Positions 1 to 64,000 of a stretch of 64,000 nt of DNA are shown here, one piece after another. The notes under the pieces were generated by a model. The model was not told the origin of the DNA and searched no databases. It saw only the letters and a list, made by a program, of their open reading frames with translations. The position numbers and the translations under genes are program-made. Within the stretch, counting starts at the first letter, position 1. The number at the start of each line of letters is the position of its first letter. Source of the stretch: Aeromicrobium flavum (lineage in GTDB: Bacteria > Actinomycetota > Actinomycetes > Propionibacteriales > Nocardioidaceae). The DNA lies in the NCBI RefSeq assembly GCF_007992115.1, contig NZ_BJZQ01000004.1, forward strand, positions 1-64,000, given 5' to 3'.

Positions 1-12
1 GGCGGGCGAATC

Positions 13-100
13 TGCGCCACTCGCGGAGGTGGGGCGGGCCGAACTGCGCGCCTCGCGGAGGTGGGGCGGGCCGAACTGCGCCACTCGCGGAGGTGGGGGG
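13..100. repeat. 32-bp tandem repeat array at the window edge
   Basis: Two full copies (13-44, 45-76) and a partial third (77-100) of a 32-bp GC-rich unit run head to tail. The full copies differ at only two bases. Bases 1-12 look like the end of a further copy, so the array probably continues to the left of the window. It stops at the stop codon of the following minus-strand gene. Confidence 0.85.
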
Positions 101-724
101 TCAGCGGGCGGCGAGGGCGATGGCCAGCAGCAGGCAGCTCACGAACGAGATCGGCACGAGCCACAGGGCGGCGAAGGTGAGCGTGATCGTGGTGCCGATC
201 TTCGGCGGGAAGAACCAGCGGGCGCGCGGCAGGTCGCCGGCCCCCTGCAGGACGCCCGGACCGACGCCGAGGCCTCGCCCCAGCCCCTTCAACCGCGAGA
301 ACACCCGGACTCCGCCGTTCGTTCCGGCCAGCTGCCCGAGCGCCTGCCGCGCCTCGGCGACGTCGTCGCTCATGGCGACGGCCACGCCCAGCTCGGTGGC
401 GAACTGCTGCTCGTCGCCGACAGCCTCGAGGATCCGATGGCGCCGCCAGGCGAACGCACTCCAGACCGCAGCACCACCCGCGAAGGGCGCGCCCGAGACG
501 ACCTGCAGCCACACGTCGTCCGCAGCCAGCATGATGAGGCCGAGCCCCAGGACGAAGGGCGCGGAGGCGACCAGCAACGCCAGCGTCGGCCACCGCAGCA
601 CCCGGACGGCGAGCGTCAGCACCTTCGCTGCGCGCGCGGCGATCTCGGCGGTGCGGCCGTCCACGCGACCGGCGAGCCCGCCGACCGCTGCGTTGACGCG
701 ACGTCCCGTCCTCCCGATGCCCAT
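101..724 (-). CDS. Membrane protein of unknown function
   Basis: I do not recognise the family of this 207-residue protein. Hydrophobic stretches lie near residues 45-70 and 75-95, and a long one near 175-205 ends almost at the C-terminus, so two to three membrane segments are likely. The middle is soluble and Gly/Arg-rich. The ATG at 724 is favoured because a TAGGCT hexamer (731-736, complement) sits six bases upstream, as expected for a leaderless transcript, and there is no Shine-Dalgarno sequence. A 32-bp tandem repeat follows its stop codon. Confidence 0.65.
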   Translation of the reverse strand: MGIGRTGRRVNAAVGGLAGRVDGRTAEIAARAAKVLTLAVRVLRWPTLALLVASAPFVLGLGLIMLAADDVWLQVVSGAPFAGGAAVWSAFAWRRHRILEAVGDEQQFATELGVAVAMSDDVAEARQALGQLAGTNGGVRVFSRLKGLGRGLGVGPGVLQGAGDLPRARWFFPPKIGTTITLTFAALWLVPISFVSCLLLAIALAAR

Positions 725-828
725 ACCGTCAGCCTAGGCGGCCGACCCACGCCGCCATGCGACCCATCCGTGCTCTCGCATGGGGCGTGAGTGACACATG
801 GGACCAGCAGTGACGACACCGGGATCCC

Positions 829-873
829 CGTTCGCGAACGTGTCTTAACTCACAGTTAAAACCTTGTTACGCT
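829..873 (+). promoter_or_regulatory. Promoter with two palindromes upstream of the DUF6801 gene
   Basis: TTAACT (845-850), a 17-bp spacer and TACGCT (868-873) form a good SigA-type promoter. The -35 is one arm of a perfect palindrome, TTAACT-CAC-AGTTAA (845-859), and a second perfect 12-bp palindrome, CGTTCGCGAACG, lies at 829-840. Both look like operator sites for a dimeric regulator. The regulator is unknown. Confidence 0.55.
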
Positions 874-943
874 GCTGCCTCCACCGTTCCGCTCCTCGCG
901 AAATCCCACCCTTGCGAGGCTCGTTCACCCGAAAGGTTCACCC

Positions 944-1873
944 GTGACCCGAACACCCCGTGCGGCGCGCCGCCTGGCCGCGCCCTTGTCCGTCAGCCTG
1001 ATCGCCGGCATGGCCAGCGCGATGTCGCTGGCCGGCGCCGGTTCCGCGAACGCCGCCGACGTCACGCTCGCGAAGGACTTCGTCTACGACTGCAACGTGG
1101 TCGCCGGAGGCCTGAACCTCCGCCAGCACAACATCGGTGTCGCGATCTCGACCACCGTGCCGACCACCGTCTACCCGGGCCAGACGATCCCCTCGCGGGC
1201 CGTCAAGATCACGCTCACGATGCCCGAGAAGCTGCGCGAGTCCACGGTCGACCTGCTCGACGGCACGGCCGCGTCCGGCGCCTCCACGGACGCCGCCCTG
1301 GTCCTCACCACCGGCGGCAAGTCGTCGTCCGTCCGGATCCCGCGCCTCGCCGCGCCCAACACCGCGATCCCGCAGGTCGCCAACGCGCCGTGGAAGATCC
1401 CGGCCGCGGGCACCGTGCCGGCCATCACCGCCCCGAAGTACGCCACCGGCTCCGTCGCCCTCGGCGTGCCGGCCAACTTCACCATCGGAGCGACCATCCA
1501 GACCGGCGAGGGCCCGATCCCCTCGACGCTGACCTGCGTCGGCCCGGCCGATCGCGCCCTCGGCACGATCACGGTGGTCAAGGCGCCGAACGCCGCGCCG
1601 CGCATCGTCGGCAAGAAGACCATCAAGGTCGTCACCAAGAAGAACAAGGCGAAGTCCTTCGTCGTCAAGGCCAAGGACCCCAACGGCGATCGCCTGACCT
1701 ACAAGGCCGGCAAGGTCTCCAAGAAGGCCGGCAAGGTCATCGGCAAGGGCCCGAAGTTCAAGTTCAAGCCGCGCAAGAACTTCAAGGGCAAGGCCTCCTT
1801 CTACGTCACCGTGAAGGACGGCAAGGGCGGCAGCGCCCGCGTGAAGGTCGCGGTCACCGTCAAGAAGAAGTGA
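944..1873 (+). CDS. Secreted DUF6801-type protein with lysine-rich Ig/cadherin-like tail
   Basis: The 309-residue product starts with a Sec signal peptide (twin Arg near residue 10, hydrophobic core about 15-33, Ala-X-Ala near 36-38). Residues about 38-205 resemble the DUF6801 family of actinobacterial exported proteins: KDFVYDCNV opening, TTVP and PGQTIP motifs, an APWKIPAAGT segment, and a closing Cys that may pair with the first. Residues about 218-309 form one cadherin/Ig-like beta domain (KDPNGDRLTY, VTVKDGKGG) that is extremely lysine-rich and so strongly basic. A cell-surface or wall-polymer binding role is an inference. GTG 944 follows a GAAAGG ribosome site. Confidence 0.75.
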   Translation: MTRTPRAARRLAAPLSVSLIAGMASAMSLAGAGSANAADVTLAKDFVYDCNVVAGGLNLRQHNIGVAISTTVPTTVYPGQTIPSRAVKITLTMPEKLRESTVDLLDGTAASGASTDAALVLTTGGKSSSVRIPRLAAPNTAIPQVANAPWKIPAAGTVPAITAPKYATGSVALGVPANFTIGATIQTGEGPIPSTLTCVGPADRALGTITVVKAPNAAPRIVGKKTIKVVTKKNKAKSFVVKAKDPNGDRLTYKAGKVSKKAGKVIGKGPKFKFKPRKNFKGKASFYVTVKDGKGGSARVKVAVTVKKK

Positions 1874-1892
1874 CCCTGTCACGTCCCTGACC

Positions 1893-1928
1893 GAAGGGGG
1901 CGGGCGCCGCGAGGCGCTCGCCCCCTTC
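1893..1928. terminator. Bidirectional hairpin terminator
   Basis: A 16-bp stem with one mismatch (1893-1908 with 1913-1928) and a GCGA loop lies between the convergent DUF6801 and DNA glycosylase genes. It can serve both strands. Confidence 0.8.
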
Positions 1929-1930
1929 GC

Positions 1931-2788
1931 CTATTTCAGGAACTTCGAGGTGCTGCGGTCCTTGAGCAGGTGCCCCCCGGTCTGGCACGTGGGGCAGTAC
2001 TGCAGCGAGGAGTCGGCGAAGACCACCTCGGCGATGGTGCCGCCGCAGACGTCGCAGGCCTCGCCGGCCCGGCCGTGCACGCGCATCCGCTCGCGCTTGG
2101 CGTCCTTCAGCTGGGCGGCCGGCTTGCCGTCGGCCGCCGCGACGGCCTCGGCGAGCACCGTGGTGACCGCCGCCTCAAGCCGCGCGACCTCGTCGTCGTC
2201 GAGCTTCTCCGCGATCGCGAAGGGCGAGAGCCGGGCCGCGTGCAGGATCTCGTCGCTGTAGGCGTTGCCGATGCCCGCGATGACGGACTGGTCGCGCAGC
2301 AGCCGCTTGACCTGCATCCGGCGCTGCAGCAGGGGACGCAGCTCGAACCCCGGCGCCAGCGGGTCGGGACCGAGCCGCTCGATGCCCGCCACCTCGCGCG
2401 GGTCGCGCACGGCGTAGACCGCCAGCCCCTTGCGCGTGCCGGCCTCGGTGAGGTCGAAGCCCTCGTGCGGGCCCTCGCCGCGGTCGACCCGCAGGCGCAG
2501 GGCGATGGGTCCGCCCATCTTGACCCGCCCGTCGCCGAACCGGTCGCTCCAGCGCAGCCAGCCGGCCTTCGCGAGGTGGATCACCAGGTGCAGGCCGTCG
2601 ACGTCGATGTCGATGAACTTGCCGTGCCGGCGCACGCCCGAGACGGTCAGCCCCGCGAACGCCGAGACCGGCGGGTCGTACGTCTTGAGCACCGCGAACG
2701 ACGCGGGCTCGATCTCGGCCACGACGGCCCCGTCGAGCTTCTCGCCGAGCCAGCGCACCAGCGCCTCGACCTCGGGCATCTCAGGCAT
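1931..2788 (-). CDS. Formamidopyrimidine-DNA glycosylase / endonuclease VIII family
   Basis: Base-excision repair enzyme that removes oxidised bases and cuts at the abasic site. The N-terminus is M-PEMPEVE, so after Met removal it presents the catalytic Pro and the Glu of the Fpg/Nei family. A GKF motif supplies the beta-hairpin lysine, and residues about 245-268 form a C-x2-C...C-x2-C zinc finger. The 285-residue length fits the family. The Met in place of the usual Leu/Gly after PE, and the long C-terminal tail, prevent a firm choice between MutM and a Nei-like subgroup. TAGGCT (2795-2800, complement) six bases before the ATG suggests a leaderless mRNA. Confidence 0.9.
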   Translation of the reverse strand: MPEMPEVEALVRWLGEKLDGAVVAEIEPASFAVLKTYDPPVSAFAGLTVSGVRRHGKFIDIDVDGLHLVIHLAKAGWLRWSDRFGDGRVKMGGPIALRLRVDRGEGPHEGFDLTEAGTRKGLAVYAVRDPREVAGIERLGPDPLAPGFELRPLLQRRMQVKRLLRDQSVIAGIGNAYSDEILHAARLSPFAIAEKLDDDEVARLEAAVTTVLAEAVAAADGKPAAQLKDAKRERMRVHGRAGEACDVCGGTIAEVVFADSSLQYCPTCQTGGHLLKDRSTSKFLK

Positions 2789-2806
2789 GGCGCCAGCCTA
2801 GGAGCA

Positions 2807-4021
2807 TCAGCCGACGAACGTCAGCCACAGCAGCACGACGTTGAGCGCGACGATGGCCGACGCGGCCAGCGCCGCCAGGGCGGTGGTGAGTCGCCGGTTG
2901 ACGTACTCCCCCATCACCGTCGACGACGAGGTGAGCCACACCAGCGGCACGACCGCGAACGGGATCCCCATCGACAGGACCACCTGGGACACGACCAGCG
3001 CCCGGGTGGGATCGATGCCCGCCAGCAGGATCGCGAGCGCCGGGACCAGCGTGATCATCCGGCGCACCACGGGCGTCAGGTTCCACGGCGTGAGGCTGCG
3101 CATCACCTCGGCGCCGGCGGCGCTGCCGACCGAGGTGGACGAAATGCCCGAGCCCAGCAGCGCCACGGCGAACAGCAACGCGACACCGGCACCGATCTCG
3201 CTGCCGATCAGGTCGTGGGCGCCGGCGATCGTGTCGGTGCCCGGCATCCCCTGCAGGTTCGCGGCGGCCATCAGCAGCAGCCCCAGGTTCAGCACCCCGG
3301 CCAGGATCAGCGCGAGGACGACGTCGGTGCGCGTGGCCGCCAGCAGCTCGCGCACGGACGTGTGCTCGCCGCGCCGGCCGAGCCGGTCGGCCGTGAGGCT
3401 CGAGTGCAGGTAGACCGCGTGCGGCATCACCGTCGCCCCGACGATGCCCGAGGCCAGCAGCACGCTCTCGGCACCGTCGAACCGCGGCACCAACCCGCCC
3501 GCGACGCCGCCGGCCGACGGGGGCCCGACCACCAGCCCGGCCAGGAAGCCCACCGCGATCAGCAGCAGGAAGCCGACGATGACGCGCTCGAGCGTCCCCT
3601 GACCCCGGCGGTCGCCGATCATCAGCACGAGCATCGCGACGACGGCGGTCAGGACCGCGCCCAGCGGCAGCGGCAGGTCGAACAGCAGCTGGAACGCGAT
3701 CGCGCCGCCGATCACCTCGGCCAGGTCGGTCGCGATCGCGATGCCCTCGGCCTGCAACCAGTAGGCGAAGCGTGCTCTCGTCGGGATGCGCCCGCCCACC
3801 TGGGCCGCGAGCGACCGGCGCGTGACGAGGCCGAGCTTGGCCGAGAGGTACTGGATCAGCACGGCCATCAGGTTGGCCAGCACGATGACCCAGACGAGCG
3901 TGTACCCGAACTGCGCCCCGGCGGTCAGGTTGGTGGCGACGTTGCCGGGGTCGACGTACGCGACAGCCGCGATGAACGCCGGGCCCAGCAGGACGACGCG
4001 GCGGCGGAGCGCGTGCGTCAC
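2807..4021 (-). CDS. mntH: Nramp family divalent metal (Mn/Fe) transporter
   Basis: Proton-coupled Mn2+/Fe2+ importer of the inner membrane, about 404 residues and 11 transmembrane segments. The metal-site motif DPGN is in the first helix (VAYVDPGNVAT) and the MPH motif in helix 6 (TVMPHAVYLHS), both intact. The GTG at 4021 overlaps the stop of the upstream acetyltransferase-like gene by four bases (GTGA). The longer open frame upstream is the shadow of that gene. Conservation begins right after this start. Confidence 0.88.
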   Translation of the reverse strand: MTHALRRRVVLLGPAFIAAVAYVDPGNVATNLTAGAQFGYTLVWVIVLANLMAVLIQYLSAKLGLVTRRSLAAQVGGRIPTRARFAYWLQAEGIAIATDLAEVIGGAIAFQLLFDLPLPLGAVLTAVVAMLVLMIGDRRGQGTLERVIVGFLLLIAVGFLAGLVVGPPSAGGVAGGLVPRFDGAESVLLASGIVGATVMPHAVYLHSSLTADRLGRRGEHTSVRELLAATRTDVVLALILAGVLNLGLLLMAAANLQGMPGTDTIAGAHDLIGSEIGAGVALLFAVALLGSGISSTSVGSAAGAEVMRSLTPWNLTPVVRRMITLVPALAILLAGIDPTRALVVSQVVLSMGIPFAVVPLVWLTSSSTVMGEYVNRRLTTALAALAASAIVALNVVLLWLTFVG

Positions 4022-4299
4022 CCGGCCAGCAGGTCCTGGTACTCGGGGTGCTTCTCGATGTAGTGCTTGACGTAGCTGCAGGTCGCGCGGACCTTCTTGC
4101 CCTGCGAGCGGACGTCGTCGAGCGCGTGGGCCACGAGCTGGCTCGCCAGGCCCTGGCCCTCGAACCGCTCGTCGATCACGGTGTGGGGGAAGACGACGAC
4201 GTCGCCCTCGACCCGGGCCTCGGTGTGCCCGGCCGTCTCGCCGTCGACCGCGATCTCGTACTGCCCATCCGCCTCGTGGTGCGTGATTTCGACCGTCAT
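4018..4299 (-). CDS. Small GNAT-like N-acetyltransferase (Acetyltransf_CG type)
   Basis: A 93-residue protein of the short GCN5-related family related to YjdJ. It has the acetyl-CoA loop segment ERFEGQGLASQLV and the following CSYVKHYIEKHPEY that is typical of the family. The substrate is unknown. The ATG at 4299 is preferred over a GTG six codons upstream because homologous sequence starts there and a CAGGGT hexamer lies six bases before it. The stop overlaps the start of the metal transporter, so the two are co-translated. Confidence 0.8.
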   Translation of the reverse strand: MTVEITHHEADGQYEIAVDGETAGHTEARVEGDVVVFPHTVIDERFEGQGLASQLVAHALDDVRSQGKKVRATCSYVKHYIEKHPEYQDLLAG

Positions 4300-4369
4300 G
4301 GCTCGACCCTGCCACACTCGCGTGCCACCCGCCGCGCGTCTCAGGCGCGCTCGCCGCGCCCGGGACGAC

Positions 4370-4410
4370 CGAACGGGTGCCCCCTGCCGATGGCAGCGGG
4401 CACCCGTTCG
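4370..4410 (-). terminator. Hairpin terminator after the acyl-CoA ligase gene
   Basis: A near-perfect long stem (4370-4388 with 4392-4410, about 18 pairs) with a 3-base loop lies 17 bases past the ligase stop codon. No clear U-tract follows. Confidence 0.65.
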
Positions 4411-4426
4411 TCGTGGGGGGCGGGTG

Positions 4427-5989
4427 TCAGTCGATCTCGCGCTTGAGGATCTTGCCCGTGGCCGTCATCGGCAGCGCGTCGCGGAACTCGACGATGCGCG
4501 GGTACTTGTACTGCGCGAACTGGCCCTTGGCCCACTCACGCAGCTCGGCCTCGGTGGTGGCGTCGTCGGCGTTCTTGACGACCACGGCCTTGATCTCCTC
4601 ACCGTGGGACTCGTGCGGGACGCCGATGACCGCGACCAGCGAGACCGCGGGGTGCGTCATCAGCACCTCCTCGAGCTCACGCGGGTACACGTTGTAGCCG
4701 CCGCGGATGATCATGTCCTTGCTGCGGTCGACGATGTAGAAGTAGTCGTCGTCGTCCTTGCGGGCGAGGTCGCCCGTGCGGAACCACTCGTCCCGGATCG
4801 CCTCCGCGGTGGCGGCGGGGCGGTTGTAGTAGCCCTTCATGATGCCGTGGCCCTTGATGGCGATCTCGCCGATCGCCTCGGGGTCGTGCGGCACGTCGCT
4901 CCAGTCGTCGTTGATGAGCTTCATCTCGACGCCCTCGACGGCGCGACCGATCGAGCCGACCCGGACGGGCTCGCCGCGCACGCCGAACGAGGCCACCGGC
5001 GACGTCTCCGACAGGCCGTAGCCCTCCTGGATGACGATGCCGAACTTCTCCTCGAACTGGCGGTGGATGTCGGCCGGCAGGGCGGCGCCGCCGGATGCGG
5101 CGACGCGCATGTTCTTGGCGATCGACTCGACGTCGACGCCGCCGTCGGACGCCGCGAGCGCCTGCAGCAGGCCCCAGTACATCGTGGGGACGCCGGCGAA
5201 GAAGGTGATCTTCTCCTTCAGCAGCAGCGACATGGCCGCGTCGGGCTCGAAGCGCGGGAGGTAGACGATCGTGCCGCCGTAGAGGACGGCGCTGTTCTGG
5301 ATGACCGTCTGGCCGAAGATGTGGAACAGCGGCAGGACGGCCAGGTAGGTGTCGGGGTCCTCCTCGGACGCGCCGAACAGCGAGACGCCCAGGCCGGCGT
5401 TGGCGAGCAGGTTGCGGTGCATGAGCTCGGCGCCCTTGGGCTGGCCCGTGGTGCCCGACGTGTAGAGGATGACGGCGGTGTCGTCGTCGTCGCGCTCGAC
5501 CGTGGTGAACTGCGGCGACTGCTGGGCGACCAGCGGGCCGTAGTACTCCGGGGGCTCCATCGGCTCCGGCGCGGCCGAGTCGAGCTTGATCAGGAAGAAC
5601 TCCTTGCAGCCCTCGACCTCGTTGAAGCCGGCCCAGGCGCGGTCGCCGATCGGCAGGTCGGGCGTGCCCTCGAACGCGATGAACGCGACGGCGTCGGAGT
5701 CGTCCAGGTGGTAGGCGACCTCGCGCTCGGACAGCAGGACGTTCAGCGGGACGACCGCGGCGCCGGCCTTGAGGATGCCGAAGTAGGCGATCGTGAAGTA
5801 GGGCAGGTTCGGGATCGAGATCGCGACCTTGTCACCGGGCTTGATGCCGCGCGAGACGAGCAGGTTGGCCACCTGGTTGGCCGCGCCGTTGAGCTGGGCG
5901 TAGTTCAGGCGCGTGTCGCCGAAGACGATGGCGGTGCGCTCGGGGTACTTCGCGGTCGTGTCGTCGAGGATCGCGGCGAGGTTGGTCAC
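4427..5989 (-). CDS. Long-chain fatty acid--CoA ligase (AMP-forming)
   Basis: ATP-dependent acyl-adenylate/acyl-CoA synthetase of 520 residues, cytoplasmic or membrane-associated. The P-loop-like motif YTSGTTGQPKG is at about 176-186, followed by GYGLSET, RTGDLA and the C-terminal catalytic lysine motif (ATGKILKRE) at the very end. This is FadD-type organisation; the exact chain length cannot be told. The gene stands alone between hairpins. Upstream is a perfect palindrome that overlaps its likely promoter, so expression is probably repressor-controlled. A GGAAAG ribosome site precedes ATG 5989. Confidence 0.88.
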   Translation of the reverse strand: MTNLAAILDDTTAKYPERTAIVFGDTRLNYAQLNGAANQVANLLVSRGIKPGDKVAISIPNLPYFTIAYFGILKAGAAVVPLNVLLSEREVAYHLDDSDAVAFIAFEGTPDLPIGDRAWAGFNEVEGCKEFFLIKLDSAAPEPMEPPEYYGPLVAQQSPQFTTVERDDDDTAVILYTSGTTGQPKGAELMHRNLLANAGLGVSLFGASEEDPDTYLAVLPLFHIFGQTVIQNSAVLYGGTIVYLPRFEPDAAMSLLLKEKITFFAGVPTMYWGLLQALAASDGGVDVESIAKNMRVAASGGAALPADIHRQFEEKFGIVIQEGYGLSETSPVASFGVRGEPVRVGSIGRAVEGVEMKLINDDWSDVPHDPEAIGEIAIKGHGIMKGYYNRPAATAEAIRDEWFRTGDLARKDDDDYFYIVDRSKDMIIRGGYNVYPRELEEVLMTHPAVSLVAVIGVPHESHGEEIKAVVVKNADDATTEAELREWAKGQFAQYKYPRIVEFRDALPMTATGKILKREID

Positions 5990-6014
5990 GGTAGCTTCTT
6001 TCCGGGGGTGTGGC

Positions 6015-6041
6015 CTTCGTTACCCACGCACTGTAACGAAG
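6015..6041 (-). promoter_or_regulatory. Perfect palindromic operator at the acyl-CoA ligase promoter
   Basis: CTTCGTTAC (6015-6023) and GTAACGAAG (6033-6041) are exact 9-bp inverted repeats nine bases apart. On the minus strand TACAGT (complement 6030-6035) falls inside the palindrome and TTCCGG lies 16 bp upstream, so a bound dimer would cover the -10 element. Confidence 0.6.
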
Positions 6042-6067
6042 CGCACACGCCCCGGAATCGCCCGCCC

Positions 6068-6763
6068 TCAGCAGCCGTCGCGCATCAGGCTCGGCTTGTC
6101 GCCCTCGGTCACCTCGACCATCGTGATCCGCGCGCCGTCGGAGAGCCGCTCGGGATTCTCGTCGAAGAGGAAGCCGATCCACCGGCTCCCCTCCCTCACG
6201 AACAGCCCGGTCTGGGAGTAGCCCGCCTCCTCCGGGTCCGACAGGGCGGTGCCGTAGGCGCGCCGCAGGAATCCGTAGCTGTTGCCGACCGAGATGCCCT
6301 GCGCGGTCTCGGCGCCGTCCTTGCGCATGCCCAGCGAGGCGATCGTGCCGTCCGGGCGCACCTGGAGGTCGAAGCCGTCCGCCAGGTCGCCGGCCCAGAC
6401 GTACCGCGTGCCCTCACAGACCTTGCCGCTGTCGTCACGCTCGACCAGGCCGGTGGCCACGGCGTCGTCGACCGGCGTGCCGACCAAGATCGGCTCGATG
6501 GCCCCGGGCACGACGTCGCCGATAGCCAGTGCCTCGCCGTCCGGGCCGATGGGGTCGGCCGGCGACCAGGAGGGGCCCCGGCGGTCGCTGCGAGCGGCCT
6601 GGAGGTCGCTGCCCTTGGTCGGCGCCGTGGTGGGTGCGGACGTCGCGTCCTCTCGGACGGCGGCCGAGGCCGGGCGGGCGTCCCACTGGCGCGCGGTGAA
6701 GCCGGCGCCGATGCCGGCCACGACACTGGCGGCGACGAGTGCGGCTGCGATCTTGCGGTTCAT
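6068..6763 (-). CDS. Exported or membrane-anchored protein of unknown function
   Basis: The 231-residue product has a signal peptide or signal anchor (hydrophobic about 5-24, then ARPASA), a Thr/Ala-rich linker to about residue 55, and a globular domain with two Cys residues (in KVCEGT and at the C-terminal RDGC). I see no known enzyme motif. It follows the sigma factor gene on the same strand after 76 bp. It lacks the HxxxCxxC signature of zinc anti-sigma factors, so an anti-sigma role is not supported. Confidence 0.65.
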   Translation of the reverse strand: MNRKIAAALVAASVVAGIGAGFTARQWDARPASAAVREDATSAPTTAPTKGSDLQAARSDRRGPSWSPADPIGPDGEALAIGDVVPGAIEPILVGTPVDDAVATGLVERDDSGKVCEGTRYVWAGDLADGFDLQVRPDGTIASLGMRKDGAETAQGISVGNSYGFLRRAYGTALSDPEEAGYSQTGLFVREGSRWIGFLFDENPERLSDGARITMVEVTEGDKPSLMRDGC

Positions 6764-6839
6764 GGTGTCCTCACCGACCGCCGCCCTGGCGGTCTCACTC
6801 TCCTGATGCCGCCGGCACCCGGAAAGTTGTCCCGAGTTC

Positions 6840-7376
6840 TCATCCGGCCGACAGCCGGTCGCGCAGGAACCCCCGAGCCGTGTGGATCCGCGCCTTCACC
6901 GTGCCCAGCGGCACGGCGAGGATCGTCGCGATCTCGTCGTACGTCAACCCGCCGAGATCGCGCATGACCAGCGCGTCGACCGTCTCACGATGCCTGACCT
7001 CGAGTGCCTCGATCGCGTCCAGCAGGTCCAACCGCGTGCCCGCCATCACGCTCGTGCGCGCCGGATCGGCCGCCTCGGGCACCGCGTCCAGGCCGCGCTC
7101 GTCGAACCGCCGCTTCAGCGTCCGGTAGGTCATCCGCGCCTGGTTGGTCGCGATCATGCCGGCCCAGGCCTCGAAGGCGCCGCGGCCGGACCACGAGTCG
7201 AGCTTCGTGGCGATGGCCAGCAGGGCGTCCTGGGTGGCCTCCTCGGCGTCCTGCGGATGAGGCAGGATCCGCCGGCAGCGGCGCAGCACGAGCGGCCGCA
7301 CCTGCCCCAGCAGCGCCTCGAGGGCCGCGCGATCACCGGATCGCGCGCGGTCGACGAGGGGTGTCTCGACGTCCAC
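6840..7376 (-). CDS. ECF-type RNA polymerase sigma-70 family factor
   Basis: Sigma-70 family protein of about 178 residues with only region 2 (about 5-85, PQDAEEATQDALLAIA) and region 4 (about 115-175, MRDLGGLTYDEIATILAVP helix-turn-helix), the ECF layout. I place the start at GTG 7376, which has an AGGAGG ribosome site just upstream. The frame continues further but would run into the divergent kinase gene. Only 28 bp separate the two starts. No anti-sigma gene is adjacent, and the divergent protein kinase is the obvious partner candidate. Confidence 0.85.
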   Translation of the reverse strand: MDVETPLVDRARSGDRAALEALLGQVRPLVLRRCRRILPHPQDAEEATQDALLAIATKLDSWSGRGAFEAWAGMIATNQARMTYRTLKRRFDERGLDAVPEAADPARTSVMAGTRLDLLDAIEALEVRHRETVDALVMRDLGGLTYDEIATILAVPLGTVKARIHTARGFLRDRLSAG

Positions 7377-7404
7377 CGTCCCTCCTGACCCGATACTGGT
7401 TCCG

Positions 7405-8256
7405 ATGCGACAGATCGGACGGTACCGGCTCGACTCCGTGCACGGGGTCGGAGCCTTCGCGACGGTGTGGCGCGGGTACGACCCCGAGTTCGACGTCGAG
7501 GTCGCCGTCAAGGTGCTGGCCGACAACTGGGCCCACCACGCCGACGTCCGCGAGCGGTTCCTCGAGGAGGCCCGGCTGCTGCGCCGGATCGACGACGCCC
7601 GGGTCGTGCGCGTGCACGACGTCGGCGTCCAGGACGACCGGCCCTACTTCGTCATGGACTTCGTGCCGGGCGGGACCCTGGCCGACCGGGTCGGACACGT
7701 CAGCGTGGAGGAGGCGATCGCGGCGGCGGTCGCGGCGTGTCACGCGGTCCAGGCGCTGCACGACCACGACGTGCTCCACCGCGACGTCAAGCCCTCGAAC
7801 CTGTTGGTGTCGGCCGGCGGCGCGGTCCTGGTCAGCGACCTCGGCAGTGCGAAGCGACTGGCCGAGGCCAGCGGGATCACCGTCACCACCGGCACCCCGG
7901 CCTACATGGCCCCCGAGCAGGCGTACGGACGGCCACTGGACGCGCGCACCGACGTCTACGCACTCGGCGTGCTGACGCACGAGCTGGTCACCGGCCGGCT
8001 GCCCTTCGACGGCCCGCTCGGACGCACCGCGAACGACCGCGTCGCTCCCGCCGGCGCCGGGCCACGGGTCGACGCCGCGCTCGCCGCGGCGCTCGCGGTC
8101 AGGCCCGAGGACCGTCCGGCCTCGGCCGCCGCGCTGGCCGAGCTGCTGGAGTCGACCGAGCACGCACCCCGGTCCTTCGTGTCGCCGTGGCTCGTCGCCC
8201 CGGTCATGGCACTGGCGTTCGTCGTGGCCGCGGTCACGACGTGGTGGCTCGGCTGA
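7405..8256 (+). CDS. Serine/threonine protein kinase with C-terminal membrane anchor
   Basis: A Hanks-type kinase of 283 residues: Gly-rich loop GVGAFATVWRG (about 13-23), Lys in VAVKVL, catalytic loop HRDVKPSN, the Mg site as DLG instead of DFG, then an APEQ motif. The catalytic residues are present, so activity is expected. After the kinase domain comes one transmembrane helix (about 262-283) that ends the protein, so there is no external sensor domain, unlike PknA/PknB. GATACT (7392-7397) seven bases before the ATG suggests a leaderless transcript from the tiny gap shared with the sigma gene. Confidence 0.88.
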   Translation: MRQIGRYRLDSVHGVGAFATVWRGYDPEFDVEVAVKVLADNWAHHADVRERFLEEARLLRRIDDARVVRVHDVGVQDDRPYFVMDFVPGGTLADRVGHVSVEEAIAAAVAACHAVQALHDHDVLHRDVKPSNLLVSAGGAVLVSDLGSAKRLAEASGITVTTGTPAYMAPEQAYGRPLDARTDVYALGVLTHELVTGRLPFDGPLGRTANDRVAPAGAGPRVDAALAAALAVRPEDRPASAAALAELLESTEHAPRSFVSPWLVAPVMALAFVVAAVTTWWLG

Positions 8257-8265
8257 GCCGAGCAG

Positions 8266-9123
8266 TCACCAGGTGAGGCCGGTGAGCCGCTCGTAGGCCT
8301 CGATGTACCGGTCGCGGGTGCGCTCGACGATCTCGTCGGGCAGGCGCGGCGGCGGGGTGTCGGAGGCGCGGTCCCAGCCCGACTCGCCGGTCAGCCAGTC
8401 GCGCACGAACTGCTTGTCGTAGCTGGGCTGCGCCTGCCCGGGCTGGTACCGGTCGGCGGGCCAGAAGCGCGAGGAGTCGGGCGTCAGGACCTCGTCGGCC
8501 AGCACGATCGTGCCGTCCGGCCGCGCGCCGAACTCCAGCTTGGTGTCCGCGAGGATGATGCCGCGCTCGCGGGCGATCTCCTCGGCCCGGCCGTAGACGG
8601 TCAGCGTCAGGTCGCGCAGGCGCTCGGCCATCTCGGCGCCGACGGTCTCGACGACCGCCTCGAACGAGACGTTCTCGTCGTGCTCGCCCAGCTCGGCCTT
8701 CGTCGCCGGGGTGAAGATCGGGGTGTCGAGGCGCGAGGCGTCCACCAGGCCGTCGGGCAGCGGGATGCCGCAGACCGCGCCGGTCTCGCGGTAGTCGACC
8801 AGGCCCGACCCGGTCAGGTAGCCGCGCGCCACGCACTCGACGGGGAACATGTCGAGCCGCTCGACGACCAGCGCGCGTCCCGCGACCACGGCCGGGACGT
8901 CGGTGCTGACCACGTGGTGCGGCACCAGGTCGGCCAGCTGGTCGAACCACCACAGGCTCATCCGGGTGAGGATCTCGCCCTTGTCGGGGATCCCGGGCTC
9001 GAGGATGAAGTCGTAGGCACTCACGCGGTCGGACGCGACCATCAGCAGGTCGTCGCCGTACGTGTACAGGTCGCGCACCTTGCCCGAGTGCAGGTGGGTG
9101 GCTCCGGGGATCTCCAGCGGCAT
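8266..9123 (-). CDS. purC: Phosphoribosylaminoimidazole-succinocarboxamide synthase
   Basis: SAICAR synthase joins CAIR and aspartate with ATP in de novo purine synthesis. The 285 residues show the family landmarks SGKVRDLY (about 13-20), [11 protein letters not shown], the [11 protein letters not shown] loop and [15 protein letters not shown] (9130-9135, complement) ends six bases before the ATG, consistent with a leaderless mRNA. The closest purine genes are purB and purD further along the window, so the pathway is clustered loosely rather than in one operon. Confidence 0.95.
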
Positions 9124-9205
9124 GGGATCAGGCTAGAGGTCGGCCCGCCCACCGACGTGGCGGATCCCGCGTAAATTCGAGTTACAGGTATGGCAGGCTG
9201 GCCCG

Positions 9206-10387
9206 GTGTCTTCCACCCGGGCCCTGACGACGACCCTCCTGGTGTCGGCCCTCGTGGTCTACAGCGCGCAGGGGATGCTCGTCCCGGTGCTCGCGCCGGT
9301 CACCCGCCTCGTCGGCCTCGGCGAGGTCGACCTCGGCGCCGTGATGACGCTCTCGGCCGCCATGCTCGTGATCAGCGGGCCGTGGTGGGGCCGCGAGGTC
9401 GACCGCATCGGCGTGCACGCCGTCCTCGTGCGCGGGCTCGTGCTGGCCACCCTCGGCGCGGTCGGCTTCGCGGTGATGACCGAGATCGCCGCTCGGGAGG
9501 AGCTTCCCCGCGCGGTCGTGCTGACGGCCTTCGCGCTCACCCGCGGCGTCCTCTACGGCCTGGGCTTCGCCGCCGTCCCCGTGGCGGGCCTCACATACCT
9601 CGCGTCCACCAGCGACGGAGCGGTCGCGCGCACCAAGGCGATGGGCGCGTTCGGTGCGGCCCAGGGCCTGTCGCTGGTCATCGGGCCGGCGCTGGGCGGC
9701 CTCGCCGCGATCGGCGGCCTGCTGCTGCCGGTGCACCTCGCCCCCGTGCTGGTCGGCGCCACCCTCGTGGCCGTGTGGCTGCTGCCCGCGCCCGAGCGCC
9801 AGCAGCGTCCCGAGCGCGAGCGACTCGGCTTCCGTGACCCGCGCGTCCTGCCCTACCTCGTCGCCGGCGGCGCGCTGTTCCTCGGGCTGGCCCTCGTCGA
9901 GATCATCCTGGGCTTCCTCGTGCAGGACCGGCTCGGCCTGAGCGACACCGAGACGGCCCAGGTGGTGGCCGTCGCCGGCGTCCTGATCGGCGTGGGGTTC
10001 GCCGCCACGCAGGCCTTCGTGGCGCCGCGGGTGCCCGGCGGCCCTCGCGGCCTGCTGGTGGCCGGCAGCCTGCTGGCCGCCCTGGGCTACGTCGGGGCGA
10101 TGTTCGCCACGTCGACCGCGACGCTGCTGCCGGTGATGGTCGTGATCGCGGCGGGACTGGGGCTCGCCCTGCCCGGGTACAACGCCGGCGCCACGCTGGC
10201 CGTCGAGCCCTCGGAGCACGCCGCCGTCGCGGGCCAGCTGTCCGCGACCGTCGGCCTCACCTACGTCGCGGGACCGGTGCTCGGCGCCGGGCTCTACTCC
10301 GCCTACGACCTGGCGCCGATCATCGGTGCGGCGCTGCTGTCCCTCGTCGCTGCCGTCCTCGCCTCACGACTGACCCGCGCCGCCTGA
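9206..10387 (+). CDS. MFS transporter
   Basis: A 393-residue major facilitator with about 12 hydrophobic segments and an efflux-like layout. The loop 2-3 region carries GPWWGREVDRIGVHAV, a variant of the family's conserved motif A, and the central charged loop (PAPERQQRPERERLGF) divides the two halves. The substrate cannot be inferred. The GTG start has CAGGCT six bases upstream. The next gene begins 18 bp after its stop. Confidence 0.8.
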   Translation: MSSTRALTTTLLVSALVVYSAQGMLVPVLAPVTRLVGLGEVDLGAVMTLSAAMLVISGPWWGREVDRIGVHAVLVRGLVLATLGAVGFAVMTEIAAREELPRAVVLTAFALTRGVLYGLGFAAVPVAGLTYLASTSDGAVARTKAMGAFGAAQGLSLVIGPALGGLAAIGGLLLPVHLAPVLVGATLVAVWLLPAPERQQRPERERLGFRDPRVLPYLVAGGALFLGLALVEIILGFLVQDRLGLSDTETAQVVAVAGVLIGVGFAATQAFVAPRVPGGPRGLLVAGSLLAALGYVGAMFATSTATLLPVMVVIAAGLGLALPGYNAGATLAVEPSEHAAVAGQLSATVGLTYVAGPVLGAGLYSAYDLAPIIGAALLSLVAAVLASRLTRAA

Positions 10388-10405
10388 TCGTGCCACGATG
10401 ACGCC

Positions 10406-10954
10406 ATGGGCATCGTGCATCCGACCTCAGAGCTGACTCCGTCCAAGGCCGAGCTGTTGCGCGCCTGGCTCCCGGCCCAGCCGTGGTGGCCCGAGGGCGC
10501 TGCGGTCCCCGACTTCGAGGCGAGCTTCCGCTTCGACGACCCCGCGGGCGAGGTGGGCATCGAGACGTTCCTGTTCCGCGTCGGCGACACCGTGCTCCAG
10601 GCGCCGCTGACGTACCGCTCTGCCCCGGTCGACGGGAGCGTGCTGGTGGGCGAGCTCGAGCACTCGGTCCTGGGACACCGCTGGGTGTACGACGCCGCGA
10701 GCGACCCGGTCTACGTCGCGGAGGCGTCCCGCGTGATCCGCGAGGCCGGCACCGAGGTGACGATGCTGCAGCCGGACGGCACCCCCATCGCCCGGCGCCC
10801 GTTCACCGCCTCGGTCCGCGGCAGCGGCAGCGGCGACGGCTCACTGCACGTGGCCCGCCTCCTGCACCCCTCCGGCCCGACGGAGGCCTCCGGCATCCTC
10901 ACCGCGACCTGGGCCGAACAGCCCGACCCCGTGGTCCTGGCCTGGCTCACCTGA
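10406..10954 (+). CDS. Maltokinase N-terminal cap-like protein
   Basis: The 182-residue product resembles the stand-alone form of the Mak N-terminal cap domain: LTPSKAELLRAWLPAQPWW near the start, then FRFDDPAGEVGIE and the VLGHRWVYDAASDPVYV segment. Here the kinase domain is absent. In actinobacteria such proteins occur alone, and their function is not established. CACGAT ends six bases before the ATG. The gene converges on purB across a long palindromic repeat. Confidence 0.7.
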   Translation: MGIVHPTSELTPSKAELLRAWLPAQPWWPEGAAVPDFEASFRFDDPAGEVGIETFLFRVGDTVLQAPLTYRSAPVDGSVLVGELEHSVLGHRWVYDAASDPVYVAEASRVIREAGTEVTMLQPDGTPIARRPFTASVRGSGSGDGSLHVARLLHPSGPTEASGILTATWAEQPDPVVLAWLT

Positions 10955-10956
10955 AC

Positions 10957-11023
10957 CGCTGGGCGTGACGTTCCGGGGGTCGACACGCCGTGCGACACCC
11001 CGCGAACGTCACTGCCAGCGCTT
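10957..11023 (-). repeat. Long palindromic intergenic repeat, copy 2 (REP-like)
   Basis: The right arm (10995-11020) is complementary to the left arm (10957-10980) with a few mismatches around a 14-base centre. Read on the minus strand, the element matches the one at 33384-33451 along its whole length, including the CACGGCGTGTCG loop. It starts beside the purB stop codon and fills a gap between convergent genes, so it could act as a terminator for both. Confidence 0.8.
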
Positions 11024-11025
11024 CG

Positions 11026-12447
11026 TCAGAGGATCGCGCCCGGGGCGTAGGCGGCGGCCTCGGGGTGGCGCTGCAGGACCGTCTCCGCCTGGGCGATGAC
11101 GGCCGCGACCTGCGACGTGGCGGCACCGGTGAAGGTGAGCGGCTCGGCGACGAGACGGCGCAGGTCGTCGGCGGTCAACCCGAGACGGTCGTCGCCGGCG
11201 AGGCGGTCGAGCAGGTCGTTCTCGGCGGTGCCCTGCTCGCGCATCTGCAGGGCGACGCCGACCGCGTGCTCCTTGATCGCCTCGTGGGCGGACTCGCGGC
11301 CCACGCCGTGGCGGACCGCGGCCATGAGCACCTTGGTCGTGGCCAGGAACGGCAGGTAGCGGTCGAGCTCGCGCTGGATGACGGCCGGGAAGACCCCGAA
11401 CTCGTCCAGGACGGTCAGGAACGTCTCGAAGAGTCCGTCGGCGGCGTAGAACGCGTCCGGCAGCGCCACCCGGCGCACGACCGAGCACGACACGTCGCCC
11501 TCGTTCCACTGGTCGCCCGACAGTTCGCCGACCATCGAGGCGTAGCCCCGCAGCACGACAGCGAGGCCGTTGACGCGCTCGCACGAGCGGGTGTTCATCT
11601 TGTGCGGCATGGCCGACGAGCCGACCTGGCCGGGCTTGAAGCCCTCGGTGACGAGCTCGTTGCCGGCCATCAGGCGGATCGTCAGCGCCAGGCTCGACGG
11701 GGCGGCCACCAGCTGCACGAGCGAGCTGATCGCGTCGAAGTCCAGCGACCGCGGGTAGACCTGGCCGACGCTGGTCAGCGTGCGCTCGAAGCCCAGGTGC
11801 GCGGCGACGCGCTGCTCGAGGTCGGCCAGCTTCGTCTCGTCGCCGCCGAGCAGGTCGAGCATGTCCTGGCCGGTGCCGACCGGGCCCTTGATGCCGCGCA
11901 GCGGGTACCGCGCGATGAGCTCCTCGACGCGCTCGATCCCCACGAGCAGCTCGTCGGCGGTCGTCGCGAAGCGCTTGCCGAGGGTGGTGGCCTGGGCCGC
12001 CACGTTGTGGCTGCGGCCGGCCATGACGAGCTCGGCGTTCTCCCCCGCCAGCCGGCCGAGTCGGGCCAGGGCCGCGACGGCGCGGTCGCGCAGCAGCGCC
12101 AGCGACTCCCGCACCTGCAGCTGCTCGACGTTCTCGGTCAGGTCGCGCGACGTCATGCCCTTGTGGATGTGCTCGCTGCCGGCGAGGGCGGCGAACTCCT
12201 CGATGCGCGCCTTCACGTCGTGACGGGTCACCCGCTCGCGCGCGGCGATGGACTCCAGGTCGACCTGGTCGACGACGGCCTCGTGCGCCTCGATCACGCC
12301 GTCGGGGGTCTCGATCCCGAGGTCGCGCTGGGCCTTCAGGACGGCGATCCACAGCTGGCGCTCGAGGACGATCTTGTGCTCGGGCGACCAGATGCGGGCC
12401 AGCTCGGCGGAGGCGTAACGGGAGGCCAGGACGTTCGGAGTGGTCAC
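11026..12447 (-). CDS. purB: Adenylosuccinate lyase
   Basis: Cleaves SAICAR to AICAR and adenylosuccinate to AMP, releasing fumarate. The 473-residue product matches the fumarase/aspartase fold: MTSRDLTEN with its His/Thr-Ser region, GRSHNV..QATT, and the signature GSSAMPHKMN (catalytic Ser loop). The GTG at 12447 has GACAAT six bases upstream on the minus strand and no ribosome site. It sits between purC and purD in the dispersed purine region. Confidence 0.95.
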   Translation of the reverse strand: MTTPNVLASRYASAELARIWSPEHKIVLERQLWIAVLKAQRDLGIETPDGVIEAHEAVVDQVDLESIAARERVTRHDVKARIEEFAALAGSEHIHKGMTSRDLTENVEQLQVRESLALLRDRAVAALARLGRLAGENAELVMAGRSHNVAAQATTLGKRFATTADELLVGIERVEELIARYPLRGIKGPVGTGQDMLDLLGGDETKLADLEQRVAAHLGFERTLTSVGQVYPRSLDFDAISSLVQLVAAPSSLALTIRLMAGNELVTEGFKPGQVGSSAMPHKMNTRSCERVNGLAVVLRGYASMVGELSGDQWNEGDVSCSVVRRVALPDAFYAADGLFETFLTVLDEFGVFPAVIQRELDRYLPFLATTKVLMAAVRHGVGRESAHEAIKEHAVGVALQMREQGTAENDLLDRLAGDDRLGLTADDLRRLVAEPLTFTGAATSQVAAVIAQAETVLQRHPEAAAYAPGAIL

Positions 12448-12506
12448 CGGCCCATTGTCGCAGGGCGACCGCCCGCTCCGGGACGGCGCTCAGTCCACGA
12501 GAGCGG

Positions 12507-13514
12507 TCAGCCGACCGGGCACGGCCGGACGACCCGGCCCTCGTCGTCCAGGACCTGGCCCTGACGCTTCACGCTGCGCACGATCGTCGACCGGTCCTTG
12601 ACCCGCCAGCCGGGCACGAGCTCGGCCGCGCGGGCCTCGAGGTCGAACACCTCACCCAGGCTCGAGACCCGTGCCACCAGGGCCAGGTTCGCCGGGCCCA
12701 CCACGGCGGCGCACCGCACGACGTACGGCTCCGCCCCGATCACGGCGCCGGCCTTCCGCGGGTCGTCGCAGCAGACCTCGAGCATCACGGCGCGGCCGGC
12801 GCCACCGGCCGATGCGACGACGTCGCAGCCCAGCCGCAGCGCCCGCGACCGCAGCACCCGGTCGAGCATGCGCCGAGCGGTCGGCTCGGGCTTGTCGAGC
12901 CGGCGGCCGATGTCCGCGACGGACATCCGGGGGTCCTCCATCAGGATCTTCGTGATCTCCTTGAGCACCTCGTCGCTCGGCGGCGTCGTCGCGCCACCCT
13001 GCGGGCGCGCCAAGCTGCGCTGCTGCTCCTCGTCGAGGATGTCGAGGCGCCACTGCGTGTCCTCGTTGTGCACCTGCGCCAGGAAGAACATCCGGGTCGC
13101 GAACACGTCGGGGTCGTCGCCCACGAGCGCGTGCACCGCCTCGCGCATCGGGGCGAGGCCGCGGCCGATGAGCACGACGGCCACGTCGTCGTCCCCGCCC
13201 AGCAGGTCGACGGCGTAGACGTCGGGCACCTTCGCGATCCGCTCGGCGACGCGGACCTCGGTGCCGGGGCGGCACCGCAGCTTGAGCACCACGCCGTCGC
13301 GGTCGGGCGCGAGCTGCTCGGCACTGGGGCGCACCACGAACCACGCCAGTCGCTCCTCGACGAGGCGGTCCCACCGCCGGGCGGCGGTGGCCGGGTCGAC
13401 GCCGATGGTGCGGGCGATCGCACTCCAGGGGGCGCGTGGCGCGATCTGCAACGCGTGTACGAGCGCCAGGTCGATCTCCGGGAGCTCCGGCAGGGACTGG
13501 TGGGATCCGTACAT
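12507..13514 (-). CDS. Lrp/AsnC-type regulator with two helix-turn-helix/RAM units
   Basis: About 335 residues, twice the size of a classical Lrp protein. One HTH is at about 8-50 (IDLALVHALQIAPRAPWSAIA), with a ligand-type domain after it. A second HTH is at about 178-215 (EVLKEITKILMEDPRMSVADIGRRL), followed by another domain. This double form is common in actinobacteria. ATG 13514 is chosen because TATCGT (complement 13522-13527) lies seven bases upstream and homology begins there; GTG 13571 is an alternative. The ligand is unknown. It is divergent from nothing and follows purD on the same strand. Confidence 0.78.
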   Translation of the reverse strand: MYGSHQSLPELPEIDLALVHALQIAPRAPWSAIARTIGVDPATAARRWDRLVEERLAWFVVRPSAEQLAPDRDGVVLKLRCRPGTEVRVAERIAKVPDVYAVDLLGGDDDVAVVLIGRGLAPMREAVHALVGDDPDVFATRMFFLAQVHNEDTQWRLDILDEEQQRSLARPQGGATTPPSDEVLKEITKILMEDPRMSVADIGRRLDKPEPTARRMLDRVLRSRALRLGCDVVASAGGAGRAVMLEVCCDDPRKAGAVIGAEPYVVRCAAVVGPANLALVARVSSLGEVFDLEARAAELVPGWRVKDRSTIVRSVKRQGQVLDDEGRVVRPCPVG

Positions 13515-13561
13515 GCGTCGGACGATATCGGTCTGCCGGTCAGGGGCGTCGGGGGATGACG

Positions 13562-13588
13562 GTTCTGGCACATCTGCCCCAGTTCTGG
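13562..13588 (-). promoter_or_regulatory. Possible operator upstream of the Lrp-type gene
   Basis: GTTCTGG occurs twice (13562-13568, 13582-13588) at a 20-bp, two-turn spacing. The second copy is part of CCAGTTCTGG, an imperfect palindrome with CCAG/CTGG arms. Its position just upstream of the regulator start suits autoregulation. Confidence 0.3.
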
Positions 13589-13597
13589 TGACGGAAT

Positions 13598-14842
13598 TCA
13601 GCGCAGGGGCGACAGGGCGATGTCCCTGCGATGGTGGGCACCGCGGATCTCGACGAGGTCGACCCCGGCGTAGGCACGACGCCGCGCCTCGTCCAGATCG
13701 GCCCCGACCGCGGTGACCGACAGGACACGACCGCCGGAGGTCACCAGCGCACCGTCCTCGTCGATCTTCGTGCCGGCGTGGATCACGTCGACGCCCTCGA
13801 GCGCGTTCGCCGCGTCGAGGCCCTCGATGCGGTCGCCCGCGACCGGCGCCTCGGGGTAGCCCTCCGCCGCGACGACGACCGTGACCGCCGCGCCGTCGTG
13901 CCACTGCGGCAGGCCGACGTCGGCGAGCGACCCGGTGGCGGCGCCGTGCAGCAGCGCCGACAGCGGCGTCCTGAGCAGCGACAGCAGCGCCTGGGTCTCG
14001 GGGTCGCCGAACCGTGCGTTGAACTCCACGACCTTCGTGCCGCGGGAGGTGAGGGCGAGGCCGGCGTAGAGCAGTCCCTGGAACGGGGTGCCGCGAGCAG
14101 CCATCTCCTCGACGGTGGGCACGAGGACGCGTCGGGTCACCTCGGTCACGAGGTCGTCGGGCGCCCACGCGAGTGGCGTGTAGGCCCCCATGCCACCGGT
14201 GTTGGGGCCCTCGTCGCCGTCACGGGCCCGCTTGAAGTCCTGGGCGGGCTGCAGCGGCAGCACGGTCGAGCCGTCGGTGATCGCGAACAGCGAGACCTCG
14301 GGGCCGTCGAGGAACTCCTCGATGACGACCCGGTCGCAGGAGGCGGCGTGGTCGACGGCCTCCTGGCGGTCCTCGGTGACGACGACGCCCTTGCCGGCGG
14401 CCAGCGCGTCGTCCTTGACGACGTACGGGGGTCCGAAGGTGTCCAGTGCGTCGGCCACCTGCTCGGGGGTCTCGCACACGCGCGCCATCGCCGTGGGGAC
14501 GTCGGCCGAGGCCATGACCTGCTTGGCGAACGCCTTCGACCCCTCGATCTGGGCCGCCGCGGCGCTCGGCCCGAAGCAGGCGATCCCCACCTCGCGGACC
14601 GCGTCGGCCACGCCCGCGACGAGCGGGGCCTCCGGGCCCACGACCACGAGGTCGGCCCCGACCCGCGAGGCGAGGTCGGCGACCGCCGCGCCGTCGAGCG
14701 GGTCGACCGGGTGCAGCGTGGCCACGGCGGTCATGCCCGGGTTGCCGGGGGCGGCGTGCACCTCGGTGACCTGGGGGTCGCGGGACAGGGCCAGGGCCAG
14801 GGCGTGCTCGCGGCCGCCGGTGCCGATGACGAGAACCTTCAC
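13598..14842 (-). CDS. purD: Phosphoribosylamine--glycine ligase
   Basis: GAR synthetase of 414 residues, an ATP-grasp enzyme that attaches glycine to phosphoribosylamine. It has the N-terminal GTGGREHALA, VVGPEAPLVAGV, the ATP-grasp segments VKDDALAAGKGVVV and EEFLDGPEVSLF, and the metal site EFNARFGDPETQ. GTG 14842 has TAGGCT (complement 14849-14854) six bases upstream, so the mRNA is probably leaderless. The gap to the Lrp-type gene downstream is short. Confidence 0.95.
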   Translation of the reverse strand: MKVLVIGTGGREHALALALSRDPQVTEVHAAPGNPGMTAVATLHPVDPLDGAAVADLASRVGADLVVVGPEAPLVAGVADAVREVGIACFGPSAAAAQIEGSKAFAKQVMASADVPTAMARVCETPEQVADALDTFGPPYVVKDDALAAGKGVVVTEDRQEAVDHAASCDRVVIEEFLDGPEVSLFAITDGSTVLPLQPAQDFKRARDGDEGPNTGGMGAYTPLAWAPDDLVTEVTRRVLVPTVEEMAARGTPFQGLLYAGLALTSRGTKVVEFNARFGDPETQALLSLLRTPLSALLHGAATGSLADVGLPQWHDGAAVTVVVAAEGYPEAPVAGDRIEGLDAANALEGVDVIHAGTKIDEDGALVTSGGRVLSVTAVGADLDEARRRAYAGVDLVEIRGAHHRRDIALSPLR

Positions 14843-14851
14843 GCGCCGAGC

Positions 14852-15403
14852 CTAGCGAGCGCCGTCGCCGCCCGGTCCATCCGCGGCCGCCCGATCGCGC
14901 GCCACGAGGGCCAGGGCGCTCCACGGCCGCGGCTCGTCGCCGCCGGTGAGGAAGCTGCCCCACGTCAGCGGCAGGTCCTGCGGCAGGCTCAGCTCGTCGA
15001 ACGCCCGGCTCCACCCGCCCAGCAGGCCGGCGTCGTACCGGCCGGACGCGAGCAGGAACGACGTGACGGCCGAGACGGTGGCCCGCCGGTCGGCGTCCTC
15101 GTCGCGCAGGAGGCCGGCCAGGTCGGCGCCGAACCGCTCCGCGTCGAACTCGGGCCAGGACGCCGCCGCGTGCAGGCCGTCGCGGAGCAGCTCCGGGAGG
15201 CGGTCCCAGCCGACGACGTCGTCCCGGGACGGCTCCGACATCGCGGTGGACACCGCCACCACGACACCGCGCGCACCGATGCCGCTGAAGAGGCCCGCCA
15301 TCGCCTCGGGTCGCGAGCACTGGCGCTCGAGGACGAGCAGGAGCCGCGTCAGGCCCGCGGAGTCCTCGCGCGTGGGCGGCTCGGTCATGAGCGAGTCGGT
15401 CAT
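14852..15403 (-). CDS. Protein of unknown function in the purD-purA cluster
   Basis: About 183 residues with no domain that I recognise, acidic overall, predicted cytosolic, with helical segments and no membrane spans. ATG 15403 lies 7 bp after the stop of the upstream gene on the same strand, so it is probably the last gene of a three-gene unit (with 15411-16154 and 16159-17121). The open frame upstream of this start is a shadow of the neighbour. A partner or immunity role is only a guess from position. Confidence 0.6.
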   Translation of the reverse strand: MTDSLMTEPPTREDSAGLTRLLLVLERQCSRPEAMAGLFSGIGARGVVVAVSTAMSEPSRDDVVGWDRLPELLRDGLHAAASWPEFDAERFGADLAGLLRDEDADRRATVSAVTSFLLASGRYDAGLLGGWSRAFDELSLPQDLPLTWGSFLTGGDEPRPWSALALVARDRAAADGPGGDGAR

Positions 15404-15410
15404 CGGCCGG

Positions 15411-16154
15411 TCATTCGTCCGTGTGGGTGTTGCGCCCGGTGACCACGTCACCGAGGACCGTGAGGACGGCGTCCAGGTCGAGCGGCACGAGCGTGACGTC
15501 GACCGGCTCGGCCCCGTGGCGCGGCGGGTGGTCGACGCGGTACCAACCCTGGGTGCCGGCGTCGACGATCGTGACGCTCGCGTCGATCGGGCGCTGGGCC
15601 CAGTTGCCGTTGGCCCGCCACGCGAGGCGCCAGTTCGCGATGACCTCGTCCAGGGCGTCGACACCGGTGGCCTCGACACCGCGCGCCGAGACGGCCGCGT
15701 CGATCACGGTGGTGTCGGTGCTGAGGGTCTGGCGGTCGTCGGCGACCTCACGCTCGAAGATGCCCAGCCACTGGCGCAGCTGGTCGCGCAACAGGCCGAA
15801 CTCGGTGGCCGTCACGACGACGGCACCCTCGGCGTCCGGGGCACTCGTGGTGGCGCGTCCGTCGGGCAGCCAGCCGATGAACATCGGCGACAGGGTCGAC
15901 CCGTCGAACCGCTCGACCACGACCGAGCGGGCCGGCGCCACGGCGACCTCGACGAGACCCGCGGCCGTGGGGTTCAGGCCCGCGGGACCGACGAGCCCCG
16001 CCTCGCGCAGGCGACCGGGCACGTCGCCGGGGGCGGTGGCGCCGGCGTGGACCTCCGCCAGCAGCAGGAGGTCGTCGTAGCCGACCGTCAGTTGCAGGAA
16101 GGTCTCGTCGAGATGAGGCACAGCAGCTCCAGTCTTGGCAGTGTCGTCGTTCAT
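15411..16154 (-). CDS. Unknown protein, remotely EspG-like
   Basis: The 247-residue soluble protein has the mixed helix/strand pattern of EspG, the ESX secretion chaperone: an opening strand, helical VPGRLREAGLV, then paired strands and LRDQLRQWLGIF. The resemblance is weak and I found no defining motif. It starts 4 bp after the stop of the upstream gene, whose product has a helical N-terminus like type VII secretion substrates, which is what makes the chaperone idea worth stating. No ESX membrane genes are in the window. Confidence 0.5.
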   Translation of the reverse strand: MNDDTAKTGAAVPHLDETFLQLTVGYDDLLLLAEVHAGATAPGDVPGRLREAGLVGPAGLNPTAAGLVEVAVAPARSVVVERFDGSTLSPMFIGWLPDGRATTSAPDAEGAVVVTATEFGLLRDQLRQWLGIFEREVADDRQTLSTDTTVIDAAVSARGVEATGVDALDEVIANWRLAWRANGNWAQRPIDASVTIVDAGTQGWYRVDHPPRHGAEPVDVTLVPLDLDAVLTVLGDVVTGRNTHTDE

Positions 16155-16158
16155 CGGA

Positions 16159-17121
16159 TCACCACGGGGTGACCTTGTCCCAGGCCTTCGAGGCCGCCTC
16201 CCCGAGGTCGGACGCCCGCTCGCTGATGTCGTCCCAGTTGTCGACGACCTCGGCGCCCGCCCAGACCAGCCCGCTGCCCACGGCGAGGGTGGCGGTCACA
16301 GGGTTCGGCGCGATGAGGAACGCGGTGCTGGAGGCGCTGAACGCGGTCTCGGCGACGTCCGCGACGTACCCGGCACCCTCACGCTCGAACGCCTCGACCG
16401 GATTGCCCTGCTGGTAGAGGTCGTACGCACCCATGCCGGTACTCGCGACGCCGCCCACGATGCCCAGCCCGCGCATGGCGGCGAGGCCGCCCTTGGCCCC
16501 CTTCGCCAGCGGGTCGGCCCAGCCGGCGGCGGGCATCTTGCCCTTGACGAACGACCCGTCGGGGAGGGTCTTGCCGACCATCCACTTCGGTGCCTTGAGC
16601 AGCGACTTCGGAGGAGCCTGGTGCTTCGCTCCGCCGGAGAGCATCCACTCGGCCCACTTCCCCGCGCGGCCGCCGCGAGCCATCAGCTTCTCGTACATCT
16701 TGATGTTGAGCTTGCTGGTCTGGGCGATCGGTGCGACGCCCTGGCTGATCTTCTTCATCTTCATCAGGCCCGTGGCCACGGCGATCAGGGGGAAGTCGTC
16801 GTCGTCGCCGAAGCCGAAGTTGTTGCCGAACTCGGCCAGCAGGTACGAGCCCAGCAGCTCGCCGAGCTTGTCGCGGACGTCCGCCACGGGCAGGTCGACC
16901 TGCCCCGAGTCGTCCAACAGCACGGCGAGGTCGGCCAGCCCGTACAGGACGTCGGCCTGCTCCTCCAGGTACGTGGCCTTCTGCTCGATCCCCTCCAGGC
17001 TGGGCAGCGCGATCGGACTCGCGCTGCGCGCCGCGGTCGCCTGCGTGCGGATCGAGGACGCGAGGCCCTCCGCCCGCCCGGCAGCGCGGGTCAGCTTCGT
17101 GTAGTCGAGTTCAACGGTCAT
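16159..17121 (-). CDS. Possible type VII-secreted or membrane-acting protein
   Basis: About 320 residues. Residues 1-95 are a predicted helical hairpin starting TVELDYTKLTRAAGRAEGL, comparable to WXG/LXG secretion domains, but with no clear W-X-G. The middle (about 100-215) is basic and Lys-rich. Residues about 220-300 are Gly/Ala-rich and hydrophobic (GLGIVGGVASTGMGAYDLY, LIAPNPVTATLAVGSGLVW), like membrane-inserting regions of some polymorphic toxins. ATG 17121 has a GGGGGAGC ribosome site. I cannot name the family. It heads the three-gene unit. Confidence 0.55.
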   Translation of the reverse strand: MTVELDYTKLTRAAGRAEGLASSIRTQATAARSASPIALPSLEGIEQKATYLEEQADVLYGLADLAVLLDDSGQVDLPVADVRDKLGELLGSYLLAEFGNNFGFGDDDDFPLIAVATGLMKMKKISQGVAPIAQTSKLNIKMYEKLMARGGRAGKWAEWMLSGGAKHQAPPKSLLKAPKWMVGKTLPDGSFVKGKMPAAGWADPLAKGAKGGLAAMRGLGIVGGVASTGMGAYDLYQQGNPVEAFEREGAGYVADVAETAFSASSTAFLIAPNPVTATLAVGSGLVWAGAEVVDNWDDISERASDLGEAASKAWDKVTPW

Positions 17122-17284
17122 CGCAGCAGCTCCCCCATCACCGAACCAGCACACCAGGTGCTCACGCCGGGTCCCCTCGGCCCGGGCGCGGAGTCACCAC
17201 CGACGTGATGCCCCGGGAACGAATAGTGCCACGTCAACTGCCGGGGCGCCGCAGTCTGCGTGCACCGTGCCTCGGGGCGCGGCG

Positions 17285-17812
17285 TCACCAGGACTGCTTC
17301 TGGCTCATCACCATCCACAGGGCGATGTGCTCGGGCCTCGTGTCGCGGGCGACGCGCGGCGCGATGATGTCGTACTCGCGCACGAACGACCACTCCGCCA
17401 CCGCCATGTTGATCGGCGACGCCCAGCGGCGTGAGCTCACCAGGGTGCCGGCGTCGCAGCGCAGCGTCAGCAGCGTGGGCAGCGCCCGGTTCGTGAAGTG
17501 CATGCCCGGCAGGACGAACGAGGGGTCGCCGGTGATCTCGTGCCGTTGCCGGCGCAGCAGGCCCACGGGGCCGTTCGGGACGCTGGACACCGTGGCGACC
17601 TGACGTCCGTTGAGGGCGATCGGGACCCCGTCGGCGAAGAGGTCGTGGAACCGGCTCTCCTGCTGCTCGCGGACGGGCCGGCGGTCGGTGATGTCCATCG
17701 TCACCGTCACGTCGCCGATCGTGGCGTCGATCGCATCGCGGCGCCGCGCGATGTGCACCGGTCCCCACCGGGTCCAGCGGAAGAACCGCTGCGTGTGGCT
17801 CACCTCGGTCAC
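17285..17812 (-). CDS. Conserved-looking protein of unknown function
   Basis: A 175-residue soluble protein, beta-rich by appearance, basic at the N-terminus (FFRWTRWGPVHIARRRDAID) and ending WMVMSQKQSW. I see no signal peptide, membrane span or motif. It lies 163 bp upstream of the 16159-17121 gene on the same strand, and 25 bp after it (on the plus coordinate) comes the end of purA, which is also on the minus strand, so it could be transcribed from purA. Its role is unknown. Confidence 0.55.
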   Translation of the reverse strand: MTEVSHTQRFFRWTRWGPVHIARRRDAIDATIGDVTVTMDITDRRPVREQQESRFHDLFADGVPIALNGRQVATVSSVPNGPVGLLRRQRHEITGDPSFVLPGMHFTNRALPTLLTLRCDAGTLVSSRRWASPINMAVAEWSFVREYDIIAPRVARDTRPEHIALWMVMSQKQSW

Positions 17813-17837
17813 AGAACTCCCCCGTTCTCGTCGTCTG

Positions 17838-19121
17838 TCAGAGCAGGTCGTGCAGGACGATCGTCTGCTCGCGGTCCGGACCCACGCCCACGGTGCTGAT
17901 CCGCGCGCCGCTGATGGCCTCGACCGCCCGGACGTAGGCCTGGGCGTTCGCCGGGAGGTCGGAGAACTCGCGCGCGGCGCTGATGTCCTCGTGCCAGCCC
18001 GGGAAGTACTCGTAGATCGGCTTCGCGTGGTGGAACCCGGTCTGCGTCATGGGCATCTCGTCGACCCGCTCGCCGTCCACGTCGTACGCGACGCAGACCG
18101 GGATCTGGTCCCAGCCGGTGAGCACGTCGAGCTTGGTCAGGACGAAGTCGGTCACGCCGTTGATCCGCGCGGCGTACCGAGCCACGGGCGCGTCGTACCA
18201 GCCGCAGCGCCGCGGACGACCCGTCGTGGTGCCGAACTCGCCGCCGTTGGTGCGCAGGCGCTCGCCGTCCTCGTCGAACAGCTCGGTCGGGAAGGGACCC
18301 TCGCCGACGCGGGTCGCGTAGGCCTTGACGATGCCGATCACCCGGGTGACGCGCGTGGGCGGGATCCCCGAGCCGGTGCAGGCGCCGCCGGTGGTGGCCG
18401 AGGAGCTGGTCACGAACGGGTAGGTGCCGTGGTCGACGTCGAGCAAGGTGGCCTGGCCGGCCTCCAGCAGCACGGTCTTGTCGGCCTTGAGCGCCTGCTC
18501 GAGCACCAGCGTCGTGTCGGCGACCATCGGGCGCAGCCGCTCCACGTGGCCCAGCAGCGTCTCGACGATCTCGTCGGCCGACACGGCGCGACGGTTGTAG
18601 ATCTTGGTCAGGATCTGGTTCTTCAGGTCCAGGGCGCCCTCGACCTTGGCGCGCAGGATCTTCTCGTCGAAGAGGTCCTGGATGCGGATCCCGAGGCGGT
18701 TCATCTTGTCGGCGTAGGTGGGGCCGATCCCGCGGCCGGTGGTGCCGATCTTGCGGCTGCCGAGGAACCGCTCGTTGACCTTGTCGAGCGTGCGGTTGTA
18801 GTCGGCGATGACGTGCGCGTTGGCGCTGACGAGCAGCTGCGACGTGTCGATGCCGCGGGCGTTCAGGCCGTCGATCTCCTGGAACAGGACGTCGAGGTCG
18901 ATCACGACGCCGTTGCCGATGACGGGGACGCAACCGGGCGAGAGGATGCCGCTGGGCAGCAGGTGCAGGGCGTACTTCTCGTCACCGATGACGACGGTGT
19001 GGCCGGCGTTGTTGCCGCCGTTGAACTTCACGACGTAGTCGACGCGACTGCCGAGGAGGTCGGTCGCCTTGCCCTTGCCCTCGTCTCCCCACTGGGCTCC
19101 GACGATCACGACTGCGGGCAT
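17838..19121 (-). CDS. purA: Adenylosuccinate synthetase
   Basis: Couples IMP and aspartate with GTP to make adenylosuccinate. The 427-residue product begins [18 protein letters not shown] (GTP-binding loop, with catalytic Asp and His in GNNAGHTVV), and shows [15 protein letters not shown] and the C-terminal [11 protein letters not shown]. The long open frame upstream is not coding. ATG 19121 matches the normal family start. A leader of roughly 50 bases carries a terminator-like hairpin. Confidence 0.95.
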
Positions 19122-19148
19122 GCGATGCCACCCCTCCACCAGACGGAA

Positions 19149-19183
19149 AGCCCCGCAACGGGGGCTCTTGCCCGTCAATCCTA
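19149..19183 (-). promoter_or_regulatory. purA promoter and leader hairpin (possible attenuator)
   Basis: On the minus strand a TAGGAT -10 (complement 19178-19183) is followed after about 12 bases by a hairpin with 6-bp AGCCCC/GGGGCT arms (19149-19154 and 19161-19166) and a short T-run. This lies within the purA leader and could act as an attenuator. No leader peptide is obvious. Confidence 0.4.
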
Positions 19184-19268
19184 GCGAGGGGAGGCGGTGC
19201 GGGGGTTCGACGTGGGGCTCACGGGACGTCAGGGCCGGAAATTCAGTCAGATGTGCCAATTGAGACAA

Positions 19269-19333
19269 CGTGATGGACGTCACGCCAAAGTGCAGTAGCC
19301 TCCATGCAACTGCTCGTGTAACGGTGAGTTGCA
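19269..19333 (+). promoter_or_regulatory. CRP/GlxR-like site, -10 and leader hairpin before the acyltransferase operon
   Basis: CGTGA-N6-TCACG (19269-19284) has the exact symmetry and spacing of CRP/GlxR sites. TAGCCT (19296-19301) is the likely -10, which puts the site centre near -31, overlapping the -35. Just after the start point TGCAACT (19305-19311) and AGTTGCA (19327-19333) are perfect inverted repeats that could form a leader hairpin or a second operator. Confidence 0.45.
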
Positions 19334-19376
19334 ACACTCCCCCCGGGCACCATCCGGCGGCCGAAGGAGGACCCCC

Positions 19377-20768
19377 ATGCATCCCCACCGTCTGACACTC
19401 GTCCCAGCGGGCGATGTCCATCTGTGGGTGCCGCGGTCCTCGACCCTGCGCGCGTTCGCGACGACCGCGCCCGATCCCCGACCCGTGACCCCTGACCAGG
19501 AGCGACGGCTCGAGGTGGCCGGTGTGCCGCGCCAGCCCGAGGACGAGGTCAACCCGTGGATCGGCCTGCGCGCCACCTTGCACGGCGCCGACTTCGTCTC
19601 GTTCGCCGGCACCCTGCGCCGCTTCTGCGCCCGCCACGAGAGCCTGCGCTGCATGTTCGTGCGGCGTGAGGACGGCAGCTTCGAGCGCCGCATCATCGAC
19701 CCCGAGTTGATCGGCTTCCAGCCCCGGCACCTGGGTACCTTCGACGACCGCGGCGAGACGTTCGACGCCGTCATGGCCGAGCTCGACGACCGCACCGGCC
19801 CCCTGTCGTGGCCCGCGGCGACCGTCCTCACCGTCACCGAGCCGAACGGCGACATCACCGTGTTCGCGGCGTTCGACCACGTGACGTTCGACGGCTACAG
19901 CGCGTACCTGACGATGGGCGAGCTCAAGCAGCACCTCGAGGCCGAGATCAACCACGCGCCGCTGCCGGCCCCGGTCGGCAGCTACGTCGACTTCGCCGTC
20001 GACCAGCGCGCGGCCCAGGACGCCATCAGCCCCGACTCCCCGGCGCTCGAGCCGTGGCGCCGCGCGGCCGACGTCTCGGGCAACCTCCCCGGGCTGCCGC
20101 GCGCCACGGGCGTGCGTCGTGGTGACGAGATCCGCCACCGGCTCCGCTTCCCCACCTTCGCCGGGCCGCGGCTGAGCCAGGCGTTCGAGGACTGGTGCCA
20201 CCAGCACCGCGTGCCCCAGCCGCTGGCCTACACCGCCGTCCTGCTGCGCGCGATGGTGGCCGAGGAGGACGACGCCGCCATCACCGTGTTGATGTCGACG
20301 CACAACCGCACCCGGCCCGAGTGGCACGAGGCCATCGGCTGGTTCTCCGGAATCGTCCCGATGACCGTCGACGTGGGGCGTGACCTGCCGCTGCTCGAGG
20401 TCATCCGACGGACCGCCGAGGCCTGGCAGTTCGGCAAGACCGCCGAGACCGTCCCGCTGCCGCTGGCCAACCAGCTGCTCGGCACCTCGATGCGCCCGGC
20501 CACCGTCCTGTCGTTCATGGACTCGCGCCACGTGCCCGGCCGCGACGGCTGGGAGGAGATGGACTCCACCGTCTTCCTCGGCGAGGTCGAGCCCAGCGAC
20601 GAGATGCACATCTACATCAACGCGATGCCCTACGGCATGGAGCTGGCGCACCGCGCGCCCGACACCGCCCCGTGCACCGAGTTCCTCGACCGCGTCATGG
20701 GACGCATGCGCGAGCAGATGACCGCCGTCACCCGGCAGGTCAACGACCCGATGGAGGCCCTGGCATGA
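19377..20768 (+). CDS. Condensation-domain (PapA-like) acyltransferase, first of a pair
   Basis: A 463-residue stand-alone member of the chloramphenicol acetyltransferase-like superfamily (NRPS condensation domain / polyketide-associated acyltransferase). The catalytic motif HxxxDG is intact at about 168-173 ([10 protein letters not shown]). An N-terminal region with RHESLR (as in FxxLVxRHexLR) and a C-terminal lobe with an [10 protein letters not shown] segment complete the fold. Such enzymes transfer acyl groups from a thioester to an alcohol or amine. No carrier protein is nearby. ATG 19377 has a strong GAAGGAGG site. It overlaps the next gene by ATGA. Confidence 0.75.
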
Positions 20769-22165
20769 GGATGGCGCGGATCGAGGAGCTCGAGACGATC
20801 GACGGCGAGGTGTTCCTGCTCCGTCCGTCCGACGAGTCCCGCAGCGCCCTGGCCGCGGCGCCGGCCAACGACCAGCGCCCGTCGTACATGCAGGACCAGC
20901 ACGTCCGGCTGCGCCGCGCGATGGAGCGCGCCGGATCCGCCGACGCGAACTGGCTGGGCCTGTGCTTCGACGTGCCCGGCACCCTCGACGTCGACGCGCT
21001 TCAGCGCGCCGCCACGCGGTGGGTGCAGCGCCACGAGGTCATGTGGGGCACGTTCCGTGACAACCCCGAGGACCCCAACGGCGAGATGACCCGCCACGCC
21101 ATCGCCCCGGAGCAGCTGACCCTGTCGGTCACGCCGCTGGGCATGCACTCGGGCGACGGGGTCAACCAGGTGATCCTGAAGCAGTTCACCGACGCCGTCG
21201 ACCCGATCGACAACTTCGGCTACGCGATCGCCGGCGTGTCCGGCACCGACCGCTCGACGATCTTCTGCGGCCTCGACCACTGTTACGGCGACGGGTTCAG
21301 CGTGCTGCTGGCGTACATGGAGCTCTCGCAGCTGTACGCCGCCGAGACGGGCCGCCCCCACACCGAGCTGCCCGAGACCAAGGGCTACATGACCTACGCC
21401 CAGGAGGAGCGCGCCGACGCCCAGCAGTACGGGATCGACCACCCGGCGATGCAGTTCTGGGCCGACTACGCGATGGACGGCGCCGGCCAGAAGGACGGCT
21501 TCCCGATGGACCTCGGGATCCCCGAGGGCGAGCGGTTCTGGCTCATCCCGATGGACTACGACATCCTCACCGGCGAGGAGTGCGACCGCCTCGACGAGAT
21601 CGCCGCCGCCGAGGGCGCCACGTTCCCGTCGGTGATCTACGCGTCGTTCGCCATGGCCGCACGCGACCTGGCCGGCAAGAGCGCGTACCGCTTCCTCAAC
21701 CCCGTGGCCACGCGCACCACGCCCGAGACCCTCACCACGATGGGCTGGATGGTCAACGTCCTGCCCATCCACATCCCGGTCGGTCCCGGCGACGGGCTCT
21801 TCGAGATCGCCCGCGGCGTGCGGCAGAAGTTCCGCGACGCCCGGGTGTGCGAGCCGGTGCCCGCCCTGCGCGTCATGGAGGTCATCCGCGAGGTGTTCGG
21901 GTTCTCGCCCGACGACGCCAGCCGGCCGGCGATCGTGTCCTACCTCGACGGCCGCATGATCCCCGGCCAGGAGCAGTGGGCGGCCGACCGGTTCTACGGC
22001 ACCACGGGCCAGGGGTACGACGAGGACGTCAACGTCTGGATCAACCGCACGCCCACCGATCTGTACGTGATGTGCAGCGTTCCGCAGACCCCCACGGCCG
22101 TCGAGAACGTCGACCGCTTCTTCACGCACGCGTCGGCGATCCTGCGCGAGGCGCTGAACCGGTAG
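20765..22165 (+). CDS. Condensation-domain (PapA-like) acyltransferase, second of a pair
   Basis: The 466-residue paralogue of the preceding protein keeps the HxxxDG motif at about 172-177 ([10 protein letters not shown]) and the [10 protein letters not shown] segment at about 88-97. It shares the overall length and the YLDGRMIPG region (compare [10 protein letters not shown]) near the C-terminus. ATG 20765 overlaps the upstream stop (ATGA), so the two are translated together. Two different acylations of one molecule, or a heterodimer, would fit. There is no AMP-ligase, ketosynthase or carrier gene beside it, so the acyl donor must come from elsewhere, for example acyl-CoA. Confidence 0.75.
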
Positions 22166-22174
22166 CGTCGGGGC

Positions 22175-23050
22175 GTGGACTCATGGCTCGCGGTCAGTAA
22201 TGCGGATGCAGGAACCTCCGACGAGACCGTGATCGCCGAGGCGCTCGGCGCCCTGCGCCGGGTCGCCCACGTCGACCACGTCGCCACGGAGGATCCCGAC
22301 GACCTCGGTCGCGCCCTCGCCCGGCATCCCGACGTCGACCTCGTGATCGCGATGGGCGGCGACGGCAGCCTCCACGCGGTCGTGCAGGCGCTCCACGACG
22401 CCGGTCGACTGCCGGACACGGCCGTGGGCCTCGTGCCGCTGGGCACCGGCAACGACTTCGCGCGCACGCTCGAGCTGGCGGAGGACCCCGTCGACGCCGC
22501 CCGCCAGCTCGCGGTCGGCACCGAGCGCGCCATCGACCTCATCGTCGACGACCACGGCATCGTGGTCGTCAACGCCGCGCACGTCGGGATCGGGGCCGAG
22601 GCCGCGGCCCGGGCGGAGCCGGTCAAGTGGGCCTTCGGCCCCCTGGCGTACGTGCTCGGGGCGGTGTCCACCCTGTTCAGCCGCAGCGCCGACGTGCACG
22701 TCACGATCGACGACGCCACCCTCAGCGGACGCGTCGCCCAGGTCGCCGTCGGCAACGGACGGTTCGTGGGTGGCGGTGGCGAGCTGCTGCCGCACGCCGT
22801 GATCGACGACGGCCTCATGGACGTCGCCGTCGCCTTCGCCGCGCGCGTGCACCAGCGCGTCCTCTACGCCCTGCACCTGCGGCGCGGCACGCACCCCGAG
22901 GCGAAGTTCGTCCACTACACCCGGGCGACGTCCGTGCGGGTCGTCGGCGATGCCGTCCGGTGCACCACCGACGGCGAGCTGACCGAGCTGCGCACCGAGC
23001 ACGCGTGGAAGGTCACGGCCGGCGGCCTGCGGATGCGCCTGCCCCGCTGA
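22175..23050 (+). CDS. Diacylglycerol kinase-like lipid kinase
   Basis: A 291-residue member of the DAGK catalytic-domain family (YegS/DgkB-like): nucleotide motif GGDGSLHAVV at about 59-68, then PLGTGNDFART, and a C-terminal beta domain with GGGGELLPHAVIDDGLMDV. It phosphorylates a lipid hydroxyl using ATP. It lies 9 bp after the two acyltransferases on the same strand. TAGCGT (22163-22168) begins on the stop codon of the upstream gene and ends six bases before GTG 22175, so the gene may also have its own leaderless promoter. Confidence 0.85.
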   Translation: MDSWLAVSNADAGTSDETVIAEALGALRRVAHVDHVATEDPDDLGRALARHPDVDLVIAMGGDGSLHAVVQALHDAGRLPDTAVGLVPLGTGNDFARTLELAEDPVDAARQLAVGTERAIDLIVDDHGIVVVNAAHVGIGAEAAARAEPVKWAFGPLAYVLGAVSTLFSRSADVHVTIDDATLSGRVAQVAVGNGRFVGGGGELLPHAVIDDGLMDVAVAFAARVHQRVLYALHLRRGTHPEAKFVHYTRATSVRVVGDAVRCTTDGELTELRTEHAWKVTAGGLRMRLPR

Positions 23051-23065
23051 CCGCCGATCCGGACG

Positions 23066-23470
23066 TCAGCCGACGAGCGCCTCGTAGGCCTCGAGGCTGG
23101 ACTCGCGCAGGAACTCGCGGCAGCGGTGCGCCTCCTCGGTGTCGCCGAGTCGCTCGCTGGCCGTGGCCAGCACCGCGAGGGACTGCAGGAAGCCCCGGTT
23201 CGGCTCGTGCGACCACGGCACCGGACCGTGGCCCCGCCAGCCGTTGCGGCGCAGGGAGTCCAGCGAGCGGTGGTAGGCCGTGCGCGCGAACGCGTACCCC
23301 TCGAGGTCACGACCCGCGGCGAGCGCGGCGTCGGACAGAAGGGCCCAGGCGGCGACGGAGTCGGGGTGACGACCGGCGACCTCGTCGGCCTCCGCACCCT
23401 CGGCCAGCAGCTCGGCGCCGGGGTCGGCCGGCAGCAGGGTCTCGGGCGGTTCTCCCAGAAGGTTCGTCAT
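23066..23470 (-). CDS. DUF3151 family protein
   Basis: A 134-residue actinobacterial protein with a helical TPR-like pattern: AGRHPDSVAAWALLSDAAL, then a YAFARTAYHRSLDSLRRNGWRG stretch typical of DUF3151. The function is not known. TAGGCT (23478-23483, complement) ends seven bases before the ATG. It converges on the lipid kinase gene over 15 bp. Confidence 0.85.
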   Translation of the reverse strand: MTNLLGEPPETLLPADPGAELLAEGAEADEVAGRHPDSVAAWALLSDAALAAGRDLEGYAFARTAYHRSLDSLRRNGWRGHGPVPWSHEPNRGFLQSLAVLATASERLGDTEEAHRCREFLRESSLEAYEALVG

Positions 23471-23500
23471 GCCCGTGAGCCTAGACGCGCGCCGGCTGTG

Positions 23501-23935
23501 TCACCGCTGGTGGGTGTGCGCCACGTAGACGTCGCAGGGCGCGTGCGCGGCGACGTCGCGGGCGATGCTGCCCAGGATGCGCGCGAGCCCCTGCACGCGC
23601 TTGTTGCCGACCACGATGACGTCGGCGCCGAGCTCCTCGGCGGCGCTCACCAGCGCGTCGGCGGGGTTGCCCTCGGCGGGCGCGTAGGTCATCTCGAGGT
23701 CGGGGAAGTCGCGGCGCAGCTCGGCGAAGACGTCCTGCGCCACGCCCTTGGCGGTGAGCTCGGTGCTGACGAGGATGGTGTCGGTGCCGTGGCCGATGCG
23801 CTCGGCCTCGAACGTCCCGTACGCCGACAGGATGTGCAGCCGCGCACCGAGGGCCGAGGCCAGGACGGCCGCCTTGCGGGCCGCGGCGGCGGCGGTCGGG
23901 GAGTCGTCGACTCCGGTCACGACGATCTTGGGCAT
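23501..23935 (-). CDS. Universal stress protein (UspA family)
   Basis: A single USP domain of 144 residues. The ATP-binding signature G-x2-G-x9-G-S/T is largely kept as VVGNKRVQGLARILGSIARDV near the C-terminus, and VVTGVDDSPTA is at the start. Such proteins bind ATP and respond to stress or energy state. A GGGGGACCC ribosome site precedes ATG 23935, and a TAGGCT promoter element (23981-23986, complement) gives a leader of about 40 bases, unlike the leaderless neighbours. Confidence 0.88.
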   Translation of the reverse strand: MPKIVVTGVDDSPTAAAAARKAAVLASALGARLHILSAYGTFEAERIGHGTDTILVSTELTAKGVAQDVFAELRRDFPDLEMTYAPAEGNPADALVSAAEELGADVIVVGNKRVQGLARILGSIARDVAAHAPCDVYVAHTHQR

Positions 23936-24060
23936 GGGTCCCCCTTCAGGCCGGCAACGGGCGGCCGGCGTCCTCGCCGGAGCCTAGTCGCTCCCGTGGC
24001 TCACGAGCCCGCGCGACCGCGGGATTCCAGCCCGCGGGACGCCCCGGGGCGGACACGCGA

Positions 24061-24091
24061 ACGGCGGGGACGACCACGTCGTCCCCGCCGT
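24061..24091 (-). terminator. Terminator after fructose-bisphosphate aldolase
   Basis: Perfect 14-bp stem (24061-24074 with 24078-24091) and a 3-base loop, 17 bases past the aldolase stop. Confidence 0.75.
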
Positions 24092-24107
24092 CGACGAGCG
24101 CGTGCGG

Positions 24108-25124
24108 TCAGTGCGTGCCGGCGCTGCGCAGGTTCTCGCAGGCCTCGACGACGCGCGCGGCCATGCCCGCCTCGGCGGCCTTGCCCCAGGCGCGGGGGTC
24201 GTACGTCTTCTTGTTGCCGACCTCACCGTCGACCTTGAGGACGCCGTCGTAGTTCTGGAACATGTGCGCGGCGACGGGACGCGTGAACGCGTACTGGGTG
24301 TCCGTGTCGACGTTCATCTTGACGACGCCGTAGTCGACGGCGGCGCTGATCTCCTCGGGCAGCGAGCCCGAGCCGCCGTGGAACACGAAGTCGAACGCGC
24401 GCTCGGTGCCGTACTTCGCGGCGACGGCCTCCTGGGCGGCCTGGAGGACCTCCGGGCGGAGCTTGACGTTGCCCGGCTTGTAGACGCCGTGCACGTTGCC
24501 GAACGTGAGGGCCGTGAGGTAGCGGCCCTTCTCGCCCAGGCCGAGCGCCTCGACGGTGGCGATGGCGTCCTCGGGCGACGTGTAGAGCTTGTCGTTGATC
24601 TCGGCCTCGACGCCGTCCTCCTCGCCGCCGACGACGCCGATCTCGACCTCGAGGATGATGTTCGCGGCGTGCGCCTTGGCCAGCAGGTCCTGCGCGATCT
24701 CGAGGTTCTCGGCCAGCGGCACGGCCGAGCCGTCCCACATGTGCGACTGGAAGTACGGCAGGCCGCCGCCCTTCACGCGCTCGGCCGACGCCTCGAGCAG
24801 CGGCCGGACGAAGCCGTCGAGCTTGTCCTTGGGGCAGTGGTCGGTGTGCAGCGCGACGTTGATCGGGTACTTCTTGGCGACCTCCTGGGCGAAGGCCGCG
24901 AACGCCAGCGAGCCCGAGACCATGTCCTTGACGGTGGGGCCGGAGAAGTACTCGGCACCACCGGTGGAGACCTGGATGATCCCGTCACTCCCGGCCTCGG
25001 CGAATCCGGCCAGGGCGGCGTTCAGCGTCTGCGACGAGGAGACGTTGATCGCGGGGTAGGCGAAGTGGTTGGTCTTCGCCTTGTCGAGCATCTCGGCGTA
25101 GACGTCGGGAGTGGCGACGGGCAT
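24108..25124 (-). CDS. fbaA: Class II fructose-bisphosphate aldolase
   Basis: Zinc-dependent glycolytic/gluconeogenic enzyme, 338 residues. The zinc and catalytic region ALHTDHCP (about 91-98), EVEIGVVGGEEDG, and FHGGSGS phosphate site are all present. The FHGGSGS spacing and the long form (ends AGMAARVVEACENLRSAGTH) match the actinobacterial type. An AGGAGG site lies directly before ATG 25124. It is followed by a strong hairpin. The next gene on this strand is the methyltransferase ending at 25155. Confidence 0.95.
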   Translation of the reverse strand: MPVATPDVYAEMLDKAKTNHFAYPAINVSSSQTLNAALAGFAEAGSDGIIQVSTGGAEYFSGPTVKDMVSGSLAFAAFAQEVAKKYPINVALHTDHCPKDKLDGFVRPLLEASAERVKGGGLPYFQSHMWDGSAVPLAENLEIAQDLLAKAHAANIILEVEIGVVGGEEDGVEAEINDKLYTSPEDAIATVEALGLGEKGRYLTALTFGNVHGVYKPGNVKLRPEVLQAAQEAVAAKYGTERAFDFVFHGGSGSLPEEISAAVDYGVVKMNVDTDTQYAFTRPVAAHMFQNYDGVLKVDGEVGNKKTYDPRAWGKAAEAGMAARVVEACENLRSAGTH

Positions 25125-25154
25125 GGGTCCTCCTGAAGGAACTCGTGGTCCGGG

Positions 25155-25763
25155 TCAGTATTCCACCGATGACAGGTCGGCATGCTCACGGATCCAGGCA
25201 TGCATCGCGATCGCCGCCGCGGCACCGGCGTTGATCGACCGCGTCGAGCCGAACTGGGCGATCGCCACCATCAGCTCGCACACGCGCGCCGCCTCGTCGG
25301 TGAGCCCGGGACCCTCCTGGCCGAACAGCAGGACGGTGTCGCGCGGGAGGGGCGTGGACTCCAGCGGGACCGCGCCGGGAAGGTTGTCGACGCCCACGAT
25401 CGAGAGGCCCTCCTCCCCCGCCCAGGCGGCGAACGCGTCGACGTCGGGGTGGTGCTGCACGTGGACGTAGCGGTCGGTGACCATCGCGCCGCGACGGTTC
25501 CAGCGACGCCGGCCGACGATGTGCACGCCGCCCACGTTGAACGCGTTGGCGGTGCGGACGATCGACCCGATGTTGAAGTCGTGCTGCCAGTTCTCGATGG
25601 CGACGTTCACGCGGTGCCGGCTGCGGTCGAGGTCGGCGACGATCGCGTCGACGGTCCAGTAGCGGTACCGGTCGACGACGTTGCGGGTGTCGCCCTCGCG
25701 CAGCAGCTCGGGATCGAGGCGCGGGTCGTCGGGCCAGGCGCCGCGCCACGGGCCGACGGTCAC
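25155..25763 (-). CDS. SpoU/TrmH family RNA 2'-O-methyltransferase
   Basis: A 202-residue SPOUT methyltransferase. Motif 1 is [12 protein letters not shown], motif 2 [11 protein letters not shown] and motif 3 [20 protein letters not shown], giving the trefoil-knot SAM site. TrmH (Gm18 of tRNA) is the nearest relative, but the target is not certain. GTG 25763 overlaps the pyrE stop (GTGA), so this is the second gene of a pyrE operon. The frame upstream is the pyrE shadow. Confidence 0.85.
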
Positions 25764-26404
25764 GCCACCCCGTAGCGCTCGCGGTACGCGCGGACGGACG
25801 GCAGGTGCTCCGCGAAGCGGCCGGACTCCTCGAGGTACTCGATGATGTCGTCGAAGGAGACGATCGACGTCACCGTGATCCCGAAGTCCCGCTCGACCTC
25901 CTGGATCGCCGACAGCTCGCCCGTGCCGCGCTCGCGGCGGTCGACCGCGACGACGACGCCGGCCACGGACGCGTCGAGGCCGTCGACCAGGGCGATCACC
26001 TCGCGGATCGCGGTGCCGGCGGTGATGACGTCGTCGATGACGAGCAGGCGTCCCTTCGGCTCGGTCCCGACGAAGAGGCCGCCCTCGCCGTGGTCCTTGG
26101 CCTCCTTGCGGTTGAAGCACCAGGGCACGTCGCGGTCGTGCGCGTCGGCCAGCCGCACAGCGGTCGCCGCCGCCAGGGGGATGCCCTTGTACGCCGGGCC
26201 GAGGAGCACGTCGAACGCGAGCCCGCCGTCCACGATCGCGTCCGCGTAGAAGCCGCCGAGGGCCGCGAGCCGCGCGCCCGTGTCGAAGGCCCCCGCGTTG
26301 AAGAAGTACGGCGAGGTGCGCCCGGACTTGAGGGTGAACTCACCGAAGCGCAGGACCTCGTGCTCCAGGGCGAATTCGATGAAGCGGCGCTGGTAGTCGT
26401 GCAC
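25760..26404 (-). CDS. pyrE: Orotate phosphoribosyltransferase
   Basis: Converts orotate and PRPP to OMP in pyrimidine synthesis. The 214 residues contain [14 protein letters not shown], the flexible loop [13 protein letters not shown] and the PRPP motif [11 protein letters not shown]. This is the long E. coli-like type. GTG 26404 has TAGGCT (26411-26416, complement) six bases upstream, a clear leaderless start. It is co-translated with the downstream RNA methyltransferase. Confidence 0.93.
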
Positions 26405-26427
26405 GGGCCCAGCCTAGGGCGCGCCGT

Positions 26428-27081
26428 TCACGCCTCCTTGCGGACGCTCTCCTCCAGGTCGCCCACGACGACGTTGCGATCGTCGGTGCGGAACAGCTCC
26501 GAGCAGGTGACGAGGGTGACGACGGCCTCGGTGGCCTCCTTGCCGCCGGCCTCCGGGTCGGGCACGGGCCACAGCGGCCACGAGGTCGTGAATGGGACCC
26601 GGACCTCGTCGCCGTCCTGCCGCAGCCGGTAGGTGTGGACGTGCGTGCGGGTCTCGACGACGATCCGGTCGCCGGCCTCCAGCTCGAGGAACCGGCGGAA
26701 CGGCTCGCCGTGGGTGATGCGGTGTCCCGACAGCACGAGGTTGCCGACCTTGCCAGGCAGCGCGCTGTCGGGGTCGCGCCCGACTCCGCGCGCCAGGGTG
26801 GCGTCGTCGTCACCGTCGAGGATCGGCACCTCGAAGTCCTTGCCGAAGCGGGGCACCCGCAGCAGCCCGCGGCCGTCGACGTCGCGGTCCTTCGACTCGG
26901 GCGCCTCCCACGCGTCGACGATCTCGCCGCGGATCCGCTCGTGCTCACGCTGGGCGACGATGTTCGTGCCCCAGTACTGCCACCCGACCCAGCCCAGCAC
27001 CCCGACGCCCGACAGCACGAGGACCAGCCCCACGATCAGCAGGAAACGGGACCCGCGGGCACGGGTGGAGGACTCCGACAT
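26428..27081 (-). CDS. Class E sortase
   Basis: Membrane-bound transpeptidase of about 217 residues: a cytoplasmic basic tail, one membrane helix (about 12-35), then the sortase fold. Catalytic His in SGHRITHG, Cys in LVTCSELF and Arg in RTDDRNVVVG are all present. Class E enzymes recognise LAXTG-like signals in high-GC Gram-positive bacteria. No sorting substrate sits next to it. ATG 27081 has CACAAT six bases upstream. It is divergent from the candidate small RNA. Confidence 0.88.
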   Translation of the reverse strand: MSESSTRARGSRFLLIVGLVLVLSGVGVLGWVGWQYWGTNIVAQREHERIRGEIVDAWEAPESKDRDVDGRGLLRVPRFGKDFEVPILDGDDDATLARGVGRDPDSALPGKVGNLVLSGHRITHGEPFRRFLELEAGDRIVVETRTHVHTYRLRQDGDEVRVPFTTSWPLWPVPDPEAGGKEATEAVVTLVTCSELFRTDDRNVVVGDLEESVRKEA

Positions 27082-27118
27082 GCCTCCATTGTGAGGTGCT
27101 CGTCCACCCCTTCCGAAA

Positions 27119-27184
27119 GAAGTTGAAAATGTGACGAGCGTCTTGCCCGTTTTCACTTCCGTCCCATCGGGGCGCATGTATGCT
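27119..27184 (+). promoter_or_regulatory. Promoter of the candidate small RNA, with inverted repeat
   Basis: TTCCGT (27157-27162), 16 bp, TATGCT (27179-27184). The -35 overlaps one arm of an inverted repeat (27119-27129 and 27150-27159, one bulged base), which may be a regulator site shared with the sortase gene. Confidence 0.4.
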
Positions 27185-27190
27185 GAAGAG

Positions 27191-27272
27191 GCAGGTGCGG
27201 GAACTCCTCGGAGCGCCCCTTCTGCCGTCGGTCCGCCGTTTCACCCCCCGAGAACGGCGGGCCGACCTTTTT
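27191..27272 (+). ncRNA. Candidate small RNA with C6 loop, resembling 6C RNA
   Basis: Between divergent sortase and aminotransferase genes, a promoter-like pair is followed about 80 bases later by a canonical terminator whose 12-base loop (27241-27252) contains six cytosines after TTTCA. A first, weaker fold (GGCAG at 27190-27194 with CTGCC at 27222-27226) precedes it. C6 loops are the hallmark of the actinobacterial 6C RNA family, though that family has two such loops and only one is seen here. It could instead be an attenuated leader of the aminotransferase gene. Confidence 0.45.
27227..27272 (+). terminator. Rho-independent terminator of the small RNA
   Basis: 14-bp stem with one G-U type pair (27227-27240 with 27253-27266), 12-base loop, then five T residues (27268-27272). 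It is the most canonical terminator in the window. Confidence 0.85.
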
Positions 27273-27314
27273 CTCCCCCCAGCCTCCGCCGCCGCGCGAC
27301 GTTATCGTCGTGGC

Positions 27315-28487
27315 GTGAAACAGCACAGCGCGCGACTCGACGGCCTCGGTGTCACGATCTTCGCCGAGATGGCGCAGCTGGCGGTCACGACGGGCGCGGT
27401 CAACCTCGGTCAGGGATTCCCCGACGAGGACGGGCCGGAGGAGATCCGCGAGGCCGCCCGCCGCGCGATCACCGCGGGCCACAACCAGTACGCGCCCGGC
27501 ACCGGCATCCCCGCGCTGCGCGAGGCGATCGCGCGCCACCAGTGGCGCTTCCACGGCCTCGAGGTCGATCCCGACACCGAGGTCGTCGTCACGACCGGCG
27601 CGACCGAGGCGATCGCGGCCGCCGTGCTGGGTCTGGTCGATCCCGGGGACGACGTCCTTGTGCTCGAGCCCTACTACGACTCGTACCGGGCCGTCATCCA
27701 GATGGCCGGCGGGCGGCACCGGCCCGTCACGCTGCGCGCCCCGGACTTCCGGCTGCCGGTCGACGAGCTGCGGGCCGCCGTCACCCCGCGGACGACAGCC
27801 ATCGTCCTCAACACGCCGCACAACCCGACCGGCTCGGTGCTGACGCCGGACGAGCTGTCCGCCGTCGCCGCGATCGCGATCGAGCACGAACTCGTGGTGA
27901 TCAGCGACGAGGTCTACGAGCACCTGACGTTCGGGCGCCCGCACGTGCCGATCGCGACACTGCCGGGGATGGCCGAGCGCACGCTGACCATCAGCAGCGC
28001 CGGCAAGACGTTCTCGTTCACCGGGTGGAAGGTGGGCTGGGCCACCGGGCCCGCGCACCTGGTCTCGGCGCTGTTCGGCGCGAAGCAGTTCCTCAGCTAC
28101 ACCTCGGGCACGCCGTTCCAGCACGCCGTGGCCGAGGCGCTGGACCTGCCCGACTCCTTCTACTCCTCGTTCGCCGACGGCCTGCGGCGCAAGCGCGACC
28201 TGCTGTGCGCGGGCTTGGGCGACGTCGGCCTGGGCGTCTTCGTGCCCGAGGGGACCTACTTCGCCACCACCGACGTCGCGCCGCTGGGGTTCGCCGACGG
28301 ACTGGAGTTCTGTCGCGCGCTGCCCCAGCGGGTCGGCGTCGTGGCGATCCCGCACCAGGTCTTCCACGACGACCGGCCCGACGGGTCGAATCCCGGCCGC
28401 ACCCTCGTGCGCTGGGCGTTCTGCAAGCGGGACGAGGTGCTGGAGGAGGCGCTCGCGCGGCTCCGCCGGCTCACCGACCCCGTCTGA
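27315..28487 (+). CDS. PLP-dependent aminotransferase, class I/II (DapC/kynurenine aminotransferase-like)
   Basis: Fold-type I aminotransferase of 390 residues. LGQGFPDEDGP opens it, NQYAPGTGIPALR follows, then the NTPHNPTG motif, Asp-Tyr in SDEVYEHL, and the PLP lysine in SSAGKTFSFTGWKVGW. The best fit is N-succinyldiaminopimelate aminotransferase or the related ketoacid-type enzyme; the substrate is not certain. GTG 27315 is chosen over upstream starts because TATCGT (27303-27308) lies six bases ahead and the conserved region starts there. Confidence 0.88.
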   Translation: MKQHSARLDGLGVTIFAEMAQLAVTTGAVNLGQGFPDEDGPEEIREAARRAITAGHNQYAPGTGIPALREAIARHQWRFHGLEVDPDTEVVVTTGATEAIAAAVLGLVDPGDDVLVLEPYYDSYRAVIQMAGGRHRPVTLRAPDFRLPVDELRAAVTPRTTAIVLNTPHNPTGSVLTPDELSAVAAIAIEHELVVISDEVYEHLTFGRPHVPIATLPGMAERTLTISSAGKTFSFTGWKVGWATGPAHLVSALFGAKQFLSYTSGTPFQHAVAEALDLPDSFYSSFADGLRRKRDLLCAGLGDVGLGVFVPEGTYFATTDVAPLGFADGLEFCRALPQRVGVVAIPHQVFHDDRPDGSNPGRTLVRWAFCKRDEVLEEALARLRRLTDPV

Positions 28488-28506
28488 TCACAACTGCAAC
28501 TCATGT

Positions 28507-28535
28507 TTGCATGTGTCACAGGTCACCCCTAGAGT
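28507..28535 (+). promoter_or_regulatory. SigA-type promoter of the secreted hydrolase
   Basis: TTGCAT (28507-28512), exact 17-bp spacer, TAGAGT (28530-28535), 32 bases before GTG 28568. GTGT-N6-TCAC inside the spacer (28513-28526) is one base off a CRP/GlxR site. Confidence 0.6.
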
Positions 28536-28567
28536 CCACGGAAGTGCACTTTCGGAGGGGGACTCTC

Positions 28568-30622
28568 GTGGGGCGAACGGTCAAGGCGCTGCTGGTGGCG
28601 TTGCTGGGTTCAGTGGTGGTGGTCGCCGGCGGGACGGGCGCGGCCACGGCGGAGTCGGGATGGTGGGTGCCGACGTCGACGCCCAGCCCCGAGTCGGAGG
28701 TCAACGCCACGGGCGAGCCGCGGCGCGGCACCACCCCCGACGGCGACGTGTCGGGCTACATCGACGCCCACACCCACATGTTCATGGACCTCGGGATGGG
28801 CGGGAACGCGGTCTGCGGCTCCACGTTCAGCGAGAAGGGCATCGCGGACGCGCTCAAGGACTGCGACCGGCACGGCGTCTCGATCCTCGAGAACCTGACG
28901 AACGAGGCCGCGGGCCGCGGCATCCTCGACCGGCACGACACCGTGGGCTGGCCGACCTTCAAGGACTGGCCGACCTACTCCTCCTTCACCCACCAGCAGA
29001 TGTACTACAAGTGGGTCGAGCGGGCCTGGCGCGGCGGCCAGCGCGTGATGGTCAACGACATGGTGTCCAACCCGGGCCTGTGCCCGATCCTCGGCATCGT
29101 CGCCGGCCCCAACAAGTACAGCTGCGACGACATGGACACCGTGCGCCGCCAGATCCAGGCCACCTACGACCTGCAGGACTTCGTCGATCGCCAGTACGGC
29201 GGCGCCGGCAAGGGCTGGTACCGCGTCGTGAAGACGCCCGAGCAGGCGCGCCAGGTCGTCGCGGACGGCAAGCTTGCCGTCGTGCTCGGCGTCGAGGTGT
29301 CCGAGCCGTTCGGCTGCAAGCAGGTGCTCGGTGCACCGCAGTGCACGAAGGCCGACATCGACGCCGGACTCGACGAGCTGAAGGGCAAGGGCGTGGCCAG
29401 CATGTTCCTGTGCCACAAGTTCGACAACGCGCTGTGCGGCGTGCGGTACGACGAGAGCACGGCCGGGCTGCTGGTCAACGCGGGCCAGTTCCTGACGACC
29501 GGCACGTGGTGGAACCCCAAGACGTGCAAGGAGGGCGAGATCGCCGACAACACCGTCATCGGTGGCGTCCTGCCCAGCCAGATCGCCAGCGTGCCGGGCC
29601 TGCCGGCGGTGCTGCCGCTCTACCCGAAGGGTCCGCACTGCAACCCGCGCGGCCTGACCGAGCTGGGCGAGTACGCCCTGCGCGGGATGATCAAGCGCAA
29701 CATGATCGTCGAGCTCGACCACATGAGCGCCAAGGCCGCCGGTCGCGCCCTCGACGTCCTCGAGGCCGAGGCCTATCCCGGCGCCGTGTCGAGCCACGAC
29801 TGGATGGCCGAGCCGTACATGGACCGGTTGTACGCCTTGGGCGGCTTCGCGACGCAGTACGGTCACACGGCCACGGAGTTCGCCGACCAGTGGCGCGAGA
29901 CCAAGCCCCTGCGCGACAAGTACGGCGTCGCCTACGGCTACGGCACCGACATGAACGGCTTCGGCGGCACCGCGTCACCGCCGAGCGATGCCGCCAAGAT
30001 CTCGTACCCGTTCACCGGTCGCGACGGCACGGTCTTCGACCGTCAGGTCACCGGCGAGCGGACGTGGGACTACAACGCCGAGGGCGTCCCCCACTACGGG
30101 CTGGTGCCGGACTGGATCGAGAGCCTGCGCGTGCTGGCGGGGTCCGCGATCGTCGACGACCTGGCGGCCGGCTCGGAGTCGTACCTGCGCACGTGGGGCG
30201 CGACGACGGCGTTCGCTCCGGGAGCCAACCTCGCGCGCGACGCCATCGCCTCGGCCAGCTCGGTCGAGCGGAACCTGCTGACCGACCTGCGTCCGGGACG
30301 CGCGATCGACGGCAAGGCCTCGACCCGCTGGGCCAGCCGGTGGGGACAGGACGACGCTTGGCTCCAGGTCGAGTTCCTGTCGGCGCGCCCGGTGCGCAAG
30401 GTGACCATCGAGTGGGAGAAGGCGTACGCCCGGCAGTACCGGGTGCAGACCTCGCTCGACGGGAAGACCTGGCGTGACGTCGACGTCGTGGGTACCGGCA
30501 ACGGCGGCCTCGACACCGTCACCCTCGACCGGCCCGTGTCGGCCCGGTTCGTGCGGATGCAGGGCGTCGAGCGCGCCACGAGCTACGGCTACTCGATCAA
30601 GGAGCTCGGCGTCTTCAGCTGA
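28568..30622 (+). CDS. Secreted amidohydrolase/M19-like protein with C-terminal F5/8 type C domain
   Basis: 684 residues with a Sec signal peptide (1-30, ends ATAES). Residues about 60-540 look like a TIM-barrel metal hydrolase: YIDAHTHMF supplies the HxH pair, MIVELDHMS and SSHDWM later His/Asp ligands, as in membrane dipeptidases and amidohydrolases. The many Cys residues suggest disulfides. Residues about 550-684 form an F5/8 type C (discoidin) sugar-binding domain (AIDGKASTRWAS, EWEKAYARQYRVQTSLDGKTW). Action on extracellular substrate bound to glycan is inferred. GTG 28568 has a GGAGGGGG site. Confidence 0.78.
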   Translation: MGRTVKALLVALLGSVVVVAGGTGAATAESGWWVPTSTPSPESEVNATGEPRRGTTPDGDVSGYIDAHTHMFMDLGMGGNAVCGSTFSEKGIADALKDCDRHGVSILENLTNEAAGRGILDRHDTVGWPTFKDWPTYSSFTHQQMYYKWVERAWRGGQRVMVNDMVSNPGLCPILGIVAGPNKYSCDDMDTVRRQIQATYDLQDFVDRQYGGAGKGWYRVVKTPEQARQVVADGKLAVVLGVEVSEPFGCKQVLGAPQCTKADIDAGLDELKGKGVASMFLCHKFDNALCGVRYDESTAGLLVNAGQFLTTGTWWNPKTCKEGEIADNTVIGGVLPSQIASVPGLPAVLPLYPKGPHCNPRGLTELGEYALRGMIKRNMIVELDHMSAKAAGRALDVLEAEAYPGAVSSHDWMAEPYMDRLYALGGFATQYGHTATEFADQWRETKPLRDKYGVAYGYGTDMNGFGGTASPPSDAAKISYPFTGRDGTVFDRQVTGERTWDYNAEGVPHYGLVPDWIESLRVLAGSAIVDDLAAGSESYLRTWGATTAFAPGANLARDAIASASSVERNLLTDLRPGRAIDGKASTRWASRWGQDDAWLQVEFLSARPVRKVTIEWEKAYARQYRVQTSLDGKTWRDVDVVGTGNGGLDTVTLDRPVSARFVRMQGVERATSYGYSIKELGVFS

Positions 30623-30635
30623 GCCCGGACGAAGA

Positions 30636-30667
30636 CCGCCCCAGCCTCTCGATGGTGGCTGGGGCGG
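30636..30667 (+). terminator. Terminator after the secreted hydrolase
   Basis: Perfect 11-bp GC-rich stem (30636-30646 with 30657-30667) with a 10-base loop and a short TT. The rest of the 165-bp gap to the cutinase gene shows nothing else. Confidence 0.75.
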
Positions 30668-30787
30668 TTCGCGCCGGTGCTGCTCCGGCTCCACTTCGGC
30701 CGAAGCCCAGAAAGCGATGGCGTCAACCTACAGGTACCGGAGTGACCTCCCGGCGACAGGTCCCATCCGCCTCTTCAACCCCACTGG

Positions 30788-31447
30788 TCACACGCGGCCG
30801 GCGATGAAGGCGGTCGCACGATTGAGGTCGCCGTTGAACGCGTAGGCCAGGTGCGGCAGGAACCGGCCGTCCGGCGCGGGGTCGCACACGAGGTCCTTGG
30901 GCTGGCAGTAGCTGACGGACCGATCGGCGTACGGAGCCGGCAGCGACCGGTCCACCTTGCGCAGCGGGTCACCGAACAGCGCGATCGCTGCGATGTGGTC
31001 CGAGAGCTCGGTCGGCAGCGGCGACGGTGCGGGCATCGGGGCATTGGCCGTGCCGGTGAGGTCGACGCCCAGCGCGCCGTTGACGACCTGCGCGCCCTGG
31101 GAGTAGCCGACGAGCACCTGCTGCTCCTCCGGGCAGGCCGCGGCGCGCTCGGTCACCGTGGCCACCAGGTTCGTGATGCCGTTGGGCACGGAGTCGCGGC
31201 CGATGCTGGCCGGATAGTCCAGCGCCGTCGCCTTCGTGCCCGGCACCTTCGCTCGCACCTTGCCGACGAGGCCGTCGCCGATGATCCAGCCGAACGTCCC
31301 GGGCTCGCCGGTGCCCCGGACGACGATGACGTTGACGTCGGCACAGTCGTCGGCGGCGGTGGCAGGCGCCGCGGCCGCGGGTGTCGCCACCGTCGCGAGG
31401 GCCAACAGGCCTCCCGCCAGTGCACAGGTCGTGCGCAGGTTCCTCAT
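30788..31447 (-). CDS. Cutinase-family secreted esterase
   Basis: 219 residues with a signal peptide (1-24, ends AAA). Alpha/beta hydrolase of the cutinase / acetylxylan esterase family: VIVVRGTGEPG oxyanion strand, nucleophile elbow GYSQGAQ (Ser), Asp in CQPKDLVCDP and His in FLPHLAY. Paired cysteines flank both parts. It cleaves extracellular ester lipids or polyesters. ATG 31447 has a GAGGAGAGG ribosome site and replaces an upstream in-frame start. Confidence 0.88.
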   Translation of the reverse strand: MRNLRTTCALAGGLLALATVATPAAAAPATAADDCADVNVIVVRGTGEPGTFGWIIGDGLVGKVRAKVPGTKATALDYPASIGRDSVPNGITNLVATVTERAAACPEEQQVLVGYSQGAQVVNGALGVDLTGTANAPMPAPSPLPTELSDHIAAIALFGDPLRKVDRSLPAPYADRSVSYCQPKDLVCDPAPDGRFLPHLAYAFNGDLNRATAFIAGRV

Positions 31448-31567
31448 GGACGTTCCTCTCCTCGGTTTCAGCCCGAGAACAGGAGGCGATCGGGTCACGT
31501 CCCGCCGGAACCGTAGCGTGGAAGGAAGGCACGCCGAGAGCCCTCCGCCCAGGATGCGGGACGGGCC

Positions 31568-32803
31568 TCAGCCGCGGACGCGGCGGATCCGCTCCGCGAA
31601 GTCATCGAGCACGCTGAGGATCTCCGGGCTCTGCCACACCCTGTTCCGCTTGGCCGAAGCCGGTTGCACGAGGACTCCGCCCTTCTCGAGCGTCTCGATG
31701 GCGCGGAGGGCGGCGACGTCGGATATCCCGAGACTGCTCTGGATGTAGGCACTGTTGATGACGGGCTGCGCGATGAGTAGGTCGGCGACGTTCCATGCCG
31801 ACGCGTCCGAACGCGCCTTGACGCGGTCGTTGAAGGACACGCGCACGTGCTTGAGCTCGTCGACCAGCCTGCGCCCGGCCCCGACCGCGAAGATGGTCGC
31901 CGCATTGAAGCGCTCGACGATCGGCGCGACATCACCTCTTCGATAGGCGCCGAGCGCCTCGAAGTACGAACCGGTGTTGACGAGAAGGCCGGACGAGACC
32001 GGCACGGTGATGCGCTTTGAGAGTCCTCGATGAGCGAACATCGCATGCACGAGCGCTCGGCCAGTCCTTCCGTTGCCGTCGGAGAACGGGTGGATCGTCT
32101 CGAACTGGGCATGGGTGATCGCCACCTGCGCCACGGCCGGCAGGTCGTCCCGGTTGGCGAAGTCGACCAGATCCGCGATGGCCGATTCAACGTGTTCGTG
32201 ATGAGGCGGGACGAAGTCGGCGCGGTGTGGCCCAGCATCGGACCCTCCGATCCACACCTGCTGGTCACGCCACCGGCCGGCGCGCTGCGGCTGCGAATCG
32301 CCCAGGAGTGCGAGGTGCATGGCGAGGATGCTCCCCTGGTCGATCGATTCCGAGAGCCTCAGCGCGGCCTCCATGGCATGCACGTTGCCGCGGACGAGCC
32401 GGGCGTTGACGTTCGCGTGCTCGCCCAGTTCGGCCAACGCGATCTGGCGTGCGCCCGCGGTGAGGTTCTCGATCTGGGAGGACGAAGCCGATTCGGTGCG
32501 CAACAAGATCGCGCTCATCGGTCCGATCTCGGAGAGACCGGCTGCGGACGTGCCGAAGGTCGCCCCCACGTGCTCATCGAACCGAGCGGCCTCGCGGGCG
32601 GCCTCCTCGGACTCTGCCAGCAGCGAGGCCGGCAAGGGCGGGTCGAGCGTGGCGATCCGCGGAACCACGGCCGCCTCGTAGGGCCCGGCATGCTTCCGCC
32701 GCTGGGTCCTGGAGACGTGACCGTCCTCGATCTCCCACGGTCGTTCTTCGAACGTCAGGGCAGGCCACGGCTGAGGCGGGGCGAACTCTGCATCAGTAGC
32801 CAT
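31568..32803 (-). CDS. Fic-domain AMP-transferase, class II, with C-terminal winged helix
   Basis: 411 residues. The catalytic motif HPFSDGNGRTGR (238-249) is complete, so it should transfer AMP from ATP to a hydroxyl of a target protein. The inhibitory helix motif SSQIEN (S-x3-E-N, 108-113) lies N-terminal to the Fic core, which defines class II autoinhibited Fic proteins. Residues about 335-400 look like a winged helix (LGISDVAALRAIETLEKGG), so it may bind DNA. Base composition is visibly less GC-rich than the neighbours. TATGGT lies six bases before ATG 32803, inside a multi-half-site operator. Confidence 0.9.
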   Translation of the reverse strand: MATDAEFAPPQPWPALTFEERPWEIEDGHVSRTQRRKHAGPYEAAVVPRIATLDPPLPASLLAESEEAAREAARFDEHVGATFGTSAAGLSEIGPMSAILLRTESASSSQIENLTAGARQIALAELGEHANVNARLVRGNVHAMEAALRLSESIDQGSILAMHLALLGDSQPQRAGRWRDQQVWIGGSDAGPHRADFVPPHHEHVESAIADLVDFANRDDLPAVAQVAITHAQFETIHPFSDGNGRTGRALVHAMFAHRGLSKRITVPVSSGLLVNTGSYFEALGAYRRGDVAPIVERFNAATIFAVGAGRRLVDELKHVRVSFNDRVKARSDASAWNVADLLIAQPVINSAYIQSSLGISDVAALRAIETLEKGGVLVQPASAKRNRVWQSPEILSVLDDFAERIRRVRG

Positions 32804-32809
32804 GACTCC

Positions 32810-32865
32810 ACCATACCGAACCTTAATGACATATCGTTCGGTTTGAGTCAGGACAACCGAACGAT
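32810..32865 (-). promoter_or_regulatory. Leaderless promoter and triple half-site operator of the Fic gene
   Basis: TATGGT (32810-32815, complement) is six bases from the Fic ATG. Three half-sites follow at two-turn spacing and alternating orientation: ACCGAAC 32815-32821, GTTCGGT 32836-32842, ACCGAAC 32856-32862. The last two extend to a perfect 11-bp inverted repeat, ATCGTTCGGTT (32833-32843) and AACCGAACGAT (32855-32865). A repressor here would block RNA polymerase. Confidence 0.65.
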
Positions 32866-32919
32866 GCCGGGCTGATGGGAAGCATGGCCGATCGCGGGGT
32901 GGAGGCCGGGACCGAAGGG

Positions 32920-32937
32920 AAAAAGGCGGAGCCGCCT
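32920..32937 (-). terminator. Terminator overlapping the tRNA-Thr 3' end
   Basis: On the minus strand AGGCG, a GCTC loop, CGCCT and five T residues follow. The 5' arm is the tRNA acceptor strand itself. Confidence 0.6.
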
Positions 32938-33002
32938 GTCAGAATCGAACTGACGACCTTCTCATTACGAGTGAGATGCTCTACCGACTGAGCTAAGGCG
33001 GC
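32930..33002 (-). tRNA. tRNA-Thr (anticodon CGT)
   Basis: A full cloverleaf folds on the minus strand: acceptor GCCGCCT/AGGCGGC, D loop AGTCGGTAGA, anticodon stem TCTCA/TGAGA with loop CTCGTAA (anticodon CGT, reading ACG), and T arm GTCAG-TTCGATT-CTGAC. The length is 73 bases including the discriminator T. The CCA end is not encoded. Confidence 0.97.
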
Positions 33003-33096
33003 GCGATCCGGCGAGGATCGCCCGCCGAACCAGAGTGGACTATACCCGGTACGGACACCGGACCGGAAACCCGGGCTCTGACCGTATGATCGGCGC

Positions 33097-33384
33097 GTGG
33101 ACGAACCGACCCAGGCCGAGCTCGACGACATCCGTTCCAGCATCGACAACATCGATGCGGCGCTGGTCCATCTGCTGGCCGAGCGGTTCAAGTGCACCAA
33201 GCGCGTCGGTCGCCTCAAGGCCGAGCACGACCTGCCTCCCGCCGATCCCGACCGCGAGTCGCGTCAGATCGAGCGGCTGCGCGAGAAGGCCCTCGAGGCC
33301 GACCTCGATCCCGCGTTCGCGGAGAAGTTCCTGAACTTCATCATCAGCGAGGTCATCCGCCACCACGAGGCCATCCGCGACTGA
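33097..33384 (+). CDS. Chorismate mutase, AroQ class
   Basis: A 95-residue all-helical protein that converts chorismate to prephenate for Phe/Tyr synthesis. The family pattern is clear: LDDIRSSIDNIDAALVHLLAERF, then the KRVGRLKAEHDLPPADPDRE helix with the active-site Lys and Arg. Short cytoplasmic AroQ form with no signal peptide. TATGAT (33085-33090) lies six bases before GTG 33097, a textbook leaderless start. Its stop codon touches a 68-bp palindromic repeat. Confidence 0.9.
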   Translation: MDEPTQAELDDIRSSIDNIDAALVHLLAERFKCTKRVGRLKAEHDLPPADPDRESRQIERLREKALEADLDPAFAEKFLNFIISEVIRHHEAIRD

Positions 33385-33451
33385 GCGCTGGCAGTGACGT
33401 TCGCGGGGTGCCTCACGGCGTGTCGGCCCCGCAAACGTCACTGCCAGCGCT
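33384..33451 (+). repeat. Long palindromic intergenic repeat, copy 1 (REP-like)
   Basis: 25-bp arms (33384-33408 and 33427-33451) differ at one position, with an 18-base centre. It fills the gap between the convergent chorismate mutase and hydrolase genes. It is the same element as 10957-11023, in the opposite orientation. Confidence 0.85.
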
Positions 33452-33469
33452 TCCGACGCTGCCCGCGGG

Positions 33470-34993
33470 TCACTTCTCGGCGCAGACCGTGCCGTCCTTC
33501 GGGACGGTGCCGTCGGTGAGGTAGGCGTCGACCGCGTCGCGGATGCACTCGTTGCCCGAGGTGTAGGCGGTGTGCCCGTCGCCCTCGCGGGTGAGCAGGA
33601 CGCCGGTGTCCAGCTGCTCGGCCATCGCCTCCGACCACGCGTACGGCGTGGCCGGGTCGCGGGTGGTGCCCACGACTAGGATCGGCGGAGCGCCCTTCGC
33701 CGTGACGGCCTGCTGGGGTCGGGTGCCCTTGATCGGCCAGTCGTGGCAGGCCATGACGCCCCAGCCGAGCGACGCGCCGAACACCGGCGAGGCGTCGCGG
33801 AACCTCGGGATCAGCGCCTTCGTCTCGGCGGCGTCGGGAGCGTCGTCGGTGTCGAGGCAGTTGACGGCGTAGATCACCTGGCCGGAGTTGGTGGCGAACG
33901 ACCCGTCCTGCTTGCGGTCGAAGTAGGTGTCGCTCAGCACCAGCATGATCTCGCCGTTGCCCTCGGTGAGCCCGCGCAGCGCACTGGTGAGGTACGGCCA
34001 GGACTCCTGCGAGTACAGCGCCATCGCCATGCCGTAGAACGCGCGGCCCTGGGTGAGCTCGCGACCGCCGCGGACCTTCAACGGCGTCTGGCTGAGCTGG
34101 TCCATCAGGCCCGTGATGCGGGTCATCGCCTCGTCGACCGAGTCACCGACGGGGCACTCGCCTCGGTCGACGCAGTACTCGAGGTAGGAGACGAGCGCCT
34201 GCTGGAAGCCCGTCGCCTGGCCGAGGCCCGACTCGGCCGCGTCGAGCGAGACGTCGACGGCCCCGTCGAGCACCATGCGCTCGACCTTGTCGGGGAAAAG
34301 CTCGGCATAGGTGGCGCCCAGCTGGGTGCCGTACGAGAAGCCGAACCACGTCATCTTGTCCTGGCCCAGGACGGCGCGGACCACGTCGTGGTCGCGGGCC
34401 GCCTCCTCGGTGGAGACGTGGGCGGCGAGCGCCCCGGAGTTCTCGCGGCAGGCCTCGCCCATCTCCTGCACCGAGCGGGTCAGCGCCGCGATGCCCGCGT
34501 CGTCGGCCGGGTCGGGATCGGTGTCGATGAACGCGTCGAAGCGGTCGTCGGACAGGCACTCGAGCGGCGTGCTCTCGCCGACGCCGCGGGGATCGACGCC
34601 CACGACGTCGTGACTGCGCCGCAGGCTGCCCGGCATCTCGGAGGCGAGGTAGCCCACGAACCCCTGGGCCGACCCGCCCGGGCCGCCCGGGTTGGCGAAG
34701 ATCGCCGAGCCGCCGTCGCCGGTGGCCGGCACGCGACGCACCGCAAGCCGCAGCGTCTCGCCGTCGGGCTCGGCGTAGTCGACCGGCACCTCGATCGTGG
34801 TGCAGCGGTCGTCGCGGCAGTCGCGCCACGTGGGCTCCTGCTCGTAGAACCGCTCGAGGCCGGCCGGCGCCTTCTCGCCCGTCGGCTGGGGGTCGGGAGC
34901 CGAGCGGTCGACGAGGAAGAGCGCGCTGACAGCGCCGCCCACGAGGGCGATCACGAGCAGCGACACCAGCGCGACCACCGTGAAGCGCCTCAC
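33470..34993 (-). CDS. Exported alpha/beta hydrolase with TAP-like C-terminal domain
   Basis: 507 residues: membrane anchor or signal (about 4-28), then a tripeptidyl aminopeptidase/prolyl-type hydrolase like mycobacterial CaeA/Hip1 and Streptomyces TAP. Seen: FANPGGPGGSA oxyanion region, DVVGVDPRGVGES, nucleophile elbow GFSYGTQLG, and the C-terminal TAP segment ILVVGTTRDPATPYAW with Asp, then GDGHTAY with His. Disulfide-type Cys pairs are present. GTG 34993 overlaps the holB stop (GTGA), an odd pairing with a replication gene. Confidence 0.87.
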   Translation of the reverse strand: MRRFTVVALVSLLVIALVGGAVSALFLVDRSAPDPQPTGEKAPAGLERFYEQEPTWRDCRDDRCTTIEVPVDYAEPDGETLRLAVRRVPATGDGGSAIFANPGGPGGSAQGFVGYLASEMPGSLRRSHDVVGVDPRGVGESTPLECLSDDRFDAFIDTDPDPADDAGIAALTRSVQEMGEACRENSGALAAHVSTEEAARDHDVVRAVLGQDKMTWFGFSYGTQLGATYAELFPDKVERMVLDGAVDVSLDAAESGLGQATGFQQALVSYLEYCVDRGECPVGDSVDEAMTRITGLMDQLSQTPLKVRGGRELTQGRAFYGMAMALYSQESWPYLTSALRGLTEGNGEIMLVLSDTYFDRKQDGSFATNSGQVIYAVNCLDTDDAPDAAETKALIPRFRDASPVFGASLGWGVMACHDWPIKGTRPQQAVTAKGAPPILVVGTTRDPATPYAWSEAMAEQLDTGVLLTREGDGHTAYTSGNECIRDAVDAYLTDGTVPKDGTVCAEK

Positions 34994-36120
34994 CCGAGGA
35001 ACCTCGACATCATGTGCTCGAGCGCCAGCTGGGGTGCGGCGTTGGCCTGCAGGGCGTCGCGGCACGCCACGATCGCGTCGATCGAGGTCAGGGTGCCCTC
35101 CGCGGTGGTGCGAGCGGCCATGGCCGCGATGTCGGCGGCGACGTCGGCGTTGATCGGCGCGGCGCCGGTGCCCAGCTGCAGGGTCAGCACGTCGCGCTGG
35201 AACGACAGCAGGTCGAGCAGGACGCCGTCGATGGCGTCGCGGGCCATGCGCTTGCGGCGCCGCTCCTGCTCCTTCGTGAGGGACGACAGGGCACCGGCGT
35301 ACCCGGCGGGGCGACGGCCCCGCTCCTCGACGCCCCAGGACGTCTGCAGGTTGGTGAGCTCGCGGGCGTCGAGCACGTCGCAGCGCTCCTTCGCACGGGC
35401 CGTGGCCTCCTGGTCGATGCGCTGGGCCGCCCGCAGGCAGTCGCCCAGGCCGCGCAGGCCGACCGGCAGCGCCAGGATCTCGGCACGGCGGCGGCGGGCG
35501 TCGGGATCACGCGCGAGTCCGCGGGCCCGGCCGATGTGGCCCTGGGCGGCCGCGGCGGCCTGACGGGCGACCTCCTGGTCGATCCCGTCGCGCTCGTGGA
35601 GGAGGCGCGCGATGGCGCCGGCGGGCGGGGTGCGCAGCAGCACCGGGCGGCAGCGCGAGCGGATCGTCATGATGACGTCCTCGACCGCGGGCGCGCACAG
35701 CAGCCAGACGGTGCCGGGGGCCGGCTCCTCGATCGCCTTGAGCAGCGCGTTGGCGGCCTGGTCGGTGAGGCGGTCGGCGTCCTCGACGACGAGGATCTGG
35801 TACCGCCCGAGCGACGGGTGCAGGGCCGCGCGGCGCACCGCGTCGCGGGCGGCGTCGACGCCGATGCTGAGGCCGTCGGTGTTGATGACCGCGATGTCGG
35901 GATGGCTGCCGGCGGCCGCCGTGACGCACGAGTGGCACTCGGCGCACCCGCCGCGCTCGCACTGCAGCGCGGTGGCGAACGCGATCGCCGCGTTGGACCG
36001 CCCCGAGCCGGGAGGACCGGTGAACAGCCACGCGTGGGTCATCTGGCCCGCGACCGCCGAGCCGAGCGTGGCGACGACGTCGTCCTGCCCGACCAGCTCG
36101 TCCCAGACCGGCGCGATCAC
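34990..36120 (-). CDS. holB: DNA polymerase III delta' subunit
   Basis: Clamp-loader subunit, 376 residues, AAA+ fold: WDELVGQDDVV, Walker A-like GPPGSGRS (the usual Lys is Arg, fitting the non-ATP-hydrolysing role of delta'), four Cys of the zinc module in CERGGCAECHSC, DADRLTDQAANALLKAIEEP, and SRCR. GTG 36120 overlaps the tmk stop by four bases, and its own stop overlaps the TAP-like hydrolase start. The tmk-holB pair is common in bacteria. Confidence 0.92.
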   Translation of the reverse strand: MIAPVWDELVGQDDVVATLGSAVAGQMTHAWLFTGPPGSGRSNAAIAFATALQCERGGCAECHSCVTAAAGSHPDIAVINTDGLSIGVDAARDAVRRAALHPSLGRYQILVVEDADRLTDQAANALLKAIEEPAPGTVWLLCAPAVEDVIMTIRSRCRPVLLRTPPAGAIARLLHERDGIDQEVARQAAAAAQGHIGRARGLARDPDARRRRAEILALPVGLRGLGDCLRAAQRIDQEATARAKERCDVLDARELTNLQTSWGVEERGRRPAGYAGALSSLTKEQERRRKRMARDAIDGVLLDLLSFQRDVLTLQLGTGAAPINADVAADIAAMAARTTAEGTLTSIDAIVACRDALQANAAPQLALEHMMSRFLG

Positions 36121-36779
36121 GCCGCTCCCCCGCGTGCCTGCGGCAGCCAGGGCTCGACGGCGGCGCGGACCCGCGCGTGGATCGTCTCAGGATCCTCGCC
36201 GGCGTCGAGGACCACGTAGTGGTCGGGGTCGGCATCGGCGAGGTCGAGGAAGTGACGACGGACCCGGTCGTGGAACTCGACCGGCTCGCCCTCGATGCGG
36301 TCGGGCGCGCCCGCCCGGGACAAGCCGGTGCGCGGGTCGATGTCGAGCACCACCGTGAGGTGGGGCCGCAGGTCGGCCGTGGCCCAGCGCGCCAGCGGCT
36401 CGAGCTCGGCGACGTGCAGGGCACGGCCGGCACCCTGATAGGCGAGCGTGGAGTCGACGTAGCGGTCGGTGATCACGACGGAGCCGTCGGCCAGCGCGGG
36501 CAGGATCATCGTGTCGACGTGCTCGGCCTTGTCGGCGGCATAGATCAGCGCCTCGGTGCGGGGCGACAGGTCGCCGGTGGCCGGGTCGAGCAGGATCGAG
36601 CGCAGCAGCGATCCGACCCCGGTGCCGCCGGGCTCGCGCGTGAGGACCACGGGATGTCCGAGCGACTCCAGCCACTGCGCCAGCAGGCGGGACTGCGTGG
36701 ACTTGCCCGAGCCCTCGCCCCCCTCGAACGCGACGAAGACGCCGACCTCGGTGACGAGGGGGTCGTCCGATGCATGCAT
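36117..36779 (-). CDS. tmk: Thymidylate kinase
   Basis: dTMP to dTDP kinase, 220 residues. P-loop FEGGEGSGKST (about 18-28), the LTREPGGT motif, DRYVDSTLAYQGAGR and a short LID region. ATG 36779 has TAGGCT (36786-36791, complement) six bases upstream, so the mRNA is probably leaderless. It is the first gene of a tmk-holB-hydrolase operon. Confidence 0.93.
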   Translation of the reverse strand: MHASDDPLVTEVGVFVAFEGGEGSGKSTQSRLLAQWLESLGHPVVLTREPGGTGVGSLLRSILLDPATGDLSPRTEALIYAADKAEHVDTMILPALADGSVVITDRYVDSTLAYQGAGRALHVAELEPLARWATADLRPHLTVVLDIDPRTGLSRAGAPDRIEGEPVEFHDRVRRHFLDLADADPDHYVVLDAGEDPETIHARVRAAVEPWLPQARGGAA

Positions 36780-36827
36780 GGGGCGAGCCTAGTCGGGCTG
36801 CCTGACACCGCCCCGACCACTCGCGGG

Positions 36828-37595
36828 CTACTCGGCCGAGGTCACCTCGGCGACGTCGTGGTCCGGGCCGAGCAGCAGCGCCTGCGCGAAGCCCGCGATG
36901 GCCGCACCGATCACCGGCGCCAGGATGAACACCCACACCTGCGCCAACGCGTCGGCCCCGGCGAACCAGGCCACGCCCAGCGACCGCGCCGGGTTCACCG
37001 AGGTGTTCGAGACCGGGATGCTGATCAGGTGGATCAGGGTGAGCGCCAGGCCGATCGAGAGGCCGGCGAAGCCCACGGCCGCACGCTTGGCGGTCGCGCC
37101 CAGGATCACGAACAGGAACACCGCCGTGAGCACGATCTCGATGACGACGACCGAGGCGAGGTTGTAGCCCATCGGCGAGCGGTCGCCGTAGCCGTTCGTG
37201 GCGAAGCCGGTCGCGACCGGGTCGAAGCCGCCCTCGATGCCCTTGGCGATGACCAGCAGCACGGCACCGGCGACGGAGGCGCCCACGACCTGGGCGACGA
37301 CGTAGCCCGGCAGGTCCTTCCAGGCGAACCGCTTCGCGACCGCGAGCCCGACCGACACGGCGGGGTTGAAGTGGCCGCCCGAGACGTGGCCGAAGGCGTA
37401 GGCACCGGTCAGGACCGTGAGGCCGAACGCGAACGCGACGCCGAGCCAGCCGACGCCCACCGCCATCTGGGCGTCGACGGGGATGGCGGTGGCGGCGAAG
37501 ATCGCCGTGCCACAGCCGCCGAACACCAGCCAGAACGTGCCGAGCGCCTCGGCCGCCAGCCGCTGGACCATCGTGTACGTGGGTGGCTCGATCAT
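36828..37595 (-). CDS. aqpZ: Aquaporin Z-type water channel
   Basis: 255 residues, six membrane helices and two NPA half-helices ([21 protein letters not shown]). The helix-5 segment [19 protein letters not shown] and the selectivity His and Arg match water-selective AqpZ rather than glycerol facilitators. Leader with a GGGAG site. It lies alone between tmk and topA. Confidence 0.92.
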
Positions 37596-37642
37596 GACGA
37601 CTCCCGGGTGTGAGGTTGCCTGACACCGTAGGGGAGATCGAG

Positions 37643-37672
37643 CCGCCCGACGAGGGTCGCGAGCCCGGGCGG
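37643..37672 (-). terminator. Possible terminator after topA
   Basis: 7-bp CCGCCCG/CGGGCGG stem (37643-37649 with 37666-37672), four bases from the topA stop, with no U-tract. Confidence 0.35.
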
Positions 37673-37675
37673 ACG

Positions 37676-40360
37676 TCAGGACTTCTTGGCGGGAGCCTTC
37701 TTCGTGGTCTTCTTCGCGGCCGCCTTCTTCGCCGTCGACTTCTTGGCGGGCGCCTTCTTGGAGGTCTTCTTCGCGCCCTTCTTGGCGGGGCCCTTCGCGC
37801 GGCGCTCGGCCAGCAGCTCGACGGCCCGCTCGTGCGTCAGCGTCGCGAGATCGTCGTCCTTGCGCAGCGTGGCGTTGTACTCACCGTCGGTGACGTAGTC
37901 GCCGAAGCGGCCGCTCTTCGCGACGATCGGCTTGCCGCTCGTGGGGTCCTCGCCGAACTCCTTGAGCGGAGCGGCCGCGGCCCGGCGGCCGTAGGTCTTG
38001 GGCTGGGCGTAGATCGCCAGCGCCTCCTCCTCGGTGATCGTCAACAACTGCTCCTCGGACTCCAGCGAGCGCGAGTCGGTGCCCTTCTTCAGGTACGGGC
38101 CGTAGCGACCGTTCTGGGCGGTGATCTCCTGGCCCTCAGCGTCCTGGCCGACGACGCGCGGGAGGGTCAGCAGGCGCACCGCGTCATCGAGGCCGATCGA
38201 GTCGAGGTCCATCGACTTGAACAGGCTCGCCGTGCGCGGCTTGGCGTTCTTCTTGGCGTCCTCGGGCAGCGTCTCGGTGACGTAGGGGCCGTAGCGGCCG
38301 TTCTTCGCCACGACCTCGAGGCCGGTCTCGGGGTGGGTGCCGAGCACCTTCTCCAGGCCGGCCGGCGTGGCCAGCAGCTCCTTGGCCTTCTCGAGGGTGA
38401 GCTCGTCGGGCGGCAGGTCCTCGGGCACGTTGGCGCGGGTGGGCACCTCGGCGCCGTCCTTGCCGGCGACCATCGGCGGGCCCTCGACGTAGGGACCGTA
38501 GCGGCCGACGCGGACGGCGATGTCGTCGCCGAGCTCGAACGTGGCGAGGCCGCGCGCGTCGATCTCGGGGAGGTTGTCGACGAGCTTCTTGAGGCCGGTG
38601 TCCTTCTCGTTCTCGCCGGACCAGAAGCCCTCGAGGACGGCGACCCGGTTCTCGCGGCCGTGCGAGATCTCGTCGAGCACGCCCTCGAGCTCGGCGGTGA
38701 ACTCGTACTGCACGAGCCGCGGGAAGTGCTGCTCCATCAGGCGGATGACGCTGAAGGCCACCCAGGCCGGCACGAGAGCCGTGCCCTTCTTGTAGACGTA
38801 CCCGCGGTTCTGGATCGTGTTGACGATCGAGGCGTAGGTGGAGGGACGACCGATCTCGCGGTCCTCCAGCTCCTTGATCAGGCTGGCCTCGGTGTAGCGC
38901 GCCGGCGGCTTGGTCTGGTGGCCGGCGGCCGCCAGCTCGACGGCGGTGACGCTGTCGCCCTCGGAGAGGTTCGGCAGCTTGGTCTGCTGGTCGTCGCCCT
39001 CGGCGTCGTCGCCCTCGGTGGCCTCGACGTACGCCTTGAGGAAGCCGTGGAACGTGATGGTGCGGCCGGAGGCGCTGAACTCGACGTCCTCGCCCGAGCC
39101 GGCGGCGGCGCCGATGCGGATCGACACCGAGTTGCCCTTGGCGTCGGCCATCTGCGACGCGACGGTGCGCTTCCAGATCAGCTCGTAGAGCTTGAGCTCG
39201 TCGCCGGACAGCCCGGTCTCGCGCGGCGTGCGGAACGACTCGCCGGCGGGACGGATGGCCTCGTGCGCCTCCTGGGCGTTCTTGACCTTGGAGGAGTAGA
39301 CGCGCGGCTTGTCGGGCAGGTAGTCGGGGCCGTAGAGCTCCTTGACCTGGGCCCGCGCGGCGGTCAGCGCCGTCTGCGACAGCGTGACCGAGTCGGTGCG
39401 CATGTAGGTGATGTAGCCGCCCTCGTACAGCTTCTGGGCGATCGACATCGTGCGCTGGGCGCCGAAGCCGTGCTTGCGCGAGCCCTCCTGCTGCAGGGTC
39501 GTCGTGCGGAACGGCGCGTACGGGCGGCGCGTGTAGGGCTTGGACTCGACCGAGCGGACGGCGAACTCACGACCCTCGAGGGCCGTCGCGAGCGCCCGGG
39601 CACCGGACTCGTCCAGGTGCACCACGTTGCCCTTGAGCGTGCCGGTGCTGTCGAAGTTCGAGCCGGAGGCGACGCGCTTGCCGTCGATCGTCGAGAGCTT
39701 CGCGGGGAACCGCGAGGGCTCCAGGTCGCAGCCGAAGGTGGCCTCGAGGTCCCAGTAGTCGGCCGAGCGGAAGGCGATCCGGTCGCGCTCGCGCTCGACG
39801 ACGAGGCGGGTGGCGACGGACTGGACGCGGCCCGCGGACAGGCCGCTCATGACCTTCTTCCACAGCACCGGGCTGATCTCGTAGCCGTAGAGGCGGTCGA
39901 GGATGCGGCGGGTCTCCTGCGCGTCGACGAGGTCCTGGTCGATGTCGCGGGGGTTGGCGATCGCGCGCTGGATCGCCTCCTTGGTGATCTCGTTGAACGC
40001 GATCCGCTTGACCGGCACCTTCGGCTTGAGCTCGTCGAAGAGGTGCCACGCGATGGCCTCGCCCTCGCGGTCCTCATCCGTCGCCAGGACGAGCTCGTCG
40101 GCGTCCTTCAGCAGCCGCTTGAGCTCGGTGATCTGCTTCTTCTTGTCGGCCGGGACGACGTAGACCGGCTCGAAGCCGTTGTCGACGTCGACGCCCAGGC
40201 GCGCCCAGGACTCGCCCTTGTACTTGGCGGGGATCTGGTCGGCGCCCTGCGGGAGGTCGCGGATGTGGCCGACGGAGGAGGACACGACGTAGCCGTCGCC
40301 CAGGTAGGCGGCGATGCTGCGCACCTTGTTGGGCGACTCGACGATCACGAGTGATGTCAC
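37676..40360 (-). CDS. topA: DNA topoisomerase I
   Basis: Type IA enzyme relaxing negative supercoils, 894 residues. [18 protein letters not shown] (Glu) and [11 protein letters not shown] (DxD). Active-site Tyr at about 319 in YITYMRTDS. The C-terminal half carries the repeated topoisomerase C-terminal modules ([37 protein letters not shown]), not zinc fingers, as in other actinobacteria. The last 40 residues are an extremely basic Lys/Ala-rich tail (KKAPAKK type) like those needed for processivity in Streptomyces and mycobacteria. GTG 40360 follows an AGGAGG-like site, and the longer ATG frame is not used. Confidence 0.96.
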
Positions 40361-40467
40361 GTTGGGGTTCCTCCGAGCAGGCCAGATGGGGACGTACGGC
40401 CGATGGAGGCCCACCGTAGCGCCTCAGGTCAACCATTTTCCCCACCGGTGTCGGTCATGGGAGAATC

Positions 40468-41643
40468 GTGCGAGTGGAGAAGGTGACCTACGCCCAGGTG
40501 CTTCGGGCCCCGGGAACCATCCCGCTCTACCTGGCCGCGTTCCTCGCCAGAATCCCGATGATGGCCCTGCCGCTGGTGCTCACGCTGCTCGTGGTGGAGG
40601 GCCTGGACGGCTCCTACGCCGAGGCCGGACTGGCCGCCGCGGCCGAGACCGTCGGCGCCGCGATCGGCGCCCCGTGGCGTGGCCGGCTCATCGACCGGCT
40701 GGGCGTGCGTCGGGCGATGCTGCCGTCGATCGCGGCCCTGTTCGTGGTCTACCCGCTGGCGGTCATGGCGACGTACGCCTGGCTGTTGCCGCTCGCCTTC
40801 GTCGCCGGGCTCTTCCTCGCCCCGGTCCACTCGATCGTGCGCGTCTCCCTGGCCGCGACGCTGCCGCAGTCGCACCACCGCAGCGCCTTCGCCCTCGACT
40901 CCGTCGCGTCGGAGGCCTCCTTCATCATCGGCCCCGCGGCGGCCGGCGCCCTGGTCGTGGCCGCGTCGCCGCAGGTCGCGCTGCTGGCCGTGGCCGGCAC
41001 CGTGTCGGTCGGCCTCGCGATCCTGTGGGCGCTCGACCCGCCGACCCGCAGCGTGGACGCGCCCGCGAGCACCCGGGTGCCCGGGTTCGGCTGGGTCACT
41101 CGCGACATGGTCTTCCTGTTCCTCATCTCCGGCGGCGCGATGATCGCGCTGATGGCGACCGACCTCGGGATCATCGCCTCGCTGCGCGAGCTCGACGCGA
41201 TCGGTCTCGTCGGCGTGGTCTACCTCGGCTGGGGCCTGTCGTCGCTCGTCGGCGGACTGGTCTACGGCGCTCGTCCCGCGTCGATCCGGCCCACCTACCT
41301 CCTGCTGGCGATGGGCGCGCTGACGATCCCGATCGGCGTCGCGCACACCCCGTGGGTGCTGGCCCTGGCGTGCATCCCGGCCGGCCTGCTCTGCGCGCCG
41401 ATCATGACCGCGTGCACCGAGTGGATCGCCCGGCTGAGCAAGGAGTCGGTGCGCGGCGAGGCGATGGGCTGGCAGGCCACCGCGTTCACCGTCGGCGGGG
41501 CGATCGCCGCGCCGCTCATCGGTGTCGCGATCGACCGCGGCGGCGCGGCAACGGGCTTCGCGGTCGGCGGCGGGGCCGCTTTGCTGATCGCCGTGCTGGC
41601 GCTCGTGGGTCAGCGGCGGCCGGTCCCGGTCACGCGGGACTGA
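40468..41643 (+). CDS. MFS transporter
   Basis: 391 residues, about 12 hydrophobic segments, and the motif A-like GAPWRGRLIDRLGVRRAM between helices 2 and 3. Sugar-efflux or drug-efflux subfamily; the substrate is unknown. GTG 40468 is the first start and GTG 40474 the alternative, with GAGAAT seven bases upstream of the latter. Its 3' end overlaps the convergent methyltransferase gene by 14 bp. Confidence 0.8.
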   Translation: MRVEKVTYAQVLRAPGTIPLYLAAFLARIPMMALPLVLTLLVVEGLDGSYAEAGLAAAAETVGAAIGAPWRGRLIDRLGVRRAMLPSIAALFVVYPLAVMATYAWLLPLAFVAGLFLAPVHSIVRVSLAATLPQSHHRSAFALDSVASEASFIIGPAAAGALVVAASPQVALLAVAGTVSVGLAILWALDPPTRSVDAPASTRVPGFGWVTRDMVFLFLISGGAMIALMATDLGIIASLRELDAIGLVGVVYLGWGLSSLVGGLVYGARPASIRPTYLLLAMGALTIPIGVAHTPWVLALACIPAGLLCAPIMTACTEWIARLSKESVRGEAMGWQATAFTVGGAIAAPLIGVAIDRGGAATGFAVGGGAALLIAVLALVGQRRPVPVTRD

Positions 41644-43093
41644 GCTCGAGGAAGCCGTCGGCGACGAGCTCGGCGATCGCCGGCTCGTACGTGCGGCGCA
41701 GCTCGGCCGCGTCCTGCTCGAGCAGCTGGGCCAGCGCGTCGAGGAGCTGGCCGGCGGTCAGGTCGCCGTCGCTCGCCGAGAGCAGGCCGGCCTCGATCGT
41801 GTCGAGCTGGCGCGTGGGCCGGAGGCCGGACATCCGCACCGCGCGGATCACGGCGGGATCCGTGGCCCCGACCGGGCCGACGGTCTCCTGCACGACGTCG
41901 CCGCCCACCTGCCACCGACGGTCGAGCAGGCCGCCCGCCGCGGCGGCGTCGGCGCGGTCGCGCCACGCGAGGAACTCGGGGCCCACGGGCTGGGCGACGG
42001 GTCCGGTCCACTCCTGCAGGCGCACCTGCGGGACGTCCCGCTCGGCCTTGCGCAGGGTGATCCAGCCGAACCCCATCGCCTCGATCCGCTGCTGCTCGAA
42101 CCACGAGAGCCAGCGGTCGTAGCGCTCGACGTGGCCGTCGCGATGCCGCAGCCCGGCGTCGGCCAGCCACATCTCGGCGTACTCCGGCAGGTCGACGCGC
42201 TCGCGCTGGACCACCCAGGCGTCCAGGCCCGTCGGCTCGATCCATCCGGCGAGGCGCTCCTGCCACGGCACGCCGTCCTCGTGGATCCACGCGGCGAGCA
42301 GCTGGCACCAGCCGCCGTCGTTGAGGTGGCGGTCGGCGCCCGAGACGATGCGGCGCACCACGTCGTCGCCGGGGAGGCCGGTCTCGCGGTAGACCAGCCG
42401 GTCGCCCTCGGGCGGCGAGACGACGAAGGGCGGGTTCGTGCAGATCAGGTCGAAGCGCTCGCCCTCGACGGGCTCGAACAGGCTGCCCTCGCGCACGTCG
42501 ACGTCCACCCCGTTGAGCGCGGCGGTGAGGCGGGTCAGGGCGACGGCGCGCGGGTTGACGTCGGTGGCGACGACCTCGCGGGCATGGGACGTCAGGTGCA
42601 GCGCTTGGACCCCGCAGCCGGTGCCGAGGTCGAGGGCGCGGCCGACCGGGGGCCGCACCGTGAGCTGGGCGAGCGACGACGACGCCTCACTGATCCCCAG
42701 CACGTACAGCGGGTCGCGCGGGTTCTCGCGACCGTCGAGGCCCGGCGTGAGATCGCAGACGACCCACCAGTCGTGCTCCTCGTCGCCGTAGGGACGCAGG
42801 TCGAGCAGGGCGCGGACGTCGTCGCCGTCGACCCCCACCAACCCGAGGGACTGCGCCGCCTCCCAGGCATCGCCCAAGGCGGCCTGCGCGGCCGACCGCG
42901 GCACGGCCGACTGGAGCTGGAACAGGCGGATGAGGGTGGAGAGCGGGGAGCCGTCGGCCGTCGCGCGGAGGCCGGGCACGGTCTCGTTGCGTGCCAGCGC
43001 ACGCCAGGCCTCGTCGCCGAGCACCCCGTGGACGGTGTCGACGGTGAACCCGTCGATCGCCCGTCGCAGTGCGGCGACGTCCCGGTCGGACAC
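41630..43093 (-). CDS. SAM-dependent methyltransferase (MTS/HemK-like) with extra domains
   Basis: 487 residues: an N-terminal DUF7059-like domain (1-130), then a class I methyltransferase with SAM motif ALDLGTGCGVQALHL and the NPPF tetrapeptide (CTNPPFVVSPPEGD) used by N-methyltransferases of bases or Gln amides, then a C-terminal winged-helix-like region. The substrate may be RNA, DNA or protein; the NPPF motif is all that can be said. It starts 2 bp after the STAS gene stop. Confidence 0.82.
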   Translation of the reverse strand: MSDRDVAALRRAIDGFTVDTVHGVLGDEAWRALARNETVPGLRATADGSPLSTLIRLFQLQSAVPRSAAQAALGDAWEAAQSLGLVGVDGDDVRALLDLRPYGDEEHDWWVVCDLTPGLDGRENPRDPLYVLGISEASSSLAQLTVRPPVGRALDLGTGCGVQALHLTSHAREVVATDVNPRAVALTRLTAALNGVDVDVREGSLFEPVEGERFDLICTNPPFVVSPPEGDRLVYRETGLPGDDVVRRIVSGADRHLNDGGWCQLLAAWIHEDGVPWQERLAGWIEPTGLDAWVVQRERVDLPEYAEMWLADAGLRHRDGHVERYDRWLSWFEQQRIEAMGFGWITLRKAERDVPQVRLQEWTGPVAQPVGPEFLAWRDRADAAAAGGLLDRRWQVGGDVVQETVGPVGATDPAVIRAVRMSGLRPTRQLDTIEAGLLSASDGDLTAGQLLDALAQLLEQDAAELRRTYEPAIAELVADGFLELSPA

Positions 43094-43095
43094 GG

Positions 43096-43428
43096 TCAGT
43101 GGACCAGCTCGTCGATCGAGGTGTGCAGGCCGAAGACCTTGTCCAGGCCGGTGATCGCGAAGATCCGCAGCAGCCGCTCGCTCGTGCAGATGATGTCGAG
43201 CGAGCCGTTGTCGGCGCGGACGCGCTTGAGCGCGCCCACGAGCACACCGAGGCCGGTGGAGTCGAGGAACGCCACGTTCTCGATGTCGATCACGAGCCGG
43301 GTGTGTCCGTCGTCGATCGCACCGACGACGACCTCGCGCAGGCGCGGAGCGGTGTAGACGTCGATCTCCCCCGCGACCTCGACCACGTGGAACGGCGGCG
43401 ACTCACGTTCGGTGAGCGTCAGGTCCAT
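43096..43428 (-). CDS. STAS-domain anti-sigma factor antagonist
   Basis: 110 residues, whole STAS domain, like RsbV, SpoIIAA or BldG. The phosphorylatable serine is in [14 protein letters not shown], flanked as expected. Such proteins bind an RsbW-type anti-sigma kinase when unphosphorylated. No kinase or sigma gene is adjacent. ATG 43428 is preferred to a TTG four codons upstream. It is divergent from the helicase over 84 bp. Confidence 0.87.
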
Positions 43429-43512
43429 GACCGCATTCAATCATCCGTCACCCCGTGTTCCCACTCGAAGACCGTGCGCCACGCCGTCAGGGCGGTGAGG
43501 GAGACTTCCAGC

Positions 43513-45795
43513 ATGGCGTTGCACCCGGCTCTCGCGCGTCACGCCGAGCGACTGGTGCACGTGCAGCACCACCCCGCGGTCGAGCCGGTCGTCGAGACGT
43601 GGCCCGACTGGATCGACCCCGAGGTGCGCGCGCTCTTCGCCGCCGAGGGCGCCGACGTGCTGTGGGGCCACCAGGCCGAGGCGCTGGCCGCCCTGCACGA
43701 ACGCCGCCACGTCGTGGTGGCCACCGGCACGGCCTCGGGCAAGTCGCTCGTCTACCAGGCGGCCGCGCTGCAGGCCCTGCGCGACGGGCGGGGCGGCTCC
43801 GGACTGTCCGGCGCCCGGCGGCCCTCCGTGCTCTACCTCGCGCCCACCAAGGCCCTCGCCGCCGACCAGCTGCGCCGCCTGCCCGTCGACGCCCCCGGTC
43901 TGCGACCGGCCACCGTCGACGGCGACAACAGCCGCGAGCAGCGGGCGTGGGCGCGCGACCACGCGAACTGGGTGCTGGCCAACCCCGACATCCTGCACCG
44001 CACGATCCTGCCGACGCACGAGCGCTGGGCCCGGCTGCTGGCGGGCCTGCGGGTGGTGGTGATCGACGAGTGCCACCACTACCGCGGGGTCTTCGGCGCC
44101 CACGTCGCGCTCATCCTGCGCCGCCTGCAGCGGGTGTGCCGCCACTACGGCGCCGACCCGCTCTTCGTGCTCTCGTCAGCCACGGTGGCCGAGCCTGCCG
44201 CCTCGGCCGAGCGGCTCCTGGGCGCGCCGGTCACCGCCGTGACGGAGGACGCCTCGCCGCACGCTGCCCGCACCGTCGCGTTCTGGCAGCCGCCGCTGCG
44301 CGCCAGCCGTGACGGCGTCGAGGTCCGCCGTGCGGCCGGCTCCGAGGCCGCCGACCTGCTCACCGACCTCGTCGTCGACGGCACCCGGACCCTGGTGTTC
44401 GTTCGCTCGCGCCGCGGGGCCGAGCAGCTGGCGATGACCACCCGGCGGGCGCTGGCCGAGGTGCACCCCGACCTGGTCGAGCGCGTCGCGACCTACCGCG
44501 GCGGCTACCTGCCCGAGGAGCGGCGCGAGCTCGAGGCGCGGCTGCGGTCGGGCGACCTGCTCGGACTGGCCAGCACCAACGCGCTCGAGCTCGGCATCGA
44601 CATCGCGGGCCTCGACGCGGTCGTGTCCGTGGGATTCCCCGGCACGCGCGCGGCCCTCTGGCAGCAGTGGGGCCGCGCCGGGCGGGCCGGCGTCGACAGC
44701 GTGGGCGTGATGATCGCCCGCGACGACCCGCTCGACTCCTTCCTCGTGCACCATCCCGAGGCCGTGCTCGGCGCACCGGTCGAGGCCACGGTCTTCGACC
44801 CCGACAACCCCTACGTGCTGGGTCCGCACCTGGCGGCGGCCGCGCAGGAGCTGCCGCTCACCGAGGCGGACTTCGACCGGTTCGGCCCGCGGGCGGCCGA
44901 GGGAGTGGCCGCCCTCGAGGCCGCCGGGATGCTGCGCCGCCGGGCGTCCGGCTGGTTCTGGACCAGCCGCGAGCGGGCCGCCGACCTGGCCGACATCCGA
45001 TCCGCCGGTGGCCACCCCGTGCAGATCGTCGAGGGCAGCACGGGCCGGCTGGTCGGCACCGTCGACGCCGGGTCGGCGGACGCCGAGGTGCACGAGGGCG
45101 CCATCTACGTCCACCGCGGCGAGGACCACCTCGTCGAGGCCTACGACCCCGAGCAGGGCACGGCGGTCGTCCGCCGTGCGGACGTCCACCACACGACGAG
45201 CGCCCGCACGGCCACGGCGGTGACGATCGTCGAGCAGCGACGCGAGGTCGCGTGGGGTCCGGCGACGATCGCGTTCGGCGACGTCGAGGTGGTCAGCCAG
45301 GTGATCGGCTACCAGGTCCGCGACCGCAGCACGGGTCGCGTCATCGGCGAGGAGCCGCTCGACCTGCCCGAACGCACGCTGCCCACGGCCGCGGTGTGGT
45401 GGACGCTCGACACCGACGTCGCCCTCGGGCTCATGGACCCCGAGCTGCTGCCCGGCGCCGCCCACGCCGCCGAGCACGCGGCGATCGGCATCCTGCCCCT
45501 GCTGGCCACGTGCGACCGGTGGGACATCGGCGGGCTGTCCACGGCCCATCACGTCGACACCGGACGGCTCACCGTGTTCGTGCACGACGGCCACCGCGGG
45601 GGTGCCGGATTCGCCGAGCGCGGCTACGAGCAGATGGCCGCCTGGCTGCGCATGACCCGGCAGACGATCGCCGACTGCGGGTGCCGCGACGGGTGTCCCT
45701 CGTGCGTCGTGTCGCCCAAGTGCGGCAACGGCAACCACCCGCTCGACAAGGCCGGCGCCGTCGTGCTGCTGGACGCGGTGCTGGCCTCGGCCTGA
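43513..45795 (+). CDS. DEAD/DEAH-box helicase with DUF1998 zinc module (MrfA-like)
   Basis: 760-residue superfamily 2 helicase. Motif I ATGTASGKS, motif II DECHHYRG (DECH), motif III SSAT, motif VI QQWGRAGRAG; the C-terminal MrfA-binding / DUF1998 region carries four Cys (CGCRDGCPSCVVSPKCG). B. subtilis MrfA repairs mitomycin damage, and Rv3649 is the mycobacterial homologue next to the Tad genes, the same context as here. GAGACT is six bases before ATG 43513. Confidence 0.9.
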   Translation: MALHPALARHAERLVHVQHHPAVEPVVETWPDWIDPEVRALFAAEGADVLWGHQAEALAALHERRHVVVATGTASGKSLVYQAAALQALRDGRGGSGLSGARRPSVLYLAPTKALAADQLRRLPVDAPGLRPATVDGDNSREQRAWARDHANWVLANPDILHRTILPTHERWARLLAGLRVVVIDECHHYRGVFGAHVALILRRLQRVCRHYGADPLFVLSSATVAEPAASAERLLGAPVTAVTEDASPHAARTVAFWQPPLRASRDGVEVRRAAGSEAADLLTDLVVDGTRTLVFVRSRRGAEQLAMTTRRALAEVHPDLVERVATYRGGYLPEERRELEARLRSGDLLGLASTNALELGIDIAGLDAVVSVGFPGTRAALWQQWGRAGRAGVDSVGVMIARDDPLDSFLVHHPEAVLGAPVEATVFDPDNPYVLGPHLAAAAQELPLTEADFDRFGPRAAEGVAALEAAGMLRRRASGWFWTSRERAADLADIRSAGGHPVQIVEGSTGRLVGTVDAGSADAEVHEGAIYVHRGEDHLVEAYDPEQGTAVVRRADVHHTTSARTATAVTIVEQRREVAWGPATIAFGDVEVVSQVIGYQVRDRSTGRVIGEEPLDLPERTLPTAAVWWTLDTDVALGLMDPELLPGAAHAAEHAAIGILPLLATCDRWDIGGLSTAHHVDTGRLTVFVHDGHRGGAGFAERGYEQMAAWLRMTRQTIADCGCRDGCPSCVVSPKCGNGNHPLDKAGAVVLLDAVLASA

Positions 45796-45884
45796 GTCCC
45801 TCGGCGGCTGGCAGCGGTTGGGAACCCATGCAAGAGTGGACAAGTTTGCACACTGACCACACCTGTCACACGATGGAGGACTTC

Positions 45885-47606
45885 ATGGCCACCGGCCGCG
45901 AGCGACCAGCCGACGACCACCTGACCGAACCCACCTCACACCCGGTCACGGAGACGCGGCTCGACCGTGCCGTCTTCGCCATCGCGGCCGTCGTGGCCCT
46001 GGGCGTGGTGCTGTGGGGCATCGTCGACCAGGCCTCGCTCGGCGACCGCGCCGGACAGGCCCAGTCCTGGGTGATCGAGTACACGGGCTGGCTCTTCGTG
46101 CTGTCGACCACCGGCTTCGTGATCTTCGCGATCTGGCTGGCCGCGAGCCGCTACGGCAAGATCCCCCTCGGGCGTGACGGCGAGCGGCCCGAGTTCCGGA
46201 CGTCGTCGTGGATCGCGATGATGTTCAGCGCGGGCATGGGCATCGGCCTGATGTTCTGGGGTGTCGCCGAGCCGCTGACCTTCTACCTCGCCCCGCCGCC
46301 GAACACGACCGACCCGGCCACCGACGCCGCGGTCCAGGCCGCCATGGCCCAGACGCTGTTCCACTGGACCCTGCACCCGTGGGCCGTCTACGCCGTCGTG
46401 GGCCTCGCGATCGGCTACGGCACCTTCCGGCTCGGCCGGCCCCAGCTGATCTCGGCGGCGTTCGTCAAGGTGATCGGTCGGCGCCAGGCGCAGGGACCGA
46501 TCGGCAAGGCCATCGACATCATGGCCATCTTCGCCACGCTGTTCGGCTCGGCCGCGTCGCTGGGCCTGGGCGCGCTGCAGATCGGTGCCGGGATCGAGCA
46601 CAACGGTTGGGTCGACTCGGCCAGCGAGACGCTCCTGGTCTCGATCATCGTCGTCCTCACGGTGCTGTTCATCCTCTCGGCCGTGTCGGGCGTCGCCCGG
46701 GGCATCCAGTGGCTGTCCAACATCAACATGGTGCTGGCGCTGCTGCTGGCGGCGTTCGTGTTCGTCGCCGGCCCGACGCTGATGATGCTGAACCTGATCC
46801 CCACCGCGATCGCCGACTACGTCGAGTACCTGCCGCAGATGGTCGGCCGCACCACCGCTCGCGGCGAGGACGTCACCGACTGGCTCGGCGGCTGGACGAT
46901 CTTCTACTGGGCCTGGTGGGTCTCGTGGACGCCGTTCGTCGGCATGTTCATCGCGCGCATCAGCAAGGGCCGCACGATCCGTCAGTTCGTCACCGGTGTG
47001 CTGCTCGTGCCGAGCGCGGTCAGCCTGCTGTGGTTCGTCATCTTCGGTGGCGCCGGCATCAGCGAGGCCGACGCGATCAGCGGCGGCGAGTCGTCGGTGG
47101 ACTCGAACTACGCACTGTTCGACCTGCTGCAGCAGTACCCGATCGCGTCGGTCACGACCGTGCTGGTGATGGTCCTCGTCGGCATCTTCTTCGTCTCGGG
47201 CGCCGACGCGGCCTCGCTCGTGATGGGCACCCTGTCGCAGCGCGGATCGATCGAGCCCAAGACCTGGCTCGTGATCTTCTGGGGCGGCGTCACCGGCGCC
47301 GTCGCGGCGATCATGCTGCTCATCGCCGACCCGGGCGACCCGGTCGCGCTGCAGGGCCTGCAGGCACTGACCATCGTCGCTTCCCTGCCGTTCCTGCTGA
47401 TCATGGTGCTGCTGTGCGTGTCGCTGTACCGCGACCTGCGCACCGACCCGATCATCCTGCGCGAGGACCTCGGCCAGAGTCTCGTCGAGGACGCGGTCAT
47501 GCTCGGCGTCGACCGCCACGGTGAGGACTTCGCCCTCGTCGTGGAGGAGAGCGCCACCGGTGGGACGACGACGGTCGTCACCGCGGCAACGTCCGTCGAC
47601 GACTGA
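45885..47606 (+). CDS. BCCT family betaine/choline/carnitine transporter
   Basis: 573 residues, 12 helices, sodium-coupled compatible-solute importer (BetP/OpuD type). The BCCT signature GWTIFYWAWWVSWTPFVG and ARISKGRTIRQFV is intact, and the GMGIG motif near the Na+ site (SAGMGIGLMFWG) is present. The C-terminal tail is short and acidic, not the BetP osmosensor type. ATG 45885 has GGAGG five bases upstream, which is better than the in-frame ATG at 45873. Confidence 0.92.
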   Translation: MATGRERPADDHLTEPTSHPVTETRLDRAVFAIAAVVALGVVLWGIVDQASLGDRAGQAQSWVIEYTGWLFVLSTTGFVIFAIWLAASRYGKIPLGRDGERPEFRTSSWIAMMFSAGMGIGLMFWGVAEPLTFYLAPPPNTTDPATDAAVQAAMAQTLFHWTLHPWAVYAVVGLAIGYGTFRLGRPQLISAAFVKVIGRRQAQGPIGKAIDIMAIFATLFGSAASLGLGALQIGAGIEHNGWVDSASETLLVSIIVVLTVLFILSAVSGVARGIQWLSNINMVLALLLAAFVFVAGPTLMMLNLIPTAIADYVEYLPQMVGRTTARGEDVTDWLGGWTIFYWAWWVSWTPFVGMFIARISKGRTIRQFVTGVLLVPSAVSLLWFVIFGGAGISEADAISGGESSVDSNYALFDLLQQYPIASVTTVLVMVLVGIFFVSGADAASLVMGTLSQRGSIEPKTWLVIFWGGVTGAVAAIMLLIADPGDPVALQGLQALTIVASLPFLLIMVLLCVSLYRDLRTDPIILREDLGQSLVEDAVMLGVDRHGEDFALVVEESATGGTTTVVTAATSVDD

Positions 47607-47629
47607 GTCCGGGCGCCCCGGCCGGGTCC

Positions 47630-47983
47630 TCACTCGAGGTACCAGGCCGGGGCGGCACGGGCGCGCTGTTCGGACGCCCACCGGCCGATCGTCCACCGCG
47701 GGCCCACCGCCCGCACCGTGACGGTGGCGACGTCGGCGTCCATCCGGCACTCGGCGAGCCGGGCGCCGTTGCGTCGAGCCAGGCGGCGGGCCTCGGCGCA
47801 GGCGTCCTCGCCCTCGACGCTGGCCCGGGACGCCGCGAGTGCCGTCAGGTCGGCTGCGGCCGCCGCCCGCTGACGCAACGACACGGCGAACGCCGCCTGC
47901 AGACAGATGAACGCCACCAGGCAGGTCAGTGCCACGACCGCGAGCGCGTGGACCGTCGCGGACCCGCGAGCACCGCGCCTCAC
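47630..47983 (-). CDS. TadE/G-like pilus assembly protein (Rv3654c type)
   Basis: 117 residues with an N-terminal membrane helix after a basic tag (ATVHALAVVALTCLVAFICLQ), then a small periplasmic domain with two Cys. This matches the TadE-like proteins found beside the helicase and secretion genes in actinobacteria. GTG 47983 overlaps the upstream stop (GTGA). Last gene of the Tad operon. Confidence 0.78.
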   Translation of the reverse strand: MRRGARGSATVHALAVVALTCLVAFICLQAAFAVSLRQRAAAAADLTALAASRASVEGEDACAEARRLARRNGARLAECRMDADVATVTVRAVGPRWTIGRWASEQRARAAPAWYLE

Positions 47984-48315
47984 TCGACCACCGCCACCGA
48001 CCGGCCCTCGAGGTCGAGGTGGACGGCGTCGAGGAGCGGCATCCGCGCCCGGAACCGGACCGTGACCCGGGCGAGCCCGTCGTCGACCTCGACCCTCACC
48101 CTGGACCCGGGCACCGCCGCGCGAGCGGCGCGACGGGCGTCACCCGCCCCCTCCCCTCGGGCCAGCACGCGAGCACCGTCGCGCGCCGCGTCGGCCACCC
48201 GCATCTGGGTGAGCCCCAGGGACACGACCCAGACGAGCGTGAAGGCCACGAGGACCACGAACGGCAGCACCATCGCCGTCTCGGCGGTGACCATGCCGCG
48301 CTCGGTGCGCCTCAC
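47980..48315 (-). CDS. TadE-family pilus assembly protein (Rv3655c type)
   Basis: 111 residues. RGMVTAETAMVLPFVVLVAFTLVW is the TadE-like class III signal and membrane helix, with a soluble C-terminal part. Minor pilin-like component. GTG 48315 overlaps the preceding gene (GTGA), and so does its own stop with the next gene, so the set is translated as one unit. Confidence 0.82.
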   Translation of the reverse strand: MRRTERGMVTAETAMVLPFVVLVAFTLVWVVSLGLTQMRVADAARDGARVLARGEGAGDARRAARAAVPGSRVRVEVDDGLARVTVRFRARMPLLDAVHLDLEGRSVAVVE

Positions 48316-48521
48316 CACGGCCACCGGAACAGCTCGGGCAGCGTGAGCGAGAACGCCCGCGTCACGTGTTCGACGAGGAACTCGCCGATCCAGTCGGACA
48401 CGACGGGCTCGGGCCCGATGAGGATCCCCGCGATCGCCGTGACGCCCACGGTCGCCCCGACGGCGTACTCGGCCGTCACCTGACCGCGCTCGCACCGGCG
48501 CGGCGTCGTCCTTGCGTGCAT
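48312..48521 (-). CDS. Small pilin-like DUF4244-type membrane protein
   Basis: 69 residues with the class III prepilin-like ERGQVTAEYAV motif (Glu after the cleavage site) and a hydrophobic helix to about residue 38. It is a second, diverged copy of the 64-residue DUF4244 protein encoded just upstream. One may be the major and the other a minor Flp pilin; the sequence does not say which. ATG 48521. Confidence 0.7.
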   Translation of the reverse strand: MHARTTPRRCERGQVTAEYAVGATVGVTAIAGILIGPEPVVSDWIGEFLVEHVTRAFSLTLPELFRWPW

Positions 48522-48585
48522 GTCTCCTCCTCGGGGAGTGGCTCGCGCGGCGACCGTTCTCGGCGGACGCCGCGCGAGCTCGGGG

Positions 48586-48780
48586 TCAGAACGGCAGCAG
48601 GTCGGGGATCTTGGTGATCAGGTCCTGCATCAGGTCGCCGAACCAGTCGGACTGCCCGATCTTCACGAGGACGCCGCCGATGGTGCAGGCGCCCAGGGTG
48701 CCGACGGCGTACTCGGCGGTGCTCATGCCGCGCTCGTCCGTCCGTGCGGCGCGACGGAGCAGTGCGGTGGTGATCTTCAT
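48586..48780 (-). CDS. DUF4244 Flp pilin-like protein (Rv3656c type)
   Basis: 64 residues: basic head, cleavage-type motif DERGMSTAEYAVG, then one hydrophobic helix. In mycobacteria the gene beside tadC is of this kind and is the Flp pilin candidate. A GAGAGGAAC site precedes ATG 48780, so this abundant product probably has independent translation, unlike the coupled genes around it. The 118-bp gap upstream has no other feature. Confidence 0.85.
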   Translation of the reverse strand: MKITTALLRRAARTDERGMSTAEYAVGTLGACTIGGVLVKIGQSDWFGDLMQDLITKIPDLLPF

Positions 48781-48898
48781 GAGGTGTTCCTCTCTCCGGA
48801 TGATGTGACACCCGAAGATGGGGCTCAGCGGCCTCGAGGTGCGGTGCGCATCCGGGGCTGGGGACAACCGGCACCGCTGGACACGGGCTGGGGAGAAC

Positions 48899-49588
48899 TC
48901 AGAAGCCGGCCGACCCCAGGGCGGCGAGCACGGTGGGCGCGACCCCGACGAGGACGAACGCCGGCAACAGGCACAGCCCCATCGGCACGGTGGTGCGCAC
49001 ACCGACGCGCCCGACGCTCTCGCGTCGCGCTGCGCGCGCCCGCCGGCGCAGGTCGTCGGCGGTGTCGCGCACCAGCGGCACGATCGCGGCCCCGGACGTC
49101 TCGGCCCGGGCGAAGGCGCGTCCCACCGGCTCGAGGACATCGCCGTCGAGCGACCGCCACGCCATCGCGGGGTCCGCCGCCAGCCTCACGCGGTGGGCCA
49201 GCGCGATCAGCTCCTCCCCCAGGGGCGCCGGCGTGTGGAGGGCCACCACCCGCACCGCGTCGTGGGGCGAGCGCCCCGCAGCCAGGACGGCCGCGACGAG
49301 GTCGAGCGCCAGCGGCGCCTGCCGGACGAGCAGCTCACGGTGCCGCCGCGACCCGGCCGACTCCCAGCCGGCGGCCTGCCGGTGCACCAGGGGCGCCGCC
49401 GCGAGCCCGGCCACCAGGCCCACGGGACCGAACAGCAGCAGCGACAGCAGGGGCACCGAGAGGGCAGCGACGGCGGGCAGCCCGGGCCGGGGCACCGTCC
49501 CGCCGCCGCGCAGCCGCGTGGCCCGTCGACCGGCCGCGCCGGGGAGTGCGACGAGGATGGCGGCCGCCACCAACAGGCCCGCGGTCAC
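48899..49588 (-). CDS. tadC: Tad secretion inner-membrane protein, TadC-like (type II secretion F family)
   Basis: 229 residues with membrane segments near 1-20, 40-75 and 200-225, flanking the cytoplasmic GspF domain (VRQAPLALDLVAAVLAAGRS, ARAETSGAAIVPLVRDTADDLRR). Platform protein that works with TadB and the ATPase. GTG 49588 overlaps the tadB stop (GTGA). Confidence 0.85.
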   Translation of the reverse strand: MTAGLLVAAAILVALPGAAGRRATRLRGGGTVPRPGLPAVAALSVPLLSLLLFGPVGLVAGLAAAPLVHRQAAGWESAGSRRHRELLVRQAPLALDLVAAVLAAGRSPHDAVRVVALHTPAPLGEELIALAHRVRLAADPAMAWRSLDGDVLEPVGRAFARAETSGAAIVPLVRDTADDLRRRARAARRESVGRVGVRTTVPMGLCLLPAFVLVGVAPTVLAALGSAGF

Positions 49589-50373
49589 ACGCCCGCCTCG
49601 ACGCGGTCGGCGATGAGCTCGATCCAGCGCATCCCGACGAGAGCGAAACCGGTCCCCGCGGCCACGCAGAGCGCACCGGGCACCGTCGTGAGGACGACCT
49701 CCACGGGGTCGACCCCGAGCCCGGAGCCCAGGCCGAGCCCGAGTGGTGGCATGGCCACCATCAGAGCGGCCGTGGCCCGCGCGGGCGCCACGCCGGCGGC
49801 CAGCTCACGCTCGAGCTCGCGCTCCTCGCGCAGGGCCTCGCGCACCCGCTCGAGGGTCGCGACCAGCGGGGCACCGCACGCCTCCGACACCGCCCATGCC
49901 TGCCCCACGGACCGCAACGGCTCGGCTCCGGGACGGCCGCCCTCCGCCATCAGGGCGGAGGCCACGTCACCGCCACCACCCGCCGCGGTGGCCGCCGACG
50001 CGAGCGCCCCCGACTCGGCAGCCGCTCGCTGCAGCGCCAGGACGGGCGGGACGCCACTGCGCAGCTCGGTGACGAGTCCGTCGATCACGGCCTGGCACCG
50101 GTCGCGCTCCACGGTCCGGCGCCGGCGGGAGGCCGCCCGGGTCCAGCGCAGAGCCGTACTCGCCGCGATCGCCGACGCGGCCCACGCCACGATCGTGGGC
50201 GCCGGAGGGAGCACCAGCAGGCTGGCGACCAGTGCCGAGGCGATCACCAGCCAGAGCTCGCGGCGCCCCGGCCGCGGCCAGGCGGCCCCGGACACACGGA
50301 TCCTCACCCACGACGACGGCGGTCTCCCCACCAGGACCGCAGCGGCCGCCAGCACCGCGGCCAGGAGGCTCAC
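49585..50373 (-). CDS. tadB: Tad secretion inner-membrane protein, TadB-like
   Basis: 262 residues, GspF-type domain (VIDGLVTELRSGVPPVLALQRAAAESG, AWAVSEACGAPLVATLERV) with hydrophobic segments at the N-terminus and at about 195-245. GTG 50373 overlaps the ATPase stop (GTGA). Paralogue of the following tadC. Confidence 0.85.
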   Translation of the reverse strand: MSLLAAVLAAAAVLVGRPPSSWVRIRVSGAAWPRPGRRELWLVIASALVASLLVLPPAPTIVAWAASAIAASTALRWTRAASRRRRTVERDRCQAVIDGLVTELRSGVPPVLALQRAAAESGALASAATAAGGGGDVASALMAEGGRPGAEPLRSVGQAWAVSEACGAPLVATLERVREALREERELERELAAGVAPARATAALMVAMPPLGLGLGSGLGVDPVEVVLTTVPGALCVAAGTGFALVGMRWIELIADRVEAGV

Positions 50374-51488
50374 GCGTCGACGACCCGACCGCGGCGCACG
50401 ACCAGCCGCGACCGCACGACCAGGCGACCACCGGGCTCTGCGGCGACGTCGGCGACGGCTGCGACCTCCCGGCGCCCGTCGGCGTGACGGACCACGTGGA
50501 CGACGGCGTCGAGCCCCGCACCCACCTGCGCCTGCACCGCGTCGCGGCTGAGCCCGGCCGCGACGCCGAGCGCCTCGAGCCGTGCCGGGACGTCGTCCGG
50601 GGCGTTCGCGTGGACGGTGCCGCACCCGCCCTCGTGACCGGTGTTGAGCGCGGCGAGCAGGTCGACCACCTCGGCCCCGCGCACCTCGCCGACGACGATG
50701 CGGTCGGGGCGCATCCGCAGCGCCTGGCGGACGAGGTCCCGCAACGTGACCGTGCCGGCACCCTCGATGTTCGGCGGCCGTGCGACCAGCCCGACGACGT
50801 GCTGGTGGTCGGGTCGCAGCTCGTCGGAGTCCTCCACGACCACGATCCGCTCCTCCGCCGGGACGAGTCCCAGCAGGGCCGCCAGGACGGTCGTCTTGCC
50901 CGAGCCCGTGCCCCCGGTAACGAGGAAGCTGCGCCGGGACGCGACGAGCTCGCGCAACGCCGTCGCCATGGCCGGCGCGACCGATCCGCGCTGCTCGAGC
51001 TCGTCCAGCGACAGAGCCCGGCGGGGCGGGACGCGCAGCGAGATGACCGTCCCCGTGCGCGCCACCGGCGAGAGCACGGCATGCAGCCGCGTGCCGTCAC
51101 CGAGCCGGCCGTCGACCCACGGCGACGCGTCGTCGAGCCGGCGACCGGTGGTGGCCGCCAGACGCTGTGCCAGCCGCCGCACCGTGGCCTCGTCGGCGAA
51201 GGTCACGTCGGGCCGGCGGACGAGCCCGTCGCCGGCGTCCACGTAGACGCCCTCCGCCCCGTTGACCAGGACGTCCGTGACGCCCGGGAGCTCGAGCAGC
51301 GGCTGCAGCACGCCGGCGCCGAGCACCTCGCTCCTCAGCTGCTCGACGATGGCCAGCACCGTGGTGGTGCCCCACAACTGGTCCTCGGCCCGCAGGGCCT
51401 CGGCGACCGTGTGGGGCGTGGGCTCGGCGCCCGATCCCGCCAGTCGCCGGCGCACCCGCTCGACCACGTCGCCGTCCGTTCCGCTCAT
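50370..51488 (-). CDS. tadA: Tad/CpaF-type secretion ATPase
   Basis: 372-residue hexameric ATPase (GspE family) that powers Flp pilus assembly. Walker A GGTGSGKTT at about 191-199, Asp box VVEDSDELRP, Walker B region MRPDRIVVGEVRGAE, and His box GCGTVHANAP all present. ATG 51488 overlaps the stop of the CpaE/Ssd-like gene (ATGA). Confidence 0.93.
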   Translation of the reverse strand: MSGTDGDVVERVRRRLAGSGAEPTPHTVAEALRAEDQLWGTTTVLAIVEQLRSEVLGAGVLQPLLELPGVTDVLVNGAEGVYVDAGDGLVRRPDVTFADEATVRRLAQRLAATTGRRLDDASPWVDGRLGDGTRLHAVLSPVARTGTVISLRVPPRRALSLDELEQRGSVAPAMATALRELVASRRSFLVTGGTGSGKTTVLAALLGLVPAEERIVVVEDSDELRPDHQHVVGLVARPPNIEGAGTVTLRDLVRQALRMRPDRIVVGEVRGAEVVDLLAALNTGHEGGCGTVHANAPDDVPARLEALGVAAGLSRDAVQAQVGAGLDAVVHVVRHADGRREVAAVADVAAEPGGRLVVRSRLVVRRGRVVDA

Positions 51489-52522
51489 CGGAGGCCGACC
51501 GTGTCGAGGACCCGCCGGGCGGCCGCCACGACGGACCGGGCGCGCATCGGCCCCAGCCCGTGCTCGAGGTCGGCGGGCAGCCGCCGCGACGAGCCGATGT
51601 CGGCCAGCACCGGGAGCCCCAGCTCGCGACCCACCGCTGCCGGCGGCATCCCCGATGGTGCGGAGCGGGTGACGACCGCCATCGCGCTCGACCAGGCCTC
51701 GAGGCGCTCCGCCAGGGCCCGTGCCGCCACCACCCCGCGCAGGCGGCGCGGCACGACGAGCACCGTGAGGACCGAGCGCGACACCAACTCACGCCCGAGT
51801 CCGTCGAGGTGACGCGGGACGTCGGCCACGACGACGTCGAACCCCCGCATCGCCGCCGCGATCACCGGGGTCGCGCCTCCCACCGGCGTGCCGGACCGGC
51901 CGAACGAGACCAGGGCGAGGCCACGGTCGACGGGCAGGGTGGAGACGAGCTCGGCCGCGCCGACGTGGCCGACCGCGCCGTCCAGGTCGTTCCAGCGCGA
52001 TCCGGTCGCCGCCTCGCTGCCGGTGAGGAGGTCGAGTCCGCCGCCGGTCGGGTCGCCGTCGATCAATACCGGCGCGAGGTCGCGCCGTGCCGCGAGACCG
52101 GCCGTCGCCGCCGCGAGCGTGGACGCACCGACGCCACCCGTCGCGCCCACGACGGTGATCGCACAGGCCTCGCCCGACCCGTCGAGCGCGCGCACGAGGG
52201 CCCCGACGATCGCGGCGTCCTCGGTGGCCGCCAGGACGTCACGGGCGCCGAGGTCGAGCGCCTCCCGCCACGCCACTCGCGGGTCGGGAGCCACGACGAC
52301 CACCTCGTCGCGGCGCGGGAGGTCGACCGCCAGCAGCGACCCGAGGTGGCGCGCGTCGACGAGCACCGCTGGCGCGGACCGCCAGGCCCGCCGGACCCGG
52401 TCGAGGTCGGCGATGGTCTCGGCCTCGTGGCCCGCGGCGGCACACCAGCGCCGAGCGCTCTCGGCGAAGGACTCGTCGCTCGTGACGACGAGAGGCGGGG
52501 CGAGGTCTTCACGGTGGTCCAT
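51485..52522 (-). CDS. CpaE/TadZ-like (septum-site-determining, Ssd/Rv3660c type) protein
   Basis: 345 residues: a receiver-like N-terminal domain (1-115), then a MinD/ParA-like ATPase with a deviant Walker A GATGGVGASTLA, in which an Ala replaces the usual Lys. In mycobacteria this protein is called septum-site determining, while in Tad loci TadZ/CpaE localises the pilus machine. First gene of the Tad operon. It is divergent from the HAD phosphatase, as in M. tuberculosis. Confidence 0.85.
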   Translation of the reverse strand: MDHREDLAPPLVVTSDESFAESARRWCAAAGHEAETIADLDRVRRAWRSAPAVLVDARHLGSLLAVDLPRRDEVVVVAPDPRVAWREALDLGARDVLAATEDAAIVGALVRALDGSGEACAITVVGATGGVGASTLAAATAGLAARRDLAPVLIDGDPTGGGLDLLTGSEAATGSRWNDLDGAVGHVGAAELVSTLPVDRGLALVSFGRSGTPVGGATPVIAAAMRGFDVVVADVPRHLDGLGRELVSRSVLTVLVVPRRLRGVVAARALAERLEAWSSAMAVVTRSAPSGMPPAAVGRELGLPVLADIGSSRRLPADLEHGLGPMRARSVVAAARRVLDTVGLR

Positions 52523-52653
52523 GCGCCCACCGTGCCCGCGGCCCCAGCGCGGCGACAGGGGTCGTCACCGGGGTGTGGACGACGGGACCGATGTGACGCA
52601 CCTTGTGGACGAAAGGCGAGGTCGACGGGGTCGGACCGCCTACGCTGGGGGCC

Positions 52654-53472
52654 ATGGCGACCCCCGCGGGACGTCCCGCCGCCTTCTTCGACCTCGACAA
52701 GACCATCATCGCGAGGTCGAGCACGCTTGCCTTCAGCAAGTCGCTCTTCGCCGAGGGACTGCTCAACCGGCGCACCGTGCTGCGCAGCGCCTACGCCCAA
52801 CTCGTGTTCAGCACGGGCGGCGCCGACCACGACATGCTCGAGAAGATGCGCGTCGAGATCAGCCGGATGGTCACGGGCTGGGACGCCGTCACCGTGCGCC
52901 AGATCGTCCGCGAGGCCCTGCACGACGTCATCGAGCCGTTGGTCTACGCCGAGGCGCTCGACCTCATCGACCAGCACCGCGAGGCCGGCAACGACGTCAT
53001 CATCGTGTCGGCCTCCGGCTCCGAGATGGTCGAGCCGATCGCCGAGATGCTCGGTGCGAAGCACGCCATCGCCACGCGCCTCGAGGAGGTCGACGGCCGC
53101 TACTCGGGCCAGATCCTGCACTACTCGTACGGGCCCCACAAGGTCACGGCGATGCGCGAGCTGGCCGAGCGCGAGGGGTACGACCTGTCCCGCAGCTTCG
53201 GGTACTCCGACTCCGAGACCGACATCCCGATGCTCGAGGCCGTCGGCCACCCCTTCGCGGTCAACCCCGACAAGGGCCTGCGCCGCCGCGCGGTCGAGGA
53301 GGGGTGGACGATCCTGACGTTCGAGCGGCCCACCGCGCTGCGCTCGCGGCTGGTGCCCGAGTCGACCACCGGCAAGGCGATGGCGCTCGGCGGACTCGCG
53401 GCCTCGGCCTCGCTGCTGGCCTTGGGGATCAGCGCCGCACTGAAGCGACGGCCTCGCCCCGAACCCTTGTGA
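52654..53472 (+). CDS. HAD-IB hydrolase (SerB-like, Rv3661 type)
   Basis: 272 residues. Motif I FFDLDKTII, motif II SASGSEMVEP, motif III Lys in GPHKVTAM and the terminal SYSDSETDIPML acidic motif give a complete HAD phosphatase. The C-terminal hydrophobic stretch (about 245-262) suggests membrane anchoring. The substrate is not known, and serine phosphate is not assured. TACGCT lies seven bases before ATG 52654. Confidence 0.88.
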   Translation: MATPAGRPAAFFDLDKTIIARSSTLAFSKSLFAEGLLNRRTVLRSAYAQLVFSTGGADHDMLEKMRVEISRMVTGWDAVTVRQIVREALHDVIEPLVYAEALDLIDQHREAGNDVIIVSASGSEMVEPIAEMLGAKHAIATRLEEVDGRYSGQILHYSYGPHKVTAMRELAEREGYDLSRSFGYSDSETDIPMLEAVGHPFAVNPDKGLRRRAVEEGWTILTFERPTALRSRLVPESTTGKAMALGGLAASASLLALGISAALKRRPRPEPL

Positions 53473-53655
53473 TCCCAGCGCTTCTGGGGCACATTGGAGT
53501 CAGAACTCCAGAGCAGCCCGCACCACGGCACCCACGCGGCGACCTCCCTTCATTCAGGGCAATCGCACCCGGGACACCCGCAGCTTCTTCGACAACCGCG
53601 GCCCCGAGGCGATGATCAACGAAGGCACGCATGATCACCGTGACGTCCGGGCACC

Positions 53656-53688
53656 ACGACGGCGTCGGGCCTCCCTCGGCGCCGTCGT
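53656..53688. terminator. Hairpin between convergent HAD and Fido-like genes
   Basis: Perfect 9-bp stem (53656-53664 with 53680-53688), 15-base loop. The other 200 bp of this gap show only a weak GGAGT/ACTCC hairpin near 53502 and no convincing gene. Confidence 0.5.
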
Positions 53689-53693
53689 CCTGT

Positions 53694-53719
53694 GCGCGAG
53701 GGCTCAGCGCGAGGGCTCA
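53694..53719. repeat. 13-bp tandem duplication containing a stop codon
   Basis: The unit gcgcgagggctca occurs twice in direct succession (53694-53706, 53707-53719). The last three bases are the stop codon of the Fido-like gene on the minus strand, so the duplication extends past the stop. Confidence 0.85.
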
Positions 53720-54433
53720 GCGTGAGGACAGGGGCGACGCCTCGGCCCCGCGGGTGTAGGCCTCCGCCGCGTACAGCAGCCACTGGTGCACGCCGGTGTC
53801 CTCGGACCCGTAAGCCGCGAGCCGACTGAAGTAATCGGGGGCCGCTGCCACGTGCCCGGCCTCGGGCACCGTCACCGACGCCGGGTCGACACCGCGGGAC
53901 ACCATGACCAGGCGCTCCGCGGCCCGGGCGACCACGCCGTTGTGCGAGACGAACGCGCCGGCCGCGGCGATCTCGGCGTGCACGAGCGCCGCGACGACGA
54001 GCGCCGGGGCCTCGGTCTTCTCCGCCAGCAGCGAGGCGAGCTGCGTGAGCCGTGCCGTGCCCGTGGGGTTCACGGGCCGTCCGAGATCCTCGTCCGGGAC
54101 GGAGCCCGCGGCCGCCAGGGCGTGCAGCCGGGCGACGGCCTGGACGGGCGATCGCTGCCACGTGGGCAGCAGGCCGAGCAGCTCGGTCGAGAGCCGGACC
54201 GCCGCCCGGGCGGTGGCGTCGCCTCCCCCGGACGCGAGCTCGTCGAGGTCGCACTCGCTGCCCTCGAGGGTCGCGTTCGCCCAGGCCCCGATCAGCAGCG
54301 AGCGCGCCGTGTCGTCGGGCGTGCTGCGGCGCAGGCCGCGGTCGCGCAGGATCGCGTCCATCCCGTCCCGAGCGGCCCGGAAGGCCGAGGGGACACCCTC
54401 GAGGGAGGCGGCGGCGATGAAGGGATCGGACAC
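53717..54433 (-). CDS. Degenerate Fido-fold protein (Rv3662c type)
   Basis: 238 residues. VHAEIAAAGAFVSHNGVVARA (151-171) aligns without gaps to the Fic core of the Fic protein at 31568-32803, keeping His-Ala, Phe, Asn-Gly, Arg and Ala, but the catalytic His is Gly159 and the first Arg is Val167. NATLEGSE (53-60) resembles the inhibitory helix. It is therefore probably a non-AMPylating Fic relative. GTG 54433. The context (HAD, Ssd, Tad genes) equals that of Rv3662c. Older annotations of homologues as oxidoreductase are not supported by the sequence. Confidence 0.6.
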   Translation of the reverse strand: MSDPFIAAASLEGVPSAFRAARDGMDAILRDRGLRRSTPDDTARSLLIGAWANATLEGSECDLDELASGGGDATARAAVRLSTELLGLLPTWQRSPVQAVARLHALAAAGSVPDEDLGRPVNPTGTARLTQLASLLAEKTEAPALVVAALVHAEIAAAGAFVSHNGVVARAAERLVMVSRGVDPASVTVPEAGHVAAAPDYFSRLAAYGSEDTGVHQWLLYAAEAYTRGAEASPLSSR

Positions 54434-54493
54434 GCACGCAGCGTACCCAGCGCGCGTCCGGGCCCCGGTCGTGCCCGGCGGTAGCCTCGGAGG

Positions 54494-55174
54494 GTGGACG
54501 TCATCCCCGCAGCACGCGCCGCCAAGTGGATGGTCGGCGACCGGCTGTCCACCGTGCTGCACCTCGGGGACGGCGGACTCGCCTACGAGCTGGCCGAGCA
54601 GGGGCACGACGTGCTCGTGCTGGGCGACGACGTCTCGCAGGTGCGCAACCCCGAGCTCTCCTACGTCTGCTCCGGCGGCGACCGGCTGCCGCTGCGGTCC
54701 TCGACCTTCGACGTCGTCATCACCCCCTTCTTCGAGGAGTCGCCGGCCGCGCTGGCCGAGTACGCCCGCGTGCTGGTGCCCGGCGGCCTGCTGTCGAGCA
54801 TGAGCCGGCGGTACGACGACTCGATCCCGTGGATGCGCCGCCTGCGCGCCATCACCGGCGACCGCGAGGCCCCCGAGCCCGCCGTCGACACGTTCTCCGC
54901 CTCGGGCCTGTTCGGCACACCGGAGGTCGAGGTCTTCAACGCGTGGGAGGAGCTCGACCTCCCCCACCTGCTGCGCTTCGCCGAGCAGACCCGCCGCCCC
55001 ACCGTCCCGGAGTCCGCGCTGGGCGCCGTGCACGACCTGTGGCGCGAGTACTCGACCAGCAGCTCCAAGCTGCGCCTGCGGCACGAGACGCGGTGCGTCC
55101 GCGCGGTCGTCGACAAGTCGGCGCTGGCCTCCGAGCCCGACCCGCCGGACGCGATCCTGCTCTCGCTGGACTGA
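54494..55174 (+). CDS. Class I SAM-dependent methyltransferase
   Basis: 226 residues. A Rossmann-like start (VLHLGDGGLAYELAEQGHDVLVLGDD), the FDVVITPFF strand and LAEYARVLVPGGLLSSMS belong to the Methyltransf_11 group. The first Gly loop is poor (LGDGG). The substrate is unknown. TAGCCT (54482-54487) is six bases before GTG 54494. It ends 1 bp before the histidine kinase start, so the two share a transcript. Confidence 0.72.
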   Translation: MDVIPAARAAKWMVGDRLSTVLHLGDGGLAYELAEQGHDVLVLGDDVSQVRNPELSYVCSGGDRLPLRSSTFDVVITPFFEESPAALAEYARVLVPGGLLSSMSRRYDDSIPWMRRLRAITGDREAPEPAVDTFSASGLFGTPEVEVFNAWEELDLPHLLRFAEQTRRPTVPESALGAVHDLWREYSTSSSKLRLRHETRCVRAVVDKSALASEPDPPDAILLSLD

Positions 55175-55175
55175 C

Positions 55176-56315
55176 GTGGGTCCCCTCGACGTCGCGACCG
55201 CCGTGGTGGTCGTCGCCGTGCTCGCCGGCCTGGCGCTGCTCACGCGGTGGGTGCTGCTGAGCCGCCGCCGCAGCCTCGGCTCGCCCGAGGACCGGGCCAC
55301 CTACCAGACCCTGCACACCGCAGCCCTGGCCGCGCCCGCGCTGCGATCGGGCCTCGACACCGAGAGCGCGAGCCGCGCCCTGCCCCACCTGCGCCAGCTG
55401 ATCGGCGGCCGCACGGTCGGGATCACGGACACCCACGGACCGCTCGGCTGGGCCGGCACCGACGAGACCGAGCTGACCGCCGACCTCGTCGGGGTCGTGC
55501 TCGAGTACGGCCGGGCGCAGGCGTCGAACCGCGTGATCGTCGCGCCGCTCTCGGTCGAGGGCCGGGTCGTCGGCAGCATCGTCGTGGTCGACGACAGCGC
55601 CTCCGCCGGACTGGCGCGCACCACGATCGAGGTCGCCGGGTGGGTGTCGAGCCAGCTCGAGCTCGCCGAGCTGTCAGCCTCCCGCACCGCGCTCATGGAG
55701 GCCGAGCTGCGGGCCCTGCGCGCGCAGATCTCTCCGCACTTCATCTACAACTCGCTCGGCGCGATCGCGTCGTTCGTGCGCACCGACCCCGAGCGCGCCC
55801 GCGAGCTGCTGCTGGAGTTCGCGGACTTCACCCGGTACTCGTTCCGCCAGCACGGCGACTACACGACGCTGGCCGAGGAGCTGCGCTCGATCGAGCGGTA
55901 CCTCGTGCTCGAGAAGGCCCGGTTCGGCGACAAGCTGCGCGTCGTCACCCGCATCGCGCCGGAGGTGCTGAGCCTGACCGTGCCGTTCCTGACCGTGCAG
56001 CCGCTGGTCGAGAACGCCGTCCGGCACGGCCTCGAGCGCAAGCCCGGCCCGGGCACGCTGACCGTCACCGCCCAGGACGCGGGCGCGGAGTGCCTGATCT
56101 CGATCGAGGACGACGGCGTGGGCTCCGACCCCGAGACCGTGCGGGCCGCCCTGGCCGGCCGCACCAGCTCGCCGTCGGTGGGCCTGGCCAACGTCGACGA
56201 GCGGCTGCGCACGGTCTACGGCAACGACCACGGGCTGGTCGTGGAGACCGCCCCCGGCATGGGCACGAAGGTCACGCTCCGGATCCCGAAATTCACTCCC
56301 ACCACGGTGGACTGA
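55176..56315 (+). CDS. LytS-type sensor histidine kinase
   Basis: 379 residues: one membrane helix (about 5-27), a GAF-like domain (about 40-165), then the His_kinase (PF06580) domain with phospho-acceptor ISPHFIYNSL at about 185-194, PFLTVQPLVENAVRHGL (N box) and DDGVG / GLANVDERL (G boxes). It pairs by type with the LytTR regulator at 61468, about 5 kb away. GTG start. Confidence 0.88.
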   Translation: MGPLDVATAVVVVAVLAGLALLTRWVLLSRRRSLGSPEDRATYQTLHTAALAAPALRSGLDTESASRALPHLRQLIGGRTVGITDTHGPLGWAGTDETELTADLVGVVLEYGRAQASNRVIVAPLSVEGRVVGSIVVVDDSASAGLARTTIEVAGWVSSQLELAELSASRTALMEAELRALRAQISPHFIYNSLGAIASFVRTDPERARELLLEFADFTRYSFRQHGDYTTLAEELRSIERYLVLEKARFGDKLRVVTRIAPEVLSLTVPFLTVQPLVENAVRHGLERKPGPGTLTVTAQDAGAECLISIEDDGVGSDPETVRAALAGRTSSPSVGLANVDERLRTVYGNDHGLVVETAPGMGTKVTLRIPKFTPTTVD

Positions 56316-56325
56316 ACGTCCGTAG

Positions 56326-57807
<1,482 letters not shown>

Positions 57808-57814
57808 GCCGCCG

Positions 57815-57903
57815 GGGGGCGGTGAGTTGGGTCCCACCACCCCGCGGAGGGCGGTGAGCTGAGTCCCACGGAGACCGGCCCAGTGGGACTCAGCGCACCG
57901 CCC
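57815..57903. repeat. Palindromic repeat element, copies A and B, at the guaB1 junction
   Basis: The motif GGGCGGTGAG-(C/T)TG-(A/G)GTCCCAC occurs at 57815-57837 and 57849-57869, and inverted at 57883-57903. The last two form a long stem around a 13-base loop. The inverted arm covers the stop codon of the minus-strand gene, so the structure sits between convergent genes. Confidence 0.8.
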
Positions 57904-58840
57904 CTCGAGCGGTGCCGACCACCGGGACCGGACCGAAGAGCGAGAACCAGGTCCCGCCGAACACCGGCGCCGATCCGTCGTAGCCCCGCTCGGCGAGTCG
58001 ACGATGGATCTGCGTCATCGTCGCGCGGGGTGACGCCAGCATCGCTGCGGTGACCTGGAGGTAGTCGACTCCCAGCCTCCGCAGGTCCGCGTACCGGGCG
58101 ATGTCCCGGGCGAACTGACGCACGTCCTCGGCGTGCTGCCGTCCCTCGTACTCCAACGCGAACCGCCAGCGCGGGAACAGGTGGTCGACGACGGCCACCT
58201 CTCGCCCGACCTCGTCGATGACCGGAGCGTTGATCTCCGGCTCGGGCAGGCCGCAGGCCACGATCAGCGCGCGCAGCTCCGACTCCTTCGGTGAGCGCGA
58301 CCGCTCCTGGAGCCACGGGAGCACGGCGTGGACCTGTTGGGCTCCCGGACGCCACGGGTGCTTGAGCGCGACGTGATGGATCTCGTCGATCGTGGCGTGC
58401 TCCTGGGCGAGCAACCAGTCACCGATCACGACCAGATCGAGCAGTCGGAGATCGGCGCAGCACTGCACGAAGGCCGCCGCCGGGGTCACTCCCAGGCCGT
58501 CGCGTGGCGGCATCGCCACCGTCCGGTGCAGGAAGATGCCTTCGGTGTCGATGTGATGGTCGCCCATGACCGTGAAGTGCAGCGGATCGGTCGGGCCGCG
58601 CTCCAACCCCAGTGCCTGGATGCGCGTCACGTGACTCAGTGCTGCACGTGGCGTCAGGGAGAGGACCGCCGCCTGGATGCGCTGCTCGTGCGTGAGCGCC
58701 GTCGCGGTCCACACGTTCGGGAACACGCGCGTGAAACGCCGGCCGACGAGCAGCTTCGGCGAGAGGCCGGCTTCGACGAACTGATCTCGGCGGAAGGGCC
58801 CGGAGAGGAACCGAGCAGGGACGGGGCTGGGAGCAGGCAT
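57890..58840 (-). CDS. AbiEi-like / Vsr-type endonuclease-domain protein
   Basis: About 316 residues (ATG 58840; GTG 58858 possible). Residues about 8-60 look like the AbiEi antitoxin-type N-terminal region (FLSGPFRRDQFVEAGLS..FTRVFPNVW). The C-terminal 110 residues resemble the DUF559/very-short-patch-repair nuclease fold (EYEGRQHAEDVRQFARDIARYADLRRLGVDYLQV). Such proteins are numerous and variable in actinobacteria and their function is unknown. Palindromic repeats of one family lie on both sides. Confidence 0.72.
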   Translation of the reverse strand: MPAPSPVPARFLSGPFRRDQFVEAGLSPKLLVGRRFTRVFPNVWTATALTHEQRIQAAVLSLTPRAALSHVTRIQALGLERGPTDPLHFTVMGDHHIDTEGIFLHRTVAMPPRDGLGVTPAAAFVQCCADLRLLDLVVIGDWLLAQEHATIDEIHHVALKHPWRPGAQQVHAVLPWLQERSRSPKESELRALIVACGLPEPEINAPVIDEVGREVAVVDHLFPRWRFALEYEGRQHAEDVRQFARDIARYADLRRLGVDYLQVTAAMLASPRATMTQIHRRLAERGYDGSAPVFGGTWFSLFGPVPVVGTARGAVR

Positions 58841-58928
58841 GGACCGATCAGACGCCACGCGGAAGCTCGGGAACAGAGCAGCAGACGCCCTTGTGGAGGA
58901 CGTCCTCGCGGCCGGCCCGCCTGTGGAT

Positions 58929-59029
58929 CCGCCGAGGGCGGTGAGTTGAGTCCCACCCGGGCTACGTCGGTGGGAGCACGCTCACCGCTACTCCGGGAGC
59001 CGTGGGACCAGGCTCACCGCCCTCGGCGG
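58929..59029. repeat. Palindromic repeat element, copy C, upstream of the AbiEi-like gene
   Basis: 28-bp arms (58929-58956 and 59002-59029) are complementary except for four central bases, and a partial inverted copy lies at 58969-58988. The sequence is the same motif as at 57849-57903. It lies between the start of the AbiEi-like gene and the stop of the TetR gene. Confidence 0.85.
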
Positions 59030-59034
59030 GACCG

Positions 59035-59517
59035 TCAGCGCAGGATGAGGGCAAGCCCGCGGGCGAAGGAGGCGTCGAGGTCGGGGTCCTCGGAGAGGAT
59101 GCCGACCTGGGCGGCCTGCCGGTGCATCTGCGTGGCCTGGGTGTGGCCGAAGACGTAGAGCAGCACGGTGCGCGCCACGTCGGCGGACGTCAGCGCCGCG
59201 AGCTCGTTCTCGAGGCGTGAGTCGCCCAGCCGGAAGGCGGACGCCGTCGCCACGACGTCGGCGCCGTCGCGCACCGCGAGCATCGCGTCGCGCAGGGCGT
59301 GGGCGGCCTTCTCGGGGTCGGACCCGACCTCGACGCCGGCGACGATGCGGTCGGCCATGAGGGCCAGCAGCGTCTGCTTGTCCGGGACGTGGTGGTAGAG
59401 CGCGCTCGGCTGGACGCCCAGCTCGCCCGCCACGCGTCGCATCGAGCAGAACTCGAGGCCGTACTGGCCCAGGACGCGCAACGCCCCGGAGACGACGTCG
59501 TCGAGGGAGTTGGCCAT
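59035..59517 (-). CDS. bioQ: TetR-family regulator, BioQ type
   Basis: 160 residues. N-terminal TetR helix-turn-helix (MRRVAGELGVQPSALYHHVPDKQTLL) and a compact C-terminal domain. Divergent from bioY with two identical palindromes between them. These match the BioQ operator known from corynebacteria and mycobacteria (TGAAC-N3-GTT half-sites), so it should repress biotin uptake genes and itself. TACAGT (59524-59529, complement) six bases before ATG 59517 indicates a leaderless mRNA. C-terminal domain only loosely similar to named BioQ. Confidence 0.85.
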   Translation of the reverse strand: MANSLDDVVSGALRVLGQYGLEFCSMRRVAGELGVQPSALYHHVPDKQTLLALMADRIVAGVEVGSDPEKAAHALRDAMLAVRDGADVVATASAFRLGDSRLENELAALTSADVARTVLLYVFGHTQATQMHRQAAQVGILSEDPDLDASFARGLALILR

Positions 59518-59539
59518 GCACCCACTGTATCGGCTAGCC

Positions 59540-59567
59540 TGAACACCGTTCAGGTGAACACCGTTCA
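59540..59567. promoter_or_regulatory. Two tandem BioQ operators in the bioQ-bioY gap
   Basis: TGAACACCGTTCA occurs twice (59540-59552, 59555-59567) with centres 15 bp apart. TAGCCT (59535-59540) just upstream is the bioY -10, so binding would block the start site and the bioQ promoter nearby. Confidence 0.85.
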
Positions 59568-59576
59568 GGAGACCTC

Positions 59577-60170
59577 ATGCCCCGCACCGCCACGGCGAGC
59601 CGCCGACTCACGACCACCGACATCGCCCTCGTCGCGGCGTTCGCCGCCCTCATCGCCGCCTGCGCCCTGCTGCCCGCACTGCACGTCGGCGCCGGCCTCG
59701 TGCCGATCACGCTGCAGACCTTCGCCGTCCTGCTGTCGGGTGCCGTCCTGGGCGCCAAGCGCGGCTTCCTCGCCGTGCTGCTCTACCTCGCCCTCGGTGC
59801 AGCCGGCCTCCCGGTGTTCTCCGGCGGCGCCGCCGGACTGGCCGTCTTCGCCGGCCCCTCGATGGGCTACCTGGTCGGCTTCCCGTTCGCGGCGGCCCTG
59901 TGCGGGTTCATCGTCGAGCGGCTGCCCCGGGACAAGGTCGCCACGAGCATCCCGCTGATCTTCGTCGCAGGCCTGTCGTCCAGCGCCCTGCTGATCCACA
60001 CCTTGGGCATCCTCGGGATGGCCTGGCGCGTCCCGATGGACCTGGGTGCGGCAGCGACGGTCGACCTCGCCTTCTGGCCCGGCGACGTGATCAAGAACCT
60101 CGCGATGGCGTCGGTCGCCACGGCCGTGCACCGCGCCTTCCCCGACCTGTTGCCGGCACGCCGGAAGTGA
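59577..60170 (+). CDS. bioY: Biotin transporter BioY (ECF S-component)
   Basis: 197 residues with six hydrophobic helices. LGAKRGFLAVLLYLALGAAGLPVFSGG is the BioY family signature, and KNLAMASVATAVHR near the end is typical. It binds biotin in the membrane and works with the energising ATPase/T-component encoded next. Strong CAGGAG site five bases before ATG 59577. Two BioQ operators are upstream. Confidence 0.93.
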   Translation: MPRTATASRRLTTTDIALVAAFAALIAACALLPALHVGAGLVPITLQTFAVLLSGAVLGAKRGFLAVLLYLALGAAGLPVFSGGAAGLAVFAGPSMGYLVGFPFAAALCGFIVERLPRDKVATSIPLIFVAGLSSSALLIHTLGILGMAWRVPMDLGAAATVDLAFWPGDVIKNLAMASVATAVHRAFPDLLPARRK

Positions 60171-60829
60171 TCGAGCTCGTCGAGGCCGGCGTCGAGGGAC
60201 GCCTGGAGCCGACCTCGCTGCGCCTCGCCGAGCGGCGCGTCGCGGTCATCGGCTCGAACGGGTCGGGCAAGTCCACGCTCGCCCGCCTGCTCAACGGGCT
60301 CGTCGAGCCGACGAGCGGACGCGTCCTGGTCGACGGCCTCGACACCCGCCGCGACGGCCGCGAGGTCCGCCGGCGCGTCGGCTTCGTCTTCACCGACCCG
60401 AACGCCCAGCTGGTGATGCCGACGGTCGCCGAGGACGTCGAGCTCTCGCTGCGCAAGACCCACCGCGAGAAGGCGTCGCGGACGGCGGCCGCCCTCGCCG
60501 TACTGGAGCGCTTCGGCCTCGCCGATCTCGCGCAGCGCAGCGTCCACGCCCTCTCCGGCGGCCAGCGGCAGCTGCTCGCGATCGCGACGGTGCTGGCCAC
60601 CGATCCCGCCGTGCTCGTCGCCGACGAGCCGACCACGCTGCTGGACCTGGCCAACACCCGCCGCGTCGGCGAGGTGCTGCTGGGGCTCGAGCAGCAGCTG
60701 GTCCTGGTCACCCACGATCTCGAGCTCGCGGCGCGGTGCGATCGTGCCCTCGTCGTCCACGCGGGCGCGATCGCCTTCGACGGCCCGGCCGCCACCGCGG
60801 TCGACCGGTACCGGACGCTGGTGTCGTGA
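60167..60829 (+). CDS. bioM: Biotin ECF transporter ATPase BioM
   Basis: 220-residue ABC ATPase: Walker A GSNGSGKST, Q-loop region FTDPNAQLV, signature LSGGQRQLLAIA, Walker B VLVADEPTTLLD and H-loop His in VTHDLE. GTG 60167 overlaps the bioY stop (GTGA). The ECF-type Q-helix spacing and the operon place it with BioY. Confidence 0.92.
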   Translation: MIELVEAGVEGRLEPTSLRLAERRVAVIGSNGSGKSTLARLLNGLVEPTSGRVLVDGLDTRRDGREVRRRVGFVFTDPNAQLVMPTVAEDVELSLRKTHREKASRTAAALAVLERFGLADLAQRSVHALSGGQRQLLAIATVLATDPAVLVADEPTTLLDLANTRRVGEVLLGLEQQLVLVTHDLELAARCDRALVVHAGAIAFDGPAATAVDRYRTLVS

Positions 60830-61431
60830 GCGCCCCGCTGGGCGTCCACCAACCGGGGACGTCGCTGCTGCACCGCACCACGCCCGGCCCGAAGCTGGTC
60901 GCCCTCCTGCTGTTCAGCGTCGTCGTGCTGATGGTCCACGGCCCGTGGTCCGCCGTCGGGTTCGTGGCGGGGACGCTCGTCCTGGCCACCGTCGCCGGCC
61001 TCTCCGCGCGGTCGGTCCTCGCGGCGCTGCGCCGCTTCGCCGTCGTGGCCGCCCTGCTCCTCGCGTTCAACGCGTGGCAGAACGGCTGGCCGCGCGCGAT
61101 CGAGGTGGTCGGCGACCTGACGGCCCTGATCCTGGCGGCGACCGTCCTGACGGCGACCACCGCGGTCAACGACCTGCTCGACACGATCGTGCGGGCGCTC
61201 GGCCCGTTCCGACGCCTCGGCGTCGACCCCGAGCGCGTCGGACTGGCCTTCTCGCTGACGCTGCGCGCCCTGCCGGGAACGCTCGAGCTGGCCGCCGAGA
61301 CACGCGACGCCGCCCGCGCCCGCGGGCTCGAGCGCAGCCTCCGAGCCCGCACGACTCCCCTGGTCCTGCGGGTGGTCGCCCGCGCCCGCGACACGGGCGA
61401 CGCCCTGCACGCGCGCGGCATCGCCGACTGA
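60826..61431 (+). CDS. bioN: Biotin ECF transporter T-component BioN
   Basis: 201 residues, about five membrane helices, and the coupling motif with Ala-Arg-Gly (AARARGLERSL) near the C-terminus. It couples ATPase movement to BioY. GTG 60826 overlaps the bioM stop (GTGA). End of the operon. Confidence 0.9.
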   Translation: MSAPLGVHQPGTSLLHRTTPGPKLVALLLFSVVVLMVHGPWSAVGFVAGTLVLATVAGLSARSVLAALRRFAVVAALLLAFNAWQNGWPRAIEVVGDLTALILAATVLTATTAVNDLLDTIVRALGPFRRLGVDPERVGLAFSLTLRALPGTLELAAETRDAARARGLERSLRARTTPLVLRVVARARDTGDALHARGIAD

Positions 61432-61467
61432 CGTCGTCCGTCCACCGCAGTGACTAGGCTCACTCCC

Positions 61468-62205
61468 ATGGGGCGCGCACTGCGGACGCTGGTGGTCGAC
61501 GACGAGCAGCCGGTGCTCGACGAGCTCGTGTGGCTGCTGGGCCGCGACGACCGGATCGGCACGATCGACACGGCCCGGTCCGGCACGGAGGCGCTGCGCC
61601 GCCTCGACTCCGGCGACATCGACCTCTTGTTCCTCGACATCGCGATGCCCGGGCTGACCGGGATCGACATCGCGCGGCTGCTGGGCAAGTTCAAGTCGCC
61701 GCCGCAGATCATCTTCGTCACGGCTCACGACGCGCACGCCGTCGAGGCGTTCGACCTCAACGCCGTCGACTACCTGCTCAAGCCGATCCGCGAGGAGCGC
61801 CTGCGCGAGAGCGTGCGCCGGGCGGTCGCCGACTCCGACGGCGGCGGCGCGGAGTCCGACGACACGATCGCGGTCGAGCTGGCCGGCGTCACGCGCTTCG
61901 TCTCGCGCTCGAAGGTCACCCACGCCGAGGCGCAGGGCGACTACGTCCGCCTGCACACGCTGGACGGGTCCAGCCACCTGATCCGCACGCCGCTGGGCTC
62001 GCTGGCCGAGGACTGGGCCGACGCCGGCTTCCTGAGGATCCACCGCAGCCTCGTCGTGAACCGCGCGCACATCGTCGAGGTCCGGATGTCCTCGGGCCGC
62101 GCGAGCGTCGTCGTCCCCGCTCCCGGTGGCGGCACGACCGAACTGCAGGTGGCCCGGCGGCACACGCGTGCGCTCCGCGAGCTGATCGGCGAGCACACGC
62201 CGTGA
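61468..62205 (+). CDS. LytTR-family response regulator
   Basis: 245 residues: receiver domain (1-118) with phospho-Asp in FLDIAMPGLTG, acidic DDE and Lys in LLKPI, and a C-terminal LytTR DNA-binding domain (IAVELAGVTRFVSRSKVTHAEAQGDY, then FLRIHRSLVVNRAHI). The usual partner is a LytS-type kinase, the nearest being at 55176. TAGGCT (61455-61460) seven bases before ATG 61468 shows a leaderless start. It is translationally coupled to the transporter genes that it probably controls. Confidence 0.88.
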   Translation: MGRALRTLVVDDEQPVLDELVWLLGRDDRIGTIDTARSGTEALRRLDSGDIDLLFLDIAMPGLTGIDIARLLGKFKSPPQIIFVTAHDAHAVEAFDLNAVDYLLKPIREERLRESVRRAVADSDGGGAESDDTIAVELAGVTRFVSRSKVTHAEAQGDYVRLHTLDGSSHLIRTPLGSLAEDWADAGFLRIHRSLVVNRAHIVEVRMSSGRASVVVPAPGGGTTELQVARRHTRALRELIGEHTP

Positions 62206-62606
62206 CGGAGCCGACCCCTCCGGCGGAGCCGTCGACCGGCCGGGTCCGGATCACCAGCCCGCTCTCGACGGCGTCGACCCATGTGCGCCGCACGGTGGGC
62301 CAGGAGATCGACGAGGCCACCGGCGTCGGCGAGGTCTACATGCAGTCCCTCATCCGGTCCCAACTGCGCGCGGCGGCCACGGTCGCGATCACGCTGCTGC
62401 TGACCGTCGTCAGCCTGCCCCTGGTCTTCCTGTGGGTCCCGGGCCTGAACGACGGCCGGGTCCTCGGCATCCCGCTGCCGTGGCTCGTCCTCGGGGGCGG
62501 GGTCCATGCCGGCGTCATCGTGCTGGGCTGGCTGTACGTGCGCCACGTCGAGCGTGCCGAGCGCCTCTTCACGCACCTGGTCGAGCCGAGCGACGGCCGT
62601 CCATGA
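62202..62606 (+). CDS. Small membrane protein linked to the symporter (DUF485-like)
   Basis: 134 residues, hydrophilic head (1-50), then two membrane helices (about 57-85, 90-115). Small partners like YjcH (DUF485) precede acetate symporters in many bacteria; the sequence similarity here is modest. GTG 62202 overlaps the regulator stop (GTGA) and its stop overlaps the symporter start (ATGA). Confidence 0.68.
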   Translation: MTEPTPPAEPSTGRVRITSPLSTASTHVRRTVGQEIDEATGVGEVYMQSLIRSQLRAAATVAITLLLTVVSLPLVFLWVPGLNDGRVLGIPLPWLVLGGGVHAGVIVLGWLYVRHVERAERLFTHLVEPSDGRP

Positions 62607-64000
62607 GCCCCACGTGGGGGATCGTCGCGGTCTCGCTGGTCTCCATCGCAACGCTCGCCATCGGCGCCTTCGGCCTGCGGATCAGCCGGACCACGAGCGA
62701 CTTCTACGTCGCCTCGCGGTCGGTCTCGCCGGTCCTCAACGGGTCGGCGATCAGCGGCGAGTACCTGTCGGCCGCCTCCTACCTGGGCATCGCGGGACTC
62801 GTCCTCACCCACGGCGCCGACATGCTCTGGTACCCGATCGGGTGGACGGCGGGGTACCTGCTGCTGCTGGTGTTCGTCGCCGCACCGCTGCGGCGCTCGG
62901 GCGCCTACACGATCCCCGACTTCGCCCAGGTGCGCCTGCAGTCGGTCGCGGTGCGGCGGGTGTCGACCGCGCTCGTCGTGGCGGTCGGGTGGCTGTACCT
63001 GCTGCCGCAGTTCCAGGGAGCCGGGCTGACCCTGCAGGCCGTCCTCGACGCGCCGCGCTGGGTCGGCACCGTGCTGGTGGCGGCCATCGTGACCCTCAAC
63101 GTCGTCCTGGGTGGCATGCGCTCGATCACGTTCGTGCAGGCTTTCCAGTACTGGCTGAAGCTGACCGCGCTGCTCGTGCCGCTGATGTTCCTGCTGCTGG
63201 CGTGGTCGCGCGACGGCCGGCCGGCCGCGCAGGCGTCGGCCGACTGGTGGACCCCGCTCGGCGTCGCCACCCCCGAGGCGATCTACGGCACCTACGCCGT
63301 CATCGTCGCGACCTTTTTGGGCACGATGGGCCTGCCCCACGTCGTGGTGCGCTTCTACACGAACCCCGACGGCCGGGCCGCGCGACGCACGACGCTGATC
63401 GTGATGGTGCTGATCTCGGCCTTCTACCTGCTGCCGACGTTCTACGGCGTGCTCGGACGGGTCTACGCCTTCGACCTGATCGCCTCCGGCCGCGCCGACA
63501 CCGTCGCCCTCGAGCTGCCGAGCCGGCTGATCGCCGGGTCGGGCGGCGAGCTCCTGACCGCCCTGGTCACGGCCGGGGCGTTCGCCGCGTTCCTCTCGAC
63601 CTCGTCGGGCGTGACGATGGCACTCGCGGGCGTGGTCGGCCAGGGCCTGAGCGACCACGGGCCGTGGCGCGGCCGGCTGTCGTCGATCGCGGCGCTGCGC
63701 ATCGCGGCCGCGGCGTGCGTGGCCGTGCCGCTGAGCCTGGCGTTCGTCGCCGAGCCGATCCCCGTGGCCAGCTCGGTGGTCTTCGCCTTCGCTCTGGCGG
63801 CCTCGACGTTCTGCCCCCTGCTGGTGCTCGGGATCTGGTGGCGGGGGCTCACCTCGGCCGGCGCGATCGCCGGACTGATCGGCGGCGGCGTGTGCGCCGG
63901 TGCCGCGCCCTTCGTCACCCTGGCCCTCGACGTCGACGGCTGGTGGGGCACGCTCATGAGCCAGCCGGCCGTCTGGTCGGTCCCGATCGGGTTCGGGCTG
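62603..64000 (+). CDS. Sodium:solute symporter (acetate/monocarboxylate type), cut by window end
   Basis: About 466 residues are visible and the frame is open at 64000, so the C-terminus is missing. SSS family: FYVASRSVSPVLNGSAISGEYLSAASYLGIAG is the typical N-terminal Na+-site region, GGMRSITFVQAFQYWLKL follows, and FAAFLSTSSGVTMALAG is the helix-8 region with the Na2-site Ser/Thr. Best fit is ActP/MctC carriers of acetate, pyruvate or propionate. ATGA coupling to the small membrane protein. Confidence 0.85.
   Translation, partial: MSPTWGIVAVSLVSIATLAIGAFGLRISRTTSDFYVASRSVSPVLNGSAISGEYLSAASYLGIAGLVLTHGADMLWYPIGWTAGYLLLLVFVAAPLRRSGAYTIPDFAQVRLQSVAVRRVSTALVVAVGWLYLLPQFQGAGLTLQAVLDAPRWVGTVLVAAIVTLNVVLGGMRSITFVQAFQYWLKLTALLVPLMFLLLAWSRDGRPAAQASADWWTPLGVATPEAIYGTYAVIVATFLGTMGLPHVVVRFYTNPDGRAARRTTLIVMVLISAFYLLPTFYGVLGRVYAFDLIASGRADTVALELPSRLIAGSGGELLTALVTAGAFAAFLSTSSGVTMALAGVVGQGLSDHGPWRGRLSSIAALRIAAAACVAVPLSLAFVAEPIPVASSVVFAFALAASTFCPLLVLGIWWRGLTSAGAIAGLIGGGVCAGAAPFVTLALDVDGWWGTLMSQPAVWSVPIGFGL

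Follow-up and report, generated by a model that had tools for sequence, protein, structure and literature searches.

The locus analyzed here raises two linked questions: what do two adjoining acyltransferase genes make, and does the lipid kinase gene that follows them take part? We examined it within a 64-kb window of DNA from a soil-type actinobacterium, and all coordinates are positions in that window. The first gene, AT1 (19377 to 20768, forward strand), encodes a stand-alone condensation-fold acyltransferase of 463 amino acids (aa), and the second, AT2 (20765 to 22165, forward strand), encodes another of 466 aa. The end of AT1 and the start of AT2 have the sequence ATGA in common, a 4-nt overlap that bears out the coupling proposed in a preliminary description of this DNA. 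The same description had read both genes as intact stand-alone condensation-domain acyltransferases, which was confirmed: both proteins scored above the Pfam gathering cutoff of 30.6 bits for PF00668 (Condensation), with 43.9 bits for AT1 and 62.6 bits for AT2, both carry an HxxxDG motif (HVTFDG and HCYGDG, respectively), and they are 26% identical to each other.

The His, Asp, and Gly residues of the motif are invariant across seven aligned AT1 rows and seven aligned AT2 rows; the copies in genomes G612 and G622 read HVTFDG and HCYSDG. The dN/dS ratios against the window copy (0.15 to 0.24 for AT1 and 0.14 to 0.28 for AT2) indicate purifying selection. For the AT1 profile as for the AT2 profile, PapA2 (6aef) ranked first among PDB sequences, which, with the conservation of the pair, supports a PapA-like identity. 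AT2 matched PapA2 over nearly its full length (residues 14 to 457; E = 3.6e-35), and AT1 matched it over residues 141 to 389 only (E = 6e-9), with its profile extending over residues 79 to 445 (E = 4.2e-15). PapA2 was also the top Foldseek match of the AT2 structure model; the models are of low confidence (mean pLDDT of 57.6 and 58.3), with TM-scores by query length of 0.27 to 0.46 among the matches listed, and only the fold class was drawn from them. Against the PapA model PRK09294, AT2 scored 11.9 bits for a cutoff of 396, PapA_C was not reported for the window AT1 or AT2 in the Pfam search, and the AT2 protein of G612 scored 26.6 for a PapA_C cutoff of 30. Because PRK09294 and PapA_C take their names from PapA5 or the reaction it catalyzes, these failures lower the likelihood that the proteins are PapA5, not that they are PapA2-like. 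The sequences identify AT1 and AT2 as a two-gene PapA-like acyltransferase module, each member being, by sequence, an intact enzyme of the condensation fold that carries the His/Asp motif.

The pair lies in the same order at the purA locus of six species. In G001, a genome of the window's genus, it lies between genes for an FtsX-like permease and ppx, and in G612 and G622 it lies between hisH-like and hisA-like genes; the order of the two genes is thus conserved at three unrelated loci, and at the latter two the pair has no adjoining kinase gene. In a quick tree, the G001 copies fell within a single AT1 clade and a single AT2 clade (SH-aLRT, 100), with flags for the G001 AT1 protein (long branch, odd composition) and for G145 and AT1, long branches that join each other; the G612 and G622 copies stood outside this tree and were placed by BLAST scores. 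AT1 relatives that lack the motif Gly were found in G298, G578, and G551, with no AT2 seen adjoining. Among named genomes, an AT2 profile search returned two contigs of metagenome-assembled genomes, one of them from an Aeromicrobium sp., and AT1 alone as the query returned no related locus. The AT1-AT2 pair is not described in the titles and abstract openings of the literature retrieved for Aeromicrobium and acyltransferase.

The gene downstream of the pair (22175 to 23050, forward strand, GTG start), 9 nt after AT2, was confirmed as a YegS/DAGK-type lipid kinase gene, here called DAGK: its product scored above the cutoffs for Pfam DAGK_cat and YegS_C and, with 127.4 against a cutoff of 118.65, for TIGR00147, and it is an ordinary member of the YegS/Rv2252/BmrU kinases, apparently unrelated to the pair. 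Its suggested role as a pathway partner was not upheld. A kinase relative is present in 116 of 118 genomes. Of the 49 genomes of the genus, 6 have the three genes side by side, and outside one clade they are not kept together. At 13 loci that lack the acyltransferases, DAGK was directly beside purA at 7 and separated from it by two genes at 5, and for 1 there was no purA on the piece; DAGK beside purA without the pair was seen within the genus as well as in G053 and G068, which belong to other genera. The AT2 stop codon is embedded in a -10-like box for DAGK, TAGCGT (22163 to 22168, forward strand), and a TANNNT sequence ends 6 to 10 nt before the DAGK start at 16 of 19 loci, whether the pair is present or absent. 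The trio as a pathway was rejected on synteny and on this -10-like box, and DAGK is probably a bystander, an older neighbor with its own promoter-like box that lies outside the unit of the pair.

What controls the pair is suggested by its upstream region. The preliminary description had suggested tight regulation from a leader hairpin and a perfect CRP-like palindrome, CGTGA-N6-TCACG (19269 to 19284). The palindrome is present, but its count in the window alone is not beyond chance (1 found versus 0.25 expected, with at least 1 in 24 of 100 shuffles). The site is nonetheless credible because its core, GTGA-N6-TCAC, stands at the same place in all six species with the pair at the purA locus and because the window's own genome holds 57 such sites versus 10 for the reversed pattern. 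That genome also encodes one Crp-type helix-turn-helix protein above the cutoff, with three weaker matches below it; together with the conserved core, this marks the palindrome as a predicted CRP/GlxR-type site. No TGA-N6-TCA was found in the 159 to 218 bp upstream of AT1 in G612, G622, and G001. A possible -10 element, TAGCCT (19296 to 19301, forward strand), is identical in the six species and may have a promoter role.

The leader hairpin reported earlier, TGCAACT ... AGTTGCA (19305 to 19333, forward strand), did not hold up as an RNA element. It is no more stable than shuffled sequences (z = -0.54; 54 of 200 shuffles folded as well), its 5' arm is disrupted in G041, and no Rfam match exceeded the gathering score, two weaker ones under threshold being set aside. 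Part of it is better read as a putative operator of the form TGYAAC-N5-GTTRCA. This inverted repeat, TGTAAC-GGTGA-GTTGCA (19317 to 19333), proposed as the operator of a fatty acid regulator, has half-sites that are identical in all six species and lies 34 to 44 nt before the AT1 start, in the probable 5' untranslated region. Upstream of AT1 at the other loci, there is a similar repeat with a 4-nt spacer in G622, whereas G612 has a variant form and G001 no more than one weak half of the repeat.

In 14 chosen genomes, there were 58 matches to the repeat versus 9 to the reversed pattern. Of 50 distinct places, 41 were at or beside lipid genes according to labels that we assigned after the matches were known, with families checked for only part of them. 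A strict count, which omits 5 places at WS/DGAT-like genes and 6 located 3' of a desaturase gene, where the site need not control the desaturase, gave 30 of 50. Apart from the 41 labeled places, 9 did not fall at lipid genes, and of these, 5 were at the 3' end of a single ABC-ATPase gene. Genome by genome, the reversed-pattern control equaled the repeat count in G017, G026, and G036, and with other spacing it exceeded the count in G048 and equaled it in G622; the window's own genome has five repeat places, none of them at a type I fatty acid synthase (FAS-I) gene. The locus genes were called by codon usage, which gave some wrong-strand open reading frames (ORFs), such as one opposite FAS-I in locus L207, and no genes in the low-GC locus L052, which was read from an ORF list instead. 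FAS-I was read fully and checked against Pfam in G006 (L203) only and was inferred in G047, G040, and G048 from the short-chain dehydrogenase/reductase (SDR) gene that adjoins the site. Sites in G006, G000, and G041 had MceG and YrbE genes near them, and in G017, G040, G047, and G048, only a DUF6801-type gene after an EcfT-like gene was seen. A DUF6801 gene was present on the 3' side of the desaturase gene in G006, G017, and G040 and was not seen there in G000, G041, and G047. The WS/DGAT-like label covers one protein that scored 18.3 bits, under the Pfam cutoff of 23.6, and two others with no Pfam match at an E value of 0.01, which share 65% and 42% identity with that protein. Two TetR genes near sites scored 36.4 and 41.5 against a cutoff of 330 for the FasR model. 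In G000, a TetR gene adjoins the desaturase gene (contig C1, 3512 to 4144). Since the rare leader repeat recurs at FAS-I, mce import, desaturase, acyl coenzyme A (acyl-CoA) dehydrogenase, lipase, and WS/DGAT-like genes, the data support the membership of the pair in a predicted fatty acid regulon with this putative operator.

Four other explanations have to be weighed against these observations. One is that the pair comprises amide- or ester-forming condensation domains that depend on a carrier protein encoded at a distance, in the manner of nonribosomal peptide synthetases (NRPSs), and do not use acyl-CoA. By Pfam and NCBIfam, both proteins group with NRPS condensation domains within the condensation superfamily, and the stand-alone condensation domain SgcC5 (4znm) was among the structure and sequence matches; against this, PapA2 is the best solved match of the pair, the inverted repeat ties the pair to acyl-CoA genes, and a condensation-family search of the window's own genome, which is 99.99% complete, returned three matches (AT1, AT2, and one further stand-alone protein), so that this genome would encode no NRPS with a condensation domain. 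We consider this explanation unlikely, and it is the strongest of the four. Slightly behind it, and also unlikely, is the possibility that the inverted repeat acts as an RNA leader hairpin and not as a DNA operator, which would suit its place in the probable 5' untranslated region, close to the start codon, and the shift of its spacer from 5 nt elsewhere to 4 nt in G622 but not the ordinary folding stability and lack of an Rfam match noted above, nor the same dyad at other lipid genes at varying distances from the start.

Marginally less probable again is the suggestion that only one of the two proteins is a catalyst and the other its partner subunit. The strict AT1-AT2 pairing and the overlap of the genes suggest a complex, and there are the Gly-less AT1 relatives with no AT2 seen beside them, but the catalytic residues are invariant in AT1 and AT2 of the seven aligned genomes. 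Least probable, at long odds, is that all three genes jointly make a diacylated, phosphorylated lipid. The three lie on one strand with the kinase gene close behind AT2, they occur together in the few genomes of the genus noted above, and read-through from the acyltransferase promoter into DAGK is plausible; weighing against it are the kinase genes beside purA without the pair, the -10-like box of DAGK, and the pairs found elsewhere without DAGK.

The neighborhood of the pair was said to hold no carrier protein, adenylation domain, or ketosynthase. No polyketide synthase (PKS) or carrier domain was reported in a set of 19 further proteins encoded in the window from 4427 to 31447 (8 plus 10 by Pfam and purA by NCBIfam, some genes from 6068 to 9123 being outside the set); the absence of adenylation domains holds for about 13 kb, beyond which there is an AMP-binding acyl-CoA ligase (FadD-type) gene at 4427 to 5989. 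No PKS, FadD, MmpL, or sulfotransferase was found among the Pfam-tested window neighbors within about 10 kb. Reading of the his and ppx loci, with a few genes checked, likewise revealed none of these partners; in G612, two ABC exporters lie 3 to 9 kb from the pair.

The closest parallel is sulfolipid synthesis, in which PapA2 adds palmitoyl or stearoyl to trehalose 2-sulfate and PapA1 adds a second chain (PMC4183827). The condensation fold, the near-full-length match of AT2, and the use there of two acyltransferases acting in turn are shared features. In contrast, no PKS, sulfotransferase, or MmpL gene was recognized beside the pair, the bacterial order is different, AT1 is much more distant, and the PapA2 motif is HLCVDP where AT2 has HCYGDG. 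In diacyltrehalose synthesis, the single enzyme PapA3 acylates two trehalose hydroxyls in sequence (PMC4183827), whereas here there is a two-gene pair; the likeness would lie in the sequential acylation. A marine Rhodococcus glycolipid producer has four papA genes clustered on one contig, with a proposed role in trehalose acylation (PMC8396431). We observed three-gene arrays in G005, G039, and G007, which look closer to that arrangement than the two-gene module does. With regard to regulation, KstR, a TetR-type protein, controls lipid genes by way of TnnAACnnGTTnnA (PMC1995591). Its half-sites, TNNAAC and GTTNNA, match the repeat found here, but the operator TnnAACnnGTTnnA itself does not, having a spacer of 2 compared with 5 here, and unlike those of KstR, the sites in this study include FAS-I, desaturase, and lipase genes. 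FasR of mycobacteria is an acyl-CoA-sensing TetR protein that acts at the FAS-I promoter by way of three inverted repeats (PMC7382501, PMC7652896); the likeness would lie in acyl-CoA-sensing control at FAS-I.

We propose, with roughly even confidence, that AT1 and AT2 form an acyl-CoA-dependent pair that would place two acyl chains on a hydroxylated acceptor and would be switched with the fatty acid supply, the kinase being an older neighbor. Each enzyme in turn would transfer an acyl chain from acyl-CoA, supplied by FAS-I or by import, to a hydroxyl group on a small acceptor molecule, a sequence of events modeled by analogy on the action of PapA2 and then PapA1 on trehalose 2-sulfate, and the product may be a diacylated envelope or storage lipid. 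A fatty acid regulator would act at the inverted repeat, with the CRP-like site as an additional control in one clade. More tentatively, and with the balance of probability against it, it can be envisioned that this is a three-locus Nocardioidaceae module for an undescribed diacylated lipid, placed by one operator in an acyl-CoA-sensing regulon, through which, at times of fatty acid abundance, surplus acyl groups would be stored on a polyol; that regulon, if real, would also hold FAS-I, mce import, desaturase, lipase, and WS/DGAT-like genes.

The kind of enzyme described here is known; the pair and its regulatory setting are new. PapA-type enzymes have been described chiefly in connection with the virulence lipids of mycobacteria, and a stripped-down nonmycobacterial pair without a recognized PKS or MmpL gene beside it may be a simple setting in which to study their function apart from such machinery. 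The inverted repeat, in turn, would provide a handle on how fatty acid synthesis, import, and storage are coupled in this lineage.

The two stand-alone condensation-fold acyltransferases AT1 (19377-20768, + strand; HVTFDG) and AT2 (20765-22165, + strand; HCYGDG) both passed as Condensation (PF00668) in Pfam and share 26% identity; an ATGA is common to the end of AT1 and the start of AT2. The GC content of their contig is 69 to 76% in 4-kb steps. Comparison of orthologues with the window gave dN/dS values of 0.15 to 0.24 for AT1 and 0.14 to 0.28 for AT2 (purA, 0.05 to 0.14); therefore, purifying selection acts on both. Among solved structures, PapA2 (6aef) matched each protein best, at E 3.6e-35 over residues 14 to 457 for AT2 (profile, 4.8e-44) and E 6e-9 for AT1 (profile, 4.2e-15), ahead of NRPS condensation domains. 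Foldseek searches with weak AlphaFold models returned condensation-superfamily titles in all of the best 50 rows for each protein; PapA2 was the top row for AT2 and ranked third for AT1. AT1 and AT2 are enzymes of a known kind. A third condensation protein of this genome, at C1:67023, carries HAHVDM in place of HxxxDG.

Close orthologues (81 to 91% identity) occur in 6 of the 49 genomes of the genus, including that of the window, and these six form one clade (support, 1.000) in a tree built from five joined genes with 19 rows. More distant pairs were found in G001, a genome of the same genus (AT1, 33%; AT2, 42%; 10-nt overlap), between an FtsX-like permease gene and a Ppx-type gene, and in G612 and G622, from another genus of the family (36 to 37% and 46 to 48%), where the flanking genes are hisH-like and hisA-like; AT1 and AT2 of G612 overlap by 4 nt. 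In a tree of 54 acyltransferases, AT1 grouped with AT1 of G001, for which a long branch was flagged, and AT2 with AT2 of G001 (SH-aLRT, 100). The pair is the unit that is conserved; the preliminary description of two intact, overlapping HxxxDG enzymes was correct. The AT1 profile matched 35 of 341 genomes of the family at E 1e-15 and 45 of 394 genomes of the class at E 1e-20, and the AT2 profile matched 60 of those 394 at E 1e-20; class-wide matches outside the clade of the window scored far lower and look like general PapA-like proteins. Three loci (L157, L158, and L159, from G298, G578, and G551) hold an AT1 relative in which the Gly of HxxxDG is replaced, with no AT2 seen beside it, embedded in genes similar to the Tad-pilus-like region at 43096-55174.

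The YegS/DAGK-type lipid kinase (22175-23050, + strand; GTG start at 22175) had been proposed as a pathway partner of the pair, which is very probably wrong. When conservation of the trio was checked, the pair was found elsewhere with no kinase gene seen beside it (the G001, G612, and G622 loci). A kinase relative was present in 116 of 118 genomes searched, and among 13 loci read that lack the pair, purA and the kinase lie back to back in 7 (including G053 and G068, from other genera of the family), are separated by two other genes in 5, and in 1 no purA was on the piece. In 16 of 19 loci, a TANNNT box ends 6 to 10 nt 5' of the kinase start, which is how a leaderless promoter is laid out; none precedes the start called in L048, L049, and L050. 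In species bearing the pair, the TA is supplied by the AT2 stop codon (TAG or TAA), so that in the window one element (22163-22168) serves as both stop codon and -10-like box. In the sister genome G048, which lacks the pair, the purA-kinase gap is about 120 nt and contains the same box, and the double use would be the trace of an insertion beside a pre-existing promoter. The kinase is probably a bystander. Nearby, four genes between purA and purD (14852-17812) have no Pfam match, and G017 and G041 carry duplicates of two of them; a GC-rich hairpin upstream of purA (19140-19180; AGCCCCG...CGGGGCT) is recognizable in the purA upstream gaps read.

The CRP-like site claimed upstream of AT1 was borne out. 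The 240 to 260 bp before AT1 are alignable across six species, with the GTGA-N6-TCAC core of the CGTGA-N6-TCACG palindrome at 19269-19284, TAGCCT, and TGTAAC-N-GTGAGTTGCA kept, and TGA-N6-TCA was absent from the purA upstream gap in all 11 loci searched that lack the pair. Genome-wide, the core was counted 57 times and the reversed pattern 10 times; one Crp-type HTH protein was over the cut-off. In G612, G622, and G001, the 159 to 218 bp read before the pair contained no such site; therefore, it belongs to the clade of the window.

The supposed leader hairpin points instead to something better, a predicted shared operator, the inverted repeat at 19317-19333. TGCAAC-N4-GTTGCA precedes AT1 in G622, at a locus different from that of the window; upstream of AT1, G612 has a variant of the repeat and G001 only a weak half. 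With spacers of 4 and 5, the repeat matched 29 times in 11 genomes versus 6 for the reversed pattern; within G622, the reversed control matched as often as the pattern. Allowing up to one mismatch, TGCAACTNNNNGTTACA gave 58 matches versus 9 reversed, at 50 distinct places in 14 chosen genomes, with control and pattern counts equal in G017, G026, and G036. By our own reading of gene labels, partly checked by profile and otherwise taken from synteny or likeness, 41 of the 50 places are located at or next to lipid genes: DUF6801/mce operon (7), AT1 (6), the 3' side of a desaturase (6, before a DUF6801 gene where seen), an acyl-CoA dehydrogenase pair beside a deformylase-like gene (5), WS/DGAT-like genes (5), FAS-I (4), secretory lipase (4), ferredoxin reductase-desaturase (2), PETase-like hydrolase (1), and MaoC-acyl-CoA dehydrogenase (1). 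Without the WS/DGAT-like and desaturase 3' places, the stricter count is 30 of 50. The search pattern was derived from the AT promoter and first matches; therefore, independent evidence comes from the other targets and not from the AT sites. The genome of the window has four of its five places at or beside lipid genes and none at FAS-I. Nine of the 50 lie outside lipid genes, one each in G048, G044, G046, and G612 and five at an ABC-ATPase gene, at or just past its 3' end (L228 to L231 and L189, five genomes). The window also encodes, at 986-1873, a DUF6801 protein with an Ig-like domain, of the same family as those beside the repeat at mce and desaturase loci.

The half-sites are those of the KstR operator, but the KstR spacer is 2 in the available text of PMC1995591; therefore, the repeat is not the KstR operator as described there. 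Candidate regulators are two TetR proteins, one encoded next to the desaturase, with FabR as its best NCBIfam match, and one neighboring the thiolase gene that adjoins FAS-I; the matches of both were under the cut-offs.

A second PapA-like system was seen in L054, L055, and L056 (G005, G039, and G007) and in L160 to L164: three tandem enzymes with differing motif endings (mostly HxxxDA, HxxxDG, HxxxDA), accompanied by ABC transporter genes and two WS/DGAT-like proteins; some of the loci also have a glycosyltransferase-like gene. With genes named by reading, these loci are possibly a glycolipid cluster; three WS/DGAT-like proteins of the system had no Pfam match.

According to the available text of PMC4183827, PapA2 and then PapA1 act on trehalose 2-sulfate, and PapA3 acts on trehalose. 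By analogy, the pair would O-acylate a hydroxylated acceptor twice, one step after the other; trehalose as this acceptor is no more than a guess based on knowledge of the family. No description of a two-gene module with fatty-acid-regulon wiring was found in the literature searched, and this arrangement looks like a variant of known enzymes. Coregulation of the pair with acyl-CoA supply is supported.
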